Shown here piece by piece: positions 1-64,000 of a DNA stretch of 64,000 bases (its first letter is position 1; the number at the start of each line of letters is the position of its first letter). The notes under the pieces are model-generated. The model saw only the letters and a list, made by a program, of their open reading frames with translations, was not told the DNA's origin and searched no databases. The translations under genes and the position numbers were made by a program. Source of the DNA: Alcanivorax sp. (GTDB lineage Bacteria > Pseudomonadota > Gammaproteobacteria > Pseudomonadales > Alcanivoracaceae); contig JAIUME010000002.1 in the NCBI GenBank assembly GCA_022565695.1, positions 1-64,000 on the forward strand, written 5' to 3'.

Positions 1-86
1 GGACTGCCTTTCAGGACCCGCCGTGGACCCATCCATGGGGGCTTGTGTTCGACATCCTTGTCTCACACAGTCCTGAAAGGCAGTCC
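1..86. repeat. Palindromic intergenic repeat, copy with 17-bp arms
   Basis: Positions 1-17 and 70-86 are perfect reverse complements, enclosing a 52-nt centre that contains the motif catccatgg. The element lies downstream of csiV, beside a second palindrome at 194-304 of the same architecture (long outer arms, catccatgg-type core). It may begin left of the window edge. I see no coding capacity. It could act as a terminator or processing signal for the csiV transcript, or be a mobile palindromic unit; sequence alone does not decide. Confidence 0.75.
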
Positions 87-193
87 CCGCCCCCGTGGGC
101 CGTCACGTTCAGCAGTATCAACTACTCCCAGCCAACTACCGGTTTGGTTCTTACTGAGAATCCGATACCTGCCGAACCTTGAATCTCGCACCT

Positions 194-304
194 GCGTTGA
201 GGTGGGGTACGTCCTGGAGGGACCTCTTTGGCCATGGATGGCCAAAGCGCGAGCGCCCAGGGATGGCTTGAGCGGTCCCGGAAGGACGTACCCCACCTCA
301 ACGC
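194..304. repeat. Palindromic intergenic repeat with 21-bp arms and nested hairpins
   Basis: Positions 194-214 and 284-304 are perfect 21-nt reverse complements. Nested inside are a 6-bp stem (219-224 with 274-279) and a 9-bp stem with a 2-nt centre (227-235 with 238-246). The whole can fold into one long branched hairpin. It sits 45 bp downstream of the csiV stop codon. The architecture resembles interspersed palindromic repeats of marine gammaproteobacteria; copy number in this genome cannot be seen from here. Confidence 0.8.
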
Positions 305-349
305 TTCTTGCTGGAGGGTGACCCGCTCGCCTATCCCGCGAGAAACCCT

Positions 350-1060
350 TTAGCGCGTTACCTTGACGATGATGCCGAACAGAGGGTGGTCGATGTAGTG
401 GAGTTCGTCGCTGCGCATGCGGCGGCTCTGGTCGATGTTGACGTAGTAGCGCTGGTTGTCTCTGTCCACCCGGGTAAACCACAGATTCGGGTCGATGTGC
501 AGAAAGCGCGACACGCTCAGGTTCAGGGTGCCTTGCAGTTCGTACTGGGGTGAGCCGTCCAGGGGAGGCGCTTCATCGTAAGTGTCGGCATCACTATCGC
601 TGAAACTGCTGTCACTGAAACTGCTGCGATACAGCGCCGGGTCGGGTGGCAGTTCGCGCCCGCCCTGGATATGCACCGGCAAGGTCTGGTCCCGTTCGCG
701 CATGGGCTGGCGCCAGCTGCTGTGGAACAGGCTGCGGTACTCGCCGCTGCGCTCCATTTGCTGGCGCATGTTGGTTAACGACAGGCGGTCATCCGGGAGT
801 GCCTGCCAGGCGCCCTGGCGCAGGGCCTGGCGGTCCGGGTTGCTGGCATTGTCGGGCAGGGAGGCGCCGCTGGTGCGGTAGCGCACGTGGTCGCGCGGGT
901 ATTCCGGGCGGACATCCAGGCGCCAGTGCTCGCCGCCGGTGTTCTGGGTGCGGGCAAATACCAGCATTTCTACCTGAAACCAGCGCTCTTCTGCGTGTGC
1001 CTGAGCGGGCATGAATGCCAGTGGTGCCAGGACTGCCAGCAGCATGATCCATCGTGTCAT
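350..1060 (-). CDS. csiV: CsiV family periplasmic protein
   Basis: A 236-residue protein with an N-terminal signal peptide (hydrophobic run after MTRW, cleavage likely after residue 23, AQAHA) followed by the conserved start of the CsiV family (ERWFQVEMLVFAR). The family, first characterised as a septal peptidoglycan-binding partner of CrvA in Vibrio, is often encoded beside mfd in pseudomonads, and here it follows mfd by 70 bp on the same strand, so the two are probably cotranscribed. The middle (about residues 135-160) is low-complexity and rich in Ser and Asp. The start is set at the ATG at 1060 because GGAG lies 6 nt upstream; an in-frame TTG lies one codon earlier. A role in this organism is inferred from family membership only. 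Confidence 0.8.
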   Translation of the reverse strand: MTRWIMLLAVLAPLAFMPAQAHAEERWFQVEMLVFARTQNTGGEHWRLDVRPEYPRDHVRYRTSGASLPDNASNPDRQALRQGAWQALPDDRLSLTNMRQQMERSGEYRSLFHSSWRQPMRERDQTLPVHIQGGRELPPDPALYRSSFSDSSFSDSDADTYDEAPPLDGSPQYELQGTLNLSVSRFLHIDPNLWFTRVDRDNQRYYVNIDQSRRMRSDELHYIDHPLFGIIVKVTR

Positions 1061-1130
1061 CAAAGGCTCCTTGTCGCCTTCTGGGCCTGATGTCAGGCCG
1101 GTTGGTGTGGCATCTTCTGTCTCGTCGGAG

Positions 1131-4100
1131 TCAGGCGAGGCTGTCCAGCAAGTCTTCCACTGCGGCGAAGCGCTCTTCCTCGGTATCCGCCTCCAGGGTG
1201 AAGCGCAGCATGCTGGCCCCTTGCAGGCGATATCGGTTCGGGCCTGATTGTACCAGTTTCACCAGGCGTAGCGGATCAATCGCGGTGCGTTCGGAGAATT
1301 CCAGCCGGCCGCTTTCACTGCCGGCGTCCACGCGGCTGATGCCCAGCGTCTCGGCGCGCTGGCGCAGGGCTGTGACGCGGAACAGGTTTTTCACCTGCCG
1401 GGGCAGGGTGCCGAAGCGGTCGATCATTTCGACCTTGAGTTCATCCAGTTGTTCACCGGTGCGGCAACTGGCGATGCGCTTGTACAGGCCGAGGCGGGTA
1501 AAGACGTCGGGCAGGTAGTCCTCGGGGATCAGTGCTGGCACCCGCAGGTTGATGTCCGGGCCGCCGGAGAGGGGTTTGGCGGTATCGGGCTGTTCGCCTC
1601 GCTTGAGGGCCGCCACGGCCTGCTCCAGCATGTCCATGTACAGGGAGAAGCCGATGGACTCGATATGGCCGTGCTGTTCTTCACCGAGCAGGGCGCCTGC
1701 GCCGCGGATCTCCAGATCGTGGCTGGCGAGCATGAAGCCGGCGCCCAGGTCCGAGGCCTGTTCGATGGCTTCCAGGCGTTTCACCGCGTCCCGGGTCATG
1801 GCCTTGGGGTGGGGGGTCAGCAGGAATGCGTAGGCCTGATGATGGGATCGGCCGACGCGGCCGCGCAGCTGGTGCAGTTGCGCCAGGCCGAACTTGTCAG
1901 CTCGCTCGATGATGATGGTATTGGCCGAGGGCACGTCAATGCCGGTTTCGATAATGGTGGTGCACAGCAGCACGTTGAAGCGCCGGTGGTAGAAGTCGGA
2001 CATGATCTGCTCGAGATCACGTTCGCGCATCTGGCCGTGGGCAATGCCGACCCGGGCATCGGGGACCAACTCGCGGATTTCTTCTGCCGAGCGCGCCATG
2101 CTGTCGATGTCGTTGTGCAGGAAGTAGACCTGGCCACCGCGGAGCAGCTCCCGCAGGATGGCTTCCTTGATGGCCAGCGGGTTCTTCTGCTGGACGAAGG
2201 TTTTTACGGACAGGCGCTTTTCAGGCGGCGTGGCAATGATGGAGATGTCGCGCATGCCGGACATGGCCATGTTCAGCGTCCGGGGAATCGGTGTGGCGGT
2301 CAGGGTCAGGATATCGGCCTCTGCCCGCAGTTCTTTCAGGCGCTCTTTGTGGCGCACGCCGAAGCGGTGTTCTTCATCGACGATCACCAGGCCCAGATCA
2401 CGGAATTTTACCGACTCCTGCAGCAGCTGATGGGTGCCGACCACGATATCCACGTTGCCGGTTTCCAGGCGTCGCAGGACGTCGGTTTTTTCTTTCTGGC
2501 TGCGGAAGCGGCTCAGGACTTCGATATTGACGGGCCAGTCGGCGAACCGGTCACTGAAGGATTCGTAGTGCTGCTGTGCAAGCAGGGTGGTGGGCACCAG
2601 GATGGCGACCTGGGTGTTGTTCTGCACAGCAACAAACGCCGCGCGCATGGCCACTTCGGTCTTGCCGAAACCCACATCGCCGCACACCAGTCGGTCGGTG
2701 GGGCGATTGGCCTGCATGTCACTGAGCACCGCATTGATCGCTGCCTGCTGGTCAGCTGTCTCTTCAAACGGGAAGCCGCTGGAAAACCGGTTGTACTCGT
2801 CCTCCGGCAGGGTGAAGGCGCGCCCCTCTCTGGCTTCCCGGCGGGCGTAGGTATTCAGCAGTTCGGCGGCCACGTCGTGAATCTTTTCGGCGGCGCGCTG
2901 GCGCGCGCGGCTCCACTGATCCGAGCCCAGACGGGTCAGTGGCGCATGCTCCGGATCTCCGCCGCCGTAGCGGCTGATCAGGTGCAGGTTCGAGACGGGC
3001 AGGTAGATCTTGTCGCCGCCGGCATATTCCAGCAGCAGGAATTCGTGGGCCTGGCCGTCCACGGTCATGTGGGTCAGGCCGCGATAGCGCCCGACGCCGT
3101 GGTCGATGTGGACCACCGGGCTGCCGGACACCAGCTCGCCGAGGGAGCGAAAGGCTTGATCGGCGGTGGTCTCCTGGCCGCTTTTGCGCCGCCGGCGCTG
3201 CATGATGCGCTCGCCGTAGAGCTGGCTCTCTGCGATCACCAGGTAGCCGGCTTGGTGTGCGAGGAAGCCCTGATCCAGTTCGCCGACGGTCAGTGACCAG
3301 GGGGCTTCGCCGTCGAGGAAGGCGTGCCAGCCGCTGACCAGCTCGGGCTGCAGCCCCTGCTTCTGCATCAGTTCCAGCAGCGCTTCCCGTCGGCCCGGCG
3401 TTTCCGCACAGACCAGCACGCGCAGGCCGGGGTGTTGTTCCGGCACGTTGACCAGCGGCGCAAAGGGGTTGGTGCTGCGGTCTGCCGGGGCTTGTGGCGG
3501 TGGCGAAAAATCGAAGCTGATGCCGTCACGCGCCTTGTCTTTGCTGGCGGTGGCGGTGGTGTGGTCGGCCAGGCGCGCTCGGGGATGGCTGCGCAGGTGC
3601 CGGTTGAACTCGTCCACGGGGAGGAACAGCTCTGCCGGGGCCAGAATCGGTCGGCGGATATCATGCCGCCGATCTTCGTGACGGGCGCTGATTTCCTGCC
3701 AGAAATGTTCGGCCGCTGCGTCACAGCCCGCCAGCTCCACCAGGCGCACATCCTCTGGCAGGTAATCGAACAGTGTTGCCATGGTGTCAAAAAACAGCGG
3801 CAGGTAGTACTCCAGCCCCGGGCTGGCAATGCCTTCGGAGACATCCTGGTAAAGACTGCATTGCCGGTGGTCCACGTCGAAGCGCTCGCGGAAGCGATTG
3901 CGGAACGCGGCGATACCATCGGTGCTCAACGGGTACTCGGCGGCGGGCAGCAGGGTGATGTGCTGAACCTGATCCACAGAGCGCTGTGTCTCGGCGTCAA
4001 ACAGCCGCAGGGATTCGATGTCGTCATCAAACAGCTCGATGCGGAACGGCTGGCTGGCGCCCATGGGAAAGATATCCATGATGGCGCCGCGCACGGCGAA

Positions 4101-4595
4101 CTCGCCATGCTCGTAGACGCTGTCGCGCTGGCGGTAGCCGCAGGCGGCGAGGCGTGAGCGGGTGGCATCCATGTCGAATCGCTCACCGACCTTCAACGCA
4201 AAGCTGCTGCCACTGATCTGCATGCGCGGCGCGAGCCGCTGCATGAGGGTGTTGACCGGTGCGATCAATACGCCGCGCTGACTTTGTGGCAGCCGGTGCA
4301 AGACTTCTATCCTTTCGCTGATGATGTCCTGGTGCGGGGAGAACAGGTCGTAGGGCAAGGTCTCCCAGTCCGGGAACAGCATCACCGGCACATCGGTGCC
4401 GTCGAGATAAAAGGCAAGGCTGTCCGCCAGGTGCTGAGCGGTACTGCTGTCCGGCGTCATGACCAGCAGCAGCTGTGTTTCACGCTGGGCCAGTGCCGCC
4501 AGAACGACCGCCAGACTGCCGCTGTCCAGGCCAAACCAGTTGCGGAACCGGTCGGCCCCGGTGGGGAACATCTCTGCGGAAGGAAGAAGCGTCAT
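1131..4595 (-). CDS. mfd: Transcription-repair coupling factor Mfd
   Basis: At 1154 residues this is full length for Mfd, the DNA translocase that removes RNA polymerase stalled at lesions and recruits UvrA. The N-terminal part is the UvrB-like region (LFPDWETLPYD near residue 95). The RNA polymerase-interacting region precedes a RecG-like translocase with Walker A GDVGFGKTEV (Lys 645), a DEEH box (740-743) and the motif TATPIPRTL. The C terminus holds the TRCF domain. The start ATG at 4595 faces the divergent ATP-grasp gene across a 194-bp spacer. csiV follows. No frameshift or missing motif was seen. Confidence 0.98.
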   Translation of the reverse strand: MTLLPSAEMFPTGADRFRNWFGLDSGSLAVVLAALAQRETQLLLVMTPDSSTAQHLADSLAFYLDGTDVPVMLFPDWETLPYDLFSPHQDIISERIEVLHRLPQSQRGVLIAPVNTLMQRLAPRMQISGSSFALKVGERFDMDATRSRLAACGYRQRDSVYEHGEFAVRGAIMDIFPMGASQPFRIELFDDDIESLRLFDAETQRSVDQVQHITLLPAAEYPLSTDGIAAFRNRFRERFDVDHRQCSLYQDVSEGIASPGLEYYLPLFFDTMATLFDYLPEDVRLVELAGCDAAAEHFWQEISARHEDRRHDIRRPILAPAELFLPVDEFNRHLRSHPRARLADHTTATASKDKARDGISFDFSPPPQAPADRSTNPFAPLVNVPEQHPGLRVLVCAETPGRREALLELMQKQGLQPELVSGWHAFLDGEAPWSLTVGELDQGFLAHQAGYLVIAESQLYGERIMQRRRRKSGQETTADQAFRSLGELVSGSPVVHIDHGVGRYRGLTHMTVDGQAHEFLLLEYAGGDKIYLPVSNLHLISRYGGGDPEHAPLTRLGSDQWSRARQRAAEKIHDVAAELLNTYARREAREGRAFTLPEDEYNRFSSGFPFEETADQQAAINAVLSDMQANRPTDRLVCGDVGFGKTEVAMRAAFVAVQNNTQVAILVPTTLLAQQHYESFSDRFADWPVNIEVLSRFRSQKEKTDVLRRLETGNVDIVVGTHQLLQESVKFRDLGLVIVDEEHRFGVRHKERLKELRAEADILTLTATPIPRTLNMAMSGMRDISIIATPPEKRLSVKTFVQQKNPLAIKEAILRELLRGGQVYFLHNDIDSMARSAEEIRELVPDARVGIAHGQMRERDLEQIMSDFYHRRFNVLLCTTIIETGIDVPSANTIIIERADKFGLAQLHQLRGRVGRSHHQAYAFLLTPHPKAMTRDAVKRLEAIEQASDLGAGFMLASHDLEIRGAGALLGEEQHGHIESIGFSLYMDMLEQAVAALKRGEQPDTAKPLSGGPDINLRVPALIPEDYLPDVFTRLGLYKRIASCRTGEQLDELKVEMIDRFGTLPRQVKNLFRVTALRQRAETLGISRVDAGSESGRLEFSERTAIDPLRLVKLVQSGPNRYRLQGASMLRFTLEADTEEERFAAVEDLLDSLA

Positions 4596-4789
4596 TGGCT
4601 CATGAAATTATCTGAATCAAGGGGGGCGCATTGTAGCGGAAACGGGTCATGAAAGCGCCAGTTTGTCAGTTGTCAAATCGGGGTCAAGGTGTGGTCGCTG
4701 CCTGAGTCGTGTATGGTACGTAGGCTCTTGACGGCCTCGCTGGTCTCAACGCTGGCGAGTAATGCACTGCCAACGTATGGAGGCAGCAT

Positions 4790-6013
4790 ATGAAGAAAGA
4801 TCCGAACAAGGGCTATGTCGCTCTACTGGGCTGGAGCCTGAGCGCGGTGGAAGCCGCCGAATCCTTCGATCGCCGTTATGTCGTCGTAGCCCCCGACTGG
4901 GCTGAAGAATACTGTCGCCAACACGACATCCCCTATGTCCCCTGGAATTTCGAGCGACTCAATGATCGCTCCATGGAAATTGCCCAGACTCTCAAGGATA
5001 TGGGTGTGAATGTCGCCATACCGCTGTTTGAAGAAACGGTGGAGTGGGCCGGCGCTATCAACTCCGTACTGCTGAATAACCCGCGTTTGCTGGGCCAGGC
5101 GATGCTGATGCGGGATAAATCCCTGATGAAGCGGCGCGCTCAGCTGGGCGGTATTCGTGTCGGGATTTTCGAAGAAGCCCACGACCGCGACGATGTGATT
5201 CGTTTTCTCAAACGCGTCAACCAGACCCTGCTGAAGCTTGATGGTGATCCCAACGATCCGATTCATCTCAAGGCGTTTGATAAAGCGGGTTGCCTGGGTC
5301 ACCGCGTGATCCGTACGCCGGACGAAGTGGATGCGATTCCCGATGAGGAATTCCCGTCACTGATGGAGTCACATCTTGATGGCTGGGAGTTTGCTGTCGA
5401 GGCCTGGATTCATAACGGCAAGATTCGCTTCCTGAATATTTCTGAATATGTCTCTCTCGGCTACTCCGTTTTCGTGCCGGCATCGCCGGAACTGGAGAGC
5501 TATCGTCCGCAAATCCGGGCGCAGATTGAAAAATTGGTTAAAACCTTTGATATCGAGTTTGGCTTCATTCATCCGGAGTACTTCGTCACCAGTGACAGCG
5601 AGATGTATTTCGGTGAGGTGGCTTATCGCCCGCCCGGGTTCAAGGTGTTCGAGCTGCTTGAGCGGGTCTATGGCTTTAATGCCTACCATGCGCTGATCCT
5701 GTCGTTTGATCCAAAGACCACGGAGGAGGAAATCACCGGCTTCTTCCCGAAAGAGGTCGAGGACGCAGACGGTTATGCCGGTTGCTTCGGCGTCTATCCG
5801 CGCCGTCGCGTGGTCAGCCGTCTCGAAATTCCGGCGGAGACAGAAGATCATCCGTACTTCGAGTCCCACGAACTGACGCCGCCGCTGCAGGAAACAGTGA
5901 CCAAGCGCACAGCGTTCGGCACACACTGGGGGTTGATGTATTTCCGGGGGGAAGATGCGGAGATACTGAAGACGCTGCTCAAGCATCAGGAAGAACTCGA
6001 CTTCTATGTTTGA
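4790..6013 (+). CDS. ATP-grasp domain protein of unknown substrate
   Basis: A 407-residue cytosolic protein with the layout of an ATP-grasp carbon-nitrogen or carbon-sulfur ligase: an N-terminal Rossmann-like part (residues 1-110), a central nucleotide-binding part (LMRDKSLMKRRAQLGG near 108-123) and a C-terminal acidic motif GEVAYRPPG (Glu 276) equivalent to the metal-binding ExN/A region; the Ala at the Asn position is also seen in PurK-like enzymes. No fused acceptor domain is visible. GGAGG lies 6 nt before the ATG, partly inside a weak hairpin (CTGCC/GGCAG, 4767-4786). The next gene, 64 bp downstream, encodes a papain-like protein, so the two probably act together. Substrate is unknown; peptide-bond or amide formation is a family-based inference. 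Confidence 0.8.
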   Translation: MKKDPNKGYVALLGWSLSAVEAAESFDRRYVVVAPDWAEEYCRQHDIPYVPWNFERLNDRSMEIAQTLKDMGVNVAIPLFEETVEWAGAINSVLLNNPRLLGQAMLMRDKSLMKRRAQLGGIRVGIFEEAHDRDDVIRFLKRVNQTLLKLDGDPNDPIHLKAFDKAGCLGHRVIRTPDEVDAIPDEEFPSLMESHLDGWEFAVEAWIHNGKIRFLNISEYVSLGYSVFVPASPELESYRPQIRAQIEKLVKTFDIEFGFIHPEYFVTSDSEMYFGEVAYRPPGFKVFELLERVYGFNAYHALILSFDPKTTEEEITGFFPKEVEDADGYAGCFGVYPRRRVVSRLEIPAETEDHPYFESHELTPPLQETVTKRTAFGTHWGLMYFRGEDAEILKTLLKHQEELDFYV

Positions 6014-6034
6014 ACAGGCATGTTTGAACAGGCA
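6007..6034 (+). repeat. 14-bp tandem duplication over the ATP-grasp stop codon
   Basis: The unit TGTTTGAACAGGCA occurs twice head to tail (6007-6020 and 6021-6034). The first copy contains the TGA stop of the ATP-grasp gene. It looks like a replication-slippage product. A 7-bp hairpin (6045-6064) without a T-run follows. Confidence 0.8.
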
Positions 6035-6065
6035 GGAAAAGAGACCGGGCCGGTAAAGGCCCGGC

Positions 6066-6095
6066 GACGGGGAAAAGGTGGACGGGGAAAAGGTG
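6066..6095 (+). repeat. 15-bp tandem duplication of a ribosome-binding site
   Basis: The unit GACGGGGAAAAGGTG is present twice (6066-6080 and 6081-6095). Each copy carries a purine-rich Shine-Dalgarno-like stretch and ends in an in-frame GTG, so the duplication multiplies possible start sites (GTG 6078, GTG 6093, ATG 6105) for the following gene. Confidence 0.8.
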
Positions 6096-8174
6096 GATGG
6101 TGTGATGAGCTCTGATGACACCGATGAAGTACAGTCAAAGGCAGAACCGGACCTGCAGGACATAGCGCAAAAGCGTGATGCATTGCTGGTCAGGCTGGAC
6201 GAGGCGCTGACTGCGATGGGGCGTGCACCGGCCTTTGCCAAGCCTGGCAAGTTGCCCCGCATTCTGGATATTGCCCGTCGCGTGATGTTCCTGGAGGGAG
6301 GCTGTGCTGCAGTGGCAGCGCGTGCTGAAGTGCTGGAACAGGCGGGCGTGTTTGCGGGATCGGACTGGAGCACGCCGCATATACTGATTCCCTCACTGAG
6401 CCGTGTCGCCCTGCGCAGTGCCGAGGCGGACCTGGTGGTGATCGAGTCGCTGAGCGAATTGCGCTTGCTGGCCGTATCCCAGGGCTGGTTTCTGCACCCG
6501 CTGATGTCCTCTGAGCAGGCCCACCATTATCTGACCCAGGTTCTGGCGCTGAATCTCGAACTGCTGTTCTCCACCCCGAGTGAAGCCGAGCGTGCCCAGC
6601 AGGGACGTCTGGCCCAGGTGCCGCGAAACCTGCTGCGCTATCTGGCGGAGACCATTGGCTACGAGCATGTGATCGATCAGTTGATTGACGAGATCTGGCG
6701 TATCCAGCAGCAACGACCGATTCAGGTAGATACGGTCAAGCACATGATCACGCAGATCGCGGTGTGTCGCGGCAGTGGCGATATCAACTGGGGCAGCAGC
6801 GGGCAGGGCGCCGATCGTCTGGTCAGCAGTTTATATGGCCCGACCCAGGCCACACGGGAAGATCCGGGGCTGGAGGAATATCAGCGCCGACTGTCCAGCA
6901 TGGACGCGACGGCGTTGCAGTACGAAGCCACGGGTTTCGCGCGGGCCATGCACGATACCGGCCTGGTGTCGCCGTACCATGCGGTGATGCTGCGTCACCT
7001 GCCTGAACAGGGCGATCATCTTCTGGCGGAGTGCCTGGGATTGTCAGCCACCGGGCGCGATTGTCTGTTGTGCTACCGGGAGCTGGTGCACGCCCTCGTT
7101 GCCGCCGCCGTGCATCCGGGCACGCCTCAAGCTGTGTATGGGCTGGCCTTGATGCTGGAACGGGGCATTTTGTATCAGGCGCCGGTTGCGCCAGCCCTGT
7201 GGCGTCAGTTGAGTCTGTCGCTGTGTGCGGCTGCAGAACAGCGTCTGCTGCGCACCTTTGGTGACGGGGTGCCGCCAGCGTCCCGTTTGCTGGAAGGTGT
7301 GCTGTGCATGATGGGTTTGCCGCTGGGGATAGGGCAGGGCAATAACCCGACCTGCCAATCCGCACGTGCGCTATCCATGTGGGCCCACAATGACCCCGAT
7401 TATCTTTTGCAGATGGTGGTCTGGGCCGCTCGGGATGACGAGATCATCATGCACTTCGAGGGGCAGCCGATCTCTTCCCGGGCCAGCGTTGGCGGGGTGG
7501 CAACAGAGGTGCCCGTGGATCTGGATCCGGTGTCGCTGCTGGTGGTGCCGCATCTGGACCGTATCTATGCAGAAATGGGGCGCCGTTGCGTTGGCCGGGA
7601 GGGCGATCCGCACCGTTGGGTCAATCCGGAATTTCATGGCTGGTGGTCGGGCAGGGGTTTCAGTATCAACGTCGATGTGGCCACCGGTCAGTTGCACGAT
7701 CTGGAAGGTTTTGTGCGACATTTCTATGCGGCGTACCACCCTTTTTACAATGGCAATCAGCCCCTGATTCATCCGCAGCCTGCGGGCATTGCCGTGACGG
7801 ACAGTGCAGCGCGATTTATCGGTTGGCACGCCATTACGCTATTGCGGGTCACACTGGACCCGGCAGGCATCATGCGCGCCTATTTCTACAATCCCAATAA
7901 TGACAGTGGCCAGGATTGGGGAGACGGCGTTGTCGTCAGTACGGCAGGGCATGGTGAGCATTTTGGTGAGGCATCACTGCCGTTCGAACAGTTCGCCTCG
8001 CGGCTCTATATCTATCACTACGACCCGCTGGAGTACGGTGAGCCTGCGCAGATATCGCGGGAGGAACTGGATCAGGTGATCGGTTATGTGCATCGCAGCT
8101 GGGGCGCAGAGAGAGTCCCCGCCGGTGCACTGCAGGCCGAGCAGGCTGACGGCGGTGCCGGCGCCCCGGAATGA
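6078..8174 (+). CDS. Uncharacterised protein with papain-like Q-C-H-N pattern
   Basis: I do not recognise this 698-residue protein as a named family. Residues 1-400 look mostly helical, with no signal peptide. The C-terminal third shows a cysteine-peptidase-like pattern: Gln 420 and Cys 426 in GQGNNPTCQS (the same six-residue spacing as papain Gln19-Cys25), His 584 in GWHAITLLRV, and Asn 605 in YFYNPNNDSG, followed by DWGDG, which recalls the papain NSWG..WG.G segment. It may therefore be a protease, transglutaminase or amidase-like enzyme; fold and activity are inference. It follows the ATP-grasp gene by 64 bp. The start is uncertain because the ribosome-binding site is duplicated: GTG 6078, GTG 6093 or ATG 6105 (10 nt after AGGTGG, 689 residues). 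Confidence 0.75.
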   Translation: MDGEKVDGVMSSDDTDEVQSKAEPDLQDIAQKRDALLVRLDEALTAMGRAPAFAKPGKLPRILDIARRVMFLEGGCAAVAARAEVLEQAGVFAGSDWSTPHILIPSLSRVALRSAEADLVVIESLSELRLLAVSQGWFLHPLMSSEQAHHYLTQVLALNLELLFSTPSEAERAQQGRLAQVPRNLLRYLAETIGYEHVIDQLIDEIWRIQQQRPIQVDTVKHMITQIAVCRGSGDINWGSSGQGADRLVSSLYGPTQATREDPGLEEYQRRLSSMDATALQYEATGFARAMHDTGLVSPYHAVMLRHLPEQGDHLLAECLGLSATGRDCLLCYRELVHALVAAAVHPGTPQAVYGLALMLERGILYQAPVAPALWRQLSLSLCAAAEQRLLRTFGDGVPPASRLLEGVLCMMGLPLGIGQGNNPTCQSARALSMWAHNDPDYLLQMVVWAARDDEIIMHFEGQPISSRASVGGVATEVPVDLDPVSLLVVPHLDRIYAEMGRRCVGREGDPHRWVNPEFHGWWSGRGFSINVDVATGQLHDLEGFVRHFYAAYHPFYNGNQPLIHPQPAGIAVTDSAARFIGWHAITLLRVTLDPAGIMRAYFYNPNNDSGQDWGDGVVVSTAGHGEHFGEASLPFEQFASRLYIYHYDPLEYGEPAQISREELDQVIGYVHRSWGAERVPAGALQAEQADGGAGAPE

Positions 8175-8198
8175 CGGCTACTGGAAAGATGGTATGAT
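8171..8198 (+). promoter_or_regulatory. Candidate sigma-70 promoter of tesB
   Basis: ATGACG (8171-8176), a 16-nt spacer and TATGAT (8193-8198), 42 nt before the tesB start. The -10 is good and the -35 matches 4 of 6. Confidence 0.4.
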
Positions 8199-8239
8199 GC
8201 GCGCTCTGTTTATTCCGCGAAAATCCCGGGAAGTGTGTC

Positions 8240-9115
8240 ATGAATGAAGTAGTCAGCGACCTGCTGGAAGTCATCCGGCTTGAACAGCTTGAGCAGAATC
8301 TGTTTCGTGGCCAGAGCCGCGATACCGGGCAGCGCAGCATCTTCGGCGGGCTGGTGGCCGGGCAGGCGCTGATGGCGGCGGCGCGCACCGTGCCGGAGGA
8401 CCGGCCGGTGCATTCCCTGCATTCCTATTTCCTGCGTCCGGGTGATTTCACCATCCCCATTATCTACGACGTGGACCGCATCCGGGATGGCAAGAGCTTT
8501 ACCACCCGGCGTGTCACCGCGATCCAGCACGGGCGGGCGATCTTCAGTCTTGAGGCATCGTTCCAGCTGCAGGAAGACGGCGTCGAACATCAGGCTGACA
8601 TGCCGGATGTACCGGCCCCGGAGACGCTGGAAACCGATCGTGTCTTGCGGGAGCGTTTCGCCCACCGCATTCCCGAGAACTTCCGCGAGGCGTTTCTGGC
8701 CGAGCGGCCGGTGGAGTTCCGCCCGGTAAAGCCGGCAAACTCCTTCGACGCCGAGCCCCAGGATCCGTCACGCATGGTCTGGTTCCGCATCGTGGATACG
8801 CTGGACGTGGATGTGGCCACGCACCGGGCACTGCTGGCGTTCTGCTCGGATTTCGGCCTGCTGGGCACCTCGATGCTGCCCCATGGCATGAATTTCTTTC
8901 AGCCCCATGTGCAGTCAGCCAGTATCGACCATGCGATGTGGTTTCATCGGCCGTTCCGGGTTGATGAATGGCTGCTCTACAGCACTTTCAGCCCCTCGGC
9001 GTCCGGGGCGCGCGGCATGAACCTCGGCTACATCTACCGTGCAGACGGCGTGCTGGCGGCAACGGTGGCACAGGAAGGCCTGATGCGCCTGCGACCCCAG
9101 GAGCCGCGCACCTGA
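8240..9115 (+). CDS. tesB: Acyl-CoA thioesterase II
   Basis: This 291-residue protein has the double hot-dog fold length and landmarks of TesB, which hydrolyses medium- and long-chain acyl-CoA to free fatty acid and CoA in the cytosol. Visible family features are FRGQSRDTGQRSIFGGLVAGQ near residue 25 (G-Q-F-G-G type), HSLHSYFLRPGD near 57-68, a C-terminal SIDHAMWFHRPFRVDEWLLY block holding the catalytic Asp, and AQEGLMRLR near the end with the catalytic Gln. A putative promoter lies just upstream. The following uracil-DNA-glycosylase-like gene starts 5 bp after the stop, so the two appear cotranscribed although functionally unrelated. Confidence 0.93.
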   Translation: MNEVVSDLLEVIRLEQLEQNLFRGQSRDTGQRSIFGGLVAGQALMAAARTVPEDRPVHSLHSYFLRPGDFTIPIIYDVDRIRDGKSFTTRRVTAIQHGRAIFSLEASFQLQEDGVEHQADMPDVPAPETLETDRVLRERFAHRIPENFREAFLAERPVEFRPVKPANSFDAEPQDPSRMVWFRIVDTLDVDVATHRALLAFCSDFGLLGTSMLPHGMNFFQPHVQSASIDHAMWFHRPFRVDEWLLYSTFSPSASGARGMNLGYIYRADGVLAATVAQEGLMRLRPQEPRT

Positions 9116-9120
9116 TTCCG

Positions 9121-9708
9121 GTGCTGGATACGCTGTTGCATGAGGCGCGCAGTTGCCGGGTGTGTGAGGCGGTGCTGCCGCTCGGGCCCAGACCGGTGGT
9201 CCGGGCCAGCGCCACGGCGCGCGTGCTGATCATCGGGCAGGCGCCCGGCACGCGGGTGCATGCCACAGGCATCCCCTGGAACGACCCGTCTGGTGAGCGG
9301 CTGCGTGATTGGCTGGCCGTCAGCCCGGATATCTTCTACGACGTTGGTCGTATCGCCATCATGCCCATGGGGTTCTGTTACCCGGGGCGTGGCCGGGGAG
9401 GGGATATGCCGCCACGGCCGGAGTGCGCGCCGCTGTGGCATCCGCCGTTGCTGGCCGCGATGCCGGCGGTGGAGCTGGTGCTATTGGTGGGGCAGTATGC
9501 CCAGAAGCGCTATTTGCAGGGTGGTCAGGCATCGCTGACCGAGAATGTCCGGCCCTTTCAGGACCCGGCAGTGGCCAGCGCGGCGCACTGGTTTCCACTG
9601 CCGCACCCCAGCCCCCGGAATACGCGCTGGCTGCAGCAACGCCCCTGGTTCGAGGCGCAGGTGGTGCCATTGTTGCGGCAGCGATTGCGGAGCGTGCTGG
9701 GGCAATAA
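9121..9708 (+). CDS. Uracil-DNA glycosylase superfamily protein
   Basis: With the GTG at 9121 the product is 195 residues; upstream sequence in this frame overlaps tesB and is rejected. Motif I reads GQAPGTRVHATGIPWNDPSG (residues 39-58) and motif II reads HPSPRNT, marking the uracil-DNA glycosylase fold. Four cysteines (12, 15, 86, 102) have the pattern of the [4Fe-4S] cluster of family-4/5 enzymes. The likely role is excision of uracil or another damaged base. Motif I lacks the Glu of typical family 4 (GEAPG), so substrate range could differ, or it may be one of the poorly studied UDG-like branches. The start is not certain: the ribosome-binding site would lie inside the tesB end. Confidence 0.8.
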   Translation: MLDTLLHEARSCRVCEAVLPLGPRPVVRASATARVLIIGQAPGTRVHATGIPWNDPSGERLRDWLAVSPDIFYDVGRIAIMPMGFCYPGRGRGGDMPPRPECAPLWHPPLLAAMPAVELVLLVGQYAQKRYLQGGQASLTENVRPFQDPAVASAAHWFPLPHPSPRNTRWLQQRPWFEAQVVPLLRQRLRSVLGQ

Positions 9709-9722
9709 CCCTCCTTTCCCGG

Positions 9723-9751
9723 TGGATAAGCGGGCGCCAAAGCGCTAGAAT
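9723..9751 (+). promoter_or_regulatory. Candidate sigma-70 promoter of gap
   Basis: TGGATA (9723-9728), 17-nt spacer, TAGAAT (9746-9751), 39 nt upstream of the GTG start. Four of six -35 bases and five of six -10 bases match consensus. Confidence 0.4.
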
Positions 9752-9790
9752 GCGCGCCCCGAAACACCTGTCACCAGAGGGCCAGATCTC

Positions 9791-11230
9791 GTGAATAAAC
9801 TGGAAGACCACTTCGGACGCTGGAAGAACCGGGAAGAAATTGCTGAAGCCATGATCCCGATGGTCGGCAAGCTGTATCGTGAACGCAATGTCACCACTAC
9901 AGTGTACAGCCGTTCACTCGTTAACCGCTCCGTCATTCAGATTCTCAAGGCCCATCGCTTCGTCAAGCAGATCGAAGACGCTGAGCTGTCTGTTGTGGAC
10001 ACTTTCCCGATCCTGCAGGAAGTGAACAAGCTGGATCTGGGCCCCTGCCGCATTGATGTGGGCAAGCTGGCCGTCAACTGGAAACAGGATAATCAGGGAC
10101 TGTCCATCGAGGAATACGTCCGCACCCAGTTGTCCGATGCCACGGAAAACAAGCTCGATCGTCCGGAACACAAGGATGTCGTGCTGTATGGCTTCGGTCG
10201 TATCGGCCGCATTCTGGCCCGCCTGCTGATCGAGAAGGTCGGCAGTGGCGATGGCCTGCGCCTGAAAGCGATTGTGGTGCGTGAATCCGGCAAGGGTGAC
10301 CTGCAGAAACGTGCCAGCCTGCTGCGCCGCGATTCGGTGCACGGGCCTTTCTCCGGCACCATCGCCGTGGATGAGGAAGAGAATGCCATTATCGCCAATG
10401 GCAATTTCATCAAGATCATCTATGCCAATGACCCCAAGACCATTGATTATTCGGCCTACGGGATCCGCAATGCGGTGTTGATCGACAACACTGGCATGTG
10501 GCGTGATCGCGAGGGTCTGAGCCAGCACCTGGGCTGCAAGGGCATCAGCCGTGTGATCCTGACGGCGCCGGGCAAGGGCGACCTCAAGAATATCGTGCAT
10601 GGCGTCAACAACGCCCTGATCGACGATAGCGACAGCATCATTTCGGCGGCCAGCTGCACCACCAACGCCATTGTGCCGCCGCTGAAGGCGCTCAACGACA
10701 AGTTCGGTATTGTCGTCGGTCACGTGGAAACCGTGCACTCCTACACCAATGACCAGAACTTGCTGGATAACTTCCACAAGGGGCCGCGCCGTGGCCGCGC
10801 CGCGCCGCTGAACATGGTCATTACCGAAACCGGTGCTGCCACCGCGGCAGCCAAGGCGCTGCCGGAGCTGGCAGGCAAGCTCTCCGGTAATTCCATCCGG
10901 GTGCCGACGCCGAACGTATCGCTGGCGATTCTCAATCTCACCCTTGAGAAAGAGACCAATCTGGAAGAGCTGAACGAGTATCTGCGCTGGGTATCGCTGC
11001 ATTCACCGCTGCAGCGCCAGATCGATTTCATCAGTTCCCCGGATGCGGTATCCACCGACTTCGTGGGCGCCCGGCACGCGTCGGTGATCGACGCCGAAGC
11101 GACCATCGTGAACGGCAAGCATTGCGTCCTGTATGTCTGGTATGACAACGAATTCGGTTACAGCTGCCAGGTGGTACGTATCCTGCAGCAGATTTCGGGT
11201 GTCGAGTATCCGGCGTACCCGAAGGACTGA
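9791..11230 (+). CDS. gap: Glyceraldehyde-3-phosphate dehydrogenase, N-terminally extended
   Basis: At 479 residues this is about 130 longer than ordinary GAPDH. The extra N-terminal part (to about residue 125) precedes a standard NAD(P)-binding fold (YGFGRIGRI) and the catalytic motif SCTTN with Cys 289. Similar long forms are known in Pseudomonas, where the gene lies between mfd and nqrA as it nearly does here. It interconverts glyceraldehyde 3-phosphate and 1,3-bisphosphoglycerate; with no other glycolytic gene nearby, a gluconeogenic role is possible but inferred. Translation starts at GTG 9791, with GAGGG about 9 nt upstream. A strong terminator follows at 11239-11265. Confidence 0.95.
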   Translation: MNKLEDHFGRWKNREEIAEAMIPMVGKLYRERNVTTTVYSRSLVNRSVIQILKAHRFVKQIEDAELSVVDTFPILQEVNKLDLGPCRIDVGKLAVNWKQDNQGLSIEEYVRTQLSDATENKLDRPEHKDVVLYGFGRIGRILARLLIEKVGSGDGLRLKAIVVRESGKGDLQKRASLLRRDSVHGPFSGTIAVDEEENAIIANGNFIKIIYANDPKTIDYSAYGIRNAVLIDNTGMWRDREGLSQHLGCKGISRVILTAPGKGDLKNIVHGVNNALIDDSDSIISAASCTTNAIVPPLKALNDKFGIVVGHVETVHSYTNDQNLLDNFHKGPRRGRAAPLNMVITETGAATAAAKALPELAGKLSGNSIRVPTPNVSLAILNLTLEKETNLEELNEYLRWVSLHSPLQRQIDFISSPDAVSTDFVGARHASVIDAEATIVNGKHCVLYVWYDNEFGYSCQVVRILQQISGVEYPAYPKD

Positions 11231-11238
11231 TCGACTGC

Positions 11239-11265
11239 AAAAGGCCTGCTTGACGCGGGCCTTTT
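11239..11265 (+). terminator. Rho-independent terminator of gap
   Basis: Stem AAAAGGCC / GGCCTTTT with an 11-nt loop, followed by further T-rich sequence, 9 nt after the gap stop codon. Confidence 0.85.
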
Positions 11266-11329
11266 GTTGTCGAGTGTTGAGGTTGAGGCCGAGTGTTGAG
11301 GCCGACTGGCGCTGACGGCGCGCTGTCCC

Positions 11330-11335
11330 TATAAT
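11330..11335 (+). promoter_or_regulatory. Candidate -10 box of the nqr operon
   Basis: A perfect TATAAT lies 117 nt before nqrA, in the only gap ahead of the operon. The -35 at 17-nt spacing (TGGCGC, 11307-11312) is poor, so an activator or another sigma factor may be needed. Confidence 0.4.
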
Positions 11336-11451
11336 GGCGCGCGCCGGCGTTCTGCCGGACCAGCACGATGCAAGTATCGGTTTTCAAAGGTGTTTGCAGG
11401 GCCCTACCCGGGCAATACCTATCTCCAGTGTCAGAACGTGGGCGAGAGGCT

Positions 11452-12798
11452 ATGATCAAAATCAAACGGGGGCTTGACCTGCCAATCACGGGCGCACCGC
11501 GCCAGGTGATCGAGGACGGGCCGCGCGTACGCACCGTGGCCGTGCTTGGCGGCGACTACATGGGTATGAAACCCACCATGGAAGTGCGTGAAGGGGATCG
11601 GGTTCGACAGGGCCAGGTCATCTTCACCGACAAAAAGACCGAGGGCGTGAAATACACCGCTCCGGCATCCGGCACCATCCTGGCTGTCAATCGCGGCCAG
11701 AAGCGCGTGCTGCAATCCGTGGTCATCGAGCTGGAAGGGGATGACGACGCTGTCACCTTCGCTGCCCATAATGAGGGCGCGCTGGCCAGCCTGGGCCGCG
11801 ATGCGGTGCAGGAACAGCTGATCGAATCCGGGCAATGGACGGCGCTGCGTACACGCCCGTTCGGCAAGGTCCCGGCCCCCGGTACGGTGCCCAATTCGAT
11901 TTTCGTGTCAGTGATGGACACCAACCCGCTGGCGACCAACCCGGATCTGGTGATCACCGAGCAGCTGCAGGCCTTCCGCAATGGCCTGACCGTGTTGTCT
12001 CGCCTGACCGATGGCCCCGTCTGGGTCTGCCGCGCACCGTCCTCCGAGTTGCCGTCTTTCGCCGGTGGCCAGGTGCGTGAAGAAACCTTCGCGGGTCCGC
12101 ATCCGGCGGGCAATACCGGCACGCATATTCACTTCCTTGATCCGGTCGGCATGAAGAAGACCGTATGGTCCGTGGGCTACCAGGACGTGATTGCCATCGG
12201 CAAACTGTTCACCACCGGCCGCCTGTACATGGATCGGGTTGTGGCGTTGGCAGGCCCCCAGGTACAGAATCCGCGCCTGCTGCGTACCCGTGTGGGTGCG
12301 AGCCTGGAAGATCTGACCGAAGGGCAGTTGAAAAGCGGTGAAAACCGTATCGTGTCAGGCTCTCTGTTCAACGGCCATAATGCCCGTGGTCCGCTGGCCT
12401 TCCTCGGGCGCCTGGCCAATCAGGTGACCGTGTTGCTGGAAGGGCGTGAGCGCGAGCTGTTCGGTTACATTTCACCGGGCTTTAACCGCCATTCTGTTAT
12501 GAACATTTACTTGTCCAAGCTGATGCGGGGCAAGTTGTTCAATTTCACTACGACGACCAACGGCAGTGAGCGTGCGATGGTGCCAATCGGCAACTATGAG
12601 CAGGTCATGCCGCTGGACGTGCTCCCCACTCAGCTTTTGCGTTCCCTGATCGTCAGCGATACGGATACCGCTCAGGCGTTGGGTGCGCTGGAACTGGTGG
12701 AAGAAGACCTGGCCCTGTGCACCTACGTTTGCGTAGGCAAGTACGAGTACGGTCCGATTCTTCGTGACAACCTCACTCGCATTGAGCTGGAGGGCTGA
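11452..12798 (+). CDS. nqrA: Na+-translocating NADH:quinone reductase subunit A
   Basis: NqrA is the cytoplasmic-side, membrane-associated subunit of the sodium-pumping respiratory complex that oxidises NADH, reduces ubiquinone and exports Na+. The 448-residue product begins with the family hallmark [16 protein letters not shown] and continues through a biotin-lipoyl-like barrel ([18 protein letters not shown] near residues 43-60) to the RnfC-like body. An open frame extends 84 nt further upstream, but the ATG at 11452 matches the family N terminus and has GAGAGG just before it. It is the first gene of an eight-gene operon. Confidence 0.97.
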
Positions 12799-12800
12799 CC

Positions 12801-14051
12801 ATGGGCTTACGCGCAACGATCGACAAGAATATAGCACCGCATTTCCACGAGGGCGGCAAGCTGCAGAAGTATTACGTCTTTTACGAGATGTTCGATACCA
12901 TGCTGTACAGCCCCTCCGATACCACGCGCTCCACCTCCCATGTGCGGGACGGTATCGACCTCAAGCGTGTGATGATGACCGTCTTTTTCGCCACATTTCC
13001 GGCGATTCTGTTCGGCATCTACAACACCGGTTATCAGGCCAACCTGCAAATCACCGAGTTCGGTTTCAGTGCTATTGAAGGCTGGCGTACCGCATTGGTT
13101 GGCGGGCTCACCGGCTTTGACCACACCAGTTTCTTCGCTAACTTCCTGCACGGCCTGGTGTACTACGTACCCATCGTGATTGTGGTGTATGGCACAGGCT
13201 TCCTCTGGGAAGGTCTGTTCGCGTGGAAGCGCGGCCACGAGGTGAACGAAGGTTTCTTCGTCACGGGTATCCTGTTCACCCTGATTCTGCCGCCGGCGAT
13301 TCCGCTGTGGCAGGTGTTCCTCGGGGTGTCGTTCGGTATCGTGATCGGCAAGGAAGTGTTTGGCGGCACCGGCAAGAACTTCCTCAACCCGGCGCTGGTC
13401 GGCCGGGCATTCCTGTTCTTCGCTTACCCGGCACAGATGTCCGGTGACGCCGTCTGGACTGCGGTCGACAACTTCAGCGGCGCGACGCCACTGTCGCTGG
13501 CTGCCAGCGGTGACCTGAACTTCGCCGCCGGCCTGACCGAGAACGCGGTGGCGGCAGGTCAGTCAGTGGACATCACCTGGATGCACACCTTCCTTGGCGG
13601 CATTCAGGGCTCGATCGGTGAGACATCGACCCTGGCGATCATGCTCGGCGCGGCATTGTTGCTGTTCACCAAGATTGCCTCCTGGCGGATCATGGCCGGT
13701 GTTCTGGTCGGCATGGTGGCCCTGGCCTCCCTGCTTAATGCGGTGGGCAGCGATACCAACGCCATGTTTGCCATGCCCTGGTACTGGCATCTGACGGTGG
13801 GTTCTGCGGCATTCGGTCTGGTGTTCATGGCGACCGACCCGGTATCTGCGGCAATGACCAATACCGGCAAGTGGGTCTTCGGCATATTGATCGGGTTGAT
13901 GATCATCATGATCCGGGTCATCAATCCGGCCTTCCCTGAAGGTGTGATGCTGGCAATCCTGTTCGGTAATCTGTGCGCTCCGCTGATCGATTACTTTGTG
14001 GTGCAGTCGAATATCAAGCGTCGCCAGCGGCGTACGGCAGAGGTGGTGTAA
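12801..14051 (+). CDS. nqrB: Na+-translocating NADH:quinone reductase subunit B
   Basis: This 416-residue polytopic membrane subunit carries a covalent FMN and riboflavin and contributes to the sodium path. The flavinylation motif SGATPL is intact, with Thr 229 as the FMN attachment residue. About ten hydrophobic segments are visible from residue 50 on. The ATG is 2 nt after the nqrA stop, and the stop codon overlaps the nqrC start by one base (TAATG), which supports translational coupling. Confidence 0.97.
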   Translation: MGLRATIDKNIAPHFHEGGKLQKYYVFYEMFDTMLYSPSDTTRSTSHVRDGIDLKRVMMTVFFATFPAILFGIYNTGYQANLQITEFGFSAIEGWRTALVGGLTGFDHTSFFANFLHGLVYYVPIVIVVYGTGFLWEGLFAWKRGHEVNEGFFVTGILFTLILPPAIPLWQVFLGVSFGIVIGKEVFGGTGKNFLNPALVGRAFLFFAYPAQMSGDAVWTAVDNFSGATPLSLAASGDLNFAAGLTENAVAAGQSVDITWMHTFLGGIQGSIGETSTLAIMLGAALLLFTKIASWRIMAGVLVGMVALASLLNAVGSDTNAMFAMPWYWHLTVGSAAFGLVFMATDPVSAAMTNTGKWVFGILIGLMIIMIRVINPAFPEGVMLAILFGNLCAPLIDYFVVQSNIKRRQRRTAEVV

Positions 14052-14833
14052 TGGCAGCGAACAAAGAGAGTGTAGGCAGAACCCTGCTGGTTGCCTTTCT
14101 GGTGTGTCTGGTGTGTGCGGTTGTGGTTTCCACTGCTGCAGTGACCCTGCGGCCCACCCAGGAAGCAAACCGGGTGCTGGATCGCCAGATCAATATTCTG
14201 CGGGCTGCGGACCGTTACGAGCGCGGCATCAATGTGCAGGAAGAGTTCGACAAGATCGAGCGTCGCTTTGTTGATATCGAAACCGGTGAGTATGTGGACA
14301 TGCCGGAAGACTACGATCAGCGCCGCGCTTCCCGCGATGATGACATGAGCCGCCGTCTTCGGGGCGATCAGGATATTGCATCCATTCGCCGCCAGGCCAA
14401 AGTGGCCGAGGTTTATCTGGTGCTGGACGATGAAGGGGAGGTGACTCGCCTGATTCTGCCCATGCACGGTTACGGCCTCTGGTCCACCATGTATGGCTTC
14501 CTGTCCCTTGAGATGGACATCAACACCATTGCGGGTGTGGTGTTCTACGAGCACGGTGAAACACCTGGCCTCGGCGGTGAAATCGATAATCCCCGCTGGC
14601 GCGCCAACTGGGAAGGCAAGCAGCTTTTTGATGACGAAGGCCGTGTGGCGTTCGAGATCATCAAGGGCAGCGTGGACAGCGGTGCCCAGGGTGCCGAGTA
14701 CAAGGTCGACGGCCTCTCCGGTGCAACACTGACCGCAAATGGCGTGACCAACGCGGTGCGCTTCTGGATGGGGGACAATGGCTTCGGCCCGTACCTCGAC
14801 CGTCTCAGATCTGACAGCGCACAGCTGAATTAA
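14051..14833 (+). CDS. nqrC: Na+-translocating NADH:quinone reductase subunit C
   Basis: NqrC is a 260-residue subunit with one N-terminal membrane helix (residues 12-33) and a periplasmic FMN-binding domain. The covalent attachment motif [12 protein letters not shown] is present with Thr 226 as the modified residue, the target of the ApbE transferase encoded downstream. The start was chosen at the ATG overlapping the nqrB stop by one base, which gives the usual N terminus; the open frame extends further back inside nqrB. It passes electrons between the NqrD/E iron site and the NqrB flavin. Confidence 0.96.
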
Positions 14834-14843
14834 GGAGACAGAC

Positions 14844-15512
14844 ATGGCCGAAGCAAAGAAAAAGGACATCCTGTTCCAGCCGATTTTCGATAATAACCCT
14901 ATCGCATTGCAGATTCTGGGTATCTGTTCTGCGCTGGCGGTTACCACGCAGATGACGACGACGCTGACAATGTGTGTCGCGTTGACCGTCGTACTGGTGT
15001 TTTCGAACTTCTTCGTGAGTGTTATTCGTAGTCAGATCCCGTCCAGCATCCGCATCATCGTGCAGATGACCATCATTGCCTCGCTGGTAATTGTGGTGGA
15101 TCAGTTCCTGCGTGCTTACGCCTACGACATCAGCCGGCAGCTGTCGGTGTTTGTCGGTCTGATCATCACCAACTGTATCGTCATGGGGCGTGCTGAAGCA
15201 TTCGCCATGAAGAACCCGCCAGGGGTGTCCTTCATTGATGGCCTGGGTAACGCGCTGGGCTACAGTGTCGTACTGCTGGCGGTGGGCTTCGCTCGCGAAC
15301 TGCTGGGTTCAGGCTCGCTGTTCGGTATCGAGATCATGCCGCTGATCACAGAAGGTGGCTGGTACTACAGCAATGGCCTGATGTTGTTGCCGCCGAGTGC
15401 CTTCTTCCTGATTGGCCTGTTCATCTGGGCGCTGCGCGCCTGGAAGCCCGAGCAGGTGGAAGAAGAGCAGTTCAAGATGGCGCCAAACTCACGCACCAGC
15501 GACGTATTCTGA
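14844..15512 (+). CDS. nqrD: Na+-translocating NADH:quinone reductase subunit D
   Basis: A 222-residue integral membrane subunit with six hydrophobic helices. Together with NqrE it forms the inverted-repeat pair that holds the intramembrane iron-sulfur centre. The family signature [17 protein letters not shown] (around residues 111-127) contains the conserved cysteine. AAGGAG precedes the ATG. It lies 10 bp after nqrC and 11 bp before nqrE. Confidence 0.96.
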
Positions 15513-15523
15513 GGGGATGAGAC

Positions 15524-16144
15524 GTGTTTGAACATTATCTGAGTCTGTTTGTCCGCGCCATCTTCGTCGAGAACATGGCACTGGCCTTCTTCCTGGGCAT
15601 GTGTACTTTCCTGGCGGTGTCCAAGAAAGTGCAGACTGCAATTGGTCTGGGTATCGCGGTAATTGTGGTGCTGGCCATCACGGTGCCGGTCAACAATCTC
15701 ATCCTCAGTCACCTGCTCTCCGAGAATGCGCTGGAGTGGACGGGTATCGAGGCGCTGAGCACGCTGGATCTGCGGTTCCTGGGTCTGCTGAGCTATATTG
15801 GTGTGATTGCGGCACTGGTGCAGATTCTCGAGATGACTCTCGATAAGTATGTGCCATCGCTGTACAACGCGCTGGGCATCTTTCTCCCTCTGATCACAGT
15901 GAACTGTGCGATCCTTGGCGCCAGTCTGTTCATGGTCGAGCGCGACTATACTTTCAACGAGAGTGTCGTTTTCGGTCTCGGGGCGGGTGTCGGCTGGGCG
16001 CTCGCGATCGCGTTGCTGGCGGCCATTCGCGAAAAGCTGAAATACAGTGACGTGCCCGATGGTCTCAAGGGTCTGGGCATTACATTCATTGTAGTGGGCC
16101 TGATGTCACTGGGCTTCATGTCATTCTCCGGCGTACAGCTGTAA
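15524..16144 (+). CDS. nqrE: Na+-translocating NADH:quinone reductase subunit E
   Basis: A 206-residue, six-helix membrane subunit paralogous to NqrD. The N terminus [20 protein letters not shown] is the NqrE hallmark, and [10 protein letters not shown] carries the conserved cysteine of the intramembrane Fe-S site. Translation begins at GTG 15524 behind GAGGGGATGAGAC. The length matches the family (about 198-206). Confidence 0.96.
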
Positions 16145-16164
16145 TCGCGGAGTAGAGGAGAGCG

Positions 16165-17397
16165 ATGATGAATATCGAGATTATATTCGGGGTGGTGATG
16201 TTCACCACCATCGTGTTGCTACTTGTTGCGGTGATTCTGGCTGCGCGTACGAAGCTGGTAAGCAGCGGTAACGTGCACATCAATATCAATGAGGACGAGT
16301 CTGTCAGCATTGATGCGCCGGCCGGCGGCAAGCTGCTGAACACCCTGGCGGATCAGGGCATTTTCCTGTCATCTGCCTGCGGCGGTGGCGGCACCTGCGC
16401 CCAGTGCAAATGCAAGGTGGTTGATGGCGGCGGCGATATCCTGCCGACAGAAGAGGGCTACTTCACCAAGGCACAGATTCGTGAAGGCTATCGTCTGTCC
16501 TGCCAGGTGACCGTCAAGCAGGATATGAAGATTGAAGTGCCGGAAGAGTTTTTCGGCGTCAAGAAGTGGGAATGTGAAGTCATTTCCAATGACAACGTGG
16601 CAACCTTCATCAAGGAACTGGTGCTGAAGCTGCCGGAAGGCGAAGAGGTGGATTTCCGCGCTGGTGGCTACGTACAGCTGGAATGCCCGCCTTACGATAT
16701 CAAGTTCTCTGAATTCGATATCGGTGAGGAATATCGTGGTGACTGGGAGCGCTTCAAGTTCTTTGACCTGCGTGCCGTGAACAAGGAAGACGTGATTCGC
16801 GCTTACTCCATGGCGAACTATCCCGACGAGCGTGGTCTGCTGAAGTTCAACATCCGTATTGCCACACCACCTCCGGGCGCCAAGGATATTCCGCCGGGCA
16901 TCATGTCCAGCTACGTCTTCAACCTGAAGCCGGGCGACAAGCTGACTGTATTCGGGCCCTTCGGTGAGTTCTTCGCCAAGGATACGGACGCAGAAATGAT
17001 CTTCGTCGGCGGTGGTGCGGGTATGGCGCCGATGCGCTCGCACATCTTCGACCAGCTCAAGCGCCTCAACTCCAAGCGCAAGATCAGCTTCTGGTATGGC
17101 GCGCGTTCCATGCGCGAGGCGTTTTACGTCGAGGAATACGACAAGCTGGCCGAGGAGAACGAGAACTTCGAGTGGCACCTGGCCCTGTCGGACCCGCAAC
17201 CGGAAGACAACTGGACCGGTCTTACCGGTTTCATCCATCTGGTGTTGTTCGAAGAATATCTCAAGAACCATCCGGCGCCGGAGGACTGCGAGTTCTACAT
17301 GTGCGGTCCGCCGATGATGAACGCGGCGGTGATCAAGCTGCTGGAAGATCTGGGTGTTGAGAAAGAAAACATCCTGCTTGATGACTTTGGTGGTTGA
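16165..17397 (+). CDS. nqrF: Na+-translocating NADH:quinone reductase subunit F
   Basis: This 410-residue subunit is the NADH entry point of the pump. It has an N-terminal membrane helix (residues 5-27), a plant-type [2Fe-2S] domain with the cysteine cluster [12 protein letters not shown] near residues 72-83 plus a distal Cys, and a ferredoxin-NADP reductase-like module that binds FAD (RAYSMANYP) and NADH ([11 protein letters not shown]). The start is ATG 16165; another ATG follows immediately. Electrons flow from NADH to FAD, to the [2Fe-2S] cluster, and on to NqrD/E. Confidence 0.97.
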
Positions 17398-17400
17398 TGA

Positions 17401-18489
17401 ATGTCTGATGTGCTTTCCCCAGTGAGTGCAATCAGGAGGCAGGGCCAGCGGGCCCTGCCTTTCTTCGTTGCTGTGGCCCTTGCTGCTGTGGCGCTCCTGA
17501 GTGTGCTGTTGACGACCGGTTGCAGCAAGCAGCCGATTCACAAGCTCAGCGGCCCGACCATGGGGACTGTCTGGCAGGTGCAGGTGGCTGGCGTACCGTC
17601 CGGTACCTCCCTGGAACAGTTGCAGTCTGATATCGAGGCATTGCTGGATATGGTCAATCGTCAGATGAGCACCTACATCGACGACTCCGATCTGTCCCGC
17701 TTCAACCAGGCCGAGGCGGGCACCTGGCAGCGTATCCCGCCGGACTTTGCCAAAGTAATGTCCTCATCCCTGCACCTCGCGGAAATCAGCGACGGCGCGT
17801 TTGATCCCACCATCGGGCCGCTGGTCAATCTCTGGGGCTTCGGCCCCGAGGGACGGCGACACAGGGCGCCGGATGCCGAGGCGATTGCCGAAGCGCGCCG
17901 CCGTGTCGGATGGCAGCGTCTTGAGACCCGTGACGATGGCCGTGAAATACGGCAGCCGGGCGAGCTTTACCTAGACCTCTCGGCGATTGCCAAAGGTTAT
18001 GCGGTGGATCGTCTGGGTGAGTACCTGGATGCCAGAGGCGTTGAAGCGTGGCTCGTGGATATCGGCGGTGATATGCGGGCACGGGGCGTCAAGCCTGACG
18101 GCAGTCGCTGGCGTATTGCGGTGGAACGGCCCAGTGCCGGCGCGCGGCAGATACACAGTGTCGTGGAGCCAGGCGACAAGGCCATGGCGACCTCGGGGGA
18201 TTACCGGAACTACTTTCGTGACGGCGGGCGTCAGTTTTCACATACCATCGATCCGCGCACGGCGGAGCCCGTGAGCCATGAGCTGGCCTCGGTGACCGTT
18301 ATCCATGACAATTGCATGGAGGCGGACGGCTATGCCACGCTGCTGACAGTACTGGGCCCCGAGGAGGGCCTGGCCTTTGCGACGGCCCATGATCTGGCCG
18401 TGCTGCTGATAGCGCGAGACCCGTCGCAAGAAGGCGAAGCCTTCAGCGAGTACATGACGGACGCATTCCGCCGATATCTGGTGCAATGA
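17401..18489 (+). CDS. apbE: FAD:protein FMN transferase, lipoprotein
   Basis: ApbE attaches FMN to threonine in the SGAT motifs of NqrB and NqrC outside the cytoplasmic membrane. The 362-residue product has a long signal sequence ending in the lipobox LTTGC (Cys 41), then KLSGPTMGTVWQVQV, the usual start of the mature enzyme. Family motifs DLSAIAKGYAVDRL and DIGGDMRARG are present, as is a C-terminal metal-site region (SHTIDPRTAEPVSHELAS). It starts 3 nt after nqrF. The first 20 codons contain a terminator-like hairpin (17438-17465), so a start downstream or attenuated expression is possible. Confidence 0.95.
   Translation: MSDVLSPVSAIRRQGQRALPFFVAVALAAVALLSVLLTTGCSKQPIHKLSGPTMGTVWQVQVAGVPSGTSLEQLQSDIEALLDMVNRQMSTYIDDSDLSRFNQAEAGTWQRIPPDFAKVMSSSLHLAEISDGAFDPTIGPLVNLWGFGPEGRRHRAPDAEAIAEARRRVGWQRLETRDDGREIRQPGELYLDLSAIAKGYAVDRLGEYLDARGVEAWLVDIGGDMRARGVKPDGSRWRIAVERPSAGARQIHSVVEPGDKAMATSGDYRNYFRDGGRQFSHTIDPRTAEPVSHELASVTVIHDNCMEADGYATLLTVLGPEEGLAFATAHDLAVLLIARDPSQEGEAFSEYMTDAFRRYLVQ
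17438..17465 (+). terminator. Terminator-like hairpin inside the 5' end of apbE
   Basis: A perfect 9-bp GC-rich stem (GGCAGGGCC, 17438-17446, with GGCCCTGCC, 17451-17459) is followed by TTTCTT. It lies within codons 13-22 of apbE and just after AGGAGG (17434-17439). It could attenuate transcription between nqrF and apbE-nqrM or simply be a coding coincidence. Confidence 0.45.
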
Positions 18490-18517
18490 CCTTCAGGATA
18501 GCCTACAGGAGCGCCCT

Positions 18518-18775
18518 ATGTTGACCACATTTCTTGCCGCCATTGTCGTCGTCGGCGTGCTGTTCGCCGGCATGGCGATCGGTGTCATCGTCTCGAACAA
18601 GCCGGTCAAGGGATCTTGTGGCGGCCTCAATGCGGTTGGTCTGCAGGGCTCCTGCGATATCTGCGGCCGTGATCCGGTGGAGTGCGACAATCCCGAGGTG
18701 CGTGACGAGGTAGCTCGTGCGCGAGCGGCTGATCTGTCCACCAACGCGCTGGAGTCCGGCAAACGCCCGTTCTGA
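18518..18775 (+). CDS. nqrM: Na+-NQR maturation protein NqrM
   Basis: An 85-residue protein with one N-terminal membrane helix (residues 2-25) and the conserved cysteine-rich segment GSCGGLNAVGL..GSCDICG..VEC. NqrM (DUF539) is required to assemble the pump, probably by delivering iron to the NqrD/E site. AGGAG stands before the ATG. With nqrA-F and apbE this gives every known component needed to make active NQR in one operon. Confidence 0.94.
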   Translation: MLTTFLAAIVVVGVLFAGMAIGVIVSNKPVKGSCGGLNAVGLQGSCDICGRDPVECDNPEVRDEVARARAADLSTNALESGKRPF

Positions 18776-18809
18776 TCTTGTGTGCGGCGTACAGGGAGTA
18801 AACGACTGA

Positions 18810-19979
18810 TTGGCCTTTGACATGTTACGCGCCCGCCCGCCGTTGCCCGAGCGGGCCGGCCTTATTCTCTCCGGGGGTGGCGCGAGAGCGGCTTATCAGG
18901 TTGGCGTGCTGACCGCGATTGCCGACCTGCTGCCCCGAGGCACCCGAAATCCCTTTCCCGTTATCTGCGGTACGTCTGCGGGTGCCATCAATGCGGCCGG
19001 GCTGGCTGCCAATGCCGGCAATTATCGCCTGGCGGTGCGTGGTCTGGAGCGGGTCTGGTCCAACCTGACCGCCGAGCAGGTGTACCGGACGGATCTGCTG
19101 GCGTTCGTCAAATCCCTGCTGCGCTGGGCCTTGCCGGCCTATCTGACGGGCAATACACCGGTTAACAGTGCCTTGCTGGACAGTCGTCCGCTGCGGCGTT
19201 TGCTGTCCCTGGTGATCAATTTCCAGCACATAGAGCGATCCCTGCAACGCGGGGATCTGCATGCGCTTTCGATTACGGCCTCGTCTTACGCCACCGGCGA
19301 GTCTGTGGCCTTCTTCCAGGCGTTGCCGGAGGTGCAGGAGTGGTCTCGCGCCCGGCGGCTCGGGCGGCGCGCCCATATCGGCCTGCCGCACCTGTTGGCC
19401 TCGTCGGCAATTCCGCTGCTGTTCCCGGCTCAGGCGGTTGATGGTGACTATTACGGGGACGGTGCTGTGCGTCAGCTGGCGCCGATCAGCCCGGCGCTGC
19501 ATCTGGGCGCCAGCAAGGTGCTTGTGATCGGGGTGTCCGGCAACATCAGCGCTCACCCGCAGCGCGTCCTGCACAACTATCCGTCCATGGCGCAGGTGCT
19601 GGGGCATGTGCTCAACAGTGTCTTCGTCGACACCCTGGAAGGCGATGTGGAGCGTCTGGAGCGGATCAATGGCACGCTGCACGCCATTCCACAGAGCGTG
19701 CGGGACAAGCAGGGTATTGGCCTGCGGGAAGTGGATGTCCTGAAGATCTACCCGTCACAGCCCATCGACCAGATTGCTGCCGAGCATATCGGTGAGCTGC
19801 CGCGCAGCTTGCGCTTCTTTCTGCGGGGTTCGGGTGGCACCAGCCCGGCCGGGGCCGCGGCGGTCAGTTACCTGCTGTTCGAGCCCGGATTCTGTCGCAC
19901 CCTGATGTCGCTGGGGTATCAGGATGCCATGCGCCGCGAGCAGGAAATCCGCGCCTTCCTGACACCCGGCGGCGCCTGA
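18810..19979 (+). CDS. Patatin-like phospholipase
   Basis: A 389-residue patatin-fold acyl hydrolase. It has the oxyanion motif SGGGARAAYQVG, the nucleophile elbow GTSAG, and the catalytic Asp in YYGDGAV, as expected for the Ser-Asp dyad. There is no signal peptide, so it probably acts in the cytosol or at the inner membrane on phospholipids or other acyl esters. The start is unsure: TTG 18810 is 11 nt from AGGGAG, while ATG 18822 is a better codon but lies 23 nt from it. The gene converges on a glycerophosphodiesterase gene with a 1-nt gap, and the two could take part in successive steps of phospholipid turnover (inference from context). Confidence 0.88.
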   Translation: MAFDMLRARPPLPERAGLILSGGGARAAYQVGVLTAIADLLPRGTRNPFPVICGTSAGAINAAGLAANAGNYRLAVRGLERVWSNLTAEQVYRTDLLAFVKSLLRWALPAYLTGNTPVNSALLDSRPLRRLLSLVINFQHIERSLQRGDLHALSITASSYATGESVAFFQALPEVQEWSRARRLGRRAHIGLPHLLASSAIPLLFPAQAVDGDYYGDGAVRQLAPISPALHLGASKVLVIGVSGNISAHPQRVLHNYPSMAQVLGHVLNSVFVDTLEGDVERLERINGTLHAIPQSVRDKQGIGLREVDVLKIYPSQPIDQIAAEHIGELPRSLRFFLRGSGGTSPAGAAAVSYLLFEPGFCRTLMSLGYQDAMRREQEIRAFLTPGGA

Positions 19980-19980
19980 T

Positions 19981-20751
19981 TCACGACGGGCCGCTCTGAC
20001 GGCGCCGTGCCATCGCATCAAAGTGGGCAATGAAGCTGGTCGGGTAGTCGGTGATGATGCTGTCTACCTCCAGCGCTGCCAGGCGCTCGGCTTCGCGCAA
20101 GTCATTCACTGTCCAGACTGACACCTTCAATCCGCGTTGACGCGCCCGCCGCATCAGATCCGGCGTGGCCAGGCTGTAGTGGGCGATGAGCCAGCGGCAG
20201 CCTAGTGAGGCCGTGCGTCGGGTGGGCTGGAGGTAGCGGTGCTCGCAGACGTAGCCCCGCATCACGTTTGGCGCCTGCATGCCCATCATGCGCAGGAAGC
20301 CGGTGTGGCTGGATGTCACCACGACCCGCTCATGCATGCGCCGGTCGACGATCAGCACCCGCAGGTTGTGGGCCAGGCGGCTCAGATAGCCCCGGTCGGA
20401 TTCGCCTTTCACTTCAAACTGGAAGCCGGTATCCGGCGGGCAGGCATCAATGACTTCTGCCAGGGTGGGAATGCCGATGGCGCTGTGCCAGCCGGGGGTG
20501 TTACGGCGGGCGTCCAGCAGACCCAGCTCGGCCTGGGTGAAGCCGCGCACCAGGCCGGTGGACCAGGTGGTGCGGTCTACCCGGTGGTCATGGACCACAA
20601 TCAGCTCACCATCGGCGGACATGCGCACATCCAGTTCGATGGCCTTGACGCCGGCGGCCACAGCGACCTGGAAGCTGGCGAGCGTGTTCTCGGGCGCCTC
20701 TCCCCGCGCGCCCCGGTGGCCAACGATGGCCGGGTAGGTGTGGTCTGACAT
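19981..20751 (-). CDS. Glycerophosphodiester phosphodiesterase
   Basis: A 256-residue cytoplasmic GDPD-family protein that should split glycerophosphodiesters into glycerol 3-phosphate and an alcohol. Key motifs are HRGARGEAPENT near the N terminus (catalytic His and Glu), ELDVRMSADGELIVVHD (metal ligands and second His) and the C-terminal VWTVND. There is no signal peptide, so it resembles cytosolic UgpQ more than periplasmic GlpQ. I set the start at the ATG at 20751 because AGGG lies 7 nt before it; an in-frame ATG four codons upstream (20763) has no good ribosome-binding site. Confidence 0.9.
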   Translation of the reverse strand: MSDHTYPAIVGHRGARGEAPENTLASFQVAVAAGVKAIELDVRMSADGELIVVHDHRVDRTTWSTGLVRGFTQAELGLLDARRNTPGWHSAIGIPTLAEVIDACPPDTGFQFEVKGESDRGYLSRLAHNLRVLIVDRRMHERVVVTSSHTGFLRMMGMQAPNVMRGYVCEHRYLQPTRRTASLGCRWLIAHYSLATPDLMRRARQRGLKVSVWTVNDLREAERLAALEVDSIITDYPTSFIAHFDAMARRRQSGPS

Positions 20752-20870
20752 AAGGCCCTGCATGCCAAAGTATTGTCAGGCGCTACTATGACGCTGGTAT
20801 GACCGGGCGGCAAGAGGGGCGGTGGCAGCGGTAGTAGGCGAGGCAGGGATGCAGTGGGCCGCGATGAACC

Positions 20871-20896
20871 AAAAAAAAGCCCGCCGGGGGGCGGGT
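20871..20896 (-). terminator. Rho-independent terminator, minus strand
   Basis: On the minus strand a 7-bp GC-rich stem (20890-20896 with 20879-20885, one G-T pair, loop GGGG region) runs into eight T residues. It is not adjacent to a protein gene: the LysR gene upstream already has its own terminator at 21062-21097. Confidence 0.75.
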
Positions 20897-21001
20897 CTGA
20901 TGCAATGTCTCATCAAATATCAGGAACTGGTACAGCGCTTTCCGGACATGCTGTTTGTCGTTGGCTGTAACACAGGCGCTAGAGTAGCCAATGCAGAATA
21001 C
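20871..21001 (-). ncRNA. Candidate small RNA, about 130 nt
   Basis: A minus-strand promoter-like sequence (GTGAAA, 18-nt spacer, TATATT) points to transcription from about 21001, and a strong orphan terminator ends at 20871. No convincing protein lies between; short frames on both strands run through the terminator or lack a ribosome-binding site. The segment is more AT-rich than its neighbours. This is a prediction from promoter and terminator only; I do not recognise an RNA family. Confidence 0.35.
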
Positions 21002-21007
21002 ATTGAA

Positions 21008-21037
21008 AATATAAGTAAAAGAAAAGCTGCCTTTCAC
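21008..21037 (-). promoter_or_regulatory. Candidate promoter of the orphan small transcript
   Basis: Read on the minus strand: -35 GTGAAA (21037-21032), 18-nt spacer, -10 TATATT (21013-21008). Confidence 0.35.
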
Positions 21038-21061
21038 ATGCGCGTAAAAATCACAGCACCA

Positions 21062-21097
21062 ATAAAAAGCCCGTGATAGCAAAGTGCCATCACGGGC
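21062..21097 (-). terminator. Rho-independent terminator of the LysR gene
   Basis: A perfect 9-bp stem (GCCCGTGAT on one side, ATCACGGGC on the other; 21069-21077 with 21089-21097) is followed on the minus strand by TTTTTATT. It lies 47 nt beyond the LysR-type gene stop codon. Confidence 0.85.
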
Positions 21098-21143
21098 ATG
21101 AGATGTGGATCAGAACAGGTGCGACAGTTCTGTCGCCATCAGA

Positions 21144-22076
21144 TCAGTCGTCGTCAGGTGTTCCCGGTGCCACAGACGTGGCCGCAATGCGGTCAGTGTA
21201 TCGCTCCAGGAATTCGACGAATTGCTTTGTTTTGGCGGGCAGGTGTTTGCGGCTGGCATACACAATATAGAAATCCAGATTCGGCACCGTGTAACCCTCA
21301 AGCAGTGTTACCAAAGTACCCGCCTTGATTTCTTCCTGAATATCCCACTCGCTTTTCAGTGCAATGCCCAGTCCATCAAGGAGCCAATCCCGCAGCGTTT
21401 CGCTGCTGTCGGTGACCAGGTTTCCCGAAACACGCACCATTTCCCGGTGATTGGGTCCATTTACGGGCCACAGGTCGCGATACGAACCGTAGCAATCCAG
21501 TACCAGGCAGCGGTGACGCTTGAGGTCGCCCGGGCTCCGCAGGGGAGGTGCTTTGGCGAGGTATTTGGGTGACGCGCAGATATAGCAGCGATTACGCAAT
21601 AATCGTTTGGCGATCAGTGTCGAGTCTGCCGGCTGGCCCACGGTAATGGCGATGTCATAGCCATCCCGAATAAGGTCGATATGCTTGTCTGCAAGGTGCA
21701 GCTGCACCGCCAGATCCGGATTTTCCACGGTAAATTCAGCCACCAGTGGTGCAATACGACTGCGGCCCAGCCCTGACGTGGAGATAAGTCGCAACACGCC
21801 TTTGGCATTGTCACCAGACTTGGCGGCCAGTGACAGGCTGTCATCCAGATCATCGAGGATGACGACCAGACGATGGTAAAGCTCCTTGCCTTCTTCGGTG
21901 AGGCTCATGGCGCGGGAGCTACGGTTGAGCACACGGATACCCAGTTCTTCTTCCAGACGAGTCATGCGTTTGCTGATGGATGCGGTGGAGAGGCCCAGAC
22001 GGCGCCCGGCCTCAGTGATTGTGCCTGCGCGGACAACCAGTACAAATGTGGTGAGGTCAGCTATAGATAAGTTCAT
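21144..22076 (-). CDS. LysR-type transcriptional regulator
   Basis: A 310-residue LysR-family regulator. The N-terminal winged helix-turn-helix (residues 1-60, TEAGRRLGLSTASISKRMTR) binds DNA, and the rest is a periplasmic-binding-protein-like effector domain of the CrgA-like subgroup. It has its own terminator, no divergent partner, and follows the aguAB operon only after a 372-bp spacer, so its target cannot be read from context; aguAB is one possibility. The start is taken as the ATG at 22076; another in-frame ATG at 22085 lies too close to AAGGG. Confidence 0.9.
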   Translation of the reverse strand: MNLSIADLTTFVLVVRAGTITEAGRRLGLSTASISKRMTRLEEELGIRVLNRSSRAMSLTEEGKELYHRLVVILDDLDDSLSLAAKSGDNAKGVLRLISTSGLGRSRIAPLVAEFTVENPDLAVQLHLADKHIDLIRDGYDIAITVGQPADSTLIAKRLLRNRCYICASPKYLAKAPPLRSPGDLKRHRCLVLDCYGSYRDLWPVNGPNHREMVRVSGNLVTDSSETLRDWLLDGLGIALKSEWDIQEEIKAGTLVTLLEGYTVPNLDFYIVYASRKHLPAKTKQFVEFLERYTDRIAATSVAPGTPDDD

Positions 22077-22374
22077 CGCAACCATGCCCTTTTTGAAAAG
22101 CAGCTTTTACTCAGTTTCTGTTTCCGCTGCTATAGCGAGTGATTAGGCTTACGCCTGAATCGCGCTATGGGTCGTTCTGGTCGTCCTGAAACGTTGGCCC
22201 TGAAACAATACTGGTTGGCGTCAGTATGAGGCGGTTCAGTTTCCGTGGGATCAATGAGCCTTGCCCGGCATCACATCATCTGGTCTCTGGGATAGTAACG
22301 TTGTGTTATGGAGAAAAGCAAAAAAAATCAGAAATTCGAGGTAGTGTTCGATAGATAATTTTCGATTTTTTTCG

Positions 22375-22405
22375 AAGAAAGCGCATTGCCATGATGGCAA
22401 TGCGC
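22375..22405 (-). terminator. Likely terminator of aguAB
   Basis: A nearly perfect palindrome (GCGCATTGCCAT, one central base, ATGGCAATGCGC; 22381-22405) is followed on the minus strand by TTTCTT. It lies 45 nt after the aguB stop. The T-tract is short. Confidence 0.6.
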
Positions 22406-22419
22406 CAGCGGTCAGCTGC

Positions 22420-22443
22420 CTGTAGATCGGTCTGTAGATCGGT
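22420..22443 (-). repeat. 12-bp tandem repeat after the aguB stop
   Basis: CTGTAGATCGGT occurs twice in direct tandem (22420-22431, 22432-22443) with the start of a third copy (CTGTAG), between the aguB stop codon and its terminator. Probably slippage-derived. Confidence 0.75.
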
Positions 22444-22449
22444 CTGTAG

Positions 22450-23349
22450 TCAGTCCCGGTATCGGCGAGTGATATCGCCATAGGCATCAATGCGTCTGTC
22501 GCGCAGGTAGGGCCACATGCGTCGTACCGCTTCACTGCGCTGCATGTCGACGTCGGCGATCAATACCTGTTGGGTGTCGGCATCCGCCTGCGCCAGGAAT
22601 TCGCCCTGCGGGCCGGCAATGAAGCTGTTGCCCCAGAACTGGATGCCGTCGCCGTCGTTGGCCTGCGGCGCGGCTTCGAACCCGGTGCGGTTGGCCACCA
22701 GTACAGGCAGGCCATTGGCCACGGCATGGGCACGCTGGATTGTGATCCAGGCATCCAGCTGACGGGATTTCTCGTCGTCAGGGTCTGTGGGGGCCCAGCC
22801 GATAGCGGTGGGGTAGAGCAGCAACTCGGCCCCGGCCAGCGCCATCAGGCGCGCGGCTTCCGGATACCACTGATCCCAGCACACCAGGATGCCGAGGCGC
22901 CCGACGGAGGTATCGATTGGGGTAAAGCCGCTGGCGCCGCTATTGAAGGTAGCGTCACCGGGCGTGAAATAGAATTTCTCATAGAAGCCGGGATCGTCGG
23001 GAATGTGCATCTTGCGATAGATGCCAGCCAGACTGCCGTCGCGCTCAAGCACCACGGCGGTATTGTGGTAAAGGCCAGTGGCCCGTTTTTCGAACAGGCT
23101 GCCAACCAGGACGATATTCAGCTCTCGGGCGAGCTTGCCGAGGCGCTCGCTGCTGGGGCCGGGAATGGTTTCGGCAAGATCAAACTGATCGGTGGCCTCG
23201 GTCTGGCAAAAGTAGAGGCTGCAGTGGAGCTCCTGCAGCATCACCAGTTCGGCACCGGCTGCGGCGGCCTCGCGCACCAGCGCCTCGGAGTGGGCGAGGT
23301 TGGCCTGGATATCATCCGTGTTGGCTTGCTGAATGACGGCGACGCGCAT
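22450..23349 (-). CDS. aguB: N-carbamoylputrescine amidase
   Basis: A 299-residue nitrilase-superfamily enzyme that converts N-carbamoylputrescine to putrescine, CO2 and ammonia. The catalytic triad regions are visible: Glu in LVMLQELHCS, Lys in IYRKMHIPDDPGFYEK and Cys in GILVCWDQWYPE. The start codon ATG (23349) overlaps the aguA stop codon by one base (TAATG), so the two are translationally coupled; a longer frame extends back into aguA. Together with AguA it makes putrescine from agmatine. Confidence 0.95.
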   Translation of the reverse strand: MRVAVIQQANTDDIQANLAHSEALVREAAAAGAELVMLQELHCSLYFCQTEATDQFDLAETIPGPSSERLGKLARELNIVLVGSLFEKRATGLYHNTAVVLERDGSLAGIYRKMHIPDDPGFYEKFYFTPGDATFNSGASGFTPIDTSVGRLGILVCWDQWYPEAARLMALAGAELLLYPTAIGWAPTDPDDEKSRQLDAWITIQRAHAVANGLPVLVANRTGFEAAPQANDGDGIQFWGNSFIAGPQGEFLAQADADTQQVLIADVDMQRSEAVRRMWPYLRDRRIDAYGDITRRYRD

Positions 23350-24395
23350 TATCGGGCTCCCTGGTCGGTGGTGAAAGGCTGTCTGGCAGCAAAGATACCA
23401 TCCGGCAGCTGCATGGTAACGCAGTGCAGACTGCCATGCTGGATGATCAGGCTGCGACAATCGATGCCGATGACCTCATGCTCGGGAAAGGCCCCACGCA
23501 GCCGTTCCAGGGCCAGTGCGTCGGTGCTGCTGGCGTAGGTCGGTACCAGTACGGCCCCGTTGATGATCAGGAAGTTGGCATAGGTGGCGGGCAGCCTGTG
23601 GCCGTGTTTGTCGTGCTGCGCGGGCGCCATGGGCAACGGCACCAGATCAATGCCATGGGCCTGTGATATCGCCTGCAGCTCCGCCTGCATGCCTTGCAGC
23701 GCGGCGAAATGGCTGTCATCCGGATCATCGCACTGCACATAGGCGATGGTCTGTGGCCCGCAGAAGCGCGCCAGGGTATCCACATGGGCGTCGGTATCAT
23801 CGCCTTCGAGGTGTCCCTGGGTCAGCCACAGGAATTCATGGACGCCCAGTCGCTCGGCCAGATGCGCTTCAATCTCGGCCTGCGTCATGCTCGGGTTGCG
23901 GTTCTGATTCAGCAGGCAGTGGCTTGTCGTCAGCAGTCGCCCGGCGCCGTCGGTGTCGATGGAGCCGCCTTCCAGCACCAGCGTGTCGGTGATCAGGGGC
24001 ACCGCCCAGTCGATCCCGGCGGACACCGCGTTGTCATCGGCGGCGGGGAATTTGCCACCCCAGCCGTTGAAGCTGAAATCCAGCAACTGGAGCTGGCCGT
24101 TATCGGTAATCGCGATGGGCCCGAAATCCCGTGCCCAGGTGTCGTTATAGGGCAGGGGATGCAGATGCAGGCGATCGGTGCGGGCGCCGATGGCCTCCAG
24201 CTGTTGGCGGATGTGCGCGCCATGATCGGCGTCACGGCACAGTACCAGCAGGTGTTCGCGGGCCAGTACGGCTTCCGCGATGCTGCGATATGTCGCCTCG
24301 GCGTCATCAAGAATATGGGCCCAATCGGTACCGGCATGGGGCCAGGCCAGCAGAACACCCCATTGCGGGTGCCACTCGGGAAGCAGATGAGACAT
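23349..24395 (-). CDS. aguA: Agmatine deiminase
   Basis: A 348-residue member of the peptidyl-arginine/agmatine deiminase family, hydrolysing agmatine to N-carbamoylputrescine and ammonia. Family motifs include NDTWARDFGP, DFSFNGWGGKF, LEGGSIDTDG, GHLEGDDTDAHVD with the catalytic His, and a C-terminal catalytic Cys in GSLHCVTMQLP. It is the first gene of the aguA-aguB operon. No arginine decarboxylase lies in the window, so the agmatine source is elsewhere or external. Confidence 0.95.
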   Translation of the reverse strand: MSHLLPEWHPQWGVLLAWPHAGTDWAHILDDAEATYRSIAEAVLAREHLLVLCRDADHGAHIRQQLEAIGARTDRLHLHPLPYNDTWARDFGPIAITDNGQLQLLDFSFNGWGGKFPAADDNAVSAGIDWAVPLITDTLVLEGGSIDTDGAGRLLTTSHCLLNQNRNPSMTQAEIEAHLAERLGVHEFLWLTQGHLEGDDTDAHVDTLARFCGPQTIAYVQCDDPDDSHFAALQGMQAELQAISQAHGIDLVPLPMAPAQHDKHGHRLPATYANFLIINGAVLVPTYASSTDALALERLRGAFPEHEVIGIDCRSLIIQHGSLHCVTMQLPDGIFAARQPFTTDQGAR

Positions 24396-24477
24396 AACGA
24401 CCTCGGATGTTTCAGACGACGACCTGATGTGGTCGCAGATGTGAGGGCGTCAGGATAAATGAAGTCGAGGGTTTGTG

Positions 24478-24518
24478 ATATTCCCCCTGACCGTCCGATG
24501 GACCGGCAGGGGGGATAT
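24478..24518. other. Strong hairpin downstream of the 263-residue protein gene
   Basis: ATATTCCCCCTG (24478-24489) pairs with CAGGGGGGATAT (24507-24518), with a further inner stem. There is no T-run on either strand, so it is a hairpin of unknown role rather than a clear intrinsic terminator; it lies just after the stop codon at 24535. Confidence 0.6.
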
Positions 24519-24534
24519 CAGCAGGTGTGGCGAT

Positions 24535-25326
24535 TTACCACTGCATGAAGAAGCCGCCGCCGTCGCTGTCGGCTTCTGCGGGCTCGGCAGGCGCTGCTTC
24601 TTGCGGCTTTTCCGCTTCAGGCTCGGGCGCGGCCGGCTGCTCGGGTGAGGAAGCCGGTGCGGCATCCTGCGGTGCAGCTTTCGCCGCGCCTGTTGCCGGG
24701 GCCTCGTCGAGTACGATGCGCCCTGTGGTCGGATCAAAGCGGAAGCGCGGCTCGTCTTCATCTTTTGCGGGCGTTGCTGCCGGGGCTTCAGGCTCGGGCT
24801 GGCTGGCTGGCTCTGATGCAGTGTCCTGCGCGGCCTCGGAGGGTTGCGCTGCAGGCTGCTCAGGGGCAGGTGCCTGGGATGGCTCTTGCGCCGGCTCTTG
24901 AGTCAGGGGCTGGCCGTCAGTATCCAGCTCGACCATTCGGCCGCTGGCAGGGTCGAAGTGGAACCTGGGGCGCTTGTCCGGGGTCCCAGCTTCACCAGCG
25001 CGGTCGATCTCCTCGATGGGGGGCAACTCGGAGACAGTGGTGCTCCCTGACACGACGGCCGGAGCAGGCTTCGGTGCGTGATGGGAGACAGCATGAAGGG
25101 TGTAATCACCTTCAAAGTACACTGTGAAGTCGCCGTACACCCAACGGCTGATGGGTGGCTGCCCAACGGCCGGGCGCGTCTGCTCCGGGCGGCCAAAATT
25201 CCGCTCGACCTGTGTCTTGGTCATGCCGCGCTCAGGCATGTTCATGGCTGCGGCGCTCACCCATGGCAGCGCGCAAACAAGGCCGACCAGTACCGTACTG
25301 ACTGCAGTACTTATTCTTATCTGCAT
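24535..25326 (-). CDS. Exported protein with a duplicated RFxFDPxxGR motif
   Basis: I cannot name this 263-residue protein. It has a signal peptide (cleavage probably after residue 26, VSAAA), then a region at 30-80 (MTKTQVERNFGRPE ... YFEGDYTLHAV) that resembles the small SmpA/OmlA-like fold found in outer-membrane-associated proteins. The rest is Pro/Ala/Glu-rich and probably disordered. Two near-identical 15-residue units stand out: RFHFDPASGRMVELD (121-135) and RFRFDPTTGRIVLDE (194-208). No lipobox is seen. It is monocistronic between aguA and the divergent lolC. A periplasmic role is inferred from the signal peptide. Confidence 0.7.
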   Translation of the reverse strand: MQIRISTAVSTVLVGLVCALPWVSAAAMNMPERGMTKTQVERNFGRPEQTRPAVGQPPISRWVYGDFTVYFEGDYTLHAVSHHAPKPAPAVVSGSTTVSELPPIEEIDRAGEAGTPDKRPRFHFDPASGRMVELDTDGQPLTQEPAQEPSQAPAPEQPAAQPSEAAQDTASEPASQPEPEAPAATPAKDEDEPRFRFDPTTGRIVLDEAPATGAAKAAPQDAAPASSPEQPAAPEPEAEKPQEAAPAEPAEADSDGGGFFMQW

Positions 25327-25476
25327 CCCGGTTCCCCCGTCGGATGTGTAAAGTCTTGTGATATTAGAAAGTTAGATAGCGTTATTCAACCATTTTGGCG
25401 AAACAGTGCGCGGGACGCCGTTCACAAAGCCGGAATCTATTATTCCACTGGCCCCACCCACGGGAATGATGCTTAA

Positions 25477-26721
25477 ATGCGCGCCATGTTCAGACCCCTG
25501 TCCCTATTCGTTGGTTTGCGTTACACCGGAGCCCGGTCGCGCAGCAGTTTTGTCTCCGTGATCACTGTCATTTCAGCCGCGGGGCTGATGCTGGGCGTGG
25601 CCGTCCTGATCACCGTACTGTCGGTGATGAACGGCTTCGAGCGCGAATTGCAGACCCGTATTCTCGGTATGGTGACCCATGTCTCCGTGCATGGCCGTGA
25701 GCCTGTGCAGGACTGGCAGGCCCTTGCCGAAGAGGTATCCCGTCACCCGCAGGTCGTTGCTGCCGCGCCGTTTGTGGAGCTGCAGGGCATGCTCAGTCAC
25801 GGTGGCGAGGTGGCGGGGCTGATGGTCAACGGTGTTGACCCGGAGCCCGAGCGTGCCGTGTCCATCGTTGGCGAGCATATGTGGGACGGCGATATGGACA
25901 GCCTGACCCCCGGCAGTTTCAACATGGTGATCGGCTACGGCCTGGCGCGGCAGCTGGGCGTGGGTATCGGTGACAAGGTCGTGCTGGTTTTGCCAGAGGC
26001 GAGCCTGTCTCCGGCCGGCGTGACGCCGCGATTCCGCCGCTTTGACGTCACCGGGATATTCCGGGTGCGGGCCGAAGTGGATGCGTTGCTGGCCTATGTC
26101 CACGTCGAGGACGCGGCACGGCTGGCACGGCAGAGCGGTGCGGTACAAGGCGTACGGTTGCAGATCAGTGACCTGTTTGCGTCCCGGCGTGTGGCCTGGG
26201 AGCTGCAGCAGCAGTTGGGCAGTGACTACTACATGACCGACTGGACCCGCAGCCATGGCAGCCTGTTCCAGGCCATTCGCATGGAAAAGACCATGATGAC
26301 CCTGTTGCTGTCGTTCATCGTCGCAGTGGCGGCGTTCAATATCATTTCCAGTCAGGTGATGCTGGTCAACGAGAAGCGCGGCAATATTGCGGTGTTGCGC
26401 ACACTCGGGGCGACCCCTGGCACGATCATGCGCATATTCATGGTGCAGGGCACGGTGATCGGCTTCGCCGGTACCGGGTTGGGTGTGCTGCTGGGTGTGC
26501 TGATGGCAACCTTTGTCCCGGACGTGGGCGCCTGGATCGAAAGCACCTTCAATGCCAACATGTTCGACGCTTATTTCGTCAATTATCTGCCCTCCGAGCT
26601 GCAGTGGGGCGACGTTGGCCTGATTGCCACTGTCGCCATGCTGATCAGTTTCTCGGCCACCATCTATCCCTCCTGGCGTGCCAGCCAGGTCGAACCTGCC
26701 GAGGCGTTACGTTATGAGTGA
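25477..26721 (+). CDS. lolC: Lipoprotein-releasing ABC transporter permease LolC/LolF
   Basis: A 414-residue inner-membrane permease of the Lol system, which extracts outer-membrane lipoproteins from the inner membrane and hands them to LolA. The topology is typical: one N-terminal helix (about 22-50), a large periplasmic domain and three C-terminal helices (about 270-405) ending in YPSWRASQVEPAEALRYE. The start is ATG 25477. It overlaps lolD by 8 nt. No lolE follows, so this may be the single-permease (LolF-type) arrangement unless lolE lies elsewhere. Confidence 0.93.
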   Translation: MRAMFRPLSLFVGLRYTGARSRSSFVSVITVISAAGLMLGVAVLITVLSVMNGFERELQTRILGMVTHVSVHGREPVQDWQALAEEVSRHPQVVAAAPFVELQGMLSHGGEVAGLMVNGVDPEPERAVSIVGEHMWDGDMDSLTPGSFNMVIGYGLARQLGVGIGDKVVLVLPEASLSPAGVTPRFRRFDVTGIFRVRAEVDALLAYVHVEDAARLARQSGAVQGVRLQISDLFASRRVAWELQQQLGSDYYMTDWTRSHGSLFQAIRMEKTMMTLLLSFIVAVAAFNIISSQVMLVNEKRGNIAVLRTLGATPGTIMRIFMVQGTVIGFAGTGLGVLLGVLMATFVPDVGAWIESTFNANMFDAYFVNYLPSELQWGDVGLIATVAMLISFSATIYPSWRASQVEPAEALRYE

Positions 26722-27421
26722 TGTTGTGCTCGACGCCGTTGGCCTGATCAAGCGTTACAGCGAAGGCCAGGGCGAGCTGGAAGTGCTCAGCGGTATCAAT
26801 CTGCGCCTGCACGCCGGAGATACGCTGGCGGTGGTTGGGGCCTCCGGTTGCGGCAAGTCGACCCTGCTGAACCTGCTGGGCGGCCTGGATACGCCCTCAG
26901 CGGGTCACGTATCGGTGGCCGGGCAGTTGCTCACCAGCCTGTCCGAGAAGCAACGCGGCATCCAGCGTAACCGGCACATGGGCTTCATCTACCAGTTTCA
27001 TCATCTGCTGCCCGAGTTCACGGCGCTGGAGAACGTGGCCATGCCGCTGCTGATCCGGGATGAGCCGCCGCAGCAGGCTGCGGACAAGGCAGAGGAAATG
27101 CTGAAAGCGGTCGGGCTCGGCGCGCGCCTCACCCACAGACCTGCAGCGCTCAGTGGCGGGGAACGTCAGCGGGTGGCCATTGCCCGGGCGCTGGTGACCC
27201 GGCCAAGCATCGTGTTTGCGGATGAGCCCACCGGCAATCTGGATGAGCGAACGGCGACCCAGGTGCAGGATCTGATGCTGGAGCTCAATCGTCGTTACGG
27301 CGTGGCGCTGCTGATCGTGACCCACGATCCGGGCTTTGCGGCACGTTGCGCGATTCAGCGTGAACTGCATGATGGTCGGCTGGCGCCGGCGGCCTCCGTG
27401 GCACCGCCAGCGGTATCCTGA
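26714..27421 (+). CDS. lolD: Lipoprotein-releasing ABC transporter ATP-binding protein
   Basis: A 235-residue ABC ATPase powering lipoprotein release. Walker A GASGCGKST, the Q-loop region, signature LSGGERQR, Walker B VFADEPTGNLDE and the H-loop VTHDP are all intact. The start is ATG 26714, which overlaps the end of lolC by 8 nt and gives the family N terminus; the frame is open further back inside lolC. It converges on a DUF2062 gene 2 nt downstream. Confidence 0.95.
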   Translation: MSDVVLDAVGLIKRYSEGQGELEVLSGINLRLHAGDTLAVVGASGCGKSTLLNLLGGLDTPSAGHVSVAGQLLTSLSEKQRGIQRNRHMGFIYQFHHLLPEFTALENVAMPLLIRDEPPQQAADKAEEMLKAVGLGARLTHRPAALSGGERQRVAIARALVTRPSIVFADEPTGNLDERTATQVQDLMLELNRRYGVALLIVTHDPGFAARCAIQRELHDGRLAPAASVAPPAVS

Positions 27422-27423
27422 TC

Positions 27424-27924
27424 TCAGGGAAGCGGCTGGTTTCTGCGTTTCCAGCTGCGCACGATGGCCAGTCGCCACAGAAGCCGCACAATCACAAACG
27501 CCAGCCCGCCGAAAACCAGCCCACACACCAGTGACCCCACCCACAACGGAATCAGCTGCTCCACGAACCAGGCAATCGTGACCTGCTCCGGAATGGCGCG
27601 GGACATGCCCAGCATGCCGGCGCCGACCCGATAGGTGAAATAGAAGATCGGCACATAGGTCAGCGGGTTGCTGATCCATACCAGCACGATCGACATGGGC
27701 AGATTGCATTTGAAGCGCAGTGCCAGCCCGGCGGCCAGCAGCATTTGCAGCGGTATCGGCATGAACGCCGAGAAAATGCCGATAAAGGCGGCGCCGGAGA
27801 GTGAACGCCGGTTGAGATGCCACAGGTTCGGATCTGCGAACAACTGACTCATGCTACCGAGAGAACGGTGCTGGCGCAGGCGTTCAGCGGTGGGCAGGTA
27901 CTTCCGAAACAGCTTTCTTGGCAT
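27424..27924 (-). CDS. DUF2062 membrane protein
   Basis: A 166-residue inner-membrane protein of the DUF2062 family, with an N-terminal basic cytosolic stretch and three to four hydrophobic segments (about 44-70, 75-100, 120-152). The motif FSAFMPIPLQM and ISNPLTYVPIFYFTYRVG are typical of the family. Its biochemical role is not established. It is divergent from comEC, and its start ATG (27924) has no close upstream gene. Confidence 0.85.
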   Translation of the reverse strand: MPRKLFRKYLPTAERLRQHRSLGSMSQLFADPNLWHLNRRSLSGAAFIGIFSAFMPIPLQMLLAAGLALRFKCNLPMSIVLVWISNPLTYVPIFYFTYRVGAGMLGMSRAIPEQVTIAWFVEQLIPLWVGSLVCGLVFGGLAFVIVRLLWRLAIVRSWKRRNQPLP

Positions 27925-28049
27925 GTGAATCCTGTCTGATCATTCTCAGGCGGCCGGTATTATGCCCGCTGTCATCCCTGACTGACAGCCATCTCGTTCA
28001 GAGCCCGGTAGACTGCCATCCTGGATCCGGTTGCAGGGAAGCATACAGG

Positions 28050-30365
28050 ATGTGGTATAGCACGGCAGGGATTGCTGTGGCGTCATTGACCGGGCTTGGC
28101 CCCGGCCTGATGCTGACCATGGCGCTGTTGGCATTGACGGTTTTCGTGCTGCGACACCCGAGGACGCGCCGATGGCGCTGGCCGCGCGCTGTCGCGCTGG
28201 TCGTTGCCGGGTTGGCGTGGGGACAGTATCACGTTGATCGGGCACTGGACGACTGGTTGCCGCCGTCATTGTCCGGCATTCCCATCGAGGTGGAAGGGCG
28301 CGTGGCGGACTTGCCGGTGACTGACGCGCTGGGTCCCGGCGGCATGCAGCGCAGCCGATTTCAGCTTGCTGATGCCCGGGTATTGCAGGCGCTGCCTGAC
28401 GGGCAGACCTGGCCCGGGCGCCACCGCCTGACACTGACGTTCAATTATCCCACCAGCAAGTCGCCGGATGACCTGCCGCAGATCCGTGGGGGGGATCAGC
28501 TGCGATTGACCGTGCGCCTGTTTCCGCCCCGAGGCTGGGTCAACGAGGGGTCTTTTGATCGTGCCCGGCTGGATCTGGCGCGGGGCATCGCCGCCCGTGG
28601 CACGGTACAGACGCTGGTGTCGCAGACACCACAGCCCGACACGGTGACGGCATGGCGCGAGCGCCTGAGTGAGCGGCTGCGTGAGCGCCTGGCAGACCAC
28701 CCCCTGGCGCAGCGTATTCTGCCGGCGCTGGTCACCGCCGACCGGCGCGGCATGACGGACTCGGACTGGGCCGTATTGCAGCGCACCGGCACGGCCCATT
28801 TGATGGCCATTTCCGGGCTGCATATCACACTGGTTGCCGGGCTGGTGTGGCTCGCCGCACGCTGGCTGATGACGCCGGTCTTGGCTATCCGGGGGCAGTC
28901 CGCAGCCCGCTGGGCGGTGCTGCCCGCAATGGTGGTGGCGTTGGGCTACACGGTGCTGGCGGGGTTCGGGCTGCCGGCCCGGCGCGCACTGATCATGACC
29001 ACAGTGGGGCTCGCGGCACTGGCGACGCGTCAGCCTGTTTCCCTGCCGCGGGTGTTGCTGATCGCACTGGCGCTGGTGTTATCGCATGACCCGTTGGCCG
29101 TGCTGGATAACGGCTTCTGGCTGTCTTTTGGCGCAGTGGCCCTGCTCGGGCTATGCCGGGCGGGCAGCGGGCTGGTCGGGCTGTTGCGCGCCCAGTGGGT
29201 GCTGTCGCTGGGGCTGGGTGCGTTCAGTGCCTGGCTGTTCGGGGTCTGGGGCTGGGTGGGGCCGCTGGCGAATCTTGTGCTGGTGCCCGTGTTTTCGCTG
29301 TTCCTGGTGCCCCTGCTGCTGTGCGGTGCGTTGCTGCCGTGGGGTGGGGCGTTGCTCAGCCTCAGCGCGTGGCTTCTCGACGCCTGCTGGCTGTTTCTGG
29401 CAGGGCTGGAGCATGTGAATGCCATGCTGCCGCCCCCCGGCGGCCTGTTGGCGGTTGCGCTGGTGATCATTGCCAGCCTGTTGCTGGTGATACCGCGCCT
29501 GCCATGGCCGCGCGGGGTGGTCTGCCCGTTGTTGCTGATACTGTTGCTGCCATGGCTGTGGCCGCTGAAAGATCGGCCCGCCTATGGCGATTTCGATCTG
29601 GTGGTGTTTGATGTGGGGCAGGGGCAGGCTGTGGCCGTGCGCACGCGGCGTCAGCTGGTGCTGTACGACATGGGGCCCGGCTGGACCAGCGGCGACGCAG
29701 GCCGTTCTGTGGTGGCGCCCTGGCTGCGTCGGCAGCGGCTGCCGGTGACATTGGCGTTTGTCAGTCATGGCGATCTGGATCATGCCGGTGGCCTGGCGTC
29801 GCTGATGCCCTGGCTGGGCCGCGCGCCGGTGCTCAGCGGCGAGCCGTTTCGCACGCCAGGCACGGTGCCCTGTGATCGGGGCCAGCACTGGTATCGCGAT
29901 GGCGTGCGCATCGAGGTGCTGTGGCCGGTGCCGGATATACCGCTGCGTGAGGCCAATAATCGCAGTTGCGTGGTGCGCATCAGCGGACGGCACGGGGCCG
30001 CGCTGCTGACCGGTGACATCTATCATGCGGTAGAGTTTGCGTTGATCGAGCAGGAGGCGCTCAGCGGCGCGCTGCGTGCGGATCTGTTGCTGGTGCCGCA
30101 TCATGGCAGCGCGACCAGCTCCAGCTACGCCTTCCTGCGCGCGGTCGATCCGCGTTGGGCACTGGCAAGCGCCGGCTACGCGAATCGTCACGGGCATCCC
30201 GCCGCGCATATCCGTGAACGTTACGGTGAACTGGGGATTGCGTTCCGGGTCAGTTATGAGACGGGTATGATTGTCTTTCCCATGCGTGGCTTCCATAATC
30301 CGGCGCCATTGCTGTGGCGTGAACGTTTTCCGGTAGCGTGGCGGCCAGCGCCGACCAGATGGTAA
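28050..30365 (+). CDS. comEC: DNA internalization protein ComEC/Rec2
   Basis: A 771-residue polytopic protein of the ComEC/Rec2 family, the inner-membrane channel for single-stranded DNA in natural transformation. The order is N-terminal membrane/OB region, competence domain with ten or so helices (TGTAHLMAISGLHITL near residue 250), and a C-terminal metallo-beta-lactamase-like domain (DVGQGQAVAV, SHGDLDHAGG, LLVPHHGSATSS). The start is taken as ATG 28050 behind AGGGAAG; the frame is open 132 nt further upstream, partly across the DUF2062 promoter region. No other competence gene is in the window. Confidence 0.92.
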   Translation: MWYSTAGIAVASLTGLGPGLMLTMALLALTVFVLRHPRTRRWRWPRAVALVVAGLAWGQYHVDRALDDWLPPSLSGIPIEVEGRVADLPVTDALGPGGMQRSRFQLADARVLQALPDGQTWPGRHRLTLTFNYPTSKSPDDLPQIRGGDQLRLTVRLFPPRGWVNEGSFDRARLDLARGIAARGTVQTLVSQTPQPDTVTAWRERLSERLRERLADHPLAQRILPALVTADRRGMTDSDWAVLQRTGTAHLMAISGLHITLVAGLVWLAARWLMTPVLAIRGQSAARWAVLPAMVVALGYTVLAGFGLPARRALIMTTVGLAALATRQPVSLPRVLLIALALVLSHDPLAVLDNGFWLSFGAVALLGLCRAGSGLVGLLRAQWVLSLGLGAFSAWLFGVWGWVGPLANLVLVPVFSLFLVPLLLCGALLPWGGALLSLSAWLLDACWLFLAGLEHVNAMLPPPGGLLAVALVIIASLLLVIPRLPWPRGVVCPLLLILLLPWLWPLKDRPAYGDFDLVVFDVGQGQAVAVRTRRQLVLYDMGPGWTSGDAGRSVVAPWLRRQRLPVTLAFVSHGDLDHAGGLASLMPWLGRAPVLSGEPFRTPGTVPCDRGQHWYRDGVRIEVLWPVPDIPLREANNRSCVVRISGRHGAALLTGDIYHAVEFALIEQEALSGALRADLLLVPHHGSATSSSYAFLRAVDPRWALASAGYANRHGHPAAHIRERYGELGIAFRVSYETGMIVFPMRGFHNPAPLLWRERFPVAWRPAPTRW

Positions 30366-30440
30366 CCTCGTTGCCGCCCGGTCAGTGCAGCTGAACCGGC
30401 GTGATGCGCTGTTTGATTGAGATACATTAAGGGGAATGCC

Positions 30441-31172
30441 GTGCAGGAAATCGTGCTTTCCGGGGGCTGGATGATGCTCCCGATTCTGGTGTGTTCGGCG
30501 GTAGCGCTGGCAATTGTGGTAGAGCGCTTCTGGACCCTGCGCCCGGCGCGGCTGGCACCGCCGGAGTTGTCATCCCAGGTGCGCGGCAGCTGGCAGAAGG
30601 GCAAGGTAGACCGGCAGTACCTCGGTGCCTTGCGCGAGACGTCTGCGCTGGGCCGTGTGCTGGCCGCCGGCCTGGCCAGCGGTGATGCCGGGCGTGACAT
30701 CATGAAAGAGCGCATCGAGGAAGCCGCGTCTCAGGAAATTCATGACATGGAGCGCTTTCTGAATACGCTGGGCACGATTGCCGCCATCACGCCGCTGCTG
30801 GGGCTGTTGGGCACGGTCATCGGTATGATTGATGTCTTTTCGGCCATCATGATTCACGGCACCGGCGACGCCGCCCGTCTGGCGGGGGGCATTTCCCAGG
30901 CCCTGATCACCACGGCTGCGGGCCTCACCGTGGCCATTCCGGCGATTTTCTTCCATCGATTCTTTGTCCGCCGGGTGGATGAAATCACCATCGGCATGGA
31001 GCAGGCTGCTGTCCAGTTGCTGGACTGGGTACATGGTGAAGGCAGTGCTGTGCAAGGTGCGCAGCGGGATGCATCGGGTGGCACGCCGGGCGCGGCAGCA
31101 CCATCGCGCCGCCGTCCCCCGAAACCGCGCTCAGGCAAGGCTGATGTCGCCCAGGACGGAGCCGCATCGTGA
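30441..31172 (+). CDS. exbB: MotA/TolQ/ExbB proton channel family protein
   Basis: A 243-residue inner-membrane protein with three helices: residues 9-30, about 108-140 (AAITPLLGLLGTVIGMIDVF, the family signature) and about 158-180. With ExbD it forms a proton-driven motor, classically energising TonB, although no tonB is nearby. In pseudomonads the same pair heads the msbA-lpxK operon. The start is GTG 30441, 6 nt after AAGGGG; an upstream TTG has no ribosome-binding site. The C-terminal 35 residues are basic, Pro/Ser-rich and variable. Confidence 0.9.
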   Translation: MQEIVLSGGWMMLPILVCSAVALAIVVERFWTLRPARLAPPELSSQVRGSWQKGKVDRQYLGALRETSALGRVLAAGLASGDAGRDIMKERIEEAASQEIHDMERFLNTLGTIAAITPLLGLLGTVIGMIDVFSAIMIHGTGDAARLAGGISQALITTAAGLTVAIPAIFFHRFFVRRVDEITIGMEQAAVQLLDWVHGEGSAVQGAQRDASGGTPGAAAPSRRRPPKPRSGKADVAQDGAAS

Positions 31173-31594
31173 AGTTTCGCCGTCAGCGCACTGATGATGT
31201 GGCCGTCAATCTGACACCGCTGATCGATGTGGTGTTTCTGCTGCTGATCTTTTTCATGGTATCCACGACATTTACCCGCGAGACACGTCTGTCGTTGACG
31301 TTGCCGGAAGCCAGCGGTGTGCCCCAGGTGGAAATGCCGGACCGGGTCGATGTCATCATCGGCGCAGGCGGTGAGTACCGGATCAACGGCGAGCAATTGG
31401 TGCGTAACGACACGGATACGTTGCGTTCGGTGCTGTTGCGGATGTCCCCGGATGCGGCGGACACCCCCGTGATGATTACCGCTGATGCGAACGCCACGCA
31501 CCAGTCGGTGGTCCGGGTGATGGATGTTGCCGGGCAGTTGGGTTTTGTGAATATCAGCATCACCACCCGTGAACCGGGCGGGGAGTCGCAATGA
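31169..31594 (+). CDS. exbD: ExbD/TolR family biopolymer transport protein
   Basis: A 141-residue protein with a cytoplasmic N terminus, one membrane helix containing the proton-carrying Asp (NLTPLIDVVFLLLIFFMVST, residues 14-33) and a periplasmic domain. It starts at a GTG that overlaps the exbB stop (GTGA). Its own end overlaps the msbA start (ATGA), showing translational coupling through exbB-exbD-msbA. Confidence 0.93.
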   Translation: MKFRRQRTDDVAVNLTPLIDVVFLLLIFFMVSTTFTRETRLSLTLPEASGVPQVEMPDRVDVIIGAGGEYRINGEQLVRNDTDTLRSVLLRMSPDAADTPVMITADANATHQSVVRVMDVAGQLGFVNISITTREPGGESQ

Positions 31595-33369
31595 AAGGAT
31601 GGAAAGGTCAATCCGGGCAGGCGCCGGTACCGTCGGTCGACCCGGACAGTAACTGGGTCGTCTACAAACGCCTGCTGGGCTACACCCGGCGCCACTGGCT
31701 GATGATGGTTGCCAGTATTTTCGGCTACATTATCTACTCCTCGATGCAGCCGGTAATCGCTGAAATGATGCGCATTATTGCGGAGACGATCGAGAATCCT
31801 ACCCGCATGATGGTGCTGGTGATATGTCTGGCGCCGCTCACCATCTCCTTTATTCAGGGTATCGGTCATTTCATTGGCAACTATTGCATCACCTGGGTGG
31901 GGCAACAGATTGTTTATGACATGCGCAATGAAACCTTCCGGCATGTGTTGCGTTTGCCGACGCAGGAATATCAGCAGAATGCCTCCGGACGGATCATGTC
32001 CAAGGTCATCTATGATGCGCAGCAGGTGACGGCCGCAGGGACTGATGCGGTGACGGCCATCTTCCGGGAGGGGTTTACTGTTCTCGGCTTGCTGATCTAT
32101 CTGTTCTACCGCAATTGGCAACTGACGCTGATTCTTTTCACGGTCGGGCCGATCATCGGCCTGGTGGTGGGCTACATGAGCCGTCGTTTTCGTATGATCA
32201 GCCGCCGCCTGCAGGCCAGTATGGGCAATATCACGCAGTTTCTTGGCGAGGCTATCGAAGGGAATCAGGCGGTCAAGATTTTCTCGGGCCAGGCACTGGA
32301 AGAACAGCGTTTCGAGAAAGTCAGCCGCAACTTTCGCCAGCAGAATGTGAAGATGGAGATCAGCAAGGTCGTCAGCACGGTGTCCGTGCAGCTGGTGATC
32401 TCGGTAGGTGTTGGTGTAATTACCTATCTGTATATCCAGATCATGGGCACAAACATTTCCCTGGGTGAGTTTCTCGCCTTTATTGCCGCTGTGGGGCTGA
32501 TTCAGAAGCCGATCAAGAAGCTGACCGAAGTGAACGTCAAGATCCAGCGGGGCGTCACCGGCGCAGCGTCGGTATTCGAACTCATGGACCGGCCGGCGGA
32601 GCCGGATCAGGGGCAACAGGCACTGACCCGTGCCCGGGGGGATATCGAGTTCCGCAATGTGTCATTCGGCTATAACGACAGCGCCAGGGTGATAAAAAAC
32701 CTGTCGTTTACGGTGCGTGCGGGGGAAACCGTGGCGCTGGTAGGACGCTCGGGCGCCGGCAAGAGCACCATCGCCACTCTGATGCCCCGTTTCTACGATC
32801 CGGATGAAGGCATGATTCTGCTTGATGGTGTGCCGTTGCCGGAATACCCGCTGCACAGCCTGCGACATCAGATTGCGATGGTTACCCAGAAGGTCGTGCT
32901 GTTCAACGACAACATACGCAACAATATTGCCTACGGCGAATTGCGCGGGACATCGGATGAAGAAATCATTCGGGCTGCCAGGGACGCCTATGCGTGGGAC
33001 TTCATCGAGCGTCTTCCCCTGGGGCTGGATACGGAAGTGGGGCAGGATGGTACGCAGCTGTCCGGCGGCCAGCGTCAGCGCCTGGCGATTGCGCGGGCGT
33101 TGCTCAAGGACGCACCGATCCTGATTCTGGACGAGGCGACATCGGCACTGGATAACGAGTCGGAGCATTTCATTCAGCTGGCGCTGGAACGTGTCATGAA
33201 AGGCCGCACTACGCTGGTGATTGCCCATCGCCTGTCGACTATCGAAAACGCCGACCGCATTCTGGTACTGGATCAGGGTGAGCTGATTGAAAGCGGCAGC
33301 CATCAGGAATTGCTGGCCAAAGACGGCGTTTACGCCCAGATGCACCAGATGAACTTCGAGGACATCTGA
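31591..33369 (+). CDS. msbA: Lipid A export ATP-binding/permease protein
   Basis: This 592-residue half-transporter flips lipid A-core from the inner to the outer leaflet of the cytoplasmic membrane. Six transmembrane helices (about residues 30-320) are followed by an ATPase domain with Walker A GRSGAGKST, signature LSGGQRQR, Walker B ILILDEATSALD and switch His in VIAHRLST. ATG 31591 overlaps the exbD stop. The next genes, lpxK and kdsB, serve the same lipopolysaccharide pathway. Confidence 0.96.
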   Translation: MKGWKGQSGQAPVPSVDPDSNWVVYKRLLGYTRRHWLMMVASIFGYIIYSSMQPVIAEMMRIIAETIENPTRMMVLVICLAPLTISFIQGIGHFIGNYCITWVGQQIVYDMRNETFRHVLRLPTQEYQQNASGRIMSKVIYDAQQVTAAGTDAVTAIFREGFTVLGLLIYLFYRNWQLTLILFTVGPIIGLVVGYMSRRFRMISRRLQASMGNITQFLGEAIEGNQAVKIFSGQALEEQRFEKVSRNFRQQNVKMEISKVVSTVSVQLVISVGVGVITYLYIQIMGTNISLGEFLAFIAAVGLIQKPIKKLTEVNVKIQRGVTGAASVFELMDRPAEPDQGQQALTRARGDIEFRNVSFGYNDSARVIKNLSFTVRAGETVALVGRSGAGKSTIATLMPRFYDPDEGMILLDGVPLPEYPLHSLRHQIAMVTQKVVLFNDNIRNNIAYGELRGTSDEEIIRAARDAYAWDFIERLPLGLDTEVGQDGTQLSGGQRQRLAIARALLKDAPILILDEATSALDNESEHFIQLALERVMKGRTTLVIAHRLSTIENADRILVLDQGELIESGSHQELLAKDGVYAQMHQMNFEDI

Positions 33370-33371
33370 GT

Positions 33372-34370
33372 ATGGCGGGCGGCAAGTTCGGCGCCGCGTT
33401 GACACGTGCCTGGTATGCCGGCAGCCCGTGGCTGTTGCCCCTGGTGCCGCTGGGGCGGATTACGGCCTCGGTAGCCGGTCGCCGCCTGAAACGTTTCCGC
33501 GCCCGCGCCGAGGTGCCCCCGGTGCCGGTCCTGGTGGTGGGCAATATCACCGTGGGCGGCACCGGCAAGACTCCGCTGGTGATTGCCCTGTGCCGTGCAG
33601 CCACAGAAAGAGGTCTGAAGCCGGTCGTGATTTCTCGCGGCTACGGCGCGCATCCGCCGTCGTTGCCGTGGCGGGTGACGCCCGATCAACGCCCCGCTGA
33701 AGCTGGTGATGAGCCGCTGTTGATTGCGACCGCGACGGGCGTCCCCGTCATCATTGACCCCCAACGCCGCCGGGCCCTTGAGGCGGCGATGGCGTTGACG
33801 CCGGATCTGATCATCAGTGATGACGGCCTGCAGCACTACGCGCTCCCACGCACGGCTGAAATCGTGGTGATTGATGCGGCGCGCGGGCTGGGGAACGGCC
33901 GCTGCCTGCCAGCCGGGCCATTGCGGGAACCCGCGTTGCGCCTGCAGCAAAGCAACTGGATTGTCTTCAACGGCGGCGATGCCGGCTCGACGGATAACGG
34001 GGTTGGCATGACGCTGGTGCCGGACCTGCTGACCAACGCAGTGAGTGACGAACAGCTTTCGCCAGCCGCCTTTGCCGCGCGCTATCCTGCCGTCAACGCC
34101 GTGGCAGGTATCGGCAATCCGGGGCGTTTTTTTCGTTCACTGGCCGCCTTCGGGTTGGCTGTGACAGAGCATGCTTTTTCTGATCATCATGCTTATACCC
34201 CGGCCGATCTCACCATTCCCGGCGAGGCGCCAATCGTGATGACAGAAAAGGATCTGATAAAGTGTCAGCCCTTCGTCAGCGAGCGCGTCTGGGTGCTGCC
34301 GGTGACTGCGTCCTTGCAAAAGGGCTTTTTTGACGACGTCTTTACACTGCTGTTTCAGGATCAGACATGA
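33372..34370 (+). CDS. lpxK: Tetraacyldisaccharide 4'-kinase
   Basis: LpxK phosphorylates the 4' position of the lipid A disaccharide precursor at the inner membrane. The 332-residue product has an N-terminal membrane-associating segment, the P-loop [13 protein letters not shown] (residues 57-69) and the motifs ISRGYGA and ISDDGLQHY expected of the family. The start lies 2 nt after msbA. The end overlaps kdsB (ATGA), leaving no room for the small Trm112-like gene often found between lpxK and kdsB. Confidence 0.96.
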
Positions 34371-35167
34371 CGCATTTCAAGGTGGTGATTCCCGCACGCT
34401 ATGCCGCCAGTCGTTTGCCAGGCAAGCCGCTGGCCGATATTGGCGGCAAGCCCATGGTGGTGCGCGTGTACGAGCGCTGCCTTGAAAGCGCCGCCGACGG
34501 TGTGTGGGTTGCCACGGATGACGCACGGGTCGCCGAGGCGGTGCGGGATCATGGCGGACAAGTATTGATGACGCGCGCGGATCATCCCTCGGGTACCGAT
34601 CGGTTGCAGGAAGTCGCCAGCCAACTGCAGCTGGCGGATCGGGATATCGTGGTCAACGTGCAGGGGGACGAGCCCATGATCCCGCCGGCGGTGATCAATC
34701 AGGTGGCCGACAATCTGGCCGCCAATCCCGCCGCAGGGATTGCCACCCTGTGCGAACCCATCGTGCAGCGCGGCGATGTGTTCAATCCGAATATTGTGAA
34801 AGTGGTGTTTGATGTCGATGGCCGCGCACTGTATTTCAGCCGTGCGCCGGTGCCCTGGAACAGAGACACCTTTGCTGCTGCGGCAGACGCTGACACCACA
34901 CTGCCGCCGGGAAACTGGTGGCGCCATATCGGCATATACGGTTATCGCGTCAGCCTGTTGAACCAGTATGTGACCTGGCAACCCGCGCCGCCGGAACTTG
35001 CGGAATCACTTGAGCAACTGCGTGCCATGTATCACGGCGTTGCGATTCATGTGGCGCCCGCCTGCGCGACGGTGCCAGGTGGCGTGGATACCGAGGCCGA
35101 CCTGTTGCGCATGCGCGCATTGCTCGATGCATCATCGACCGACCCGTCACAGGAGCAACGTGGATGA
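34367..35167 (+). CDS. kdsB: 3-deoxy-manno-octulosonate cytidylyltransferase
   Basis: KdsB activates Kdo to CMP-Kdo for inner-core lipopolysaccharide synthesis. The 266-residue protein opens with [16 protein letters not shown], the CTP-binding signature, and carries [24 protein letters not shown] and VQGDEP. ATG 34367 overlaps the lpxK stop, and its own stop overlaps the next gene by four bases. Confidence 0.96.
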
Positions 35168-35640
35168 GCGTCTCTGTCCTGTTTGTCTGTCTGGGCAATA
35201 TCTGCCGCTCGCCCACGGCTGAAGGTGTATTTCGTGAACGCGTCCAGGCGGCCGGTCTTGAGGATGCCGTGCGCATCGACAGCGCCGGCACCGGCGACTG
35301 GCATCTGGGCAAGGGGCCGGACCAGCGCATGACCCGCGCCGCCGCACGGCGAGGCTATGACCTGTCGCCCCTGAGGGCGCGCCTGGTCACCTCGGCGGAT
35401 TTGCACCAGTTCGATTATGTCCTCGCTATGGACCATGCCAACCTGCGTGACTTGCAGGCGATGCTGGAAGGCACACCGCGTGGACACCTGGGGCTGTTTC
35501 TCGATTTCCACCCGCAACGCCCGCTGGCCGAGGTGCCTGATCCTTACTATGGCGGCGAAGAAGGCTTCGAGCAGGTGCTGGATCTGGTGGAAGGCGCCTG
35601 CGACGGTCTGCTGGCAGCACTGCGTGAGCGCGTGGCCTGA
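35164..35640 (+). CDS. Low molecular weight protein-tyrosine phosphatase
   Basis: A 158-residue cytosolic phosphatase with the P-loop CLGNICRS (nucleophile Cys 9) near the N terminus and the general-acid Asp in the C-terminal DPYYGG. In pseudomonads a gene of this family sits at the same place between kdsB and murB. Its substrate is unknown; it could act on a tyrosine kinase or a small phosphoester. It overlaps both neighbours (ATGA with kdsB, TGATG with murB). Confidence 0.93.
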
Positions 35641-36674
35641 TGCAGGTGCTGGCCGATTGCTCCCTGGCGCAGATGAATACCCTGGCGCTGCCCGCACGGG
35701 CAGAGCTGCTTGCGCAACCCGACACTGAAACCGCCTTGCAGGCCCTGCTGCGTGATCCTGCCTACGCCGGGCTGCCGCGCACCGTCATCGGCGAGGGCAG
35801 TAACCTGGTGCTGGCTGGCGATATACCCGGGCTTGTGATTCGTCCTGCATTGCGCGGCACCGCCTTGCTGTCAGAAGAGCCAGACCAGGTGCTGGTGGAG
35901 GTGGGTGCTGGTGAGAACTGGGACAGCCTGGTCGCCTGGACACTGGCCCAGAGCTGGCAGGGGCTGGAAAACCTGTCGCTGATTCCGGGCGCCTGCGGCG
36001 CCGCACCCTTCCAGAATATCGGCGCTTACGGCGTGGAACTTGCAGATGTGCTTGAAGCCGTCGATGCCGTGGCACTCCACGACGGCACGGCGCGCACCTT
36101 TACCCGCCATGAATGCCACTTTGCCTACCGCGACAGCCGTTTCAAGTCCGCCGAACGCGGCCAGTGGTTGATCACCCGCTTGCGCCTGCGCCTGAATCGC
36201 ACGCCACGCCTGCAACTGGCTTATGCCGATCTGGCGGCGCGCTTTGCCGACCTTCCGGAGGCGCAGCAGACCCCCGGCGGTCTCCGCGACCTGGTGTGCG
36301 CCATCCGTCGCGCCAAGCTGCCCGATCCGGCCACGCTGCCCAACGCCGGCAGCTTCTTCAAGAACCCGGTGGTGTCCGCAGACGAATACGCCGCCCTGCG
36401 GCAGCGTTTCCCGGACCTGGTGGCCTTCACGCAACCCGACGGCCGCGCCAAGCTGGCCGCAGGCTGGTTGATCGAGCAGGCGGGCTGGAAAGGGCGCCGG
36501 GTCGGCGACCTGGGCATGCATGCCGAGCAGGCACTGGTGCTGGTGAATCACGGCGCAGCCAGTGGCCGGGTGACCGGCGCTGACGTGCTGGCCTTTGCCG
36601 CCCAGGTGCGTGAGAGCGTGCGGGCACGCTTTGGTGTCATTCTCGAGCAGGAGCCTGTGATCCTGCCTGAGTAA
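35640..36674 (+). CDS. murB: UDP-N-acetylenolpyruvoylglucosamine reductase
   Basis: MurB reduces UDP-GlcNAc-enolpyruvate to UDP-MurNAc with NADPH, an early peptidoglycan step. The 344-residue length and the C-terminal half indicate the type I form. The FAD-binding part has GEGSNLVLAGD; IPGACGAAPFQNIGAYG and AYRDSRFK are conserved, and the catalytic Ser lies in NAGSFFKNP. The C terminus ends EPVILPE with the catalytic Glu. It is the last gene of the msbA-murB run and converges on an exporter gene. Confidence 0.96.
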   Translation: MQVLADCSLAQMNTLALPARAELLAQPDTETALQALLRDPAYAGLPRTVIGEGSNLVLAGDIPGLVIRPALRGTALLSEEPDQVLVEVGAGENWDSLVAWTLAQSWQGLENLSLIPGACGAAPFQNIGAYGVELADVLEAVDAVALHDGTARTFTRHECHFAYRDSRFKSAERGQWLITRLRLRLNRTPRLQLAYADLAARFADLPEAQQTPGGLRDLVCAIRRAKLPDPATLPNAGSFFKNPVVSADEYAALRQRFPDLVAFTQPDGRAKLAAGWLIEQAGWKGRRVGDLGMHAEQALVLVNHGAASGRVTGADVLAFAAQVRESVRARFGVILEQEPVILPE

Positions 36675-36678
36675 TATG

Positions 36679-37611
36679 TCAGAGCCAGGTCTTGAGCAGC
36701 TTGCGCACCGCGTCCCAGCGATTGACCAGCAGGGCGGTGAAGATCAGCGCACAGCCGCCGAGTTGCTGCAGGCTCATGGTTTCACCGAACCAGCCGGCGG
36801 CAAACAGCGCCACCCAGACCGGCTCGATCACCAGAATCACCACGCCGTGGCTGTGATTCGACAGACTCTGCGCCCAGGTCTGCACAAAGAAGCGCGCCGC
36901 GGTGCCGATCACCGCACTGGCCACCACCCAGCCCGCCAGTGACAGACTGAACGACTCGAAGGTCGGCGCCCAGGGCTCCAGCACCAACGACAGCACACTG
37001 GTGAAAACACCCACGGTCAGCAGCACCATGGCGGTCAGAGCCAGCACCGGCACCTTTTCCCGTTGCTGCACCGCGCCGTCGCGCAGGGTCAGTGTCTGGG
37101 TGTTGGCGGCCTGGGTATTCATGCTGAAGTAGAGCGCAAAGATCGCCGCCGCCAGCACGAAATAGAACTGCCCGGCCTCCGGGCGGAAGCCGTGCTCCAG
37201 CGACAACAAGGCCAGCCCGGCTACTGCCACCGGCAGCGCCAGCCAGGTGCTGGCGGGCGGCGTTTCACGGAACACCAGCTTGCCAATCACCGGCACCAGC
37301 ACGACGGCCAGACTGGTGAGGAAAGCCCCTTCACCGACATGGGTGCCACGATGCAGGCCCGTGACCCAGAAACTCATGGCGATACCGAACACCAGCCCCA
37401 CCATTGCGGCACGCTTGCACTGATCGGCCGTCAGCCGTCGCATCAGACGCCAGCCCACCAGCGCCAGCAGCCCGCCAGCCATCAGAAAGCGGATGCCCAT
37501 AAACAACAGCGGCGGCATCTGCATCACCGCTTCCTTGGAAAATATCCAGCTTACGGCGGCCAGCAACGTGACCAGGACCATCAGCAGGTCGGCCTTCGTG
37601 GTGTTCGACAT
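36679..37611 (-). CDS. EamA/DMT superfamily transporter
   Basis: A 310-residue membrane protein with about ten helices in two EamA repeats, characteristic of the drug/metabolite exporter superfamily (residues 1-140 and 160-300). The second repeat shows the typical VILVIEPVWVALFAAGWFGE. Substrate cannot be predicted. It is monocistronic, convergent with murB (4-bp gap) and divergent from the FAD monooxygenase gene. Confidence 0.9.
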   Translation of the reverse strand: MSNTTKADLLMVLVTLLAAVSWIFSKEAVMQMPPLLFMGIRFLMAGGLLALVGWRLMRRLTADQCKRAAMVGLVFGIAMSFWVTGLHRGTHVGEGAFLTSLAVVLVPVIGKLVFRETPPASTWLALPVAVAGLALLSLEHGFRPEAGQFYFVLAAAIFALYFSMNTQAANTQTLTLRDGAVQQREKVPVLALTAMVLLTVGVFTSVLSLVLEPWAPTFESFSLSLAGWVVASAVIGTAARFFVQTWAQSLSNHSHGVVILVIEPVWVALFAAGWFGETMSLQQLGGCALIFTALLVNRWDAVRKLLKTWL

Positions 37612-37768
37612 GAATCAGCTCGCGGGCAAAGAAAAAAGCGCGCAGTAAAAACAGCGACTGCGCAAAGGTCTCAGTATAGCATCCGCGTTGCACGCCCGTA
37701 CTGGCATCCTGCCACACCAGCGATTAAAGTCGTCAACGATACAGACAGGGGAAGGCCCCGGGGGCAGC

Positions 37769-38971
37769 ATGCAACGGCAACATATCGCGGTGATCGGGGC
37801 GGGCACCGCCGGCCTCGCAGCGGCCATCTTTCTGGCCCGGCAAGGACACCACATCACGCTGATCGAACAGGCCCCGGCCCTGACGCCGATGGGCGCCGGC
37901 ATCCTGCTACAGCCCTCCGGCCTGGCCGTGCTGGACATGCTCGGCTTGCGCGAGAAGGCGCTGCAGTATGGCGCCCGCGTGGATACCCTGTATGGCGATA
38001 CCGCAAAGGGCCGCGTCATCATGCATACCCGCTATGCCGACCTGGGCCTGGCAGACCAGTCCCACGGCGTCGGCATCCACCGCGCCAGCCTGTGCCATAT
38101 CCTCGACCGCGCTCTGGCGCCCTTGCCGCACAAGCGCCTGATGAACACCCGTGTTGACGCTGTGACCGAGCAGGGCAGCGGGGTGCGCCTCACCCTGCAC
38201 CGCGACGGCATCACAGACATACTGGAGGCCGATGCCGTACTGATCGCCAACGGCAGCAGTAGCCAGTTGCGTCCCCCGGAACTGGTGCGCTACGACCGCC
38301 AGTATCCCTGGGGTGCCCTGTGGACCATGCAGCCCCGGCCCGACACCCTGACCGAGCCCGCCCTGCGCCAACGCTACGAAGGCTGCCACACCATGGCCGG
38401 CATCCTGCCCACCGGCAGCACACCGGCCCAGCCCGATGCACCGCTGGTCAGCGTCTTCTGGAGCCTGCCTGTGGCCGATATGCCCGCCTGGCGCGAAGGC
38501 CGTGTAGACCTCAGCGCCTGGCGCCAACAGGCCGAAACAGCCTGGCCCGACCTGGCACCCTTGCTGGCCCCCCTGAGCAGCAGCCGCCAACTGATCCCCG
38601 CGACCTACCGCGACGTCATCATGCGCCGCTGGGCCCAGGGCCGTATCGGCGTCATCGGCGACGCCGCCCACGCCATGAGCCCGCAACTGGGGCAGGGCGC
38701 CAATATGGCCCTGGCCGACGCCCTGGCACTGGCCCAGTCTCTCAGTGGCGCCAACGACTGGCCCGACGCCTGGGCCACCTACCACCGCCTGCGCACCGGC
38801 CCGATCCGCTTCTACCAGCGCATGAGCCGCGCCCTGACCCCGGTATTCCAGTCCCACAGCCGCAGCGTGGCCCTCGCCCGGGACCTCAGCTTCCCGCTGA
38901 TGTATTCCGTACCCTGGTTACGCAAACAAATGGCATTAACGGTGTCAGGTCTGAAGACCGGACTGCTCTGA
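37769..38971 (+). CDS. FAD-dependent monooxygenase, UbiH/PHBH-like
   Basis: A 400-residue flavoprotein hydroxylase. The N-terminal Rossmann motif GAGTAGLAAAIFLARQG (residues 10-26) binds FAD, and the second FAD motif GVIGDAAHAMSPQLGQGANM (about 298-317) is intact. The middle probably forms the substrate site, and an aromatic substrate is the usual case. The start is ATG 37769, 27 codons inside the open frame, just ahead of the Rossmann strand. It is divergent from the EamA exporter and otherwise isolated, so no pathway can be assigned. Confidence 0.85.
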   Translation: MQRQHIAVIGAGTAGLAAAIFLARQGHHITLIEQAPALTPMGAGILLQPSGLAVLDMLGLREKALQYGARVDTLYGDTAKGRVIMHTRYADLGLADQSHGVGIHRASLCHILDRALAPLPHKRLMNTRVDAVTEQGSGVRLTLHRDGITDILEADAVLIANGSSSQLRPPELVRYDRQYPWGALWTMQPRPDTLTEPALRQRYEGCHTMAGILPTGSTPAQPDAPLVSVFWSLPVADMPAWREGRVDLSAWRQQAETAWPDLAPLLAPLSSSRQLIPATYRDVIMRRWAQGRIGVIGDAAHAMSPQLGQGANMALADALALAQSLSGANDWPDAWATYHRLRTGPIRFYQRMSRALTPVFQSHSRSVALARDLSFPLMYSVPWLRKQMALTVSGLKTGLL

Positions 38972-38994
38972 CGCGGGTCATTGCCTTGTGGCCT

Positions 38995-39028
38995 CGTAGG
39001 GTGTGCTGAGCCAAGGGCGAAGCGCACC
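38995..39028. repeat. Half copy of the GGTGCGCTTCGC/CGTAGGGTGTGCTGAGC repeat
   Basis: CGTAGGGTGTGCTGAGC (38995-39011) followed by GAAGCGCACC (39019-39028) matches one side of the full palindrome at 55315-55393. It lies 24 bp after the FAD monooxygenase gene and begins the repeat-rich stretch 38995-40902. Confidence 0.75.
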
Positions 39029-39091
39029 GTCTTCCAGTTCACTCCACATCAATCTGCACGCACGGCACAGAAGCGGCACAGCAGCGGCACA

Positions 39092-39164
39092 GGGTCAGGT
39101 CTCACATTTCACAAGAGCTTCCATGGCTCACCTTGGGTGATCTGTGAAATGTGAGACCTGACCC
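39092..39164. repeat. Palindromic repeat with 22-bp arms, left boundary of the TA cassette
   Basis: 39092-39113 and 39143-39164 are perfect 22-nt inverted repeats around a 29-nt centre (agagcttccatggctcacc...). A second copy in the same orientation, with one arm mismatch and one centre difference, lies at 40125-40199. Short agcggcacag units precede it (39064-39091). The two copies bracket tumE-tumA. Confidence 0.9.
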
Positions 39165-39247
39165 CATTTTCTGCATTTTCTGCTCGGTTGACCGCTTTCA
39201 ACGACCATGATCTGATCGGGTAGTAAAGAGGCAGGGGCTATGGAGTG

Positions 39248-39270
39248 CAGCTACCATGTAGTTGTAGCTG
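39248..39270 (+). promoter_or_regulatory. Inverted repeat upstream of the TA pair, possible operator
   Basis: CAGCTAC and GTAGCTG (7-bp arms, 9-nt spacer) lie 32 nt before the toxin start codon. The position suits autoregulation by the HTH antitoxin. Binding is inferred only from placement and symmetry. Confidence 0.4.
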
Positions 39271-39301
39271 GAGGGGTTTATCATCAGGTGATATAGTAAG
39301 T

Positions 39302-39661
39302 ATGGAACGAGATACGGGTATGGATACCCTGCTTGAACTCCATGGCTCGATATTTGATCAGGGTCGCGGGTACTGGATAAAGATTGAGGCCTGGCAGGTG
39401 AGGGTCAGTGAGCACATTCCGCATGGAATCCGCTATTCGCTGACGCTTCATGAGCCATACGGCAAGCGTATCCTCGGGTATGACAATGCGCATGCGGTGA
39501 AGCCACCCCGGAAGTTCAGATATGCCGGGCGCATCATTGCCTATGACCACAAGCATCGACATGCGTCTGATAAGGGCGTGCCTTATATGTTCAAGGATGC
39601 CCAGCAACTGTTGACTGACTTCTTTGACGATGTAGATAGCGTGTTATCGGAGGTAGGGTAA
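39302..39661 (+). CDS. TumE-like toxin (DUF6516 family)
   Basis: A 119-residue protein resembling the TumE/DUF6516 toxin family: a beta-rich start (LLELHGSIFDQGRGYWIKIEAW), a middle GIRYSLTLHEPYGKRILGYDN and a conserved C-terminal block YDHKHRH followed by PYMFKDAQQLLTDFFDDVD. The ATG at 39302 or the next in-frame ATG (39320) may be used; neither has a strong ribosome-binding site, and an upstream GTG at 39245 would run through the putative operator. The antitoxin-like HTH gene starts 2 nt after its stop. AT content is higher than in neighbouring core genes. Family assignment is from memory of the pattern and moderately sure. Confidence 0.7.
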   Translation: MERDTGMDTLLELHGSIFDQGRGYWIKIEAWQVRVSEHIPHGIRYSLTLHEPYGKRILGYDNAHAVKPPRKFRYAGRIIAYDHKHRHASDKGVPYMFKDAQQLLTDFFDDVDSVLSEVG

Positions 39662-39663
39662 CG

Positions 39664-40014
39664 ATGAGCACTCTGGTGATTGGCATCATGCCCCAAGAGC
39701 AGATTCGCCAGCGCGCTCTGGCGATAGCGCGTGGTGACTATAAGCCCAAGGCGGGCGAGCCGAAGATCTGGTTTACCTCCATGAAGTCCCTTGCAGAAGT
39801 GCTAAGTGATGATAATCGTGCCTTGTTGCGTGTTATGAAAGAGACAAACCCTGAATCTATCTCCGCGCTGGCTGCGGCGACGGGGCGCAAGCCGGGCAAC
39901 CTCTCCCGCACCCTGAAGACAATGTCCAACTATGGCATCGTGGACCTGAAGCGCGAGAATAATCACGTTCGGCCCGTTGCCAAAGTGACGAGCTTTCGCA
40001 TCATTGCGGCCTGA
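39664..40014 (+). CDS. TumA-like HTH antitoxin / transcriptional regulator
   Basis: A 116-residue protein with a C-terminal winged helix-turn-helix of MarR/ArsR type (ISALAAATGRKPGNLSRTLK, wing VDLKRENNHVRPVA). Such proteins follow TumE-type toxins and act as antitoxin and autorepressor. It begins 2 nt after the toxin stop codon with GGAGG about 10 nt upstream, inside the toxin end. A palindromic repeat copy starts 110 nt downstream. Confidence 0.75.
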   Translation: MSTLVIGIMPQEQIRQRALAIARGDYKPKAGEPKIWFTSMKSLAEVLSDDNRALLRVMKETNPESISALAAATGRKPGNLSRTLKTMSNYGIVDLKRENNHVRPVAKVTSFRIIAA

Positions 40015-40046
40015 TGGTTTCCGGCCCAGAGGAAAAGCAGCTCTGC

Positions 40047-40199
40047 ACGGCACAGGGTCAGGTCTCACACGGCACAGGGTCACACACGGCACAGGGTCAG
40101 GTCTCACATTTCACAAAGCGGTACGGGGTCGGGTCTCACATTTCACAAGAGCTTCCATGGTTCACCTTGGGTGATCTGTGAAATGTGAGACCTGACCCC
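40047..40199. repeat. Second palindrome copy with truncated arms, right boundary of the TA cassette
   Basis: The complete copy is 40125-40199: arm 40125-40147 pairs with 40177-40199 (one mismatch in 23). It is preceded by broken left arms, cacggcacagggtcaggtct at 40047-40066 and again at 40085-40104, showing repeated partial duplication. Orientation and centre match the copy at 39092-39164. No gene occupies 40015-40220. Confidence 0.85.
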
Positions 40200-40220
40200 G
40201 CTTTCCGTTCCCGTTTTCCG

Positions 40221-40751
40221 CTATTTCAATAGCGCCTGCACTGCCTTGAACTGCGGATGCAGGCTGTCTTGCAGCCACTCGAACAGCAGCATTTCCGTGG
40301 TCATGATATCGGCCCCGGCCTGTCGTAACCGCGCCAGGCCCAATTCCCGATCCTCCGCAAAGCGTGAGCCGCAGGCGTCGGCGGCGATGCGTACACGGTA
40401 GCCCGCGTCCAGCAAGTTCATGGCGGTCTGGAGCAGGCAGATGTGGGTTTCGCAGCCGGCCAGCACCAGTTCGTGACGGCCTGGGGCAAGCGCTGCTTCG
40501 ATGGCGCTCGCTGCGGTGCCGAAGGTGGTTTTGGTCAGCATTGGGTCGCAGAGTGCAGTGATGGGGGGCAGGTTGTGGCCGATTTTTTCTGGTCGTTGTT
40601 CGGTTCCGATTACGGGGACGCCCAGTAGCTGGGCGGCCTTGCCGAGTCGCTCTGCGCGGGCGAGTACCTGGGAGGCGTTGGCTATGGCGGGCATCAGGCG
40701 TTCCTGGTAGTCGATCAGGATCAGGGTGCTGGTGGTGGCGTTGGCTGGCAT
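40221..40751 (-). CDS. Isochorismatase-family hydrolase
   Basis: A 176-residue cysteine hydrolase of the isochorismatase-like family. The catalytic trio is visible: Asp in TLILIDYQERLMP, a Lys in the PEKIGH/TKTTFG region and the nucleophile Cys in LAGCETHICLLQTA. Members include nicotinamidase-like and YcaC-like enzymes and many of unknown substrate; nothing nearby narrows this down. The start is ATG 40751. The open frame continues upstream across a G-rich spacer and the opposite tct gene, which I reject as coding. Confidence 0.88.
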   Translation of the reverse strand: MPANATTSTLILIDYQERLMPAIANASQVLARAERLGKAAQLLGVPVIGTEQRPEKIGHNLPPITALCDPMLTKTTFGTAASAIEAALAPGRHELVLAGCETHICLLQTAMNLLDAGYRVRIAADACGSRFAEDRELGLARLRQAGADIMTTEMLLFEWLQDSLHPQFKAVQALLK

Positions 40752-40754
40752 GTT

Positions 40755-40811
40755 GGGGGCGCCTTGTTTGGGGGGGGTGGGTATTACTGTAGCAGCAGGG
40801 TGGGTGGGGGG
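40755..40811 (+). other. G-tract cluster in the isochorismatase/tct spacer
   Basis: The plus strand has a G5 run, an 8-G run (40770-40777) followed by TGGG, and GGGTGGGTGGGGGG (40798-40811). Such runs can form G-quadruplexes, and the 8-G homopolymer is prone to slippage. It lies next to the start of the minus-strand hydrolase and about 175 bp before the tct fusion gene. Confidence 0.6.
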
Positions 40812-40855
40812 CGTTGCGACGAATGTATGGGGTGGTGGGTGGGGCCAGGTGGGTT

Positions 40856-40902
40856 GGTGCGCTTCGCTGCGCTCAGCACACCCTACGGAGGCGAAGCGCA
40901 CC
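40856..40902. repeat. Copy of the GGTGCGCTTCGC palindromic repeat
   Basis: GGTGCGCTTCGC (40856-40867) is inverted at 40891-40902, enclosing GCTCAGCACACCCTACG. This is the same family as 55315-55393 and the half copy at 38995-39028. It lies in the spacer upstream of the tct fusion gene. Confidence 0.85.
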
Positions 40903-40985
40903 GTCTCCCGCTGGCATGTCATCAAAATGTCATTGTTGCGGGCTAGAGTCCACATGGAATCCCTGTGCTGCATTGTCGGAGCCCC

Positions 40986-42569
40986 ATGCCAGAGCGATCG
41001 CGTCGAGCCCTCGTTACTTCCCTGTTTGGCCTTTTCGGGCTGTTGCTGGTGCTGTTGGCGATGCCCTTTACCTTGTCGGGGCAGCAGGCCGACGCGCCGG
41101 ATGATGTGTCCGATGCCGGCAATTTTCCGGCGCAGCCGGTGCGTATCATTGTTTATACCAGCCCGGGTGGGCTGATTGATTTTACGGCCCGGCGCTTTGC
41201 CGATATTGCCCGCAAGTACAGTGACCAGCCCTTTGTGGTGATCAACCGCCCCGGTGGCGGTGGCATTGTGGCGTTTGAAGAGGCGCTCCAACGTCCGGCG
41301 GACGGTTACACCATGCTGGCGGTGACGCGTTCGAATATTTCCAAGATGGTGGCCACTGGCCGTGATGGGCTGATCGATCAGCTCGACTGGCATTCCTATG
41401 TCATGGACAACCCGCATGTGCTGATCAGCAACCGGGACAGTGGCCTGACCAGTTGGCAGGCGCTGTACCGGGAGGCGGTTGAAAAGGCCGGAGGGCAGCT
41501 CTGGCTGGGTGCCGATATCGGCGGCGTCAAACATGTGTCCGGGGTGAAGATGGCCCGCCAGGCGGGTATCGAGATGCGCTGGATTCCCTATGGCAGCGGC
41601 GGGGAGGCGGTGGCAGCGCTGCTGGGGCAACTCGGCTCTACCTATCTGGGTAATCCCCGGGATGCCATGTCATCGGACGACCTCCAGATTATTGCGGTGG
41701 CGTCGGACAAGCGAATGGCCCAGTTTCCTGATGCGCCAACCTTTGAGGAACTGGGGGTGCCCGGGCTGAAGGATGAGAACATCTGGCGGGGCTTTGCATT
41801 CCGTCAGGGAATGCCTGAGGCGCGCCGTGCCTGGTTTACCGATCTGATGGAAAAGGTCACCAGCGACCCGGACTGGATCGAGAGCTGGGAAGGCGAGGGG
41901 GTCAATCTGCAGTACAAGGCCTCGGACGAGTTTCAGAAGATTGTTGCCCGTGACCGTGAAGAGTTTTCCTACTATCTGAAAGAGATCGGGCTGTTGCGCG
42001 AACGGGGCTCGCGACAGAGTCTGCTCGAAGGCATTGGCGATGCCCCGGCGCGGCAGTTTTTTACCGGCACCATTATCGTTCTCAATCTGTTGCTGGCGGT
42101 GATCCTGGCCCATTCGTCGTTCCGTCAACGCACCGGCGAACTGATGGTGCTCTCGGCGGTGGCCTCTCTGGCGGTGCTGTTCTTTGTGCTCAGCGCCTCA
42201 CTGCCGCCACCCAGCCCCATTGACACCATTGGCGCGCGCGGCGTGCCCAGGTTGTGGATCTATCTGTTACTGCCCCTGGCGATCTACCAGGTATTCCTGG
42301 TGCTGCGGCACCGTGAGGCGGCGGGTGATCGCGAGCGGCCTTATCAGTTGTTCCGTTTTATCGGCATTGTCACCTGCTACATCCTGCTGGTGCCGTGGCT
42401 GGGCTATTTACTGGCCTCGGCAATCTATATGCCGGCGGCGCTGTGGTTTTTCGATTACCGCAAACCCCTGCGCATCGCCATTCTGACGGCAGGCTGGTTA
42501 CTGTTTTCCTGGCTGGTGTTCCAGCGCGTGCTGTATGTCGATCTGCCGATTGGCAGGCTGTTCGGCTGA
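40986..42569 (+). CDS. Tripartite tricarboxylate transporter TctC-TctB fusion
   Basis: A 527-residue fusion. After an N-terminal hydrophobic segment (about residues 12-30, signal or anchor), residues 45-350 form a TctC-type solute-binding domain (FPAQPVRIIVYTSPGGLIDF, FVVINRPGGGG, and later PTFEELGVPGL). From about residue 360 there are four to five transmembrane helices of the TctB type, ending in VLYVDLPIGRLFG. Normally these are separate proteins. TctA follows 12 bp downstream, so the transporter consists of two polypeptides here. Substrate is probably a di- or tricarboxylate, by family. The start ATG 40986 was preferred over an upstream TTG at 40965. Confidence 0.88.
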   Translation: MPERSRRALVTSLFGLFGLLLVLLAMPFTLSGQQADAPDDVSDAGNFPAQPVRIIVYTSPGGLIDFTARRFADIARKYSDQPFVVINRPGGGGIVAFEEALQRPADGYTMLAVTRSNISKMVATGRDGLIDQLDWHSYVMDNPHVLISNRDSGLTSWQALYREAVEKAGGQLWLGADIGGVKHVSGVKMARQAGIEMRWIPYGSGGEAVAALLGQLGSTYLGNPRDAMSSDDLQIIAVASDKRMAQFPDAPTFEELGVPGLKDENIWRGFAFRQGMPEARRAWFTDLMEKVTSDPDWIESWEGEGVNLQYKASDEFQKIVARDREEFSYYLKEIGLLRERGSRQSLLEGIGDAPARQFFTGTIIVLNLLLAVILAHSSFRQRTGELMVLSAVASLAVLFFVLSASLPPPSPIDTIGARGVPRLWIYLLLPLAIYQVFLVLRHREAAGDRERPYQLFRFIGIVTCYILLVPWLGYLLASAIYMPAALWFFDYRKPLRIAILTAGWLLFSWLVFQRVLYVDLPIGRLFG

Positions 42570-42581
42570 CGGGGAGTTTTC

Positions 42582-44066
42582 ATGATTGAACATCTGTTCG
42601 GCGGCATTGGCTCAGTACTGAGCTGGGTGCCACTGTTTGCCATCGTTGCCGGCATTGTGCTGGGTATCATGGTGGGTGCCATGCCGGGGTTGTCGCCCTC
42701 CATGGGGGTGGCATTGCTGGTGCCGTTCACCTATGGCATGTCACCGATGCTGGCGCTGATTCTGCTGGTGGCCATCTACATTGGTGCCAGTTACGGCGGC
42801 TCGATTACGGCGATCATGATCAATGCACCAGGCACGCCGTCGGCGGTGGTGACTGCCATTGATGGTTATCAGCTGACAAAGCAGGGAAAACCCGCCAGGG
42901 CATTGGGTATCTCGATTGTCACGTCCACGGTGGCGGGTGTGATAGGGACTCTGATACTGATTTTTTTCTCCGCGCCACTGGCGGCTGTTGCGGTGGGTTT
43001 CCATCCTGCCGAATATTTCGCGGTGGCGCTGTTTGGCTTGGCCACCATCTCCTCGCTGGCGGGCAAGAACTGGCTCAAGGCATTTGTCGCCGCCATGCTT
43101 GGCCTGTTGATCAATACCGTCGGTACTGATCCGATCTCCGGTGCCGAGCGCTTTACCTTCAACATTACGCCGCTCTCCGATGGCTTTCTTCTGATCCCCG
43201 CATTGATCGGTCTGTTTGCATTGAGCGAGGTGTTCAGTGGCATCGAAAAGCGCGAATTCAAACCGGCTCGCGCCTCGAACATCAAGGACGAATGGCCACG
43301 TCTGATCGATCACTGGAAGCTGCGTTTCGTTACGCTGCGCTCATCCATTATCGGCACCGTTATCGGCGTATTTCCCGGCGCGGGCGCCACGATTGCGGCG
43401 TTTATCAGTTATGACATTGCCCAGCGCATCAGCAAGAAGCCGGAGGCGTATGGCAAGGGCAGTGAAGAAGGGGTGGCTGCGGCGGAAGGTGCTAACTCAG
43501 GCTCTGTGGGCGGTGCCATGGTGCCGCTGCTGACACTGGGCATCCCGGGCAGTGCCACCACGGCGGTGTTGATCGGTGCCATGATGATCCACAAACTGAG
43601 CCCCGGCCCGCAGCTGTTTATCTCCAGCCCGGAGATTGTCTACGGCATCTTCGGGGCCATGCTGGTGGCCAATGTGGTGCTGTTGATCGTGGGGCTGGCC
43701 GGAAGTCGGCTATGGATTCATGTGACCAGTATCCCCAAGGAAATCCTGTTTGTACTGATTACCATGATGGCGACCATCGGCTCTTTCGCCGTGCGCAATT
43801 CAATGTTCGATGTGCTCTGCTGCCTGGGCTTCGGCATTATCGGCTGGATACTCAAACGCTATGACTATCCGTTGGCGCCGGTGATTCTCGGCATCGTGCT
43901 GGGCTCCATCGCCGAGACAAATTTCCGCCGGGCCATCATGATGGACGGCCTGGGTGTCTTCCTGAGCCGGCCGGTCAGCGCGGTGTTGCTCGTGTTGGCG
44001 GTACTCTCCTTTATCATCCCGCTGGTCGGGGCGCACCGCCGCCGCAAGGCAGCGCAAGGCGCCTGA
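42582..44066 (+). CDS. tctA: Tripartite tricarboxylate transporter, large membrane subunit
   Basis: TctA is the large membrane component of the secondary transporter that takes up carboxylates delivered by the TctC binding protein. The 494-residue product has about twelve hydrophobic helices and family motifs GAMPGLSPSMGVALLVPFTY (residues 27-46), YGGSITAIMINAPGTPSAV and FPGAGATIAAFISYD (about 265). It is the second gene of the tct operon. A bidirectional terminator at 44102-44133 ends it. Confidence 0.93.
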   Translation: MIEHLFGGIGSVLSWVPLFAIVAGIVLGIMVGAMPGLSPSMGVALLVPFTYGMSPMLALILLVAIYIGASYGGSITAIMINAPGTPSAVVTAIDGYQLTKQGKPARALGISIVTSTVAGVIGTLILIFFSAPLAAVAVGFHPAEYFAVALFGLATISSLAGKNWLKAFVAAMLGLLINTVGTDPISGAERFTFNITPLSDGFLLIPALIGLFALSEVFSGIEKREFKPARASNIKDEWPRLIDHWKLRFVTLRSSIIGTVIGVFPGAGATIAAFISYDIAQRISKKPEAYGKGSEEGVAAAEGANSGSVGGAMVPLLTLGIPGSATTAVLIGAMMIHKLSPGPQLFISSPEIVYGIFGAMLVANVVLLIVGLAGSRLWIHVTSIPKEILFVLITMMATIGSFAVRNSMFDVLCCLGFGIIGWILKRYDYPLAPVILGIVLGSIAETNFRRAIMMDGLGVFLSRPVSAVLLVLAVLSFIIPLVGAHRRRKAAQGA

Positions 44067-44101
44067 CATACCACCGGCCAGATGTGTTTGTTACTGGCAA
44101 A

Positions 44102-44133
44102 AAAAATGGAGCCTCATCTGAGGCTCCATTTTT
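44102..44133. terminator. Bidirectional terminator between tctA and acnB
   Basis: A perfect 15-bp inverted repeat (AAAAATGGAGCCTCA, 2-nt centre, TGAGGCTCCATTTTT) gives T-runs in both directions. It lies between two convergent genes. Confidence 0.92.
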
Positions 44134-44176
44134 GGCTGGCTATTGCGGCACAGCAAAGGCTGCGCCGCAATACCGG

Positions 44177-46783
44177 TCAGCTGGCTTGCGCTACCGGAAT
44201 CTTCACCCCGTCAGCCACCTTCTGGTACTCGGCGATCTGATCGAAGTTCAGGTAACGGTAGATCTCCGCTGACATGGAGTCGATGGTGTTGGCGTACACC
44301 ATGTATTCCTCTGTCGTGGGCAGCTTGCCGATGACCGCAGCCACCGATGCCAGCTCGGCAGACGCCAGGTATACATTGGCGCCCTGGCCGAGTCGGTTCG
44401 GGAAGTTACGGGTCGAGGTGGACACCACGGTGCTGTTCGGGGCGACACGGGCCTGGTTGCCCATGCACAGGGAGCAGCCTGGCATCTCGGTACGCGCACC
44501 GGCGCGGCCGTAGATGTTGTAGTAGCCCTCGTCGGACAGCTGGTGCTGGTCCATCTTGGTCGGCGGTGCAATCCACAGGCGGGTGGTCAGCGAGCCGCTG
44601 GGGATTTGCTCCAGCAGTTTGCCGGCCGCGCGGAAGTGGCCGATGTTGGTCATGCAGGAACCGATGAACACTTCGTCGATCTTGTCGCCGGCCACGTCGG
44701 ACAGGGTCTTGGCATCGTCCGGGTCGTTCGGGCAGCACAGGATCGGCTCTTTGATCTGGTCCATATCGATCTCGATCACCTGGGCGTACTCGGCGTCCTT
44801 GTCGGCGCGCATCAGGGTCGGGTTGGCCAGCCAGTCGTTCATCTTGTTGATGCGGCGCTCGATGGTGCGGGCGTCGCCGTAACCGTTACCAATCATCCAC
44901 TTCAGCAGGGTGATGTTGGACTTCAGGTACTCGGTCACGCTGTCTTCGGACAGGGTGATGGTGCAGCCTGCGGCAGAACGCTCGGCGGAGGCGTCAGACA
45001 GTTCGAACGCCTGCTCCACGGTCAGGTCTTCCAGGCCTTCGATCTCGAGGATGCGGCCGTTGAAGACGTTCTTCTTGCCTTTCTTCTCGACGGTCAGCAG
45101 GCCTTCCTTGATCGCTTGCAGCGGAATGGCGTGAACCAGATCGCGCAGGGTGATGCCGGGCTGACGCTTGCCCTTGAAGCGCACGACAACCGATTCCGGC
45201 ATATCCAGCGGCATGACGCCGGTGGCGGCGGCAAAGGCCACCAGGCCGGAGCCGGCCGGGAAGGAGATGCCCAGCGGGAAACGGGTGTGGGAATCACCAC
45301 CGGTGCCGACGGTGTCCGGCAGCAGCATGCGGTTCAGCCAGCTGTGGATGATGCCGTCGCCGGGGCGCAGGGAGACGCCGCCACGGTTCATGATGAAGTC
45401 GGGCAGGGTGTGGTGAGTTTCCACATCGACCGGCTTCGGGTAGGCAGCGGTATGGCAGAAGGACTGCATGGTCAGGTCGGCCTGGAAGCCCAGGCAGGCC
45501 AGATCCTTCAGTTCGTCGCGGGTCATGGGGCCGGTGGTGTCCTGGGAGCCGACGGTGGACATCTTCGGTTCGCAGTACATGCCCGGGCGCACGCCCGGCA
45601 GGCCGCAGGCCTTGCCGACCATCTTCTGGGCCAGGGTGAAACCCTTGCCGGTGTCGACGGGCTGCTGGGGCTTCTTGAACAGGTCGGTTTCCGGCAGGCC
45701 GAGGGATTCCCGTGCCTTGCTGGTCAGGCCGCGACCGATGATCAGGTTGATACGGCCGCCGGCGCGGACTTCATCCAGGATGACCGGGGATTTCAGTTCG
45801 AAGGTGCTGAGTACGTCGTCGGTGCCGCTTGTGGTGATCTTGCCCTCGTAGGGGAAGATGTCCACGACATCGCCCATGTTCAGATTGTTGACGTCGGCCT
45901 CGAAGGGCAGGGCGCCGGAATCTTCCATGGTGTTGAAAAAGATCGGTGCGATCTTGGTGCCGATGCAGACGCCGCCAGCGCGCTTGTTGGGGACGAACGG
46001 CATATCGTCGCCGAAGTGCCACAGCACGGAGTTGGTGGCGGATTTGCGTGAGGAGCCGGTGCCGACGACATCGCCGACGTACGCGACGGCGTGGCCTTGC
46101 GCTTTCAGGGCTTCCATCTGCTTGAGCGGACCGATGTCACCAGGCTTGTCCGGGGTGATGCCGTCGCGCTCGTTCTTGAGCATGGCGTTGGCGTGCACCG
46201 GGATATCCGGGCGGCTCCAGGCGTCCTGGGCCGGGGACAGGTCGTCCGTGTTGGTTTCACCGGTGACCTTGAAGACGGCGACGGTGATTTTCTCTGCCAC
46301 GGCGGGCTTGCTGGTGAACCATTCGCCGTCAGCCCAGGACTGCATCACGCTTTTGGCGTGGGCATTGCCGTCTTTGGCTTTTTCTTCCACATCGTGGAAG
46401 GCGTCGAATACCAGCAGGGTGTGCTTGAGTGCTTCGGCGGCGATTGCAGCGGTTTCTTCGTCATCCAGCTGGTCGATCAGCGGCTGGACGTTGTAGCCGC
46501 CCTGCATGGTGCCGAGCAGGCGGGTGGCGTGTTTGCGATCGATCAGCGGGGAGCTGGCTTCGCCTTTGGCGACTGCGGCCAGAAAGGCGGCCTTCACATA
46601 AGCGGCCTGGTCAACACCGGGCGGAACACGGTTGGTGATCAGGTCCAGAATGAATTCTTCCTCGCCCTTGGGCGGGTTTTTCAGCAGTTCCACCAGAGCA
46701 GCAACTTGCTGTTCATTCAATGGTTTAGCTGGCACGCCTTCGGCAGCGCGCTCTTCCACATGTTTGCGATAGGCTTCAAGCAC
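44177..46783 (-). CDS. acnB: Aconitate hydratase B
   Basis: AcnB, the main tricarboxylic acid cycle aconitase, interconverts citrate and isocitrate. The 868-residue protein has the AcnB-specific N-terminal HEAT-like and swivel domains, then the [4Fe-4S] domains. Cluster cysteines are seen in [12 protein letters not shown] and [13 protein letters not shown]. Translation starts at GTG 46783, 7 nt after GAGGG. A promoter with a TATAAT box lies about 100 nt upstream. The presence of AcnB next to a carboxylate transporter is probably coincidental because the genes are convergent. Confidence 0.98.
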
Positions 46784-46879
46784 AGCGCATCCCTCGTCTC
46801 GTCTTGGTTTGGATTTCTTTTGGAAATCAAACGCTTGGGGTGTATTTGGGGTGTTTGTGAGGTGTGTTACGGCGCGCGG

Positions 46880-46908
46880 ATTATAGCCTTTCTGCGCTCT
46901 GATCGAAA
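46880..46908 (-). promoter_or_regulatory. Candidate sigma-70 promoter of acnB
   Basis: On the minus strand, TTTCGA (46908-46903), 17-nt spacer, TATAAT (46885-46880), about 97 nt before the acnB GTG. The -10 is perfect and the -35 weak. Confidence 0.45.
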
Positions 46909-46963
46909 GGGGCGCGTGGCCGGGTTGTCACACAGGTCGTCGCCGAGGTTGTCATCGAGTGCG

Positions 46964-47887
46964 TCAGGGGCGCTTTTTATAGGGGTTGCGGTGAACGCCA
47001 TCGCTGCGGCGAAAGCGCTTGTAGCTCCAAAGATACTGGGCCGGGGCTTCGCGAACCAGTGATTCCACGGAGCGGTTGAGTGCCCGCAGCGCCTGATCAA
47101 TGTCCTCGCTGTAGATGGCGGGGTCCGGGTCCCGGAAGCGGATCTCGAAGCCGCGGGTGCCTGGCAGGCGCAGTGCGCTGGCCATGAACACGCGGGCGCC
47201 GGTCTGCTGGATCAGCTTGTTGCTCAGGGTGCCAGTGTAGGCGCTGTGACCGAAAAACGGCGCGAAGCGGCCGCTGCCCTGGTCGGCGACCTGGTCAGGC
47301 AGGATGGCGGTCAGGACCGGCTCCCGCTTCAGGGTACGCACCAGGCCGACCACACCACGTGCCGTGGCCGGGTACATGGTGGTGCCGAAGTGCTCGCGGC
47401 CCTGTTTGACCAGCGTATCGACCTGGTCCAGGCCGGAGGGCTTGAACATGGCATGCAGGGGGAAATGATTGCTGAGCCAGAAGTTGAGCACCTCCCAGCA
47501 ACCCAGATGGGGAACCAGAATGATCGCCGGACGGTTTTCACCCAGTGTGTCGCGCAGTGCCTGATCGCCCACGACATCCCGGATCAGTGGCAGCGCCTTG
47601 TCGGGCTGTTGCCACAGAAAGGCGATTTCGGCGCTGGATTTGCCGCCTTCGATCATGGCGGCACGCGTCAGCAGGGCCTGCTCGGCCGGGCTCAGTTCAG
47701 GGAAGCACAGGGCGATGTTGATCCGGGCGATCCTCAATGCCTTGCTGGGCAGCCAGCCGCCGAACCAGCCAAGCGCTGCGCCAAGGGCCCGATTGAGGGA
47801 CAGTGGCAGGGAGCCCACCAGTCGCAGCGCGAGAAGGGCCAGTCCGCCTTTGAGCTGTTGCCTGCGTGGTGAGCGGGTTTTGGCCAT
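46964..47887 (-). CDS. LpxL/HtrB-type lipid A acyltransferase
   Basis: A 307-residue membrane-bound acyltransferase of the LpxL/LpxM/HtrB family, which adds secondary acyl chains to Kdo-lipid A or related lipids. The HX4E active-site motif is HLGCWE (about residue 124), and the family's second block YPATARGV..LVRTLKREPVLTAILPDQ is present. An N-terminal hydrophobic stretch (14-42) anchors it. The start ATG 47887 gives the usual N terminus; the open frame runs further back across a promoter region. The exact acyl donor and position cannot be told from sequence. Confidence 0.92.
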   Translation of the reverse strand: MAKTRSPRRQQLKGGLALLALRLVGSLPLSLNRALGAALGWFGGWLPSKALRIARINIALCFPELSPAEQALLTRAAMIEGGKSSAEIAFLWQQPDKALPLIRDVVGDQALRDTLGENRPAIILVPHLGCWEVLNFWLSNHFPLHAMFKPSGLDQVDTLVKQGREHFGTTMYPATARGVVGLVRTLKREPVLTAILPDQVADQGSGRFAPFFGHSAYTGTLSNKLIQQTGARVFMASALRLPGTRGFEIRFRDPDPAIYSEDIDQALRALNRSVESLVREAPAQYLWSYKRFRRSDGVHRNPYKKRP

Positions 47888-48089
47888 GCTGTGTTCTCGT
47901 TGCTGCCGGGGAGCGGGTTCTGGGGTCGGCATTATAGAAGTGACTGACGGGTGGCGCATAGGGCTGCGCAGGAAGGGCTGTGCGGCAGGGGCAGCAGGAA
48001 GAGCTGTGCAGAGGAGCGCACTCGGGTGTGCGAGAGGTTGTTGCAGAAGGTTATACTGCCGGGCCCTGTATTCCCGGACTGTTCTCCTT

Positions 48090-48719
48090 ATGCACGACAT
48101 CTCTGCCGTACGCGATTTTCTGCCATGCCCGACACCGCAAGCATGGCTGGACTGGGCGGACCAGCACCCTGACATCCTGTTGATTGACCATGCCCATTGC
48201 GAGAAGAAGGCGGCGGCCACGGCGGTGAACATGATGTTCCGCTACATGAACCGCCCGGAGCTGCTGGATGCCCTGAGCCGTCTGGCCCGCGAGGAATTGC
48301 TGCATTTCGAGCAGGTGCTCGCCATGTTGCGCCGTCGCGACGTGAACTACCGGGCCCTGTCGTCCTCGCGCTATGCCCAGGGGCTGCGCCAGCATGCGCG
48401 CACCAGCGAGCCGGGGCGGCTGGTGGACTTGCTGATCATCGGTGCCCTGATCGAGGCACGCTCCTGCGAGCGTTTCGCCGCGCTGGCGCCGCGGGTGGAT
48501 GAGGAGCTGGGGCGCTACTACTACTTTCTCCTGAAGAGCGAGGCCCGGCATTTCGAGGATTACCTGGGGCTGGCGACCCTTTATGCGGGCGAGGACATCG
48601 GCCCCCGGGTCGCGTTCTTCAGCGCGCTGGAAGCGGATCTGGTGACCCTGCCGGACCGCGAATTCCGCTTTCATTCCGGGCCACCTGGCGAGGAAGTGGC
48701 CCTCCAGTCCATGCCCTGA
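48090..48719 (+). CDS. miaE: tRNA-(ms2io6A) hydroxylase
   Basis: MiaE hydroxylates the isopentenyl group of ms2i6A37 in tRNA in an oxygen-dependent reaction. The 209-residue protein is a four-helix-bundle diiron enzyme; ligand motifs are Glu in DHAHCEKKAA, EELLHFEQV, a central EARSCERF and SEARHFEDY. The start is ATG 48090, with TCTCCTT upstream and a TATACT box at 48052-48057. The gene faces away from the acyltransferase gene across a 202-bp spacer. Confidence 0.94.
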   Translation: MHDISAVRDFLPCPTPQAWLDWADQHPDILLIDHAHCEKKAAATAVNMMFRYMNRPELLDALSRLAREELLHFEQVLAMLRRRDVNYRALSSSRYAQGLRQHARTSEPGRLVDLLIIGALIEARSCERFAALAPRVDEELGRYYYFLLKSEARHFEDYLGLATLYAGEDIGPRVAFFSALEADLVTLPDREFRFHSGPPGEEVALQSMP

Positions 48720-48919
48720 GGCCGGCTCAGGCGCCTTGAGGCCTTCACGTGGGCGCTGGCAGGGCCTCGGGGCTGAATGACTTTTCAGTCGGATATCTTT
48801 ACTTGTTAGCAATGGAACGCTGGGCTATTCTCGGATAAGTAGTGCGTCTACAACTTTATTACGACTGCTCGACTCGAAGAAAAACAGGACAACAACACGA
48901 TACTCCCGGGAGAGTACCA

Positions 48920-51385
48920 ATGAGAAAGATAACAAAGGCCATGCTGCCTGTGTTGCCACTAGCTCTTGTGCTGGTCGGCTGCGGCAGTGATTCCAAGGTC
49001 TCTGTGCCGCCAAAGGGTGACCAGAGCTATTTGACCTATGAGGTGGGCACCAGCCCTCGTTTCGATCCGGCAGCATCAGATCTGCCCTTCAACAACGATA
49101 TTATATTCTTGACTCCCGCCGGCTCTCAGGGTGCCAGCTTTGATGGCACAGCTGATGTAGGGAACCCTGGAGGTAATCCAGTTCTGGAGGGACTCAATCG
49201 ACTTGACGGTTTTTCAACCTCTGCGCCCTTCGATCTACTCATCGAGGGTAGCTTGGATCCGGATTCAGTGATGGCAGGCGTCAATGTGTTCCTGGTGGAG
49301 CTCAGCAGCAATGGCGATGCTCTGGACCCGGCTAACATCGATATGCAGAACCCTGTCGCGGGCCTGGCTCCGATTGAGGTTAAAGTGTTGTCGCTGGATT
49401 CTGGAACAGATAATGCTATCCGGATCATGCCTACAGCGCCGCTTGCGCCGAAAACAAAGTATCTCGTATTTCTGAGTAACGGCTTGAGCCCGATTCTCGA
49501 TGCACAAGGCGAACCGATTACGCGAACCTGGATATACAATGCTTTGACGTCGCCTGCTTTTACGCCCTCTGGTGCGCTGGGCAGTGTGAAACAGCTCGTA
49601 AACGGCTGGCAAGCGTTGGCAAGCGCTTTCTTGCAAGTTGCAAGTGGTGGGAATCTGGATGCATCTGCGGCGGCAGATTCAGTGACGCTCGCCTACACCT
49701 TCACTACGACTGATCCTGAGGCTCCCTTGCTTGCTATGGGAGCGCCTCGTGCAGCACTGGTACAAGCGCAGCTGGGTTTTGGTATTGATGCGCCTGAGGC
49801 AATCAGTAATGCGGCAACGCTGGAAGCCATGGGGCTGTTGAGCACCCCGAGCGCTCGGCCTCTGGGTATTGCCGCCTCTACGGCCATTGATCTTAATGTG
49901 CTCACCGGTGGGGCGCTGCCTGCGGGCGTTGGTAGGTTATACACTGGCTACATCAAACTGCCTTACTATCTCGACGTGCCCTCGGAGCCTGGCGACACGA
50001 GTTATACCTCGCGTGCCTGGACTGCGGATCAGCAATTGGGCCAGATTTTGAGTGGTTCTCTTCCTGCGGGCGCGCCTTCTTTGCCGCCTGCTGATGTCGA
50101 TGGTGCCTTCAATGTGACTTACCGCTATCCGTTCGCACATCAGCGCCACGAGGAGTCTGTGCCCCTGCAGGTGACGTTGCCGGAGGCGGATCATGTGCCA
50201 GCCAATCCTGCGTTTGGCGGCGCAGATTGTGAGGCCGTACGTCCGGATGGCTATCCTGTTGTGATATACGTTCATGGCATCAGAAGTGATCGTGCCTCTG
50301 TGGCAGCTTTGGCGCACTCTCTGGCTGACAATTGTGTTGCTACCGTTGCCATAGATCTGCCGGTTCATGGCGTGTCTGCAGCGGGGGGCTTTGCTGATTT
50401 GAACGTAGAAAGCTCAACAGCCTTTGATTTTGGAGTGCTGTACGGCGAGGACAATGCGCCACGAGAGCGTTTCTTTAATGATGCCGGAGGTTCAGGGGCT
50501 CAGTTTATCAATTTGATGACATTGGCAAATACCCGCGACAACCTCCGCCAAAGCGTCATGGACTTGCTTAATCTGAATGCCAGTCTGGATGACATTGATA
50601 CTGAACTGCAAAGCGAGGGTTTAATCGGGCTGGACAGTGGTTCTGTGCAGGTCATAGGTGTTTCCCTCGGCGGGATCGTGGGCACTGTATTTGCGACAGT
50701 CAACGAGCTGGCTATTCAGGCTGACACATCAGTACCGGGTTTTTCGTCCAACTTGAACCCGATTCGTGGCCTTGTTGCATCTGCAGCAGGCAGCCAGTTG
50801 ACGCAGATCCTGATTAATTCAGATACGTTTGCGCCAGTGATCAATGGTGGTTTGGGAGCTGCGGGCGTGTTGCCGAACACCGCCAACTACGAGCGTTTTA
50901 TCTATACGGCGCAGAGCATGGTGGATTCGGGTGACCCGGTCAATTTTGCCGAGCGGCTTGCCGGGCTGGGCGTTCCGGTGCTGTTGCAGCAAATTGTTGG
51001 CGGCGGTGATGCTACGGGCTTGGGTGATGCCAAAGTCTATATTCCGGATGCGGTAGTTCCGAATGTTGCCGTAGTGACTGAGGCTCCACTGGCTGGCACA
51101 ACGCCGCTTGCGGCATTGCTTGGTGCTTCTGCGGCCGCGCCTGGGGCGGTGGATGTCAGTGAGGGGAATGCAGTGGTAAATCTGACTATCGGTCACCATG
51201 CAAGCCTGCTGCGTCCTAATGAGTCGGACGATGAGGCGCCGACCAACGGTGAAATGTTGGCTACAGCGGAGCTTCAGACCCAGGCCGTATCCTTTGTGCT
51301 TAGTTTTGGCCAGCAGACTGGGGTTGGATCAGCCGGCTCTGGCGCTGCTGCTCCCTTCATCGACACGAATGTCCCGGAGCTCTGA
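48920..51385 (+). CDS. VolA/Pla-1 family surface lipoprotein phospholipase
   Basis: An 821-residue lipoprotein: signal peptide with lipobox LVGC (Cys 21), then a long beta-rich region and a C-terminal alpha/beta-hydrolase domain. VIYVHGIRSDRA (about residue 450) is the oxyanion strand, and GVSLGG contains the nucleophile Ser 582; a catalytic His is likely in NLTIGHHASLL near residue 760. VolA-type enzymes are surface-exposed lysophospholipases that release fatty acids from phosphatidylcholine-type lipids. Codon use looks less GC-biased than in adjacent genes. The gene stands alone, followed by a strong terminator. Start ATG 48920 follows GGGAGAG. Confidence 0.88.
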   Translation: MRKITKAMLPVLPLALVLVGCGSDSKVSVPPKGDQSYLTYEVGTSPRFDPAASDLPFNNDIIFLTPAGSQGASFDGTADVGNPGGNPVLEGLNRLDGFSTSAPFDLLIEGSLDPDSVMAGVNVFLVELSSNGDALDPANIDMQNPVAGLAPIEVKVLSLDSGTDNAIRIMPTAPLAPKTKYLVFLSNGLSPILDAQGEPITRTWIYNALTSPAFTPSGALGSVKQLVNGWQALASAFLQVASGGNLDASAAADSVTLAYTFTTTDPEAPLLAMGAPRAALVQAQLGFGIDAPEAISNAATLEAMGLLSTPSARPLGIAASTAIDLNVLTGGALPAGVGRLYTGYIKLPYYLDVPSEPGDTSYTSRAWTADQQLGQILSGSLPAGAPSLPPADVDGAFNVTYRYPFAHQRHEESVPLQVTLPEADHVPANPAFGGADCEAVRPDGYPVVIYVHGIRSDRASVAALAHSLADNCVATVAIDLPVHGVSAAGGFADLNVESSTAFDFGVLYGEDNAPRERFFNDAGGSGAQFINLMTLANTRDNLRQSVMDLLNLNASLDDIDTELQSEGLIGLDSGSVQVIGVSLGGIVGTVFATVNELAIQADTSVPGFSSNLNPIRGLVASAAGSQLTQILINSDTFAPVINGGLGAAGVLPNTANYERFIYTAQSMVDSGDPVNFAERLAGLGVPVLLQQIVGGGDATGLGDAKVYIPDAVVPNVAVVTEAPLAGTTPLAALLGASAAAPGAVDVSEGNAVVNLTIGHHASLLRPNESDDEAPTNGEMLATAELQTQAVSFVLSFGQQTGVGSAGSGAAAPFIDTNVPEL

Positions 51386-51406
51386 AGGTTTTTAACTGCT
51401 AACGTT

Positions 51407-51439
51407 AAAAAGCCCGCTTGTTTAAAGCGGGCTTTTTTT
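51407..51439 (+). terminator. Rho-independent terminator of the VolA-like gene
   Basis: AAAAAGCCCGCTT pairs with AAGCGGGCTTTTTTT, giving a 7-nt GC core and a T7 run, 22 nt after the stop codon. A second, weak hairpin (51566-51584) lies before lpxH; nothing else was found in 51440-51598. Confidence 0.9.
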
Positions 51440-51598
51440 GTCGTGGCTGCTGGCGGACTCAAGTTCGCTGGAGGCGGAGAACATGCAAGCTTCAGTGGGG
51501 CTGGAGATTGTCCTGTCTCCGGGATAGGTGAACCGGAGGAGAGTGCACAGAATTTCGGGCTGATGGAGGGTGTTGGATACCCTCTACTTTACCTGATG

Positions 51599-52348
51599 TC
51601 AGAGTTGGCACGGAGAATTGTTGATGTGAAAGCTTTCCAGCTTCATATCTTGAGTACTGTCTGCCTTGATCCACCAGCCTGCATCGCCCCAGTCACCCAG
51701 CACCCAGCGCCTGCCGGTGCCGCTGGATAGCGGCACGTCATGTACGGCCGGGCGGTGGGTGTGGCCGTGGATGAGATCCATGACGCCAGCGGCTTCCATC
51801 TCACGCACCACTTCTTCCGGTGTCACATCCATGATGTTGCTGGCTTTGTTGGCATTCTCATGGGCGCTTTTCATGCGGATCATCTGCGCGATCATGCGCC
51901 GCTCGGCCAGCGGTTTGGCGAGCATGTCTGCTTGCCAGGCCGGGTCGCGGGTCTGCTTGCGGAACGCCATGTATTTCTCGTCGGCGGTGCACAGGCTGTC
52001 ACCGTGCATCAGCAGTACCGGGCGGCCATACAGATCGACCACGGTGCCGTCGTCGAGCAGGGTGCCGCCGCACTGGGCGGCGAAGGTGCTGCCGAGCAGG
52101 AAGTCGCGATTGCCGTGCATGAAGTACAGGGTGCTGCCGCTGTCGCTGAAACGGCGAAACGCTGCGATGGCCTGGAGGTGAAACGGGTTATCGTCATCGT
52201 CACCGATCCAGGTCTCGAACAGATCGCCGAGCACATAGAGTGCATCGCAGCTGCCCGCGTGTTCGGTGAGCAGTGTTGCCAGGGCGTCCAGGTGTTGGGG
52301 GCGCCCCTCGTCCAGGTGCAGGTCGGAAATAAACAGGGTGTAGCGCAT
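51599..52348 (-). CDS. lpxH: UDP-2,3-diacylglucosamine diphosphatase
   Basis: LpxH cleaves UDP-2,3-diacylglucosamine to lipid X, the fourth step of lipid A synthesis. The 249-residue metallophosphoesterase has the metal-binding blocks ISDLHLDEGRP, GDLFETWIGDDD, HGNRDFLLG and HGHTHRP in order. Its ATG (52348) overlaps the stop codon of the upstream cyclophilin gene by one base. With msbA, lpxK and kdsB elsewhere in the window it belongs to the lipopolysaccharide pathway. Confidence 0.95.
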   Translation of the reverse strand: MRYTLFISDLHLDEGRPQHLDALATLLTEHAGSCDALYVLGDLFETWIGDDDDNPFHLQAIAAFRRFSDSGSTLYFMHGNRDFLLGSTFAAQCGGTLLDDGTVVDLYGRPVLLMHGDSLCTADEKYMAFRKQTRDPAWQADMLAKPLAERRMIAQMIRMKSAHENANKASNIMDVTPEEVVREMEAAGVMDLIHGHTHRPAVHDVPLSSGTGRRWVLGDWGDAGWWIKADSTQDMKLESFHINNSPCQL

Positions 52349-52962
52349 TATTTCGGGCTGTCGTCGTTGGCGGCCGTCGTCAGTCGGCGGGCACTTTTTA
52401 TGATAACCCGCTCCTGCGGGACGTTGGGGGCGGGCATGCCGCCCAGCATCGCGCCGCCGGTGGCGACGGCGCTGATTTTGTCCACGACCTCTTCCATGCC
52501 TTCGATGACTTCACCAAACACGGTGTAGCCCCAGGTTGCCGGTGTCTTGCCCCGGTGATCCAGGCTGGTGTTATTCACGGTGTTGATGAAGAACTGGCTG
52601 GTGGCCGAATGGGGGTCGCCGGTGCGGGCATAGGCCACGGTGCCACGGCGGTTGCGCAGGCCGTTATCGGCTTCGTTGCGGATCGGGTCGGCGGTTTCCT
52701 TGCGGGCGTGTACCGAGGTAAAACCGCCGCCCTGGATCATGAAGCCCGGGATTACCCGGTGAAACACGGTGTCGTCGTACCACTGGTGGTCGACGTACTC
52801 CAGGAAGTTGGCGACGGACAGCGGCGCCTTGTCCGGGAACAGGGCGATCACGATGGTGCCTTTACTGGTTTCCAGTACAACTTTGGGGCGCTCGTCGTCG
52901 GAGGCGCCAGCGCCGGCTGCGAGAGGCAGCAGGGCGGCCAGGATGATCAGCAGTCGACGCAT
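52348..52962 (-). CDS. Periplasmic peptidyl-prolyl cis-trans isomerase (PpiA-type cyclophilin)
   Basis: A 204-residue cyclophilin with a clear signal peptide (residues 1-20, LLIILAALLPLAAGAGA), so it should act in the periplasm. Core motifs [17 protein letters not shown] and HSATSQFFIN are intact. The C-terminal 30 residues are extra and polar. It is the middle gene of a cyclophilin-cyclophilin-lpxH run: ppiB lies 20 bp upstream on the same strand, and the stop overlaps the lpxH start. Confidence 0.92.
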   Translation of the reverse strand: MRRLLIILAALLPLAAGAGASDDERPKVVLETSKGTIVIALFPDKAPLSVANFLEYVDHQWYDDTVFHRVIPGFMIQGGGFTSVHARKETADPIRNEADNGLRNRRGTVAYARTGDPHSATSQFFINTVNNTSLDHRGKTPATWGYTVFGEVIEGMEEVVDKISAVATGGAMLGGMPAPNVPQERVIIKSARRLTTAANDDSPK

Positions 52963-52982
52963 GGCGGTTTATCCTCTAAAGG

Positions 52983-53480
52983 TCAATCTTCTATAATTTC
53001 GGCGCTTTCGATCAGCACCGTTTCACTGGGTACGTCCTGGTGACCACCACGGGAGCCGGTGGCGACATTGCGGATGCGCTCGACCACTTCGTCGCCTTCA
53101 ACCACTTCGCCGAAAACAGCGTATCCCCAGCCATCCTGGCTGCGTGCCTTGTCCAGGAAATGGTTATCCCCGACATTGATGAAGAACTGGGCAGTGGCAG
53201 AATGAGGATCTGACGTGCGCGCCATGGCGACGGTGCCGGTGTTGTTGGACAGACCGTTGTCGGCTTCGTTCTTGACCGGTGCCCGGGTCGGCTTCTGCTC
53301 CATCTTTTCGGTGAATCCGCCGCCCTGAATCATGAAGTTGCTGATGACCCGGTGGAAGACGGTGCCGTTGTAGAAGCCGTCTTTGACGTACTGCACGAAG
53401 TTGGCCACGGTCTCCGGTGCCTTGTCGGCGTCGAGACGGATGACAATCGTGCCATAGGTGGTGGTGAGCGCCGCTTTCAT
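52983..53480 (-). CDS. ppiB: Cytoplasmic peptidyl-prolyl cis-trans isomerase B
   Basis: A 165-residue cyclophilin without a signal peptide, hence cytosolic. It contains [37 protein letters not shown] and [11 protein letters not shown], the PpiB pattern. Start ATG 53480 is preceded by GGAGG at 7 nt; the open frame extends into the glnS promoter region, which is rejected. It forms a tandem pair with the exported cyclophilin that follows, likely an old duplication, with one copy for each compartment. Confidence 0.95.
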
Positions 53481-53602
53481 CAGGAGGTCCTCCAAGCTTT
53501 GACTGACAGGGGGCGCACTGTACACTAGCGCCCCCGGTGACCGGAACCTTTTCAGGGCCGGTTTCAGAATGATGCATCCTGCCACAGGAAGCTGCAGACA
53601 GC

Positions 53603-55291
53603 ATGACTGAGCATACCGATACACCGACTCATTTTATCCGCCAGATCATCGACAAGGACCTGGCGGAAGGCAAGCACGGCGGCAAGGGTGAGAACATTGT
53701 CACCCGGTTTCCGCCTGAGCCCAATGGCTATCTGCACATTGGCCATGCGAAATCCATATTCCTGAACTTTGGCCTGGCAGAGCAATATCGGGGCACCTGC
53801 ACGCTGCGCTTTGATGATACCAATCCGGAGAAGGAGTCAGAGGAGTATGTGGCTTCCATCCGCGCCGATGTCAGCTGGCTGGGCTGCCAGTGGGCCGGCG
53901 ATGTGCGCTATGCCTCGGATTACTTTGATGTCATTTATGCCTGCGCGGTAAGCCTGATCCAGGCCGGCCACGCCTATGTGGACAGCCAGACACCGGAACA
54001 GATCGCCGCCAATCGTGGCGATTTCACCCATCCCGGGACAGACAGCCCGTTCCGCGAGCGCAGCGCCGGGGAAAATCTGGCGCTGTTCGAGGCCATGCGC
54101 CAGGGCGAGCTGGACGAGGGTACGGCGGTGCTGCGGGCGAAGATCGACATGCGCGCGCCGAACATGAACATGCGCGACCCGGTGCTGTACCGCATCCGCA
54201 AGGTGCGTCACCACCAGACCGGCGATACCTGGTGCATCTACCCGATGTACGACTTCACGCACCCGATCTCTGATGCCATCGAAGGCATCACCCACAGCCT
54301 GTGTACGCTGGAGTTCGAGGCGCACCGGCCCCTGTATGACTGGGTGCTGGACAAGCTGGAAGGCCTGCAGTCGTTCCCGTCACGGCCACGGCAGTATGAA
54401 TTTGCCCGGTTGAACCTGAACTACACCGTGACCAGCAAGCGCAAGCTCAAGCAGCTGGTGGACGACGGGCACGTTGACGGCTGGGATGACCCCCGCATGC
54501 CCACCATCAGCGGCCTGCGCCGCCGTGGCTATACCCCGGCGGCAGTGCGCCGCTTCTGCGATATGGTGGGTGTGGCGCGGGCGGATTCGGTGGTGGATAT
54601 GGGCATGCTGGAGTCGGCCATTCGTGATGACCTGAACCGGCATGCGCCCCGTGCCATGTGTGTATTGCGGCCGCTGAAGCTGGTGATCGAGAACTGGCCC
54701 GCCGGGCAGGTCGAGCAGCTGGATGCGCCGATGCACCCGCAGAACGACGCCATGGGCACGCGCCAGATCCCGATGTCCGGGGAGGTCTTCATTGATCGTG
54801 AGGATTTCCAGGAGGAGGCGAACAAGAAGTTCAAGCGCCTGGTGCTGGGTGACCGCGTGCGGCTGCGCTACGGCTATGTGGTGCGTGCGACGGACGTGAT
54901 CAAGAATGACCAGGGCGAGGTCGTCGAGGTGCGCTGCACCTATGATCCGGACACTCTGGGCAAGAACCCCGAGAACGACGAAGGGCAGGGCAAGCTGCGC
55001 GGTGTGATCCACTGGGTATCAGCGGCGCAGGGTGTGCCCTGTGAGGTGCGCCTGTATGACCGCCTGTTTACCAGTGCCAGCCCGGAGCGGGAGGAAGAGG
55101 GCTTTGCTGCGTGCCTGAATCCGGCGTCCCTGAGGGTGCTTGAGGGCGCCATTGCCGAGCCGTCGCTGGCTGCTGCGCCGGTAGAGAGCCGGTTCCAGTT
55201 TGAGCGGGAAGGGTATTTCTGTGTCGACCGGGACAGCCGGGCGGAGCGGCCGGTGTTTAATTTGACGGTGGGGTTGCGGGAGTCGTTTTGA
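53603..55291 (+). CDS. glnS: Glutaminyl-tRNA synthetase
   Basis: A class I synthetase of 562 residues charging tRNA-Gln. The HIGH motif is in [15 protein letters not shown] (residues 35-49); the KMSKS equivalent is VTSKRKL near 276; and FDDTNPEKE is the Gln/ATP-site strand. A C-terminal beta-barrel anticodon domain is present ([20 protein letters not shown] onward). It is divergent from ppiB across 122 bp and ends before a long palindrome shared with convergent folD. Confidence 0.97.
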
Positions 55292-55314
55292 GCGGCGGGG
55301 CGTTGTAGAGCCCC

Positions 55315-55393
55315 GGTGCGCTTCGCTTCGCTCAGCACACCCTACGGGAGCTACAGGGCCGCGTAGGGTGTGCTGAGCAAGGCGAAGCGCACC
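55315..55393. repeat. Full palindromic repeat between convergent glnS and folD
   Basis: A 79-bp element with outer arms GGTGCGCTTCGC (55315-55326) and GCGAAGCGCACC (55382-55393) and inner arms GCTCAGCACACCCTACG (55330-55346) and CGTAGGGTGTGCTGAGC (55362-55378). Partial copies lie at 38995-39028 and 40856-40902. It can fold on either strand and may end both transcripts, though no T-run follows. Confidence 0.9.
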
Positions 55394-55412
55394 ATTCCCT
55401 CAGAGTGCCCCT

Positions 55413-56258
55413 TTACCTGAACGCCTTCTCCCCAGCCTCCAGCGTCTGAAAAATCAACGTATTGATGGTCATCGGCCCCACACCACCGGGTACCGGTGTC
55501 CACGCGCTGACCCGCTCGGTCAACGGCCCAAGCTCAATGTCGCCCACGCCGCCGGGGTGATAGCCGGCATCCACCACTACCGCGCCATCCTTGATCCACT
55601 CTGCCTTGATGAACTCCGGCTTGCCGACAGCGCCGATCAGCACGTCTGCCTGGCGGATGTGGTTGGCCAGATCCTGTGTGCGGGAGTGGCAGATGGTCAC
55701 GGTGGCATTGGCCCCCAGCAACATCATGGCCATGGGCTTGCCGAGAATGGCGCTGCGCCCGACCACCACGGCGTGTTTGCCCTCCAGTGCCACCTGGTAA
55801 TGCTCCAGCAGACGCATGATGCCTTTCGGCGTGGCGCAGCCGTAGGCGGCTTCGCCCATGCTCATGCGGCCGAAACCGAGGCAGGTGACGCCGTCGACGT
55901 CCTTCTCCAGGGCGATGGCGTCAAAGCAGGCGCGCTCGTCGATCTGTGGCGGCACCGGATGCTGCAGCAGGATGCCATGCACGTCCGGGTCGGCGTTCAA
56001 TTCAGCGATCCGGGCCAGCAGCGTCTCGGTGCTGGTGTCCTCCGGCAGCTCGATGGCCAGGGATTTCATGCCCACGCGCTCGCAGGCATTGCCTTTCATG
56101 CGCACATAGGTGGCCGAGGCCGGGTCGGCACCGACCAGCAGTGTGGCCAGAATAGGGGTGCGGCCACCCGCGCTTTCGCTTAACGCGGTCACGCGCTCGC
56201 GCATTTCGGCTTCAAATTTCTGGGCCAGGGCCTTGCCATCAAGAACCAGCGCACTCAT
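55413..56258 (-). CDS. folD: Methylenetetrahydrofolate dehydrogenase/cyclohydrolase
   Basis: FolD interconverts 5,10-methylene-, methenyl- and 10-formyl-tetrahydrofolate using NADP. The 281-residue protein has [13 protein letters not shown] with the catalytic Lys, [26 protein letters not shown] (NADP-binding) and [11 protein letters not shown]. The start is ATG 56258; an in-frame ATG three codons upstream (56267) is nearer to GGGAG and is an alternative. The open frame extends further, through sequence that looks non-coding. Confidence 0.96.
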
Positions 56259-56491
56259 CGGCGTCATATCTCCCGGAAGCGGTTGAAAAAAAGGTGTGTC
56301 TGCTGAGCGGCGCATTCTCGCATGGATCAGCGCCCTGTGCAGCCGTATCCGGGCATTTACCGGGTGCCCTCGGGCGGTGGCGCTGTATACTAACTGAGCA
56401 CTCGCACGGCAATGCATGAGAAACAGAGACTTGTGCGTTGACGCTCCAGTGGGGCGCGCGTATTATGCCGCCTCGCTCGAGTTGCATGTTT

Positions 56492-56568
56492 CGGGGTGTA
56501 GCGCAGCCTGGTAGCGCGCCTGCTTTGGGAGCAGGATGTCGGGGGTTCAAATCCCTCCTCCCCGACCA
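56492..56568 (+). tRNA. tRNA-Pro (TGG)
   Basis: A 77-nt cloverleaf: acceptor CGGGGTG pairs with CTCCCCG (one G-T), anticodon loop TTTGGGA reads TGG, T-loop GGTTCAAAT, and encoded CCA end. First of three tRNA genes in a row. Confidence 0.95.
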
Positions 56569-56661
56569 ATTCGTTCGACCGTCAGTATCGCAGTAGCGTT
56601 GCTGGCAGGTCTTTCGAGCTGGTCACGTACGATGCTGGTCACGACAGTTCGGTGATGTCAT

Positions 56662-56738
56662 GCGCCTGTAGCTCAATTGGATAGAGCAACGGCCTTCTAA
56701 GCCGTAGGTTGCAGGTTCGAGCCCTGCCAGGCGTACCA
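56662..56738 (+). tRNA. tRNA-Arg (TCT)
   Basis: A 77-nt cloverleaf with acceptor GCGCCTG/CAGGCGT, anticodon loop CTTCTAA giving TCT, T-loop GTTCGAGC and encoded CCA. It lies 93 bp after tRNA-Pro. Confidence 0.95.
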
Positions 56739-56839
56739 TTTCGTAATGGGTGCCACGCAGCAGGGTGCGGCCGCAGGGTACGTATCTACGGCAAAGCGGT
56801 TTCAAAGGTGCGTCAGTTGTAACACCTCAGTGTTAAATG

Positions 56840-56915
56840 GTGGCTGTAGCTCAGTTGGTAGAGCCCCGGATTGTGACTCCGGTGGTCGTGGGTTCAAGTC
56901 CCATCAGCCACCCCA
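56840..56915 (+). tRNA. tRNA-His (GTG)
   Basis: A 76-nt cloverleaf; acceptor GTGGCTG pairs with CAGCCAC, anticodon loop TTGTGAC gives GTG, discriminator C and encoded CCA. A G precedes position 1, as needed for the histidine identity G-1. A terminator follows. Confidence 0.95.
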
Positions 56916-56925
56916 TCTGCCAGAC

Positions 56926-56954
56926 AAACGGCGCCCTCATCGGGCGCCGTTTTT
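56926..56954 (+). terminator. Terminator of the tRNA cluster
   Basis: A 9-bp stem, ACGGCGCCC with GGGCGCCGT, five-base loop and T5 run, 11 nt after tRNA-His. Confidence 0.92.
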
Positions 56955-57042
56955 CGTTGTGCTGCAGACGAGGCTGCGGGCCAGAACGCTGCGCGCCCCG
57001 GTGGTAAGAGTGTGCTGGTGGCGTGGGCGGCACAGCATCAGC

Positions 57043-57048
57043 TATAAT
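57043..57048 (+). promoter_or_regulatory. Candidate -10 box of tig
   Basis: TATAAT 86 nt before the tig start, in the spacer after the tRNA terminator. No convincing -35 at the usual distance. Confidence 0.35.
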
Positions 57049-57133
57049 CGCGGCCCTTCTCGGATGCTGCCTGCTGAGTCATGTGTTCAGGCAGAAATTC
57101 CAAAACAGATTATATCTTTATAAAGAGGAAGTT

Positions 57134-58438
57134 ATGCAGGTTTCCGTAGAAACAACTTCAGGTCTTGAGCGGCGCGTCACTGTAGGTGTGCCGGCCGACA
57201 AGCTGGACAGCGCGGTCAAGACTCGCCTGGCGGATGCTCAGAAGAACCTGCGTGTGGACGGCTTCCGACCCGGCAAGGTGCCCATGGGTGAAGTCAAGCG
57301 CCGCTTCGGCAAGGCCGTGCGGGATGAGGTACTCAGCGAAGTGATGCGCGAGTCCTTCATCGACGCCGTCAGCAAGGAAAAGATCGAGCCAGCGGGCATG
57401 CCGCAGTTCGAAGCCACTGTGAATGAGCCGGGCAAGGACCTGGAGTTCGTGGCTACCTTTGAGGTGTACCCGGAGGTCGCACTGGCGGCATTCGACGCCA
57501 TTGAGGTGGAAAAGCCGGTGGCCGAGATCGGCGACGCCGACGTGGACAAGATGATCGAGCAGCTGCGTGGCCAGCGCGCTACATATGAAGTGGTCGAGCG
57601 GGCGGCAGAGCAGGGCGACCGGGTCAACATCAACTATGTTGGCACCCGTGACGGTGAAGCGTTTGAAGGTGGCACGGCGGATGGTCAGCAGCTGGTGCTG
57701 GGCTCCGGGCAGATGATTCCGGGCTTCGAGGACGGCATCGTCGGCATGAAAGCCGGTGAAGAGAAGAGCATTGATGTGACCTTCCCGGAGGATTACCAGG
57801 CCGAAGACCTGAAAGGCCAGGCCGTCAAGTTCGCCATCACCGTCAACAAGGTTGAAGCACAGAAGCTGCCTGAAGTGGATGACGAGTTCATGGCGTTGTT
57901 CGGCGTCAAGGATGGCGGTATGGACGCCTTCCGTACGGAAGTGCGCGGCAATATGGAGCGCGAACTGCGTAATGCCGTGAAGGGCAAGGTCAAGGAACAG
58001 ATCATGGGCGGTCTCGTTGCCGCGCACAGCTTTGACGTACCTGCTGCCCTGGTGACCGGTGAAATCCAGCGCATGCGTCAGCAGATGATGCAGCAATTCG
58101 GTGGCGGCCAGCAGTTTGATGCCAGCATGTTGCCGGAAGAGCTGTTCAAGGAGCAGGCGGAGCGCAGTGTGCGTCTGGGCCTGATCGTGCGTCAGATCCT
58201 GGAGCAGCATGAGCTGAAGGCAGACGCCGACAAGGTGCGCTCTCAGGTTGAGGAAATTGCGTCCCAGTACGAGTCGCCGGAAGAGGTGGTCAACTGGGTT
58301 TACAGCAACCCGCAGCAGCTGCAGCAGATCGAAGGCGCCGTGCTCGAAGAGCAGGTTGTCGAGCTGGTGCTGGGCCAGGCCAAAGTGTCTGAAAAGGTAC
58401 TGCCGTACGAAGAAGCGGTGGCGCGTCAGCAGGGCTGA
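57134..58438 (+). CDS. tig: Trigger factor
   Basis: The ribosome-associated chaperone and prolyl isomerase that first meets nascent chains. The 434-residue protein has the N-terminal ribosome-binding loop (GFRPGKVPM near residues 43-51), the FKBP-type PPIase domain (about 160-245, GDRVNINYVGTRDG and LGSGQMIPGFEDG) and a helical C-terminal cradle. The start is ATG 57134, preceded by AGAGGAAG; an upstream extension is open but covers the promoter. It heads the tig-clpP-clpX-lon-hupB cluster conserved in gammaproteobacteria. Confidence 0.97.
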   Translation: MQVSVETTSGLERRVTVGVPADKLDSAVKTRLADAQKNLRVDGFRPGKVPMGEVKRRFGKAVRDEVLSEVMRESFIDAVSKEKIEPAGMPQFEATVNEPGKDLEFVATFEVYPEVALAAFDAIEVEKPVAEIGDADVDKMIEQLRGQRATYEVVERAAEQGDRVNINYVGTRDGEAFEGGTADGQQLVLGSGQMIPGFEDGIVGMKAGEEKSIDVTFPEDYQAEDLKGQAVKFAITVNKVEAQKLPEVDDEFMALFGVKDGGMDAFRTEVRGNMERELRNAVKGKVKEQIMGGLVAAHSFDVPAALVTGEIQRMRQQMMQQFGGGQQFDASMLPEELFKEQAERSVRLGLIVRQILEQHELKADADKVRSQVEEIASQYESPEEVVNWVYSNPQQLQQIEGAVLEEQVVELVLGQAKVSEKVLPYEEAVARQQG

Positions 58439-58458
58439 ATGCGCTAATACCCGCACAG

Positions 58459-58484
58459 AAAACGGGGCCTTCGGGCCCCGTTTT
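58459..58484 (+). terminator. Terminator of tig
   Basis: An 11-bp stem AAAACGGGGCC / GGCCCCGTTTT closed by a TTCG tetraloop, then TTTT, 20 nt after the stop codon. It separates tig from clpP. Confidence 0.95.
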
Positions 58485-58610
58485 GCGTTTTTTATCGCCG
58501 CTTTGTGCAAGATTTGCGCAACCGCAGGGTGTTTCACGCCGGCTTTATAGACGTTGTTCCGGGTGCGTCATAAGATGCTGTGAATAGTCAGCACAAAACA
58601 GGACCAGTGA

Positions 58611-59273
58611 ATGATAGATATCAGCGGCAGCATGTCACAGCTTACCTCTCAGGCAGCCTCCCACGGCGGTCAGGATCCCTCCGCGTTGGGTCTGGTGCCG
58701 ATGGTGATCGAGCAGACCGCTCGGGGTGAACGCTCTTTCGACATCTATTCCCGTCTGCTCAAGGAGCGGGTGATCTTTCTGGTAGGCCAGGTGGAAGACC
58801 AGATGGCCAATCTGATTGTGGCGCAGATGCTGTTTCTGGAGTCGGAGAATCCGGACAAGGATATACATCTGTATATCAACAGCCCCGGCGGTTCCGTGAC
58901 GGCCGGCATGGCCATCTACGACACCATGCAGTTCATCAAGCCGGCGGTGTCCACCATGTGTATCGGCCAGGCGGCGAGCATGGGCTCCTTCCTGCTGACC
59001 GCGGGTGAGAAGGGCAAGCGCTTCGCGCTGCCAAACTCCCGCATCATGATTCACCAGCCGCTCGGCGGCTTCCAGGGTCAGGCCTCGGATATCGAGATCC
59101 ATGCCCGGGAGATTCTCAAGATCAAGGCACGGCTGAACGACCTTCTGGCGCACCATACCGGCCAGTCGATAGAAATACTGGAGCGGGATACAGACCGGGA
59201 CAACTTCATGGATCCGGCAGACGCGCTCAAGTATGGTCTTATAGATCAGGTACTTAGTAAGCGGTCAGTATAA
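58611..59273 (+). CDS. clpP: ATP-dependent Clp protease proteolytic subunit
   Basis: The 220-residue serine peptidase that forms the two-ring chamber used with ClpX and ClpA. The catalytic triad is Ser 123 (GQAASMGS), His 148 (RIMIHQP) and Asp 197 (ERDTDRD). The N-terminal 20-25 residues are a propeptide-like extension, as in other gammaproteobacteria. The start ATG 58611 is not preceded by a strong ribosome-binding site (AGGACCAGTGA). The cognate unfoldase ClpX is next, after a 153-bp spacer. Confidence 0.97.
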
Positions 59274-59334
59274 CGCCCCCGGGGGAGTGGTCCGCGCTGC
59301 AGGCCGCTCTCTATACGGCACAGGCGGCGGCAGG

Positions 59335-59363
59335 CTTGAAAAAGCCCTGCGTTGCCTGCATCT
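59335..59363 (+). promoter_or_regulatory. Candidate heat-shock (sigma-32) promoter of clpX
   Basis: CTTGAAA (59335-59341) matches the sigma-32 -35, with a 14-nt spacer and CTGCATCT (59356-59363) matching six of eight bases of the CCCCATnT -10. It lies 63 nt before clpX. Confidence 0.45.
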
Positions 59364-59426
59364 TGAAGACAAAGAGAGGTTGAAAGCGGCGGTTGCCGTG
59401 AGTCAACACAGCGAGAGGCGACCCTG

Positions 59427-60740
59427 ATGACCGATCACACCGGCGGAAAGAGCGAAGACGGCAAGTTGCTGTACTGCTCGTTTTGCGGCAAAAGCCAGCA
59501 CGAGGTGCGCAAACTGATTGCCGGCCCTTCGGTATTCATCTGTGACGAATGCGTGGACCTCTGCAACGATATCATTCGTGAAGAAGTCAGCGAGGATGCG
59601 GCCGAGGACGAGTCCCGGCGCCTGCCCAAACCCCATGAAATCAAAGCGACGCTGGACGATTTTGTTATCGGCCAGGAGCGCGCCAAGAAGGTGCTGTCTG
59701 TCGCGGTATACAACCACTACAAGCGTCTGCGCGGCGGCCCGGACAATGCCGTGCCGAGCAAGACCGGCGGCAAGAAAGGCGAGGAAATCGAGCTGGGCAA
59801 GAGCAACATCCTGCTCATCGGCCCCACCGGCAGCGGCAAGACCCTGCTGGCAGAAACGCTCGCGCGCCTGCTGAACGTACCCTTCACCATTGCCGATGCC
59901 ACCACCCTCACCGAGGCGGGCTATGTCGGCGAAGACGTGGAAAACATCATCCAGAAACTGCTGCAGAAGTGCGACTACGATGTGGAGCGCGCCCAGATGG
60001 GTATCGTGTACATCGACGAGATCGACAAGATCTCGCGCAAGTCCGATAACCCCTCCATTACCCGGGACGTGTCCGGGGAGGGCGTTCAGCAAGCGCTGCT
60101 GAAACTGATTGAAGGGACTGTTGCCTCGGTGCCGCCCCAGGGCGGGCGCAAGCATCCGCAGCAGGAATTCCTGCAAGTGGATACCTCCAACATCCTGTTC
60201 GTCTGTGGTGGTGCCTTCGCGGGCCTCGAGAAGATCATTCGCGAGCGTTCCGAGAAAGGCGGCATCGGTTTCTCCGCCGAGGTGAAAAGCAAGGACAAGA
60301 CCGTCAATGTCGGTCAGACCCTGCTGGATGTGGAGCCGGAAGATCTGATCAAGTTTGGTCTGATCCCGGAGTTTATCGGTCGTCTGCCAGTGATCGCGAC
60401 GCTGGAAGAGCTGTCCGAAGACGCGCTGATCCAGATCCTGACCGAGCCGCGTAACGCCCTGACCAAACAGTACGGCCGCCTGTTCGATATGGAAGGGGTG
60501 GAGCTGGACTTCCGCGAGGACGCCCTGCGGGCTGTGGCCCACAAGGCCATGGAGCGCAAGACAGGCGCGCGCGGGCTGCGTTCGATCCTGGAGAATGTGC
60601 TGCTGGATACCATGTATCAGGTGCCGTCCCAGGAAGGCGTTGCGAAGGTGGTCATTGATGCCGCCACCATCAAGGGTGAATCTGAGCCGCTGCTGATCTA
60701 TGAGCGCAGCGAGCAATCCTCCAAAGTGGCCCCGGAGTGA
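59427..60740 (+). CDS. clpX: ATP-dependent Clp protease ATP-binding subunit ClpX
   Basis: A 437-residue AAA+ unfoldase that feeds tagged or damaged proteins into ClpP. It has an N-terminal C4 zinc-binding domain (CSFCGKS ... CDECVDLC, residues 12-43), Walker [16 protein letters not shown], Walker [10 protein letters not shown], pore loops, and the IGF loop for docking ClpP (GGIGFSAEV near residue 280). Its start is ATG 59427, with GAGAGG upstream. lon begins 27 nt after its stop. Confidence 0.98.
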
Positions 60741-60767
60741 TCCGGGGCACCAAAAACGAGGCCTGAC

Positions 60768-63164
60768 GTGCTGAAAGATATCCCCCTGCTGCCACTGCGT
60801 GACGTAGTGGTCTATCCGCACATGGTAATCCCGCTGTTTGTCGGGCGAGCCAAATCCATTCGCGCGCTGGAAGTGGCCATGGCCGGCGACAAGCAGGTGC
60901 TGCTCGTCGCCCAGCGCAACGCTACCGATGATGATCCCGGTGCTGAAGAGCTGCATCGCGTGGGTACGATATCGACGATCCTGCAGATGCTGCGCCTGCC
61001 TGACGGCACCGTCAAAGTGCTGGTGGAAGGCAGCGGCCGCGCTCATGTGGTCAAGGTCGATTTCAACGACGAGTGTGTTGTGGCTGATGCCCGCGAGCTG
61101 GGCGAACGCCTGCCGCCAGAGAATGAAGCAGAAGCCCTCAGCAAGACACTGCTGGAGCAGTTCGAACAGTATGTGAAGCTGTCAAAGAAAGTGGCGCCGG
61201 AAATCGTCAGTTCCGTGTCTTCCATTGACGAGCTGGGCCGGTTGACCGACACCATCGCTGCGCACCTTCAATTGAAGCTGGAAGAAAAGCAGGAAGTGCT
61301 GGAGATGGCGGACACGCGCGAGCGTGTGGAGCATCTCATCGCGTTGATGGAATCGGAAATCGACATTTTCAATGTCGAAAAACGCATTCGCGGTCGCGTC
61401 AAGAAACAGATGGAGAAGAGCCAGCGCGAGTACTATCTGAATGAGCAGATGAAGGCGATTCAGAAAGAGCTCGGCGACATGGACGATGTCGGTAACGAGA
61501 TCGAAGAGCTGGAGAAGAAGATCGGCGCCTCCGGCATGCCCAAGGACGCCCGTGACAAGGCCCAGGGCGAACTGGCCAAGCTGAAGATGATGTCGCCCAT
61601 GTCAGCCGAAGCGACGGTGGTGCGCAGCTATCTGGAATGGATGGTGACCATACCCTGGAAGAAACGCAGCAAGGTGCGCCACGATCTGAAAGCGGCTCAG
61701 GAAATTCTCGATCAGGACCATTACGGTCTGGAAGAGGTCAAGGATCGTATTCTGGAGTTCCTGGCGGTGCAGACCCGCGTCGGCAAGGTCAAGGGCCCGG
61801 TGCTGTGTCTGGTCGGGCCTCCCGGCGTGGGCAAGACCTCCCTGGGGCAGTCCATCGCCAAGGCGACCAATCGTAAATTTGTCCGTATGGCCCTGGGTGG
61901 CGTGCGCGATGAAGCCGAGATTCGCGGCCACCGGCGCACCTATATTGGTTCGCTGCCGGGCAAAGTGATGCAAAAGCTGGCCAAGGTCGGTGTGCGTAAC
62001 CCGTTGTTCCTGCTCGATGAAGTGGACAAGATGGGTATGGACATGCGCGGTGATCCGTCCTCTGCATTGCTGGAGGTGCTGGACCCGGAGCAGAACAACT
62101 CCTTCAACGATCATTATCTCGAGCTGGATTACGATCTGTCCGAGACGCTTTTCATCTGCACCTCGAATTCCATGAATATTCCGGCGCCTTTGCTGGATCG
62201 TATGGAAGTGATCCGTATTCCCGGCTATACGGAAGATGAGAAAGTCAACATTGCGCGCCAGTATCTTGTGCCCAAGCAGGCAGAAGCCAATGGCCTGAAA
62301 AAAGACGAATTATCCTTTGATGATGCCTCGTTGCAGCATATCATCCGCCACTACACGCGAGAGGCCGGTGTGCGTGGGCTGGAGCGCGAAATCAGCAAGG
62401 TCTGCCGCAAGGTGGTCAAAGAGCATCTGCTCAGCGACAGCAGCGAGCCCGTCAACATTGTTGGCGAAGATATCGAGAATTATCTGGGCGTGCGCAAGTA
62501 CAGCTTCGGCCGTGCGGAAGAGCAGGACCAGATCGGTCAGGTCACTGGTTTGGCCTGGACGTCCGTTGGTGGTGAACTCCTGACGATTGAAGGCGTCTCA
62601 ACACCAGGCAAGGGGCTTGTGACCATGACCGGCTCTCTCGGTGACGTCATGCAGGAGTCGATCCGCGCTGCCTACACTGTGGTCAAGAGCCGGGCGCGCA
62701 CCCTCGGCATCCGCCGTCGGCAGCTGGAGCGGAATGATTTTCACATCCACGTGCCGGAAGGGGCGACACCGAAGGATGGTCCCAGCGCGGGCGTCGCGAT
62801 GTGTACCTCGGTGGTCTCGGTGCTGACCGGCATTCCGGTGCGGGCCGATGTGGCGATGACCGGTGAGATCACGTTACGCGGGCAGGTCCTGCCGATCGGC
62901 GGTCTCAAGGAGAAGCTGCTTGCAGCCCACCGTGGTGGCATCAAGGTAGTGCTGATTCCGCAGGAAAATGAGCGGGATCTGAAAGAAATTCCGGAAAATA
63001 TCAAGACAGCCCTTGATATTCGCCCGGTAAAATGGATTGATCAGGTTCTCGAAGTGGCGTTGCAGCACATGCCGACGCCACTCAGCGAGGCAGAGGTCGA
63101 AGAAGAAATCGCCACTGCCGAAGACGGGAAAAAAGGTGACGCTGATCGCGTCAGCACCCATTGA
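60768..63164 (+). CDS. lon: Lon protease
   Basis: A 798-residue homo-hexameric AAA+ protease for damaged and regulatory proteins. The order is an N-terminal substrate-binding domain, coiled coil (about 190-260), ATPase with GPPGVGKTSL and LFLLDEVDKMG, and the serine-lysine peptidase domain with Ser 673 (PKDGPSAG) and Lys 716 (GGLKEKLLAAHRGG). Translation starts at GTG 60768, preceded by GAGG. It directly follows clpX and may share its heat-shock transcript. Confidence 0.98.
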   Translation: MLKDIPLLPLRDVVVYPHMVIPLFVGRAKSIRALEVAMAGDKQVLLVAQRNATDDDPGAEELHRVGTISTILQMLRLPDGTVKVLVEGSGRAHVVKVDFNDECVVADARELGERLPPENEAEALSKTLLEQFEQYVKLSKKVAPEIVSSVSSIDELGRLTDTIAAHLQLKLEEKQEVLEMADTRERVEHLIALMESEIDIFNVEKRIRGRVKKQMEKSQREYYLNEQMKAIQKELGDMDDVGNEIEELEKKIGASGMPKDARDKAQGELAKLKMMSPMSAEATVVRSYLEWMVTIPWKKRSKVRHDLKAAQEILDQDHYGLEEVKDRILEFLAVQTRVGKVKGPVLCLVGPPGVGKTSLGQSIAKATNRKFVRMALGGVRDEAEIRGHRRTYIGSLPGKVMQKLAKVGVRNPLFLLDEVDKMGMDMRGDPSSALLEVLDPEQNNSFNDHYLELDYDLSETLFICTSNSMNIPAPLLDRMEVIRIPGYTEDEKVNIARQYLVPKQAEANGLKKDELSFDDASLQHIIRHYTREAGVRGLEREISKVCRKVVKEHLLSDSSEPVNIVGEDIENYLGVRKYSFGRAEEQDQIGQVTGLAWTSVGGELLTIEGVSTPGKGLVTMTGSLGDVMQESIRAAYTVVKSRARTLGIRRRQLERNDFHIHVPEGATPKDGPSAGVAMCTSVVSVLTGIPVRADVAMTGEITLRGQVLPIGGLKEKLLAAHRGGIKVVLIPQENERDLKEIPENIKTALDIRPVKWIDQVLEVALQHMPTPLSEAEVEEEIATAEDGKKGDADRVSTH

Positions 63165-63252
63165 CAGCTGCATATGTGTATTTGTCGGTGGTTAATGTTT
63201 TGCTGGTTTGATCAGCAAATGTAAATGCTCGGGCTCTCTGGAGGTCGCTTCC

Positions 63253-63281
63253 TTGACGGGTTTCCGGCCCGTTGGTATAAA
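63253..63281 (+). promoter_or_regulatory. Strong sigma-70 promoter of hupB
   Basis: TTGACG (63253-63258), exactly 17 nt, then TATAAA (63276-63281): five of six matches in each box at ideal spacing, 70 nt before the hupB start. An abundant protein such as HU would fit a strong promoter. Confidence 0.75.
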
Positions 63282-63350
63282 GTCGGCTTCCTCACCAGGG
63301 ACGTGGCGAGCGCTCCAGTGAACAACGGGAAATCAAAAAAGGGGATTTTC

Positions 63351-63623
63351 GTGAACAAATCAGAACTGATTGATGCTATCGCAGCTGCAGCAGATATTTC
63401 CAAGGCCGATGCCGGTCGTGCACTGGACGCAACTGTTGAGGCGGTTACCAACGCACTCAAGGGCGGCGACAGCGTATCACTGGTAGGCTTCGGTACCTTC
63501 ACCGTGAAGCAGCGTGCAGAGCGCGAAGGCCGTAACCCGCAGACCGGGCAGACCATCAAGATCGCAGCAGCAAACGTGCCGGGCTTCAAAGCCGGTAAGG
63601 CACTGAAGGACGCGGTCAACTGA
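63351..63623 (+). CDS. hupB: DNA-binding protein HU-beta
   Basis: A 90-residue histone-like protein that bends and compacts DNA as a dimer. [20 protein letters not shown] is the usual N terminus, and the DNA-binding arm has [20 protein letters not shown]. The start is GTG 63351 behind AAAAAAGGGGA; the reading frame upstream overlaps the promoter. It is the last gene of the protease cluster and is followed by tRNA-Asp. Confidence 0.97.
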
Positions 63624-63633
63624 GTCGTGTACA

Positions 63634-63710
63634 GGAGCGGTAGTTCAGTTGGTTAGAATACCGGCCTGTCACGCCGGGGGTCGCGGGTTCGAGTCCCGTC
63701 CGCTCCGCCA
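63634..63710 (+). tRNA. tRNA-Asp (GTC)
   Basis: A 77-nt cloverleaf: acceptor GGAGCGG/CCGCTCC, anticodon loop CTGTCAC giving GTC, T-loop GTTCGAGTC, encoded CCA. It begins 10 nt after the hupB stop, so it may be cotranscribed. Confidence 0.96.
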
Positions 63711-63716
63711 ACAGAG

Positions 63717-63746
63717 AAGCGTGTCCTGAACGGGATGCGCTTTTTT
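63717..63746 (+). terminator. Terminator after tRNA-Asp
   Basis: A stem of about ten pairs with two G-T pairs (AAGCGTGTCC with GGGATGCGCTT) followed by a T6 run, 6 nt after the tRNA. Confidence 0.8.
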
Positions 63747-63779
63747 GTTTGAGGCATATTGAATAATACGGAGAAAACA

Positions 63780-64000
63780 ATGCAGGGCTTCAGGCGATTC
63801 TTGCGCGGACCAGCGGGTAAAGTCCTGCTGGTCGTGATCATTTTGCCCTTCGTGGTATCCGCGTTCTACGGCTACTTCACGGGTGGGGGCGGTGGCGATG
63901 TTGTCGCCAAGGTGGAGGGTATTTCAGTATCCCGCGGTGCCGTTGACAACCGCGTGCAACAGATACGCCGCAACGTCAGCCAGCAGTCACCGGATATTGA
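63780..64000 (+). CDS. ppiD: PpiD/SurA_N-type periplasmic folding factor, partial
   Basis: The first 73 codons of a gene that runs off the right edge. The start MQGFRRFLRGPAGKVLLVVI, one membrane helix (residues 14-31) and the following AKVEGISVSRGAVDNRVQQI fit PpiD, the inner-membrane-anchored periplasmic chaperone with a parvulin domain. Position after hupB supports this: the order lon-hupB-ppiD is conserved. GGAGAAAACA precedes the ATG. Confidence 0.85.
   Translation, partial: MQGFRRFLRGPAGKVLLVVIILPFVVSAFYGYFTGGGGGDVVAKVEGISVSRGAVDNRVQQIRRNVSQQSPDI

Follow-up and report, generated by a model that had tools for sequence, protein, structure and literature searches.

An ATP-grasp enzyme and a protein of an unnamed family with a putative papain-like catalytic region form an obligate gene pair in the genomes sampled

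The window analysed here is a stretch of 64,000 nucleotides from Alcanivorax sp. (contig JAIUME010000002.1 of assembly GCA_022565695.1, positions 1 to 64,000). The original prediction placed in it an ATP-grasp gene followed after 64 bp by a protein of 698 residues, and both open reading frames were recovered at the positions below; the two proteins are called P1 and P2.

4790..6013, plus strand: P1, predicted ATP-grasp carboxylate-amine ligase of 407 aa, intact ORF with an ATG start and GGAGG ahead of it
6014..6077, no strand: intergenic gap of 64 bp between P1 and P2, containing a G+C hairpin at 6044-6065
6078..8174, plus strand: P2, unnamed-family protein of 698 aa, GTG start, no significant match in family libraries or the PDB
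6150..7316, plus strand: N-terminal all-helical region of P2 (residues 25-413), helices only in the AlphaFold model
7254..8105, plus strand: C-terminal proposed papain-like catalytic region of P2 (residues 393-676), from predicted element order, motif and residue conservation
7335..7337, plus strand: Q420 of P2, proposed oxyanion-hole glutamine, invariant in 130/130 sequences, Gln-Cys spacing of 6
7353..7355, plus strand: C426 of P2, proposed nucleophile, invariant in 130/130, close to where a predicted helix begins
7827..7829, plus strand: H584 of P2, proposed catalytic histidine, invariant in 130/130, within a predicted strand
7890..7892, plus strand: N605 of P2, proposed third catalytic residue, invariant in 130/130, immediately past the next predicted strand

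Judging from the starts of its homologues, the true start of P2 may be the GTG or ATG at 6102/6105. The 8-bp G+C hairpin in the gap is terminator-like on the minus strand only, and sites of this kind are no more frequent than in shuffled sequence. An Rfam search of positions 1-20000 gave no match.

The assignment of P1 to the ATP-grasp enzymes draws on several partial likenesses. P1 matches the Pfam model PF13535 (ATP-grasp_4) with an E-value of 4.6e-4 and 20.3 bits, under the curated cut-off of 27, and all 33 of the 33 P1 members match the NCBIfam model PRK07206 at E<=0.1, the strongest at 6.2e-8, but the window's own P1 scores 11.8 bits where the cut-off is 302. Residues K161, E263, E276 and R280 are invariant in all 117 distinct P1 sequences, the window's own counted, and the conserved lysine and acidic residues are presumably the ATP-binding and Mg-binding positions of the ATP-grasp fold. 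When a P1 profile was compared with the PDB, the nearest solved relatives were 4wd3 (E 9.5e-4) and 3vot (E 0.0056), both weak matches over about 120 residues, and a search with the single P1 sequence matched an amino acid ligase at an E-value of 0.094. The part of P1 matched in the L-amino acid ligase alignment spans residues 184 to 305 approximately, and the N-terminal half gave no significant match to these ligases. Within the aligned part, E263, E276 and R280 fall on residues of 4wd3, and where P1 has E276-V-A278-Y-R280 the alignment shows E-x-A-x-R for 4wd3 and E-x-G-x-R for 3vot; D-Ala ligases have an Asn at the position of this motif. ATP-grasp chemistry of P1 is supported at the sequence level. 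Strong purifying selection was shown for both genes: dN/dS was 0.019 for P1 and 0.061 for P2 in comparison with locus L002 (NqrB, 0.017), and 0.035 and 0.088, respectively, in comparison with L003.

P2 had been described as a protein without a recognisable name, and indeed no family model in the libraries searched covers it: there was no significant match in Pfam, NCBIfam or PADLOC, nor among PDB sequences with either the single sequence or a profile. Matches to PqqD, DUF2891, PriC and four other Pfam families were set aside as chance, since each involved at most two of 32 members, with a best E-value of 0.011. Searches of phages, viral contigs and, with a profile, 299 genomes returned only members of the family itself or insignificant matches; one record in a plasmid collection carries a P2 copy that is 70% identical.

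The four residues proposed as catalytic lie where the original prediction had put them, namely Q420, C426, H584 (in GWHAITLLRV, which starts at 582) and N605 (in YNPNND at 604, with DWGDG at 613). Poor conservation of C426 and H584 had been named as possible grounds for rejection; both are kept, as are Q420 and N605, in all 130 distinct P2 sequences (at least 51% identity, the window's own counted). The P2 of L079 was left out of the alignments. Since the 32-row P2 alignment contains 131 columns without variation, the invariance of these four residues is by itself unspecific. Their arrangement was compared with a background. P2 and all four reference domains (those fetched with the family models for papain and calpain) share QG-x4-C...HA...N[PS] as an ordered motif at papain-like intervals; none of the 496 background ORFs has it, and of 20,000 sequences made by shuffling the C-terminal part of P2 it occurs in 6. 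If WG is also required behind the Asn, three of the four references are retained, with 0/496 ORFs and 1/20,000 shuffles. Relaxed to Q-x5-C, H[AG], N, the pattern is found in 2 ORFs and 597 shuffles of the same sets, and Q-x5-C by itself in 48 of the ORFs. The pattern was written with P2 already known and is not independent of it, and the background consists of mechanically called ORFs of at least 250 aa from the loci, which are redundant and partly spurious; read with this in mind, the set of motifs in the P2 sequence appears to exceed chance.

Structure prediction, on which the third possible ground for rejection depended, gives a mixed picture. The AlphaFold model of full-length P2 has a mean pLDDT of 64, and that of the C-terminal part a pLDDT of 53 with a pTM of 0.59, while blocks of the helical N-terminal region are mostly at 60-96. 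C426 is placed near the start of a predicted helix, H584 in a strand and N605 past the next strand; the segments that hold C426 and H584 have a pLDDT below 50 in each of the models. Foldseek searches with the two models gave no match at E<=0.001 (best E-values 0.19 and 1.7); further down the second list stand a staphopain at rank 26 and a calpain at rank 47, with E-values of 7-9, and these were discounted as evidence. Likewise, when P2 was aligned with hhalign to four single clan-CA domains (papain, calpain), the probabilities were 0.1-1.4, a level also reached by five column-shuffled controls on the calpain domain. Papain-like chemistry of P2 is supported by the ordered motif and the predicted order of helix and strands, and is to be read as a prediction of that kind.

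The association between the two genes is strict. The original prediction had tied its fate partly to a conserved neighbourhood, and P1 and P2 were found in identical sets of genomes in three samples, counted with strong P1 matches. P2 is present in 40 of 293 genomes of an order-wide sample and P1 (E<1e-200) in precisely those 40 (Fisher p 3e-50), the two adjoining by coordinates in 36. Among relatives, the same 19 of 57 genomes carry both, with one P1 truncated where its contig stops (E 4e-117), and in a phylum sample the same 8 of 299. In the named loci P1 lies next to P2 in 76 of 80, and the four remaining genomes all hold an intact P1 elsewhere. A C-terminal fragment of P1 is left directly ahead of P2 in L072 (E 3e-9), L077 (1e-6) and, weakly, L081 (0.12), and none was detected there in L014; in two of the four unlinked cases of the order-wide sample (G487 and G541), no remainder of P1 passed the threshold of the search. 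Over 99 loci, some of which share a genome, the genes are co-directional in 91 and divergent in 8. In the sampled genomes, P1 and P2 belong together as an obligate unit. Additional copies of P2 stand without an adjoining P1 (L101, L108-L111) in genomes that hold P1 elsewhere, and therefore P2 may act beyond P1. The neighbours of such unpaired copies had no theme common across genomes. Copies of P2 were seen beside GCS2-like and AstE/AspA-like genes.

Beyond the pair itself, crude ORF calling revealed neither a transporter nor any third gene that is kept beside it from genus to genus. Two unnamed gene families, one seen in 55 and the other in 52 of 81 stretches, were considered as parts of the system and rejected, being confined to loci of the Halomonadaceae type. 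Because the upstream DNA, compared in seven loci, is alike solely in the three nearest (the window, L002 and L003), no short ORF of the kind expected for a graspetide or RiPP precursor is conserved there. PADLOC models of anti-phage defence match neither protein up to an E-value of 1. Among the paper titles listed in a literature search, none names the pair, the 2009 amidoligase survey of Iyer, Aravind and colleagues lying outside its scope.

What, then, could the pair do? P1 would convert a carboxylate to an acyl phosphate and join it to an amine, giving most likely a dipeptide-like or isopeptide amide. P2, with its large helical N-terminal region, would be a cysteine enzyme of the papain type. 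The thiol of its C426, helped by H584 and N605 and with Q420 in the oxyanion hole, would attack the amide made by P1 and then either hydrolyse it or hand its acyl group on to a different amine. In this way a conjugate would be formed and taken apart again, or matured, within the cell. We give an even chance to this reading, an obligate two-enzyme system in which P2, by way of a cysteine acyl-enzyme, hydrolyses or transfers the amide bond that P1 makes. Of the two-enzyme amide-bond system originally predicted, the residue conservation and the gene pairing have held up; the making and breaking or transfer of an amide is a step that we infer, as are the action of P2 on the product of P1 and the direction and substrate of the reaction. 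A bolder version, which we offer tentatively and find somewhat doubtful, is that P2 is a new clan-CA family which, with P1 as its dedicated ligase, reversibly amidates a metabolite or protein within the cell in a cycle so far undescribed, mainly in marine and halophilic gammaproteobacteria, and that P2 has been duplicated onto other amide conjugates.

Other explanations have to be considered. It could be that the pair is biosynthetic, with P1 forming an amide intermediate and P2, as an acyl- or peptidyl-transferase, completing a metabolite while no bond is broken; papain-like folds do include transferases according to PMC10318531 and PMC2922099, and the co-occurrence of P1 and P2 fits as well. 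However, outside the Halomonadaceae synteny crude ORF calling showed neither an additional biosynthetic gene nor an exporter that stays with the pair, and we consider this explanation rather unlikely. Another possibility is that P1 attaches an amino acid to the C-terminus or a side chain of a protein and P2 takes it off, in the manner of tubulin tyrosine ligase and vasohibin. The strong conservation of P1 (close to that of NqrB when measured against L002), the big helical region of P2, which in the predicted model could bind a protein, and the place of vasohibin among papain-like enzymes in PMC10318531 would agree with this. The nearest solved relatives of P1 are nevertheless named L-amino acid ligases, which use free amino acids, and a patchy distribution (40/293) would be odd for a housekeeping protein target, so that modification of a protein seems distinctly unlikely.

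The remaining alternatives question the enzyme or the link. P2 may not be papain-like at all, its motifs being coincidental and the conserved protein a scaffold or regulator of P1, which would sit well with the lack of a significant fold or profile match in the searches above and with an alignment so rich in invariant columns that a conserved Cys and His are to be expected. Against this stand the rarity of the papain-spaced ordered motif in background ORFs and shuffles and a predicted order of secondary elements that fits papain, and a scaffold role is in our opinion unlikely. That P1 and P2 are chance neighbours, functionally unlinked, has a negligible probability: the genome sets are identical in all three samples, the linkage survives rearrangement, and an unlinked P1 exists where the linked copy has decayed, while nothing in the data collected favours mere adjacency.

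To regard P1 and P2 as an undescribed system, with P2 hydrolysing or transferring what P1 joins, is reasonable, not proven. A family of about 700 residues without a library model, under strong selection and, in three samples, never found in a genome lacking P1, points to real undescribed biochemistry and not to a stray hypothetical protein, and because the co-occurrence is so strict the idea is readily testable.

Several known systems invite comparison. To the L-amino acid ligases 4wd3 and 3vot, P1 is linked by the profile match, weak in its E-values, and by the E-x-[AG]-x-R motif, and we know of no obligate P2-like partner of such ligases. Tubulin tyrosine ligase with vasohibin, and RimK with RimB, each set an opposing peptidase against an ATP-grasp ligase on protein substrates; P1 and P2 would have this logic in common, the sequence relation being judged by family scans only. 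In glutathionylspermidine synthetase/amidase, ATP-dependent formation of an amide is reversed by a cysteine amidase, the ATP-grasp ligase and the papain-like CHAP amidase being joined in one protein, whereas P1 and P2 are separate; if P2 reverses or transfers the product of P1, the pair would be a separate-protein version of the same logic. Neither GSP_synth nor CHAP matched P1 or any of the 32 P2 members in Pfam scans. The CHAP domain of the E. coli glutathionylspermidine enzyme is named in PMC10318531, where Peptidase_CA also includes acetyltransferases and transglutaminases. With papain (C1) and calpain (C2) of clan CA, P2 shares the order and the spacing range of QG-x4-C, HA and N-[PS] in all four domains, and differs from them in its long helical N-terminal region and in having no detectable profile similarity, so that the likeness of fold is putative. 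Finally, PMC2922099 (Iyer, Aravind and colleagues) describes papain-like transacylases of the BtrH family in operons that can include ATP-grasp genes; the operons presented there are larger, multi-gene and biosynthetic, whereas the system of P1 and P2 has only two conserved genes.

The window carries an intact ATP-grasp gene, encoding P1, followed after 64 bp by the gene for P2, a protein of unnamed family, as the original prediction of a gene pair had it:

4790-6013, plus strand, intact ATP-grasp gene, P1, 407 aa
6078-8174, plus strand, P2 gene, 698 aa

The gap holds a G+C-rich hairpin of 8 bp (6044-6065), the plus strand being without a T run. Judging from their sequences, we take the upstream neighbour to be mfd (minus strand, start at 4595) and those downstream to be an acyl-CoA thioesterase-like gene (8240-9115), then GAPDH-like and Nqr-like genes. 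Alcanivorax limicola is the closest named relative among the matches listed (97% identical for P1, 89% for P2). Both P1 and P2 are under strong purifying selection. Measured against L002 and L003, the loci most like the window's own, dN/dS is 0.019 and 0.035 for P1 and 0.061 and 0.088 for P2, with synonymous sites of both near saturation; comparison genes gave 0.017 and 0.060 (NqrB), 0.010 and 0.088 (GAPDH) and, against L002, 0.060 (Mfd).

In the samples examined, the pairing of P1 and P2 is obligate. P1 adjoins P2 in 76 of the 80 named loci (the best 80 of 581 matches), counting one, L075, where P1 is cut by a contig end. In an even sample of 293 genomes from the order, P2 was found in 40, and P1 (E < 1e-200) in exactly those 40, four others giving only weak ATP-grasp matches (24-34% identity); the two genes are adjacent by coordinates in 36 of the 40. 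A survey of gene neighbourhoods had been proposed as a check on the pair, and co-occurrence was kept throughout, the same 19 of 57 relatives and the same 8 of 299 phylum-sample genomes also carrying both genes. Ten other phylum-sample genomes have weak P1 matches only (E 2e-7 to 6e-4), and within the genus the pair is patchy (4/7 genomes, the window's own counted). Fisher p values for co-occurrence (3e-50 for the order, 2e-15 for the relatives, 7e-16 for the phylum) are too small, since relatedness is ignored and the samples overlap. The relative orientation of the two genes varies: in the 99 loci that carry both, of which some share a genome, they point the same way in 91 and diverge in 8.

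The four genomes behind the non-adjacent named loci (L014, L072, L077, L081) each carry an intact P1 at another site. In the last three this unlinked P1 is more distant (74-75% identical). C-terminal fragments of P1 lie directly before P2 in L072 (E 3e-9) and L077 (E 1e-6) and doubtfully in L081 (E 0.12); a search for one directly before P2 in L014 detected none:

L072:5849-5968, P1 C-terminal fragment
L077:5857-5976, P1 C-terminal fragment
L081:5837-5971, P1 C-terminal fragment, doubtful

Linked P1 thus seems to have been replaced by unlinked P1 in the L072, L077 and L081 genomes. Of the order-sample exceptions to adjacency, G505 and G583 have a P1 fragment beside P2, G583 not being an independent case because its coordinates match the genome of L077, and none was seen beside P2 in G487 and G541. 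The absence of exceptions to co-occurrence, together with unlinked P1 where linked P1 is missing, argues strongly that P1 and P2 are functionally dependent.

P2 without a P1 neighbour also occurs in genomes of family f20, which have several P2 copies (some of them unpaired, in L101 and L108-L111). Unpaired copies there retain Q420, C426, H584 and N605 in the alignment. Unpaired copies have varied surroundings:

L121:6035-9841 and L131:5847-10001, unpaired P2 near GCS2-like, AstE/AspA-like and metallo-beta-lactamase-fold genes (model scan on L121)
L132:5931-9958, unpaired P2, then genes for a solute-binding protein and an ABC transporter, by inspection of polyamine type

In L121 the GCS2-like gene scores 23.3 bits (cut-off 21) and the AstE/AspA-like gene 23.8 bits, below its cut-off of 25; L131 has homologues of both, and these surroundings look like another amide-metabolism setting. 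A fatty acid desaturase (L123) and an M17 peptidase match (L122) lie near further unpaired copies. Since no theme recurs across genomes, these neighbours are leads only. Halomonadaceae loci have further genes syntenic with the pair, which crude ORF calling did not find in the Alcanivorax, Saccharospirillum, Pseudomonas neustonica and Ectothiorhodospiraceae loci, and the conserved unit is therefore two genes.

Q420, C426, H584 and N605, proposed as oxyanion-hole glutamine, nucleophile, histidine and third residue of a papain-like C-terminal region, are at the predicted positions in P2 and invariant in 130/130 distinct sequences (152 matches minus duplicates; identity 51% upwards), including C426 and H584, whose poor conservation would speak against the proposal. 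The ordered motif QG-x4-C, HA, N-[PS], a pattern chosen after P2 had been seen, occurs in P2, in 4/4 reference domains fetched with papain and calpain models, in 0/496 background ORFs and in 6/20,000 shuffles; a looser form occurs in 2/496 and 597/20,000. Both AlphaFold models place C426 near a helix start, H584 in a strand and N605 right after the next strand, and the placement of C426 agrees with the account of the fold's cysteine in PMC10318531. The predicted order of elements thus fits a papain fold, but Foldseek with the P2 models gave no match at E 0.001, hhalign lent the papain-like reading no support, and the C-terminal model has a mean pLDDT of 53, with the C426 and H584 segments below 50. 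The full-length model is no better around these residues. Shallow alignments, with rows 70-91% identical, are the probable cause of these shortfalls. On balance, we consider it likely that P2 is papain-like.

Searches of Pfam, NCBIfam and PADLOC gave no match to P2, those of PDB nothing significant (best E 2.1 by sequence, 0.086 by profile), and a Pfam scan of 32 members returned scattered chance matches only. A profile search of 299 genomes, whose candidates came from a loose first pass that may miss distant members, found full-length P2 in 8 and only short matches, at E of at least 0.06, in 7 more; P2 was not found in the phages or viral contigs searched. Halomonas sp. PA16-9 has a P2 gene (locus L120, NZ_CP040452.1 1207970-1221993) on a replicon of 1.83 Mb whose record calls it a plasmid. 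The named records (best 80 of 581) are mostly Halomonas and genera split from it, with Alcanivorax, Chromohalobacter, Saccharospirillum, Pseudomonas neustonica, some Ectothiorhodospiraceae and other MAGs. These taxa are mostly marine or halophilic, a bias that may be a sampling effect since only the best matches are represented. The pair appeared in no title in a literature search, the likeliest place of mention, the 2009 amidoligase survey of Iyer and colleagues, lying outside its scope.

P1 matches the ATP-grasp_4 model at E 4.6e-4, below the curated cut-off. Its 33-row profile matched two L-amino acid ligases in PDB (4wd3, E 9.5e-4; 3vot, E 5.6e-3), D-Ala ligases being insignificant (E about 0.5), and an E-x-A-x-R pattern is common to P1 and 4wd3 in the alignment. 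K161, E263, E276 and R280 are invariant in 117/117 distinct sequences, the window's own counted. Members of a more distant P1 clade have an extra N-terminal stretch of ~28 residues ending ...GTETPKDPNKGY:

L124:6297-6377 and L125:6930-7010, also L126 and L128, P1 N-terminal extension

The original prediction, a system that makes and breaks or transfers an amide, is supported as to the two-gene system and the residues, but the fold of P2 and the chemistry are unproven. Most likely, P1 would form an amide at the expense of ATP and P2 would cleave or transfer it in a cysteine-dependent step; that P2 acts on P1's product we infer from the obligate pairing. Given the kinship of P1 with ligases that form dipeptides, a small molecule is a likelier substrate than a protein. 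In its logic the pair comes closest to glutathionylspermidine synthetase/amidase, the domain models of which match neither P1 nor P2.
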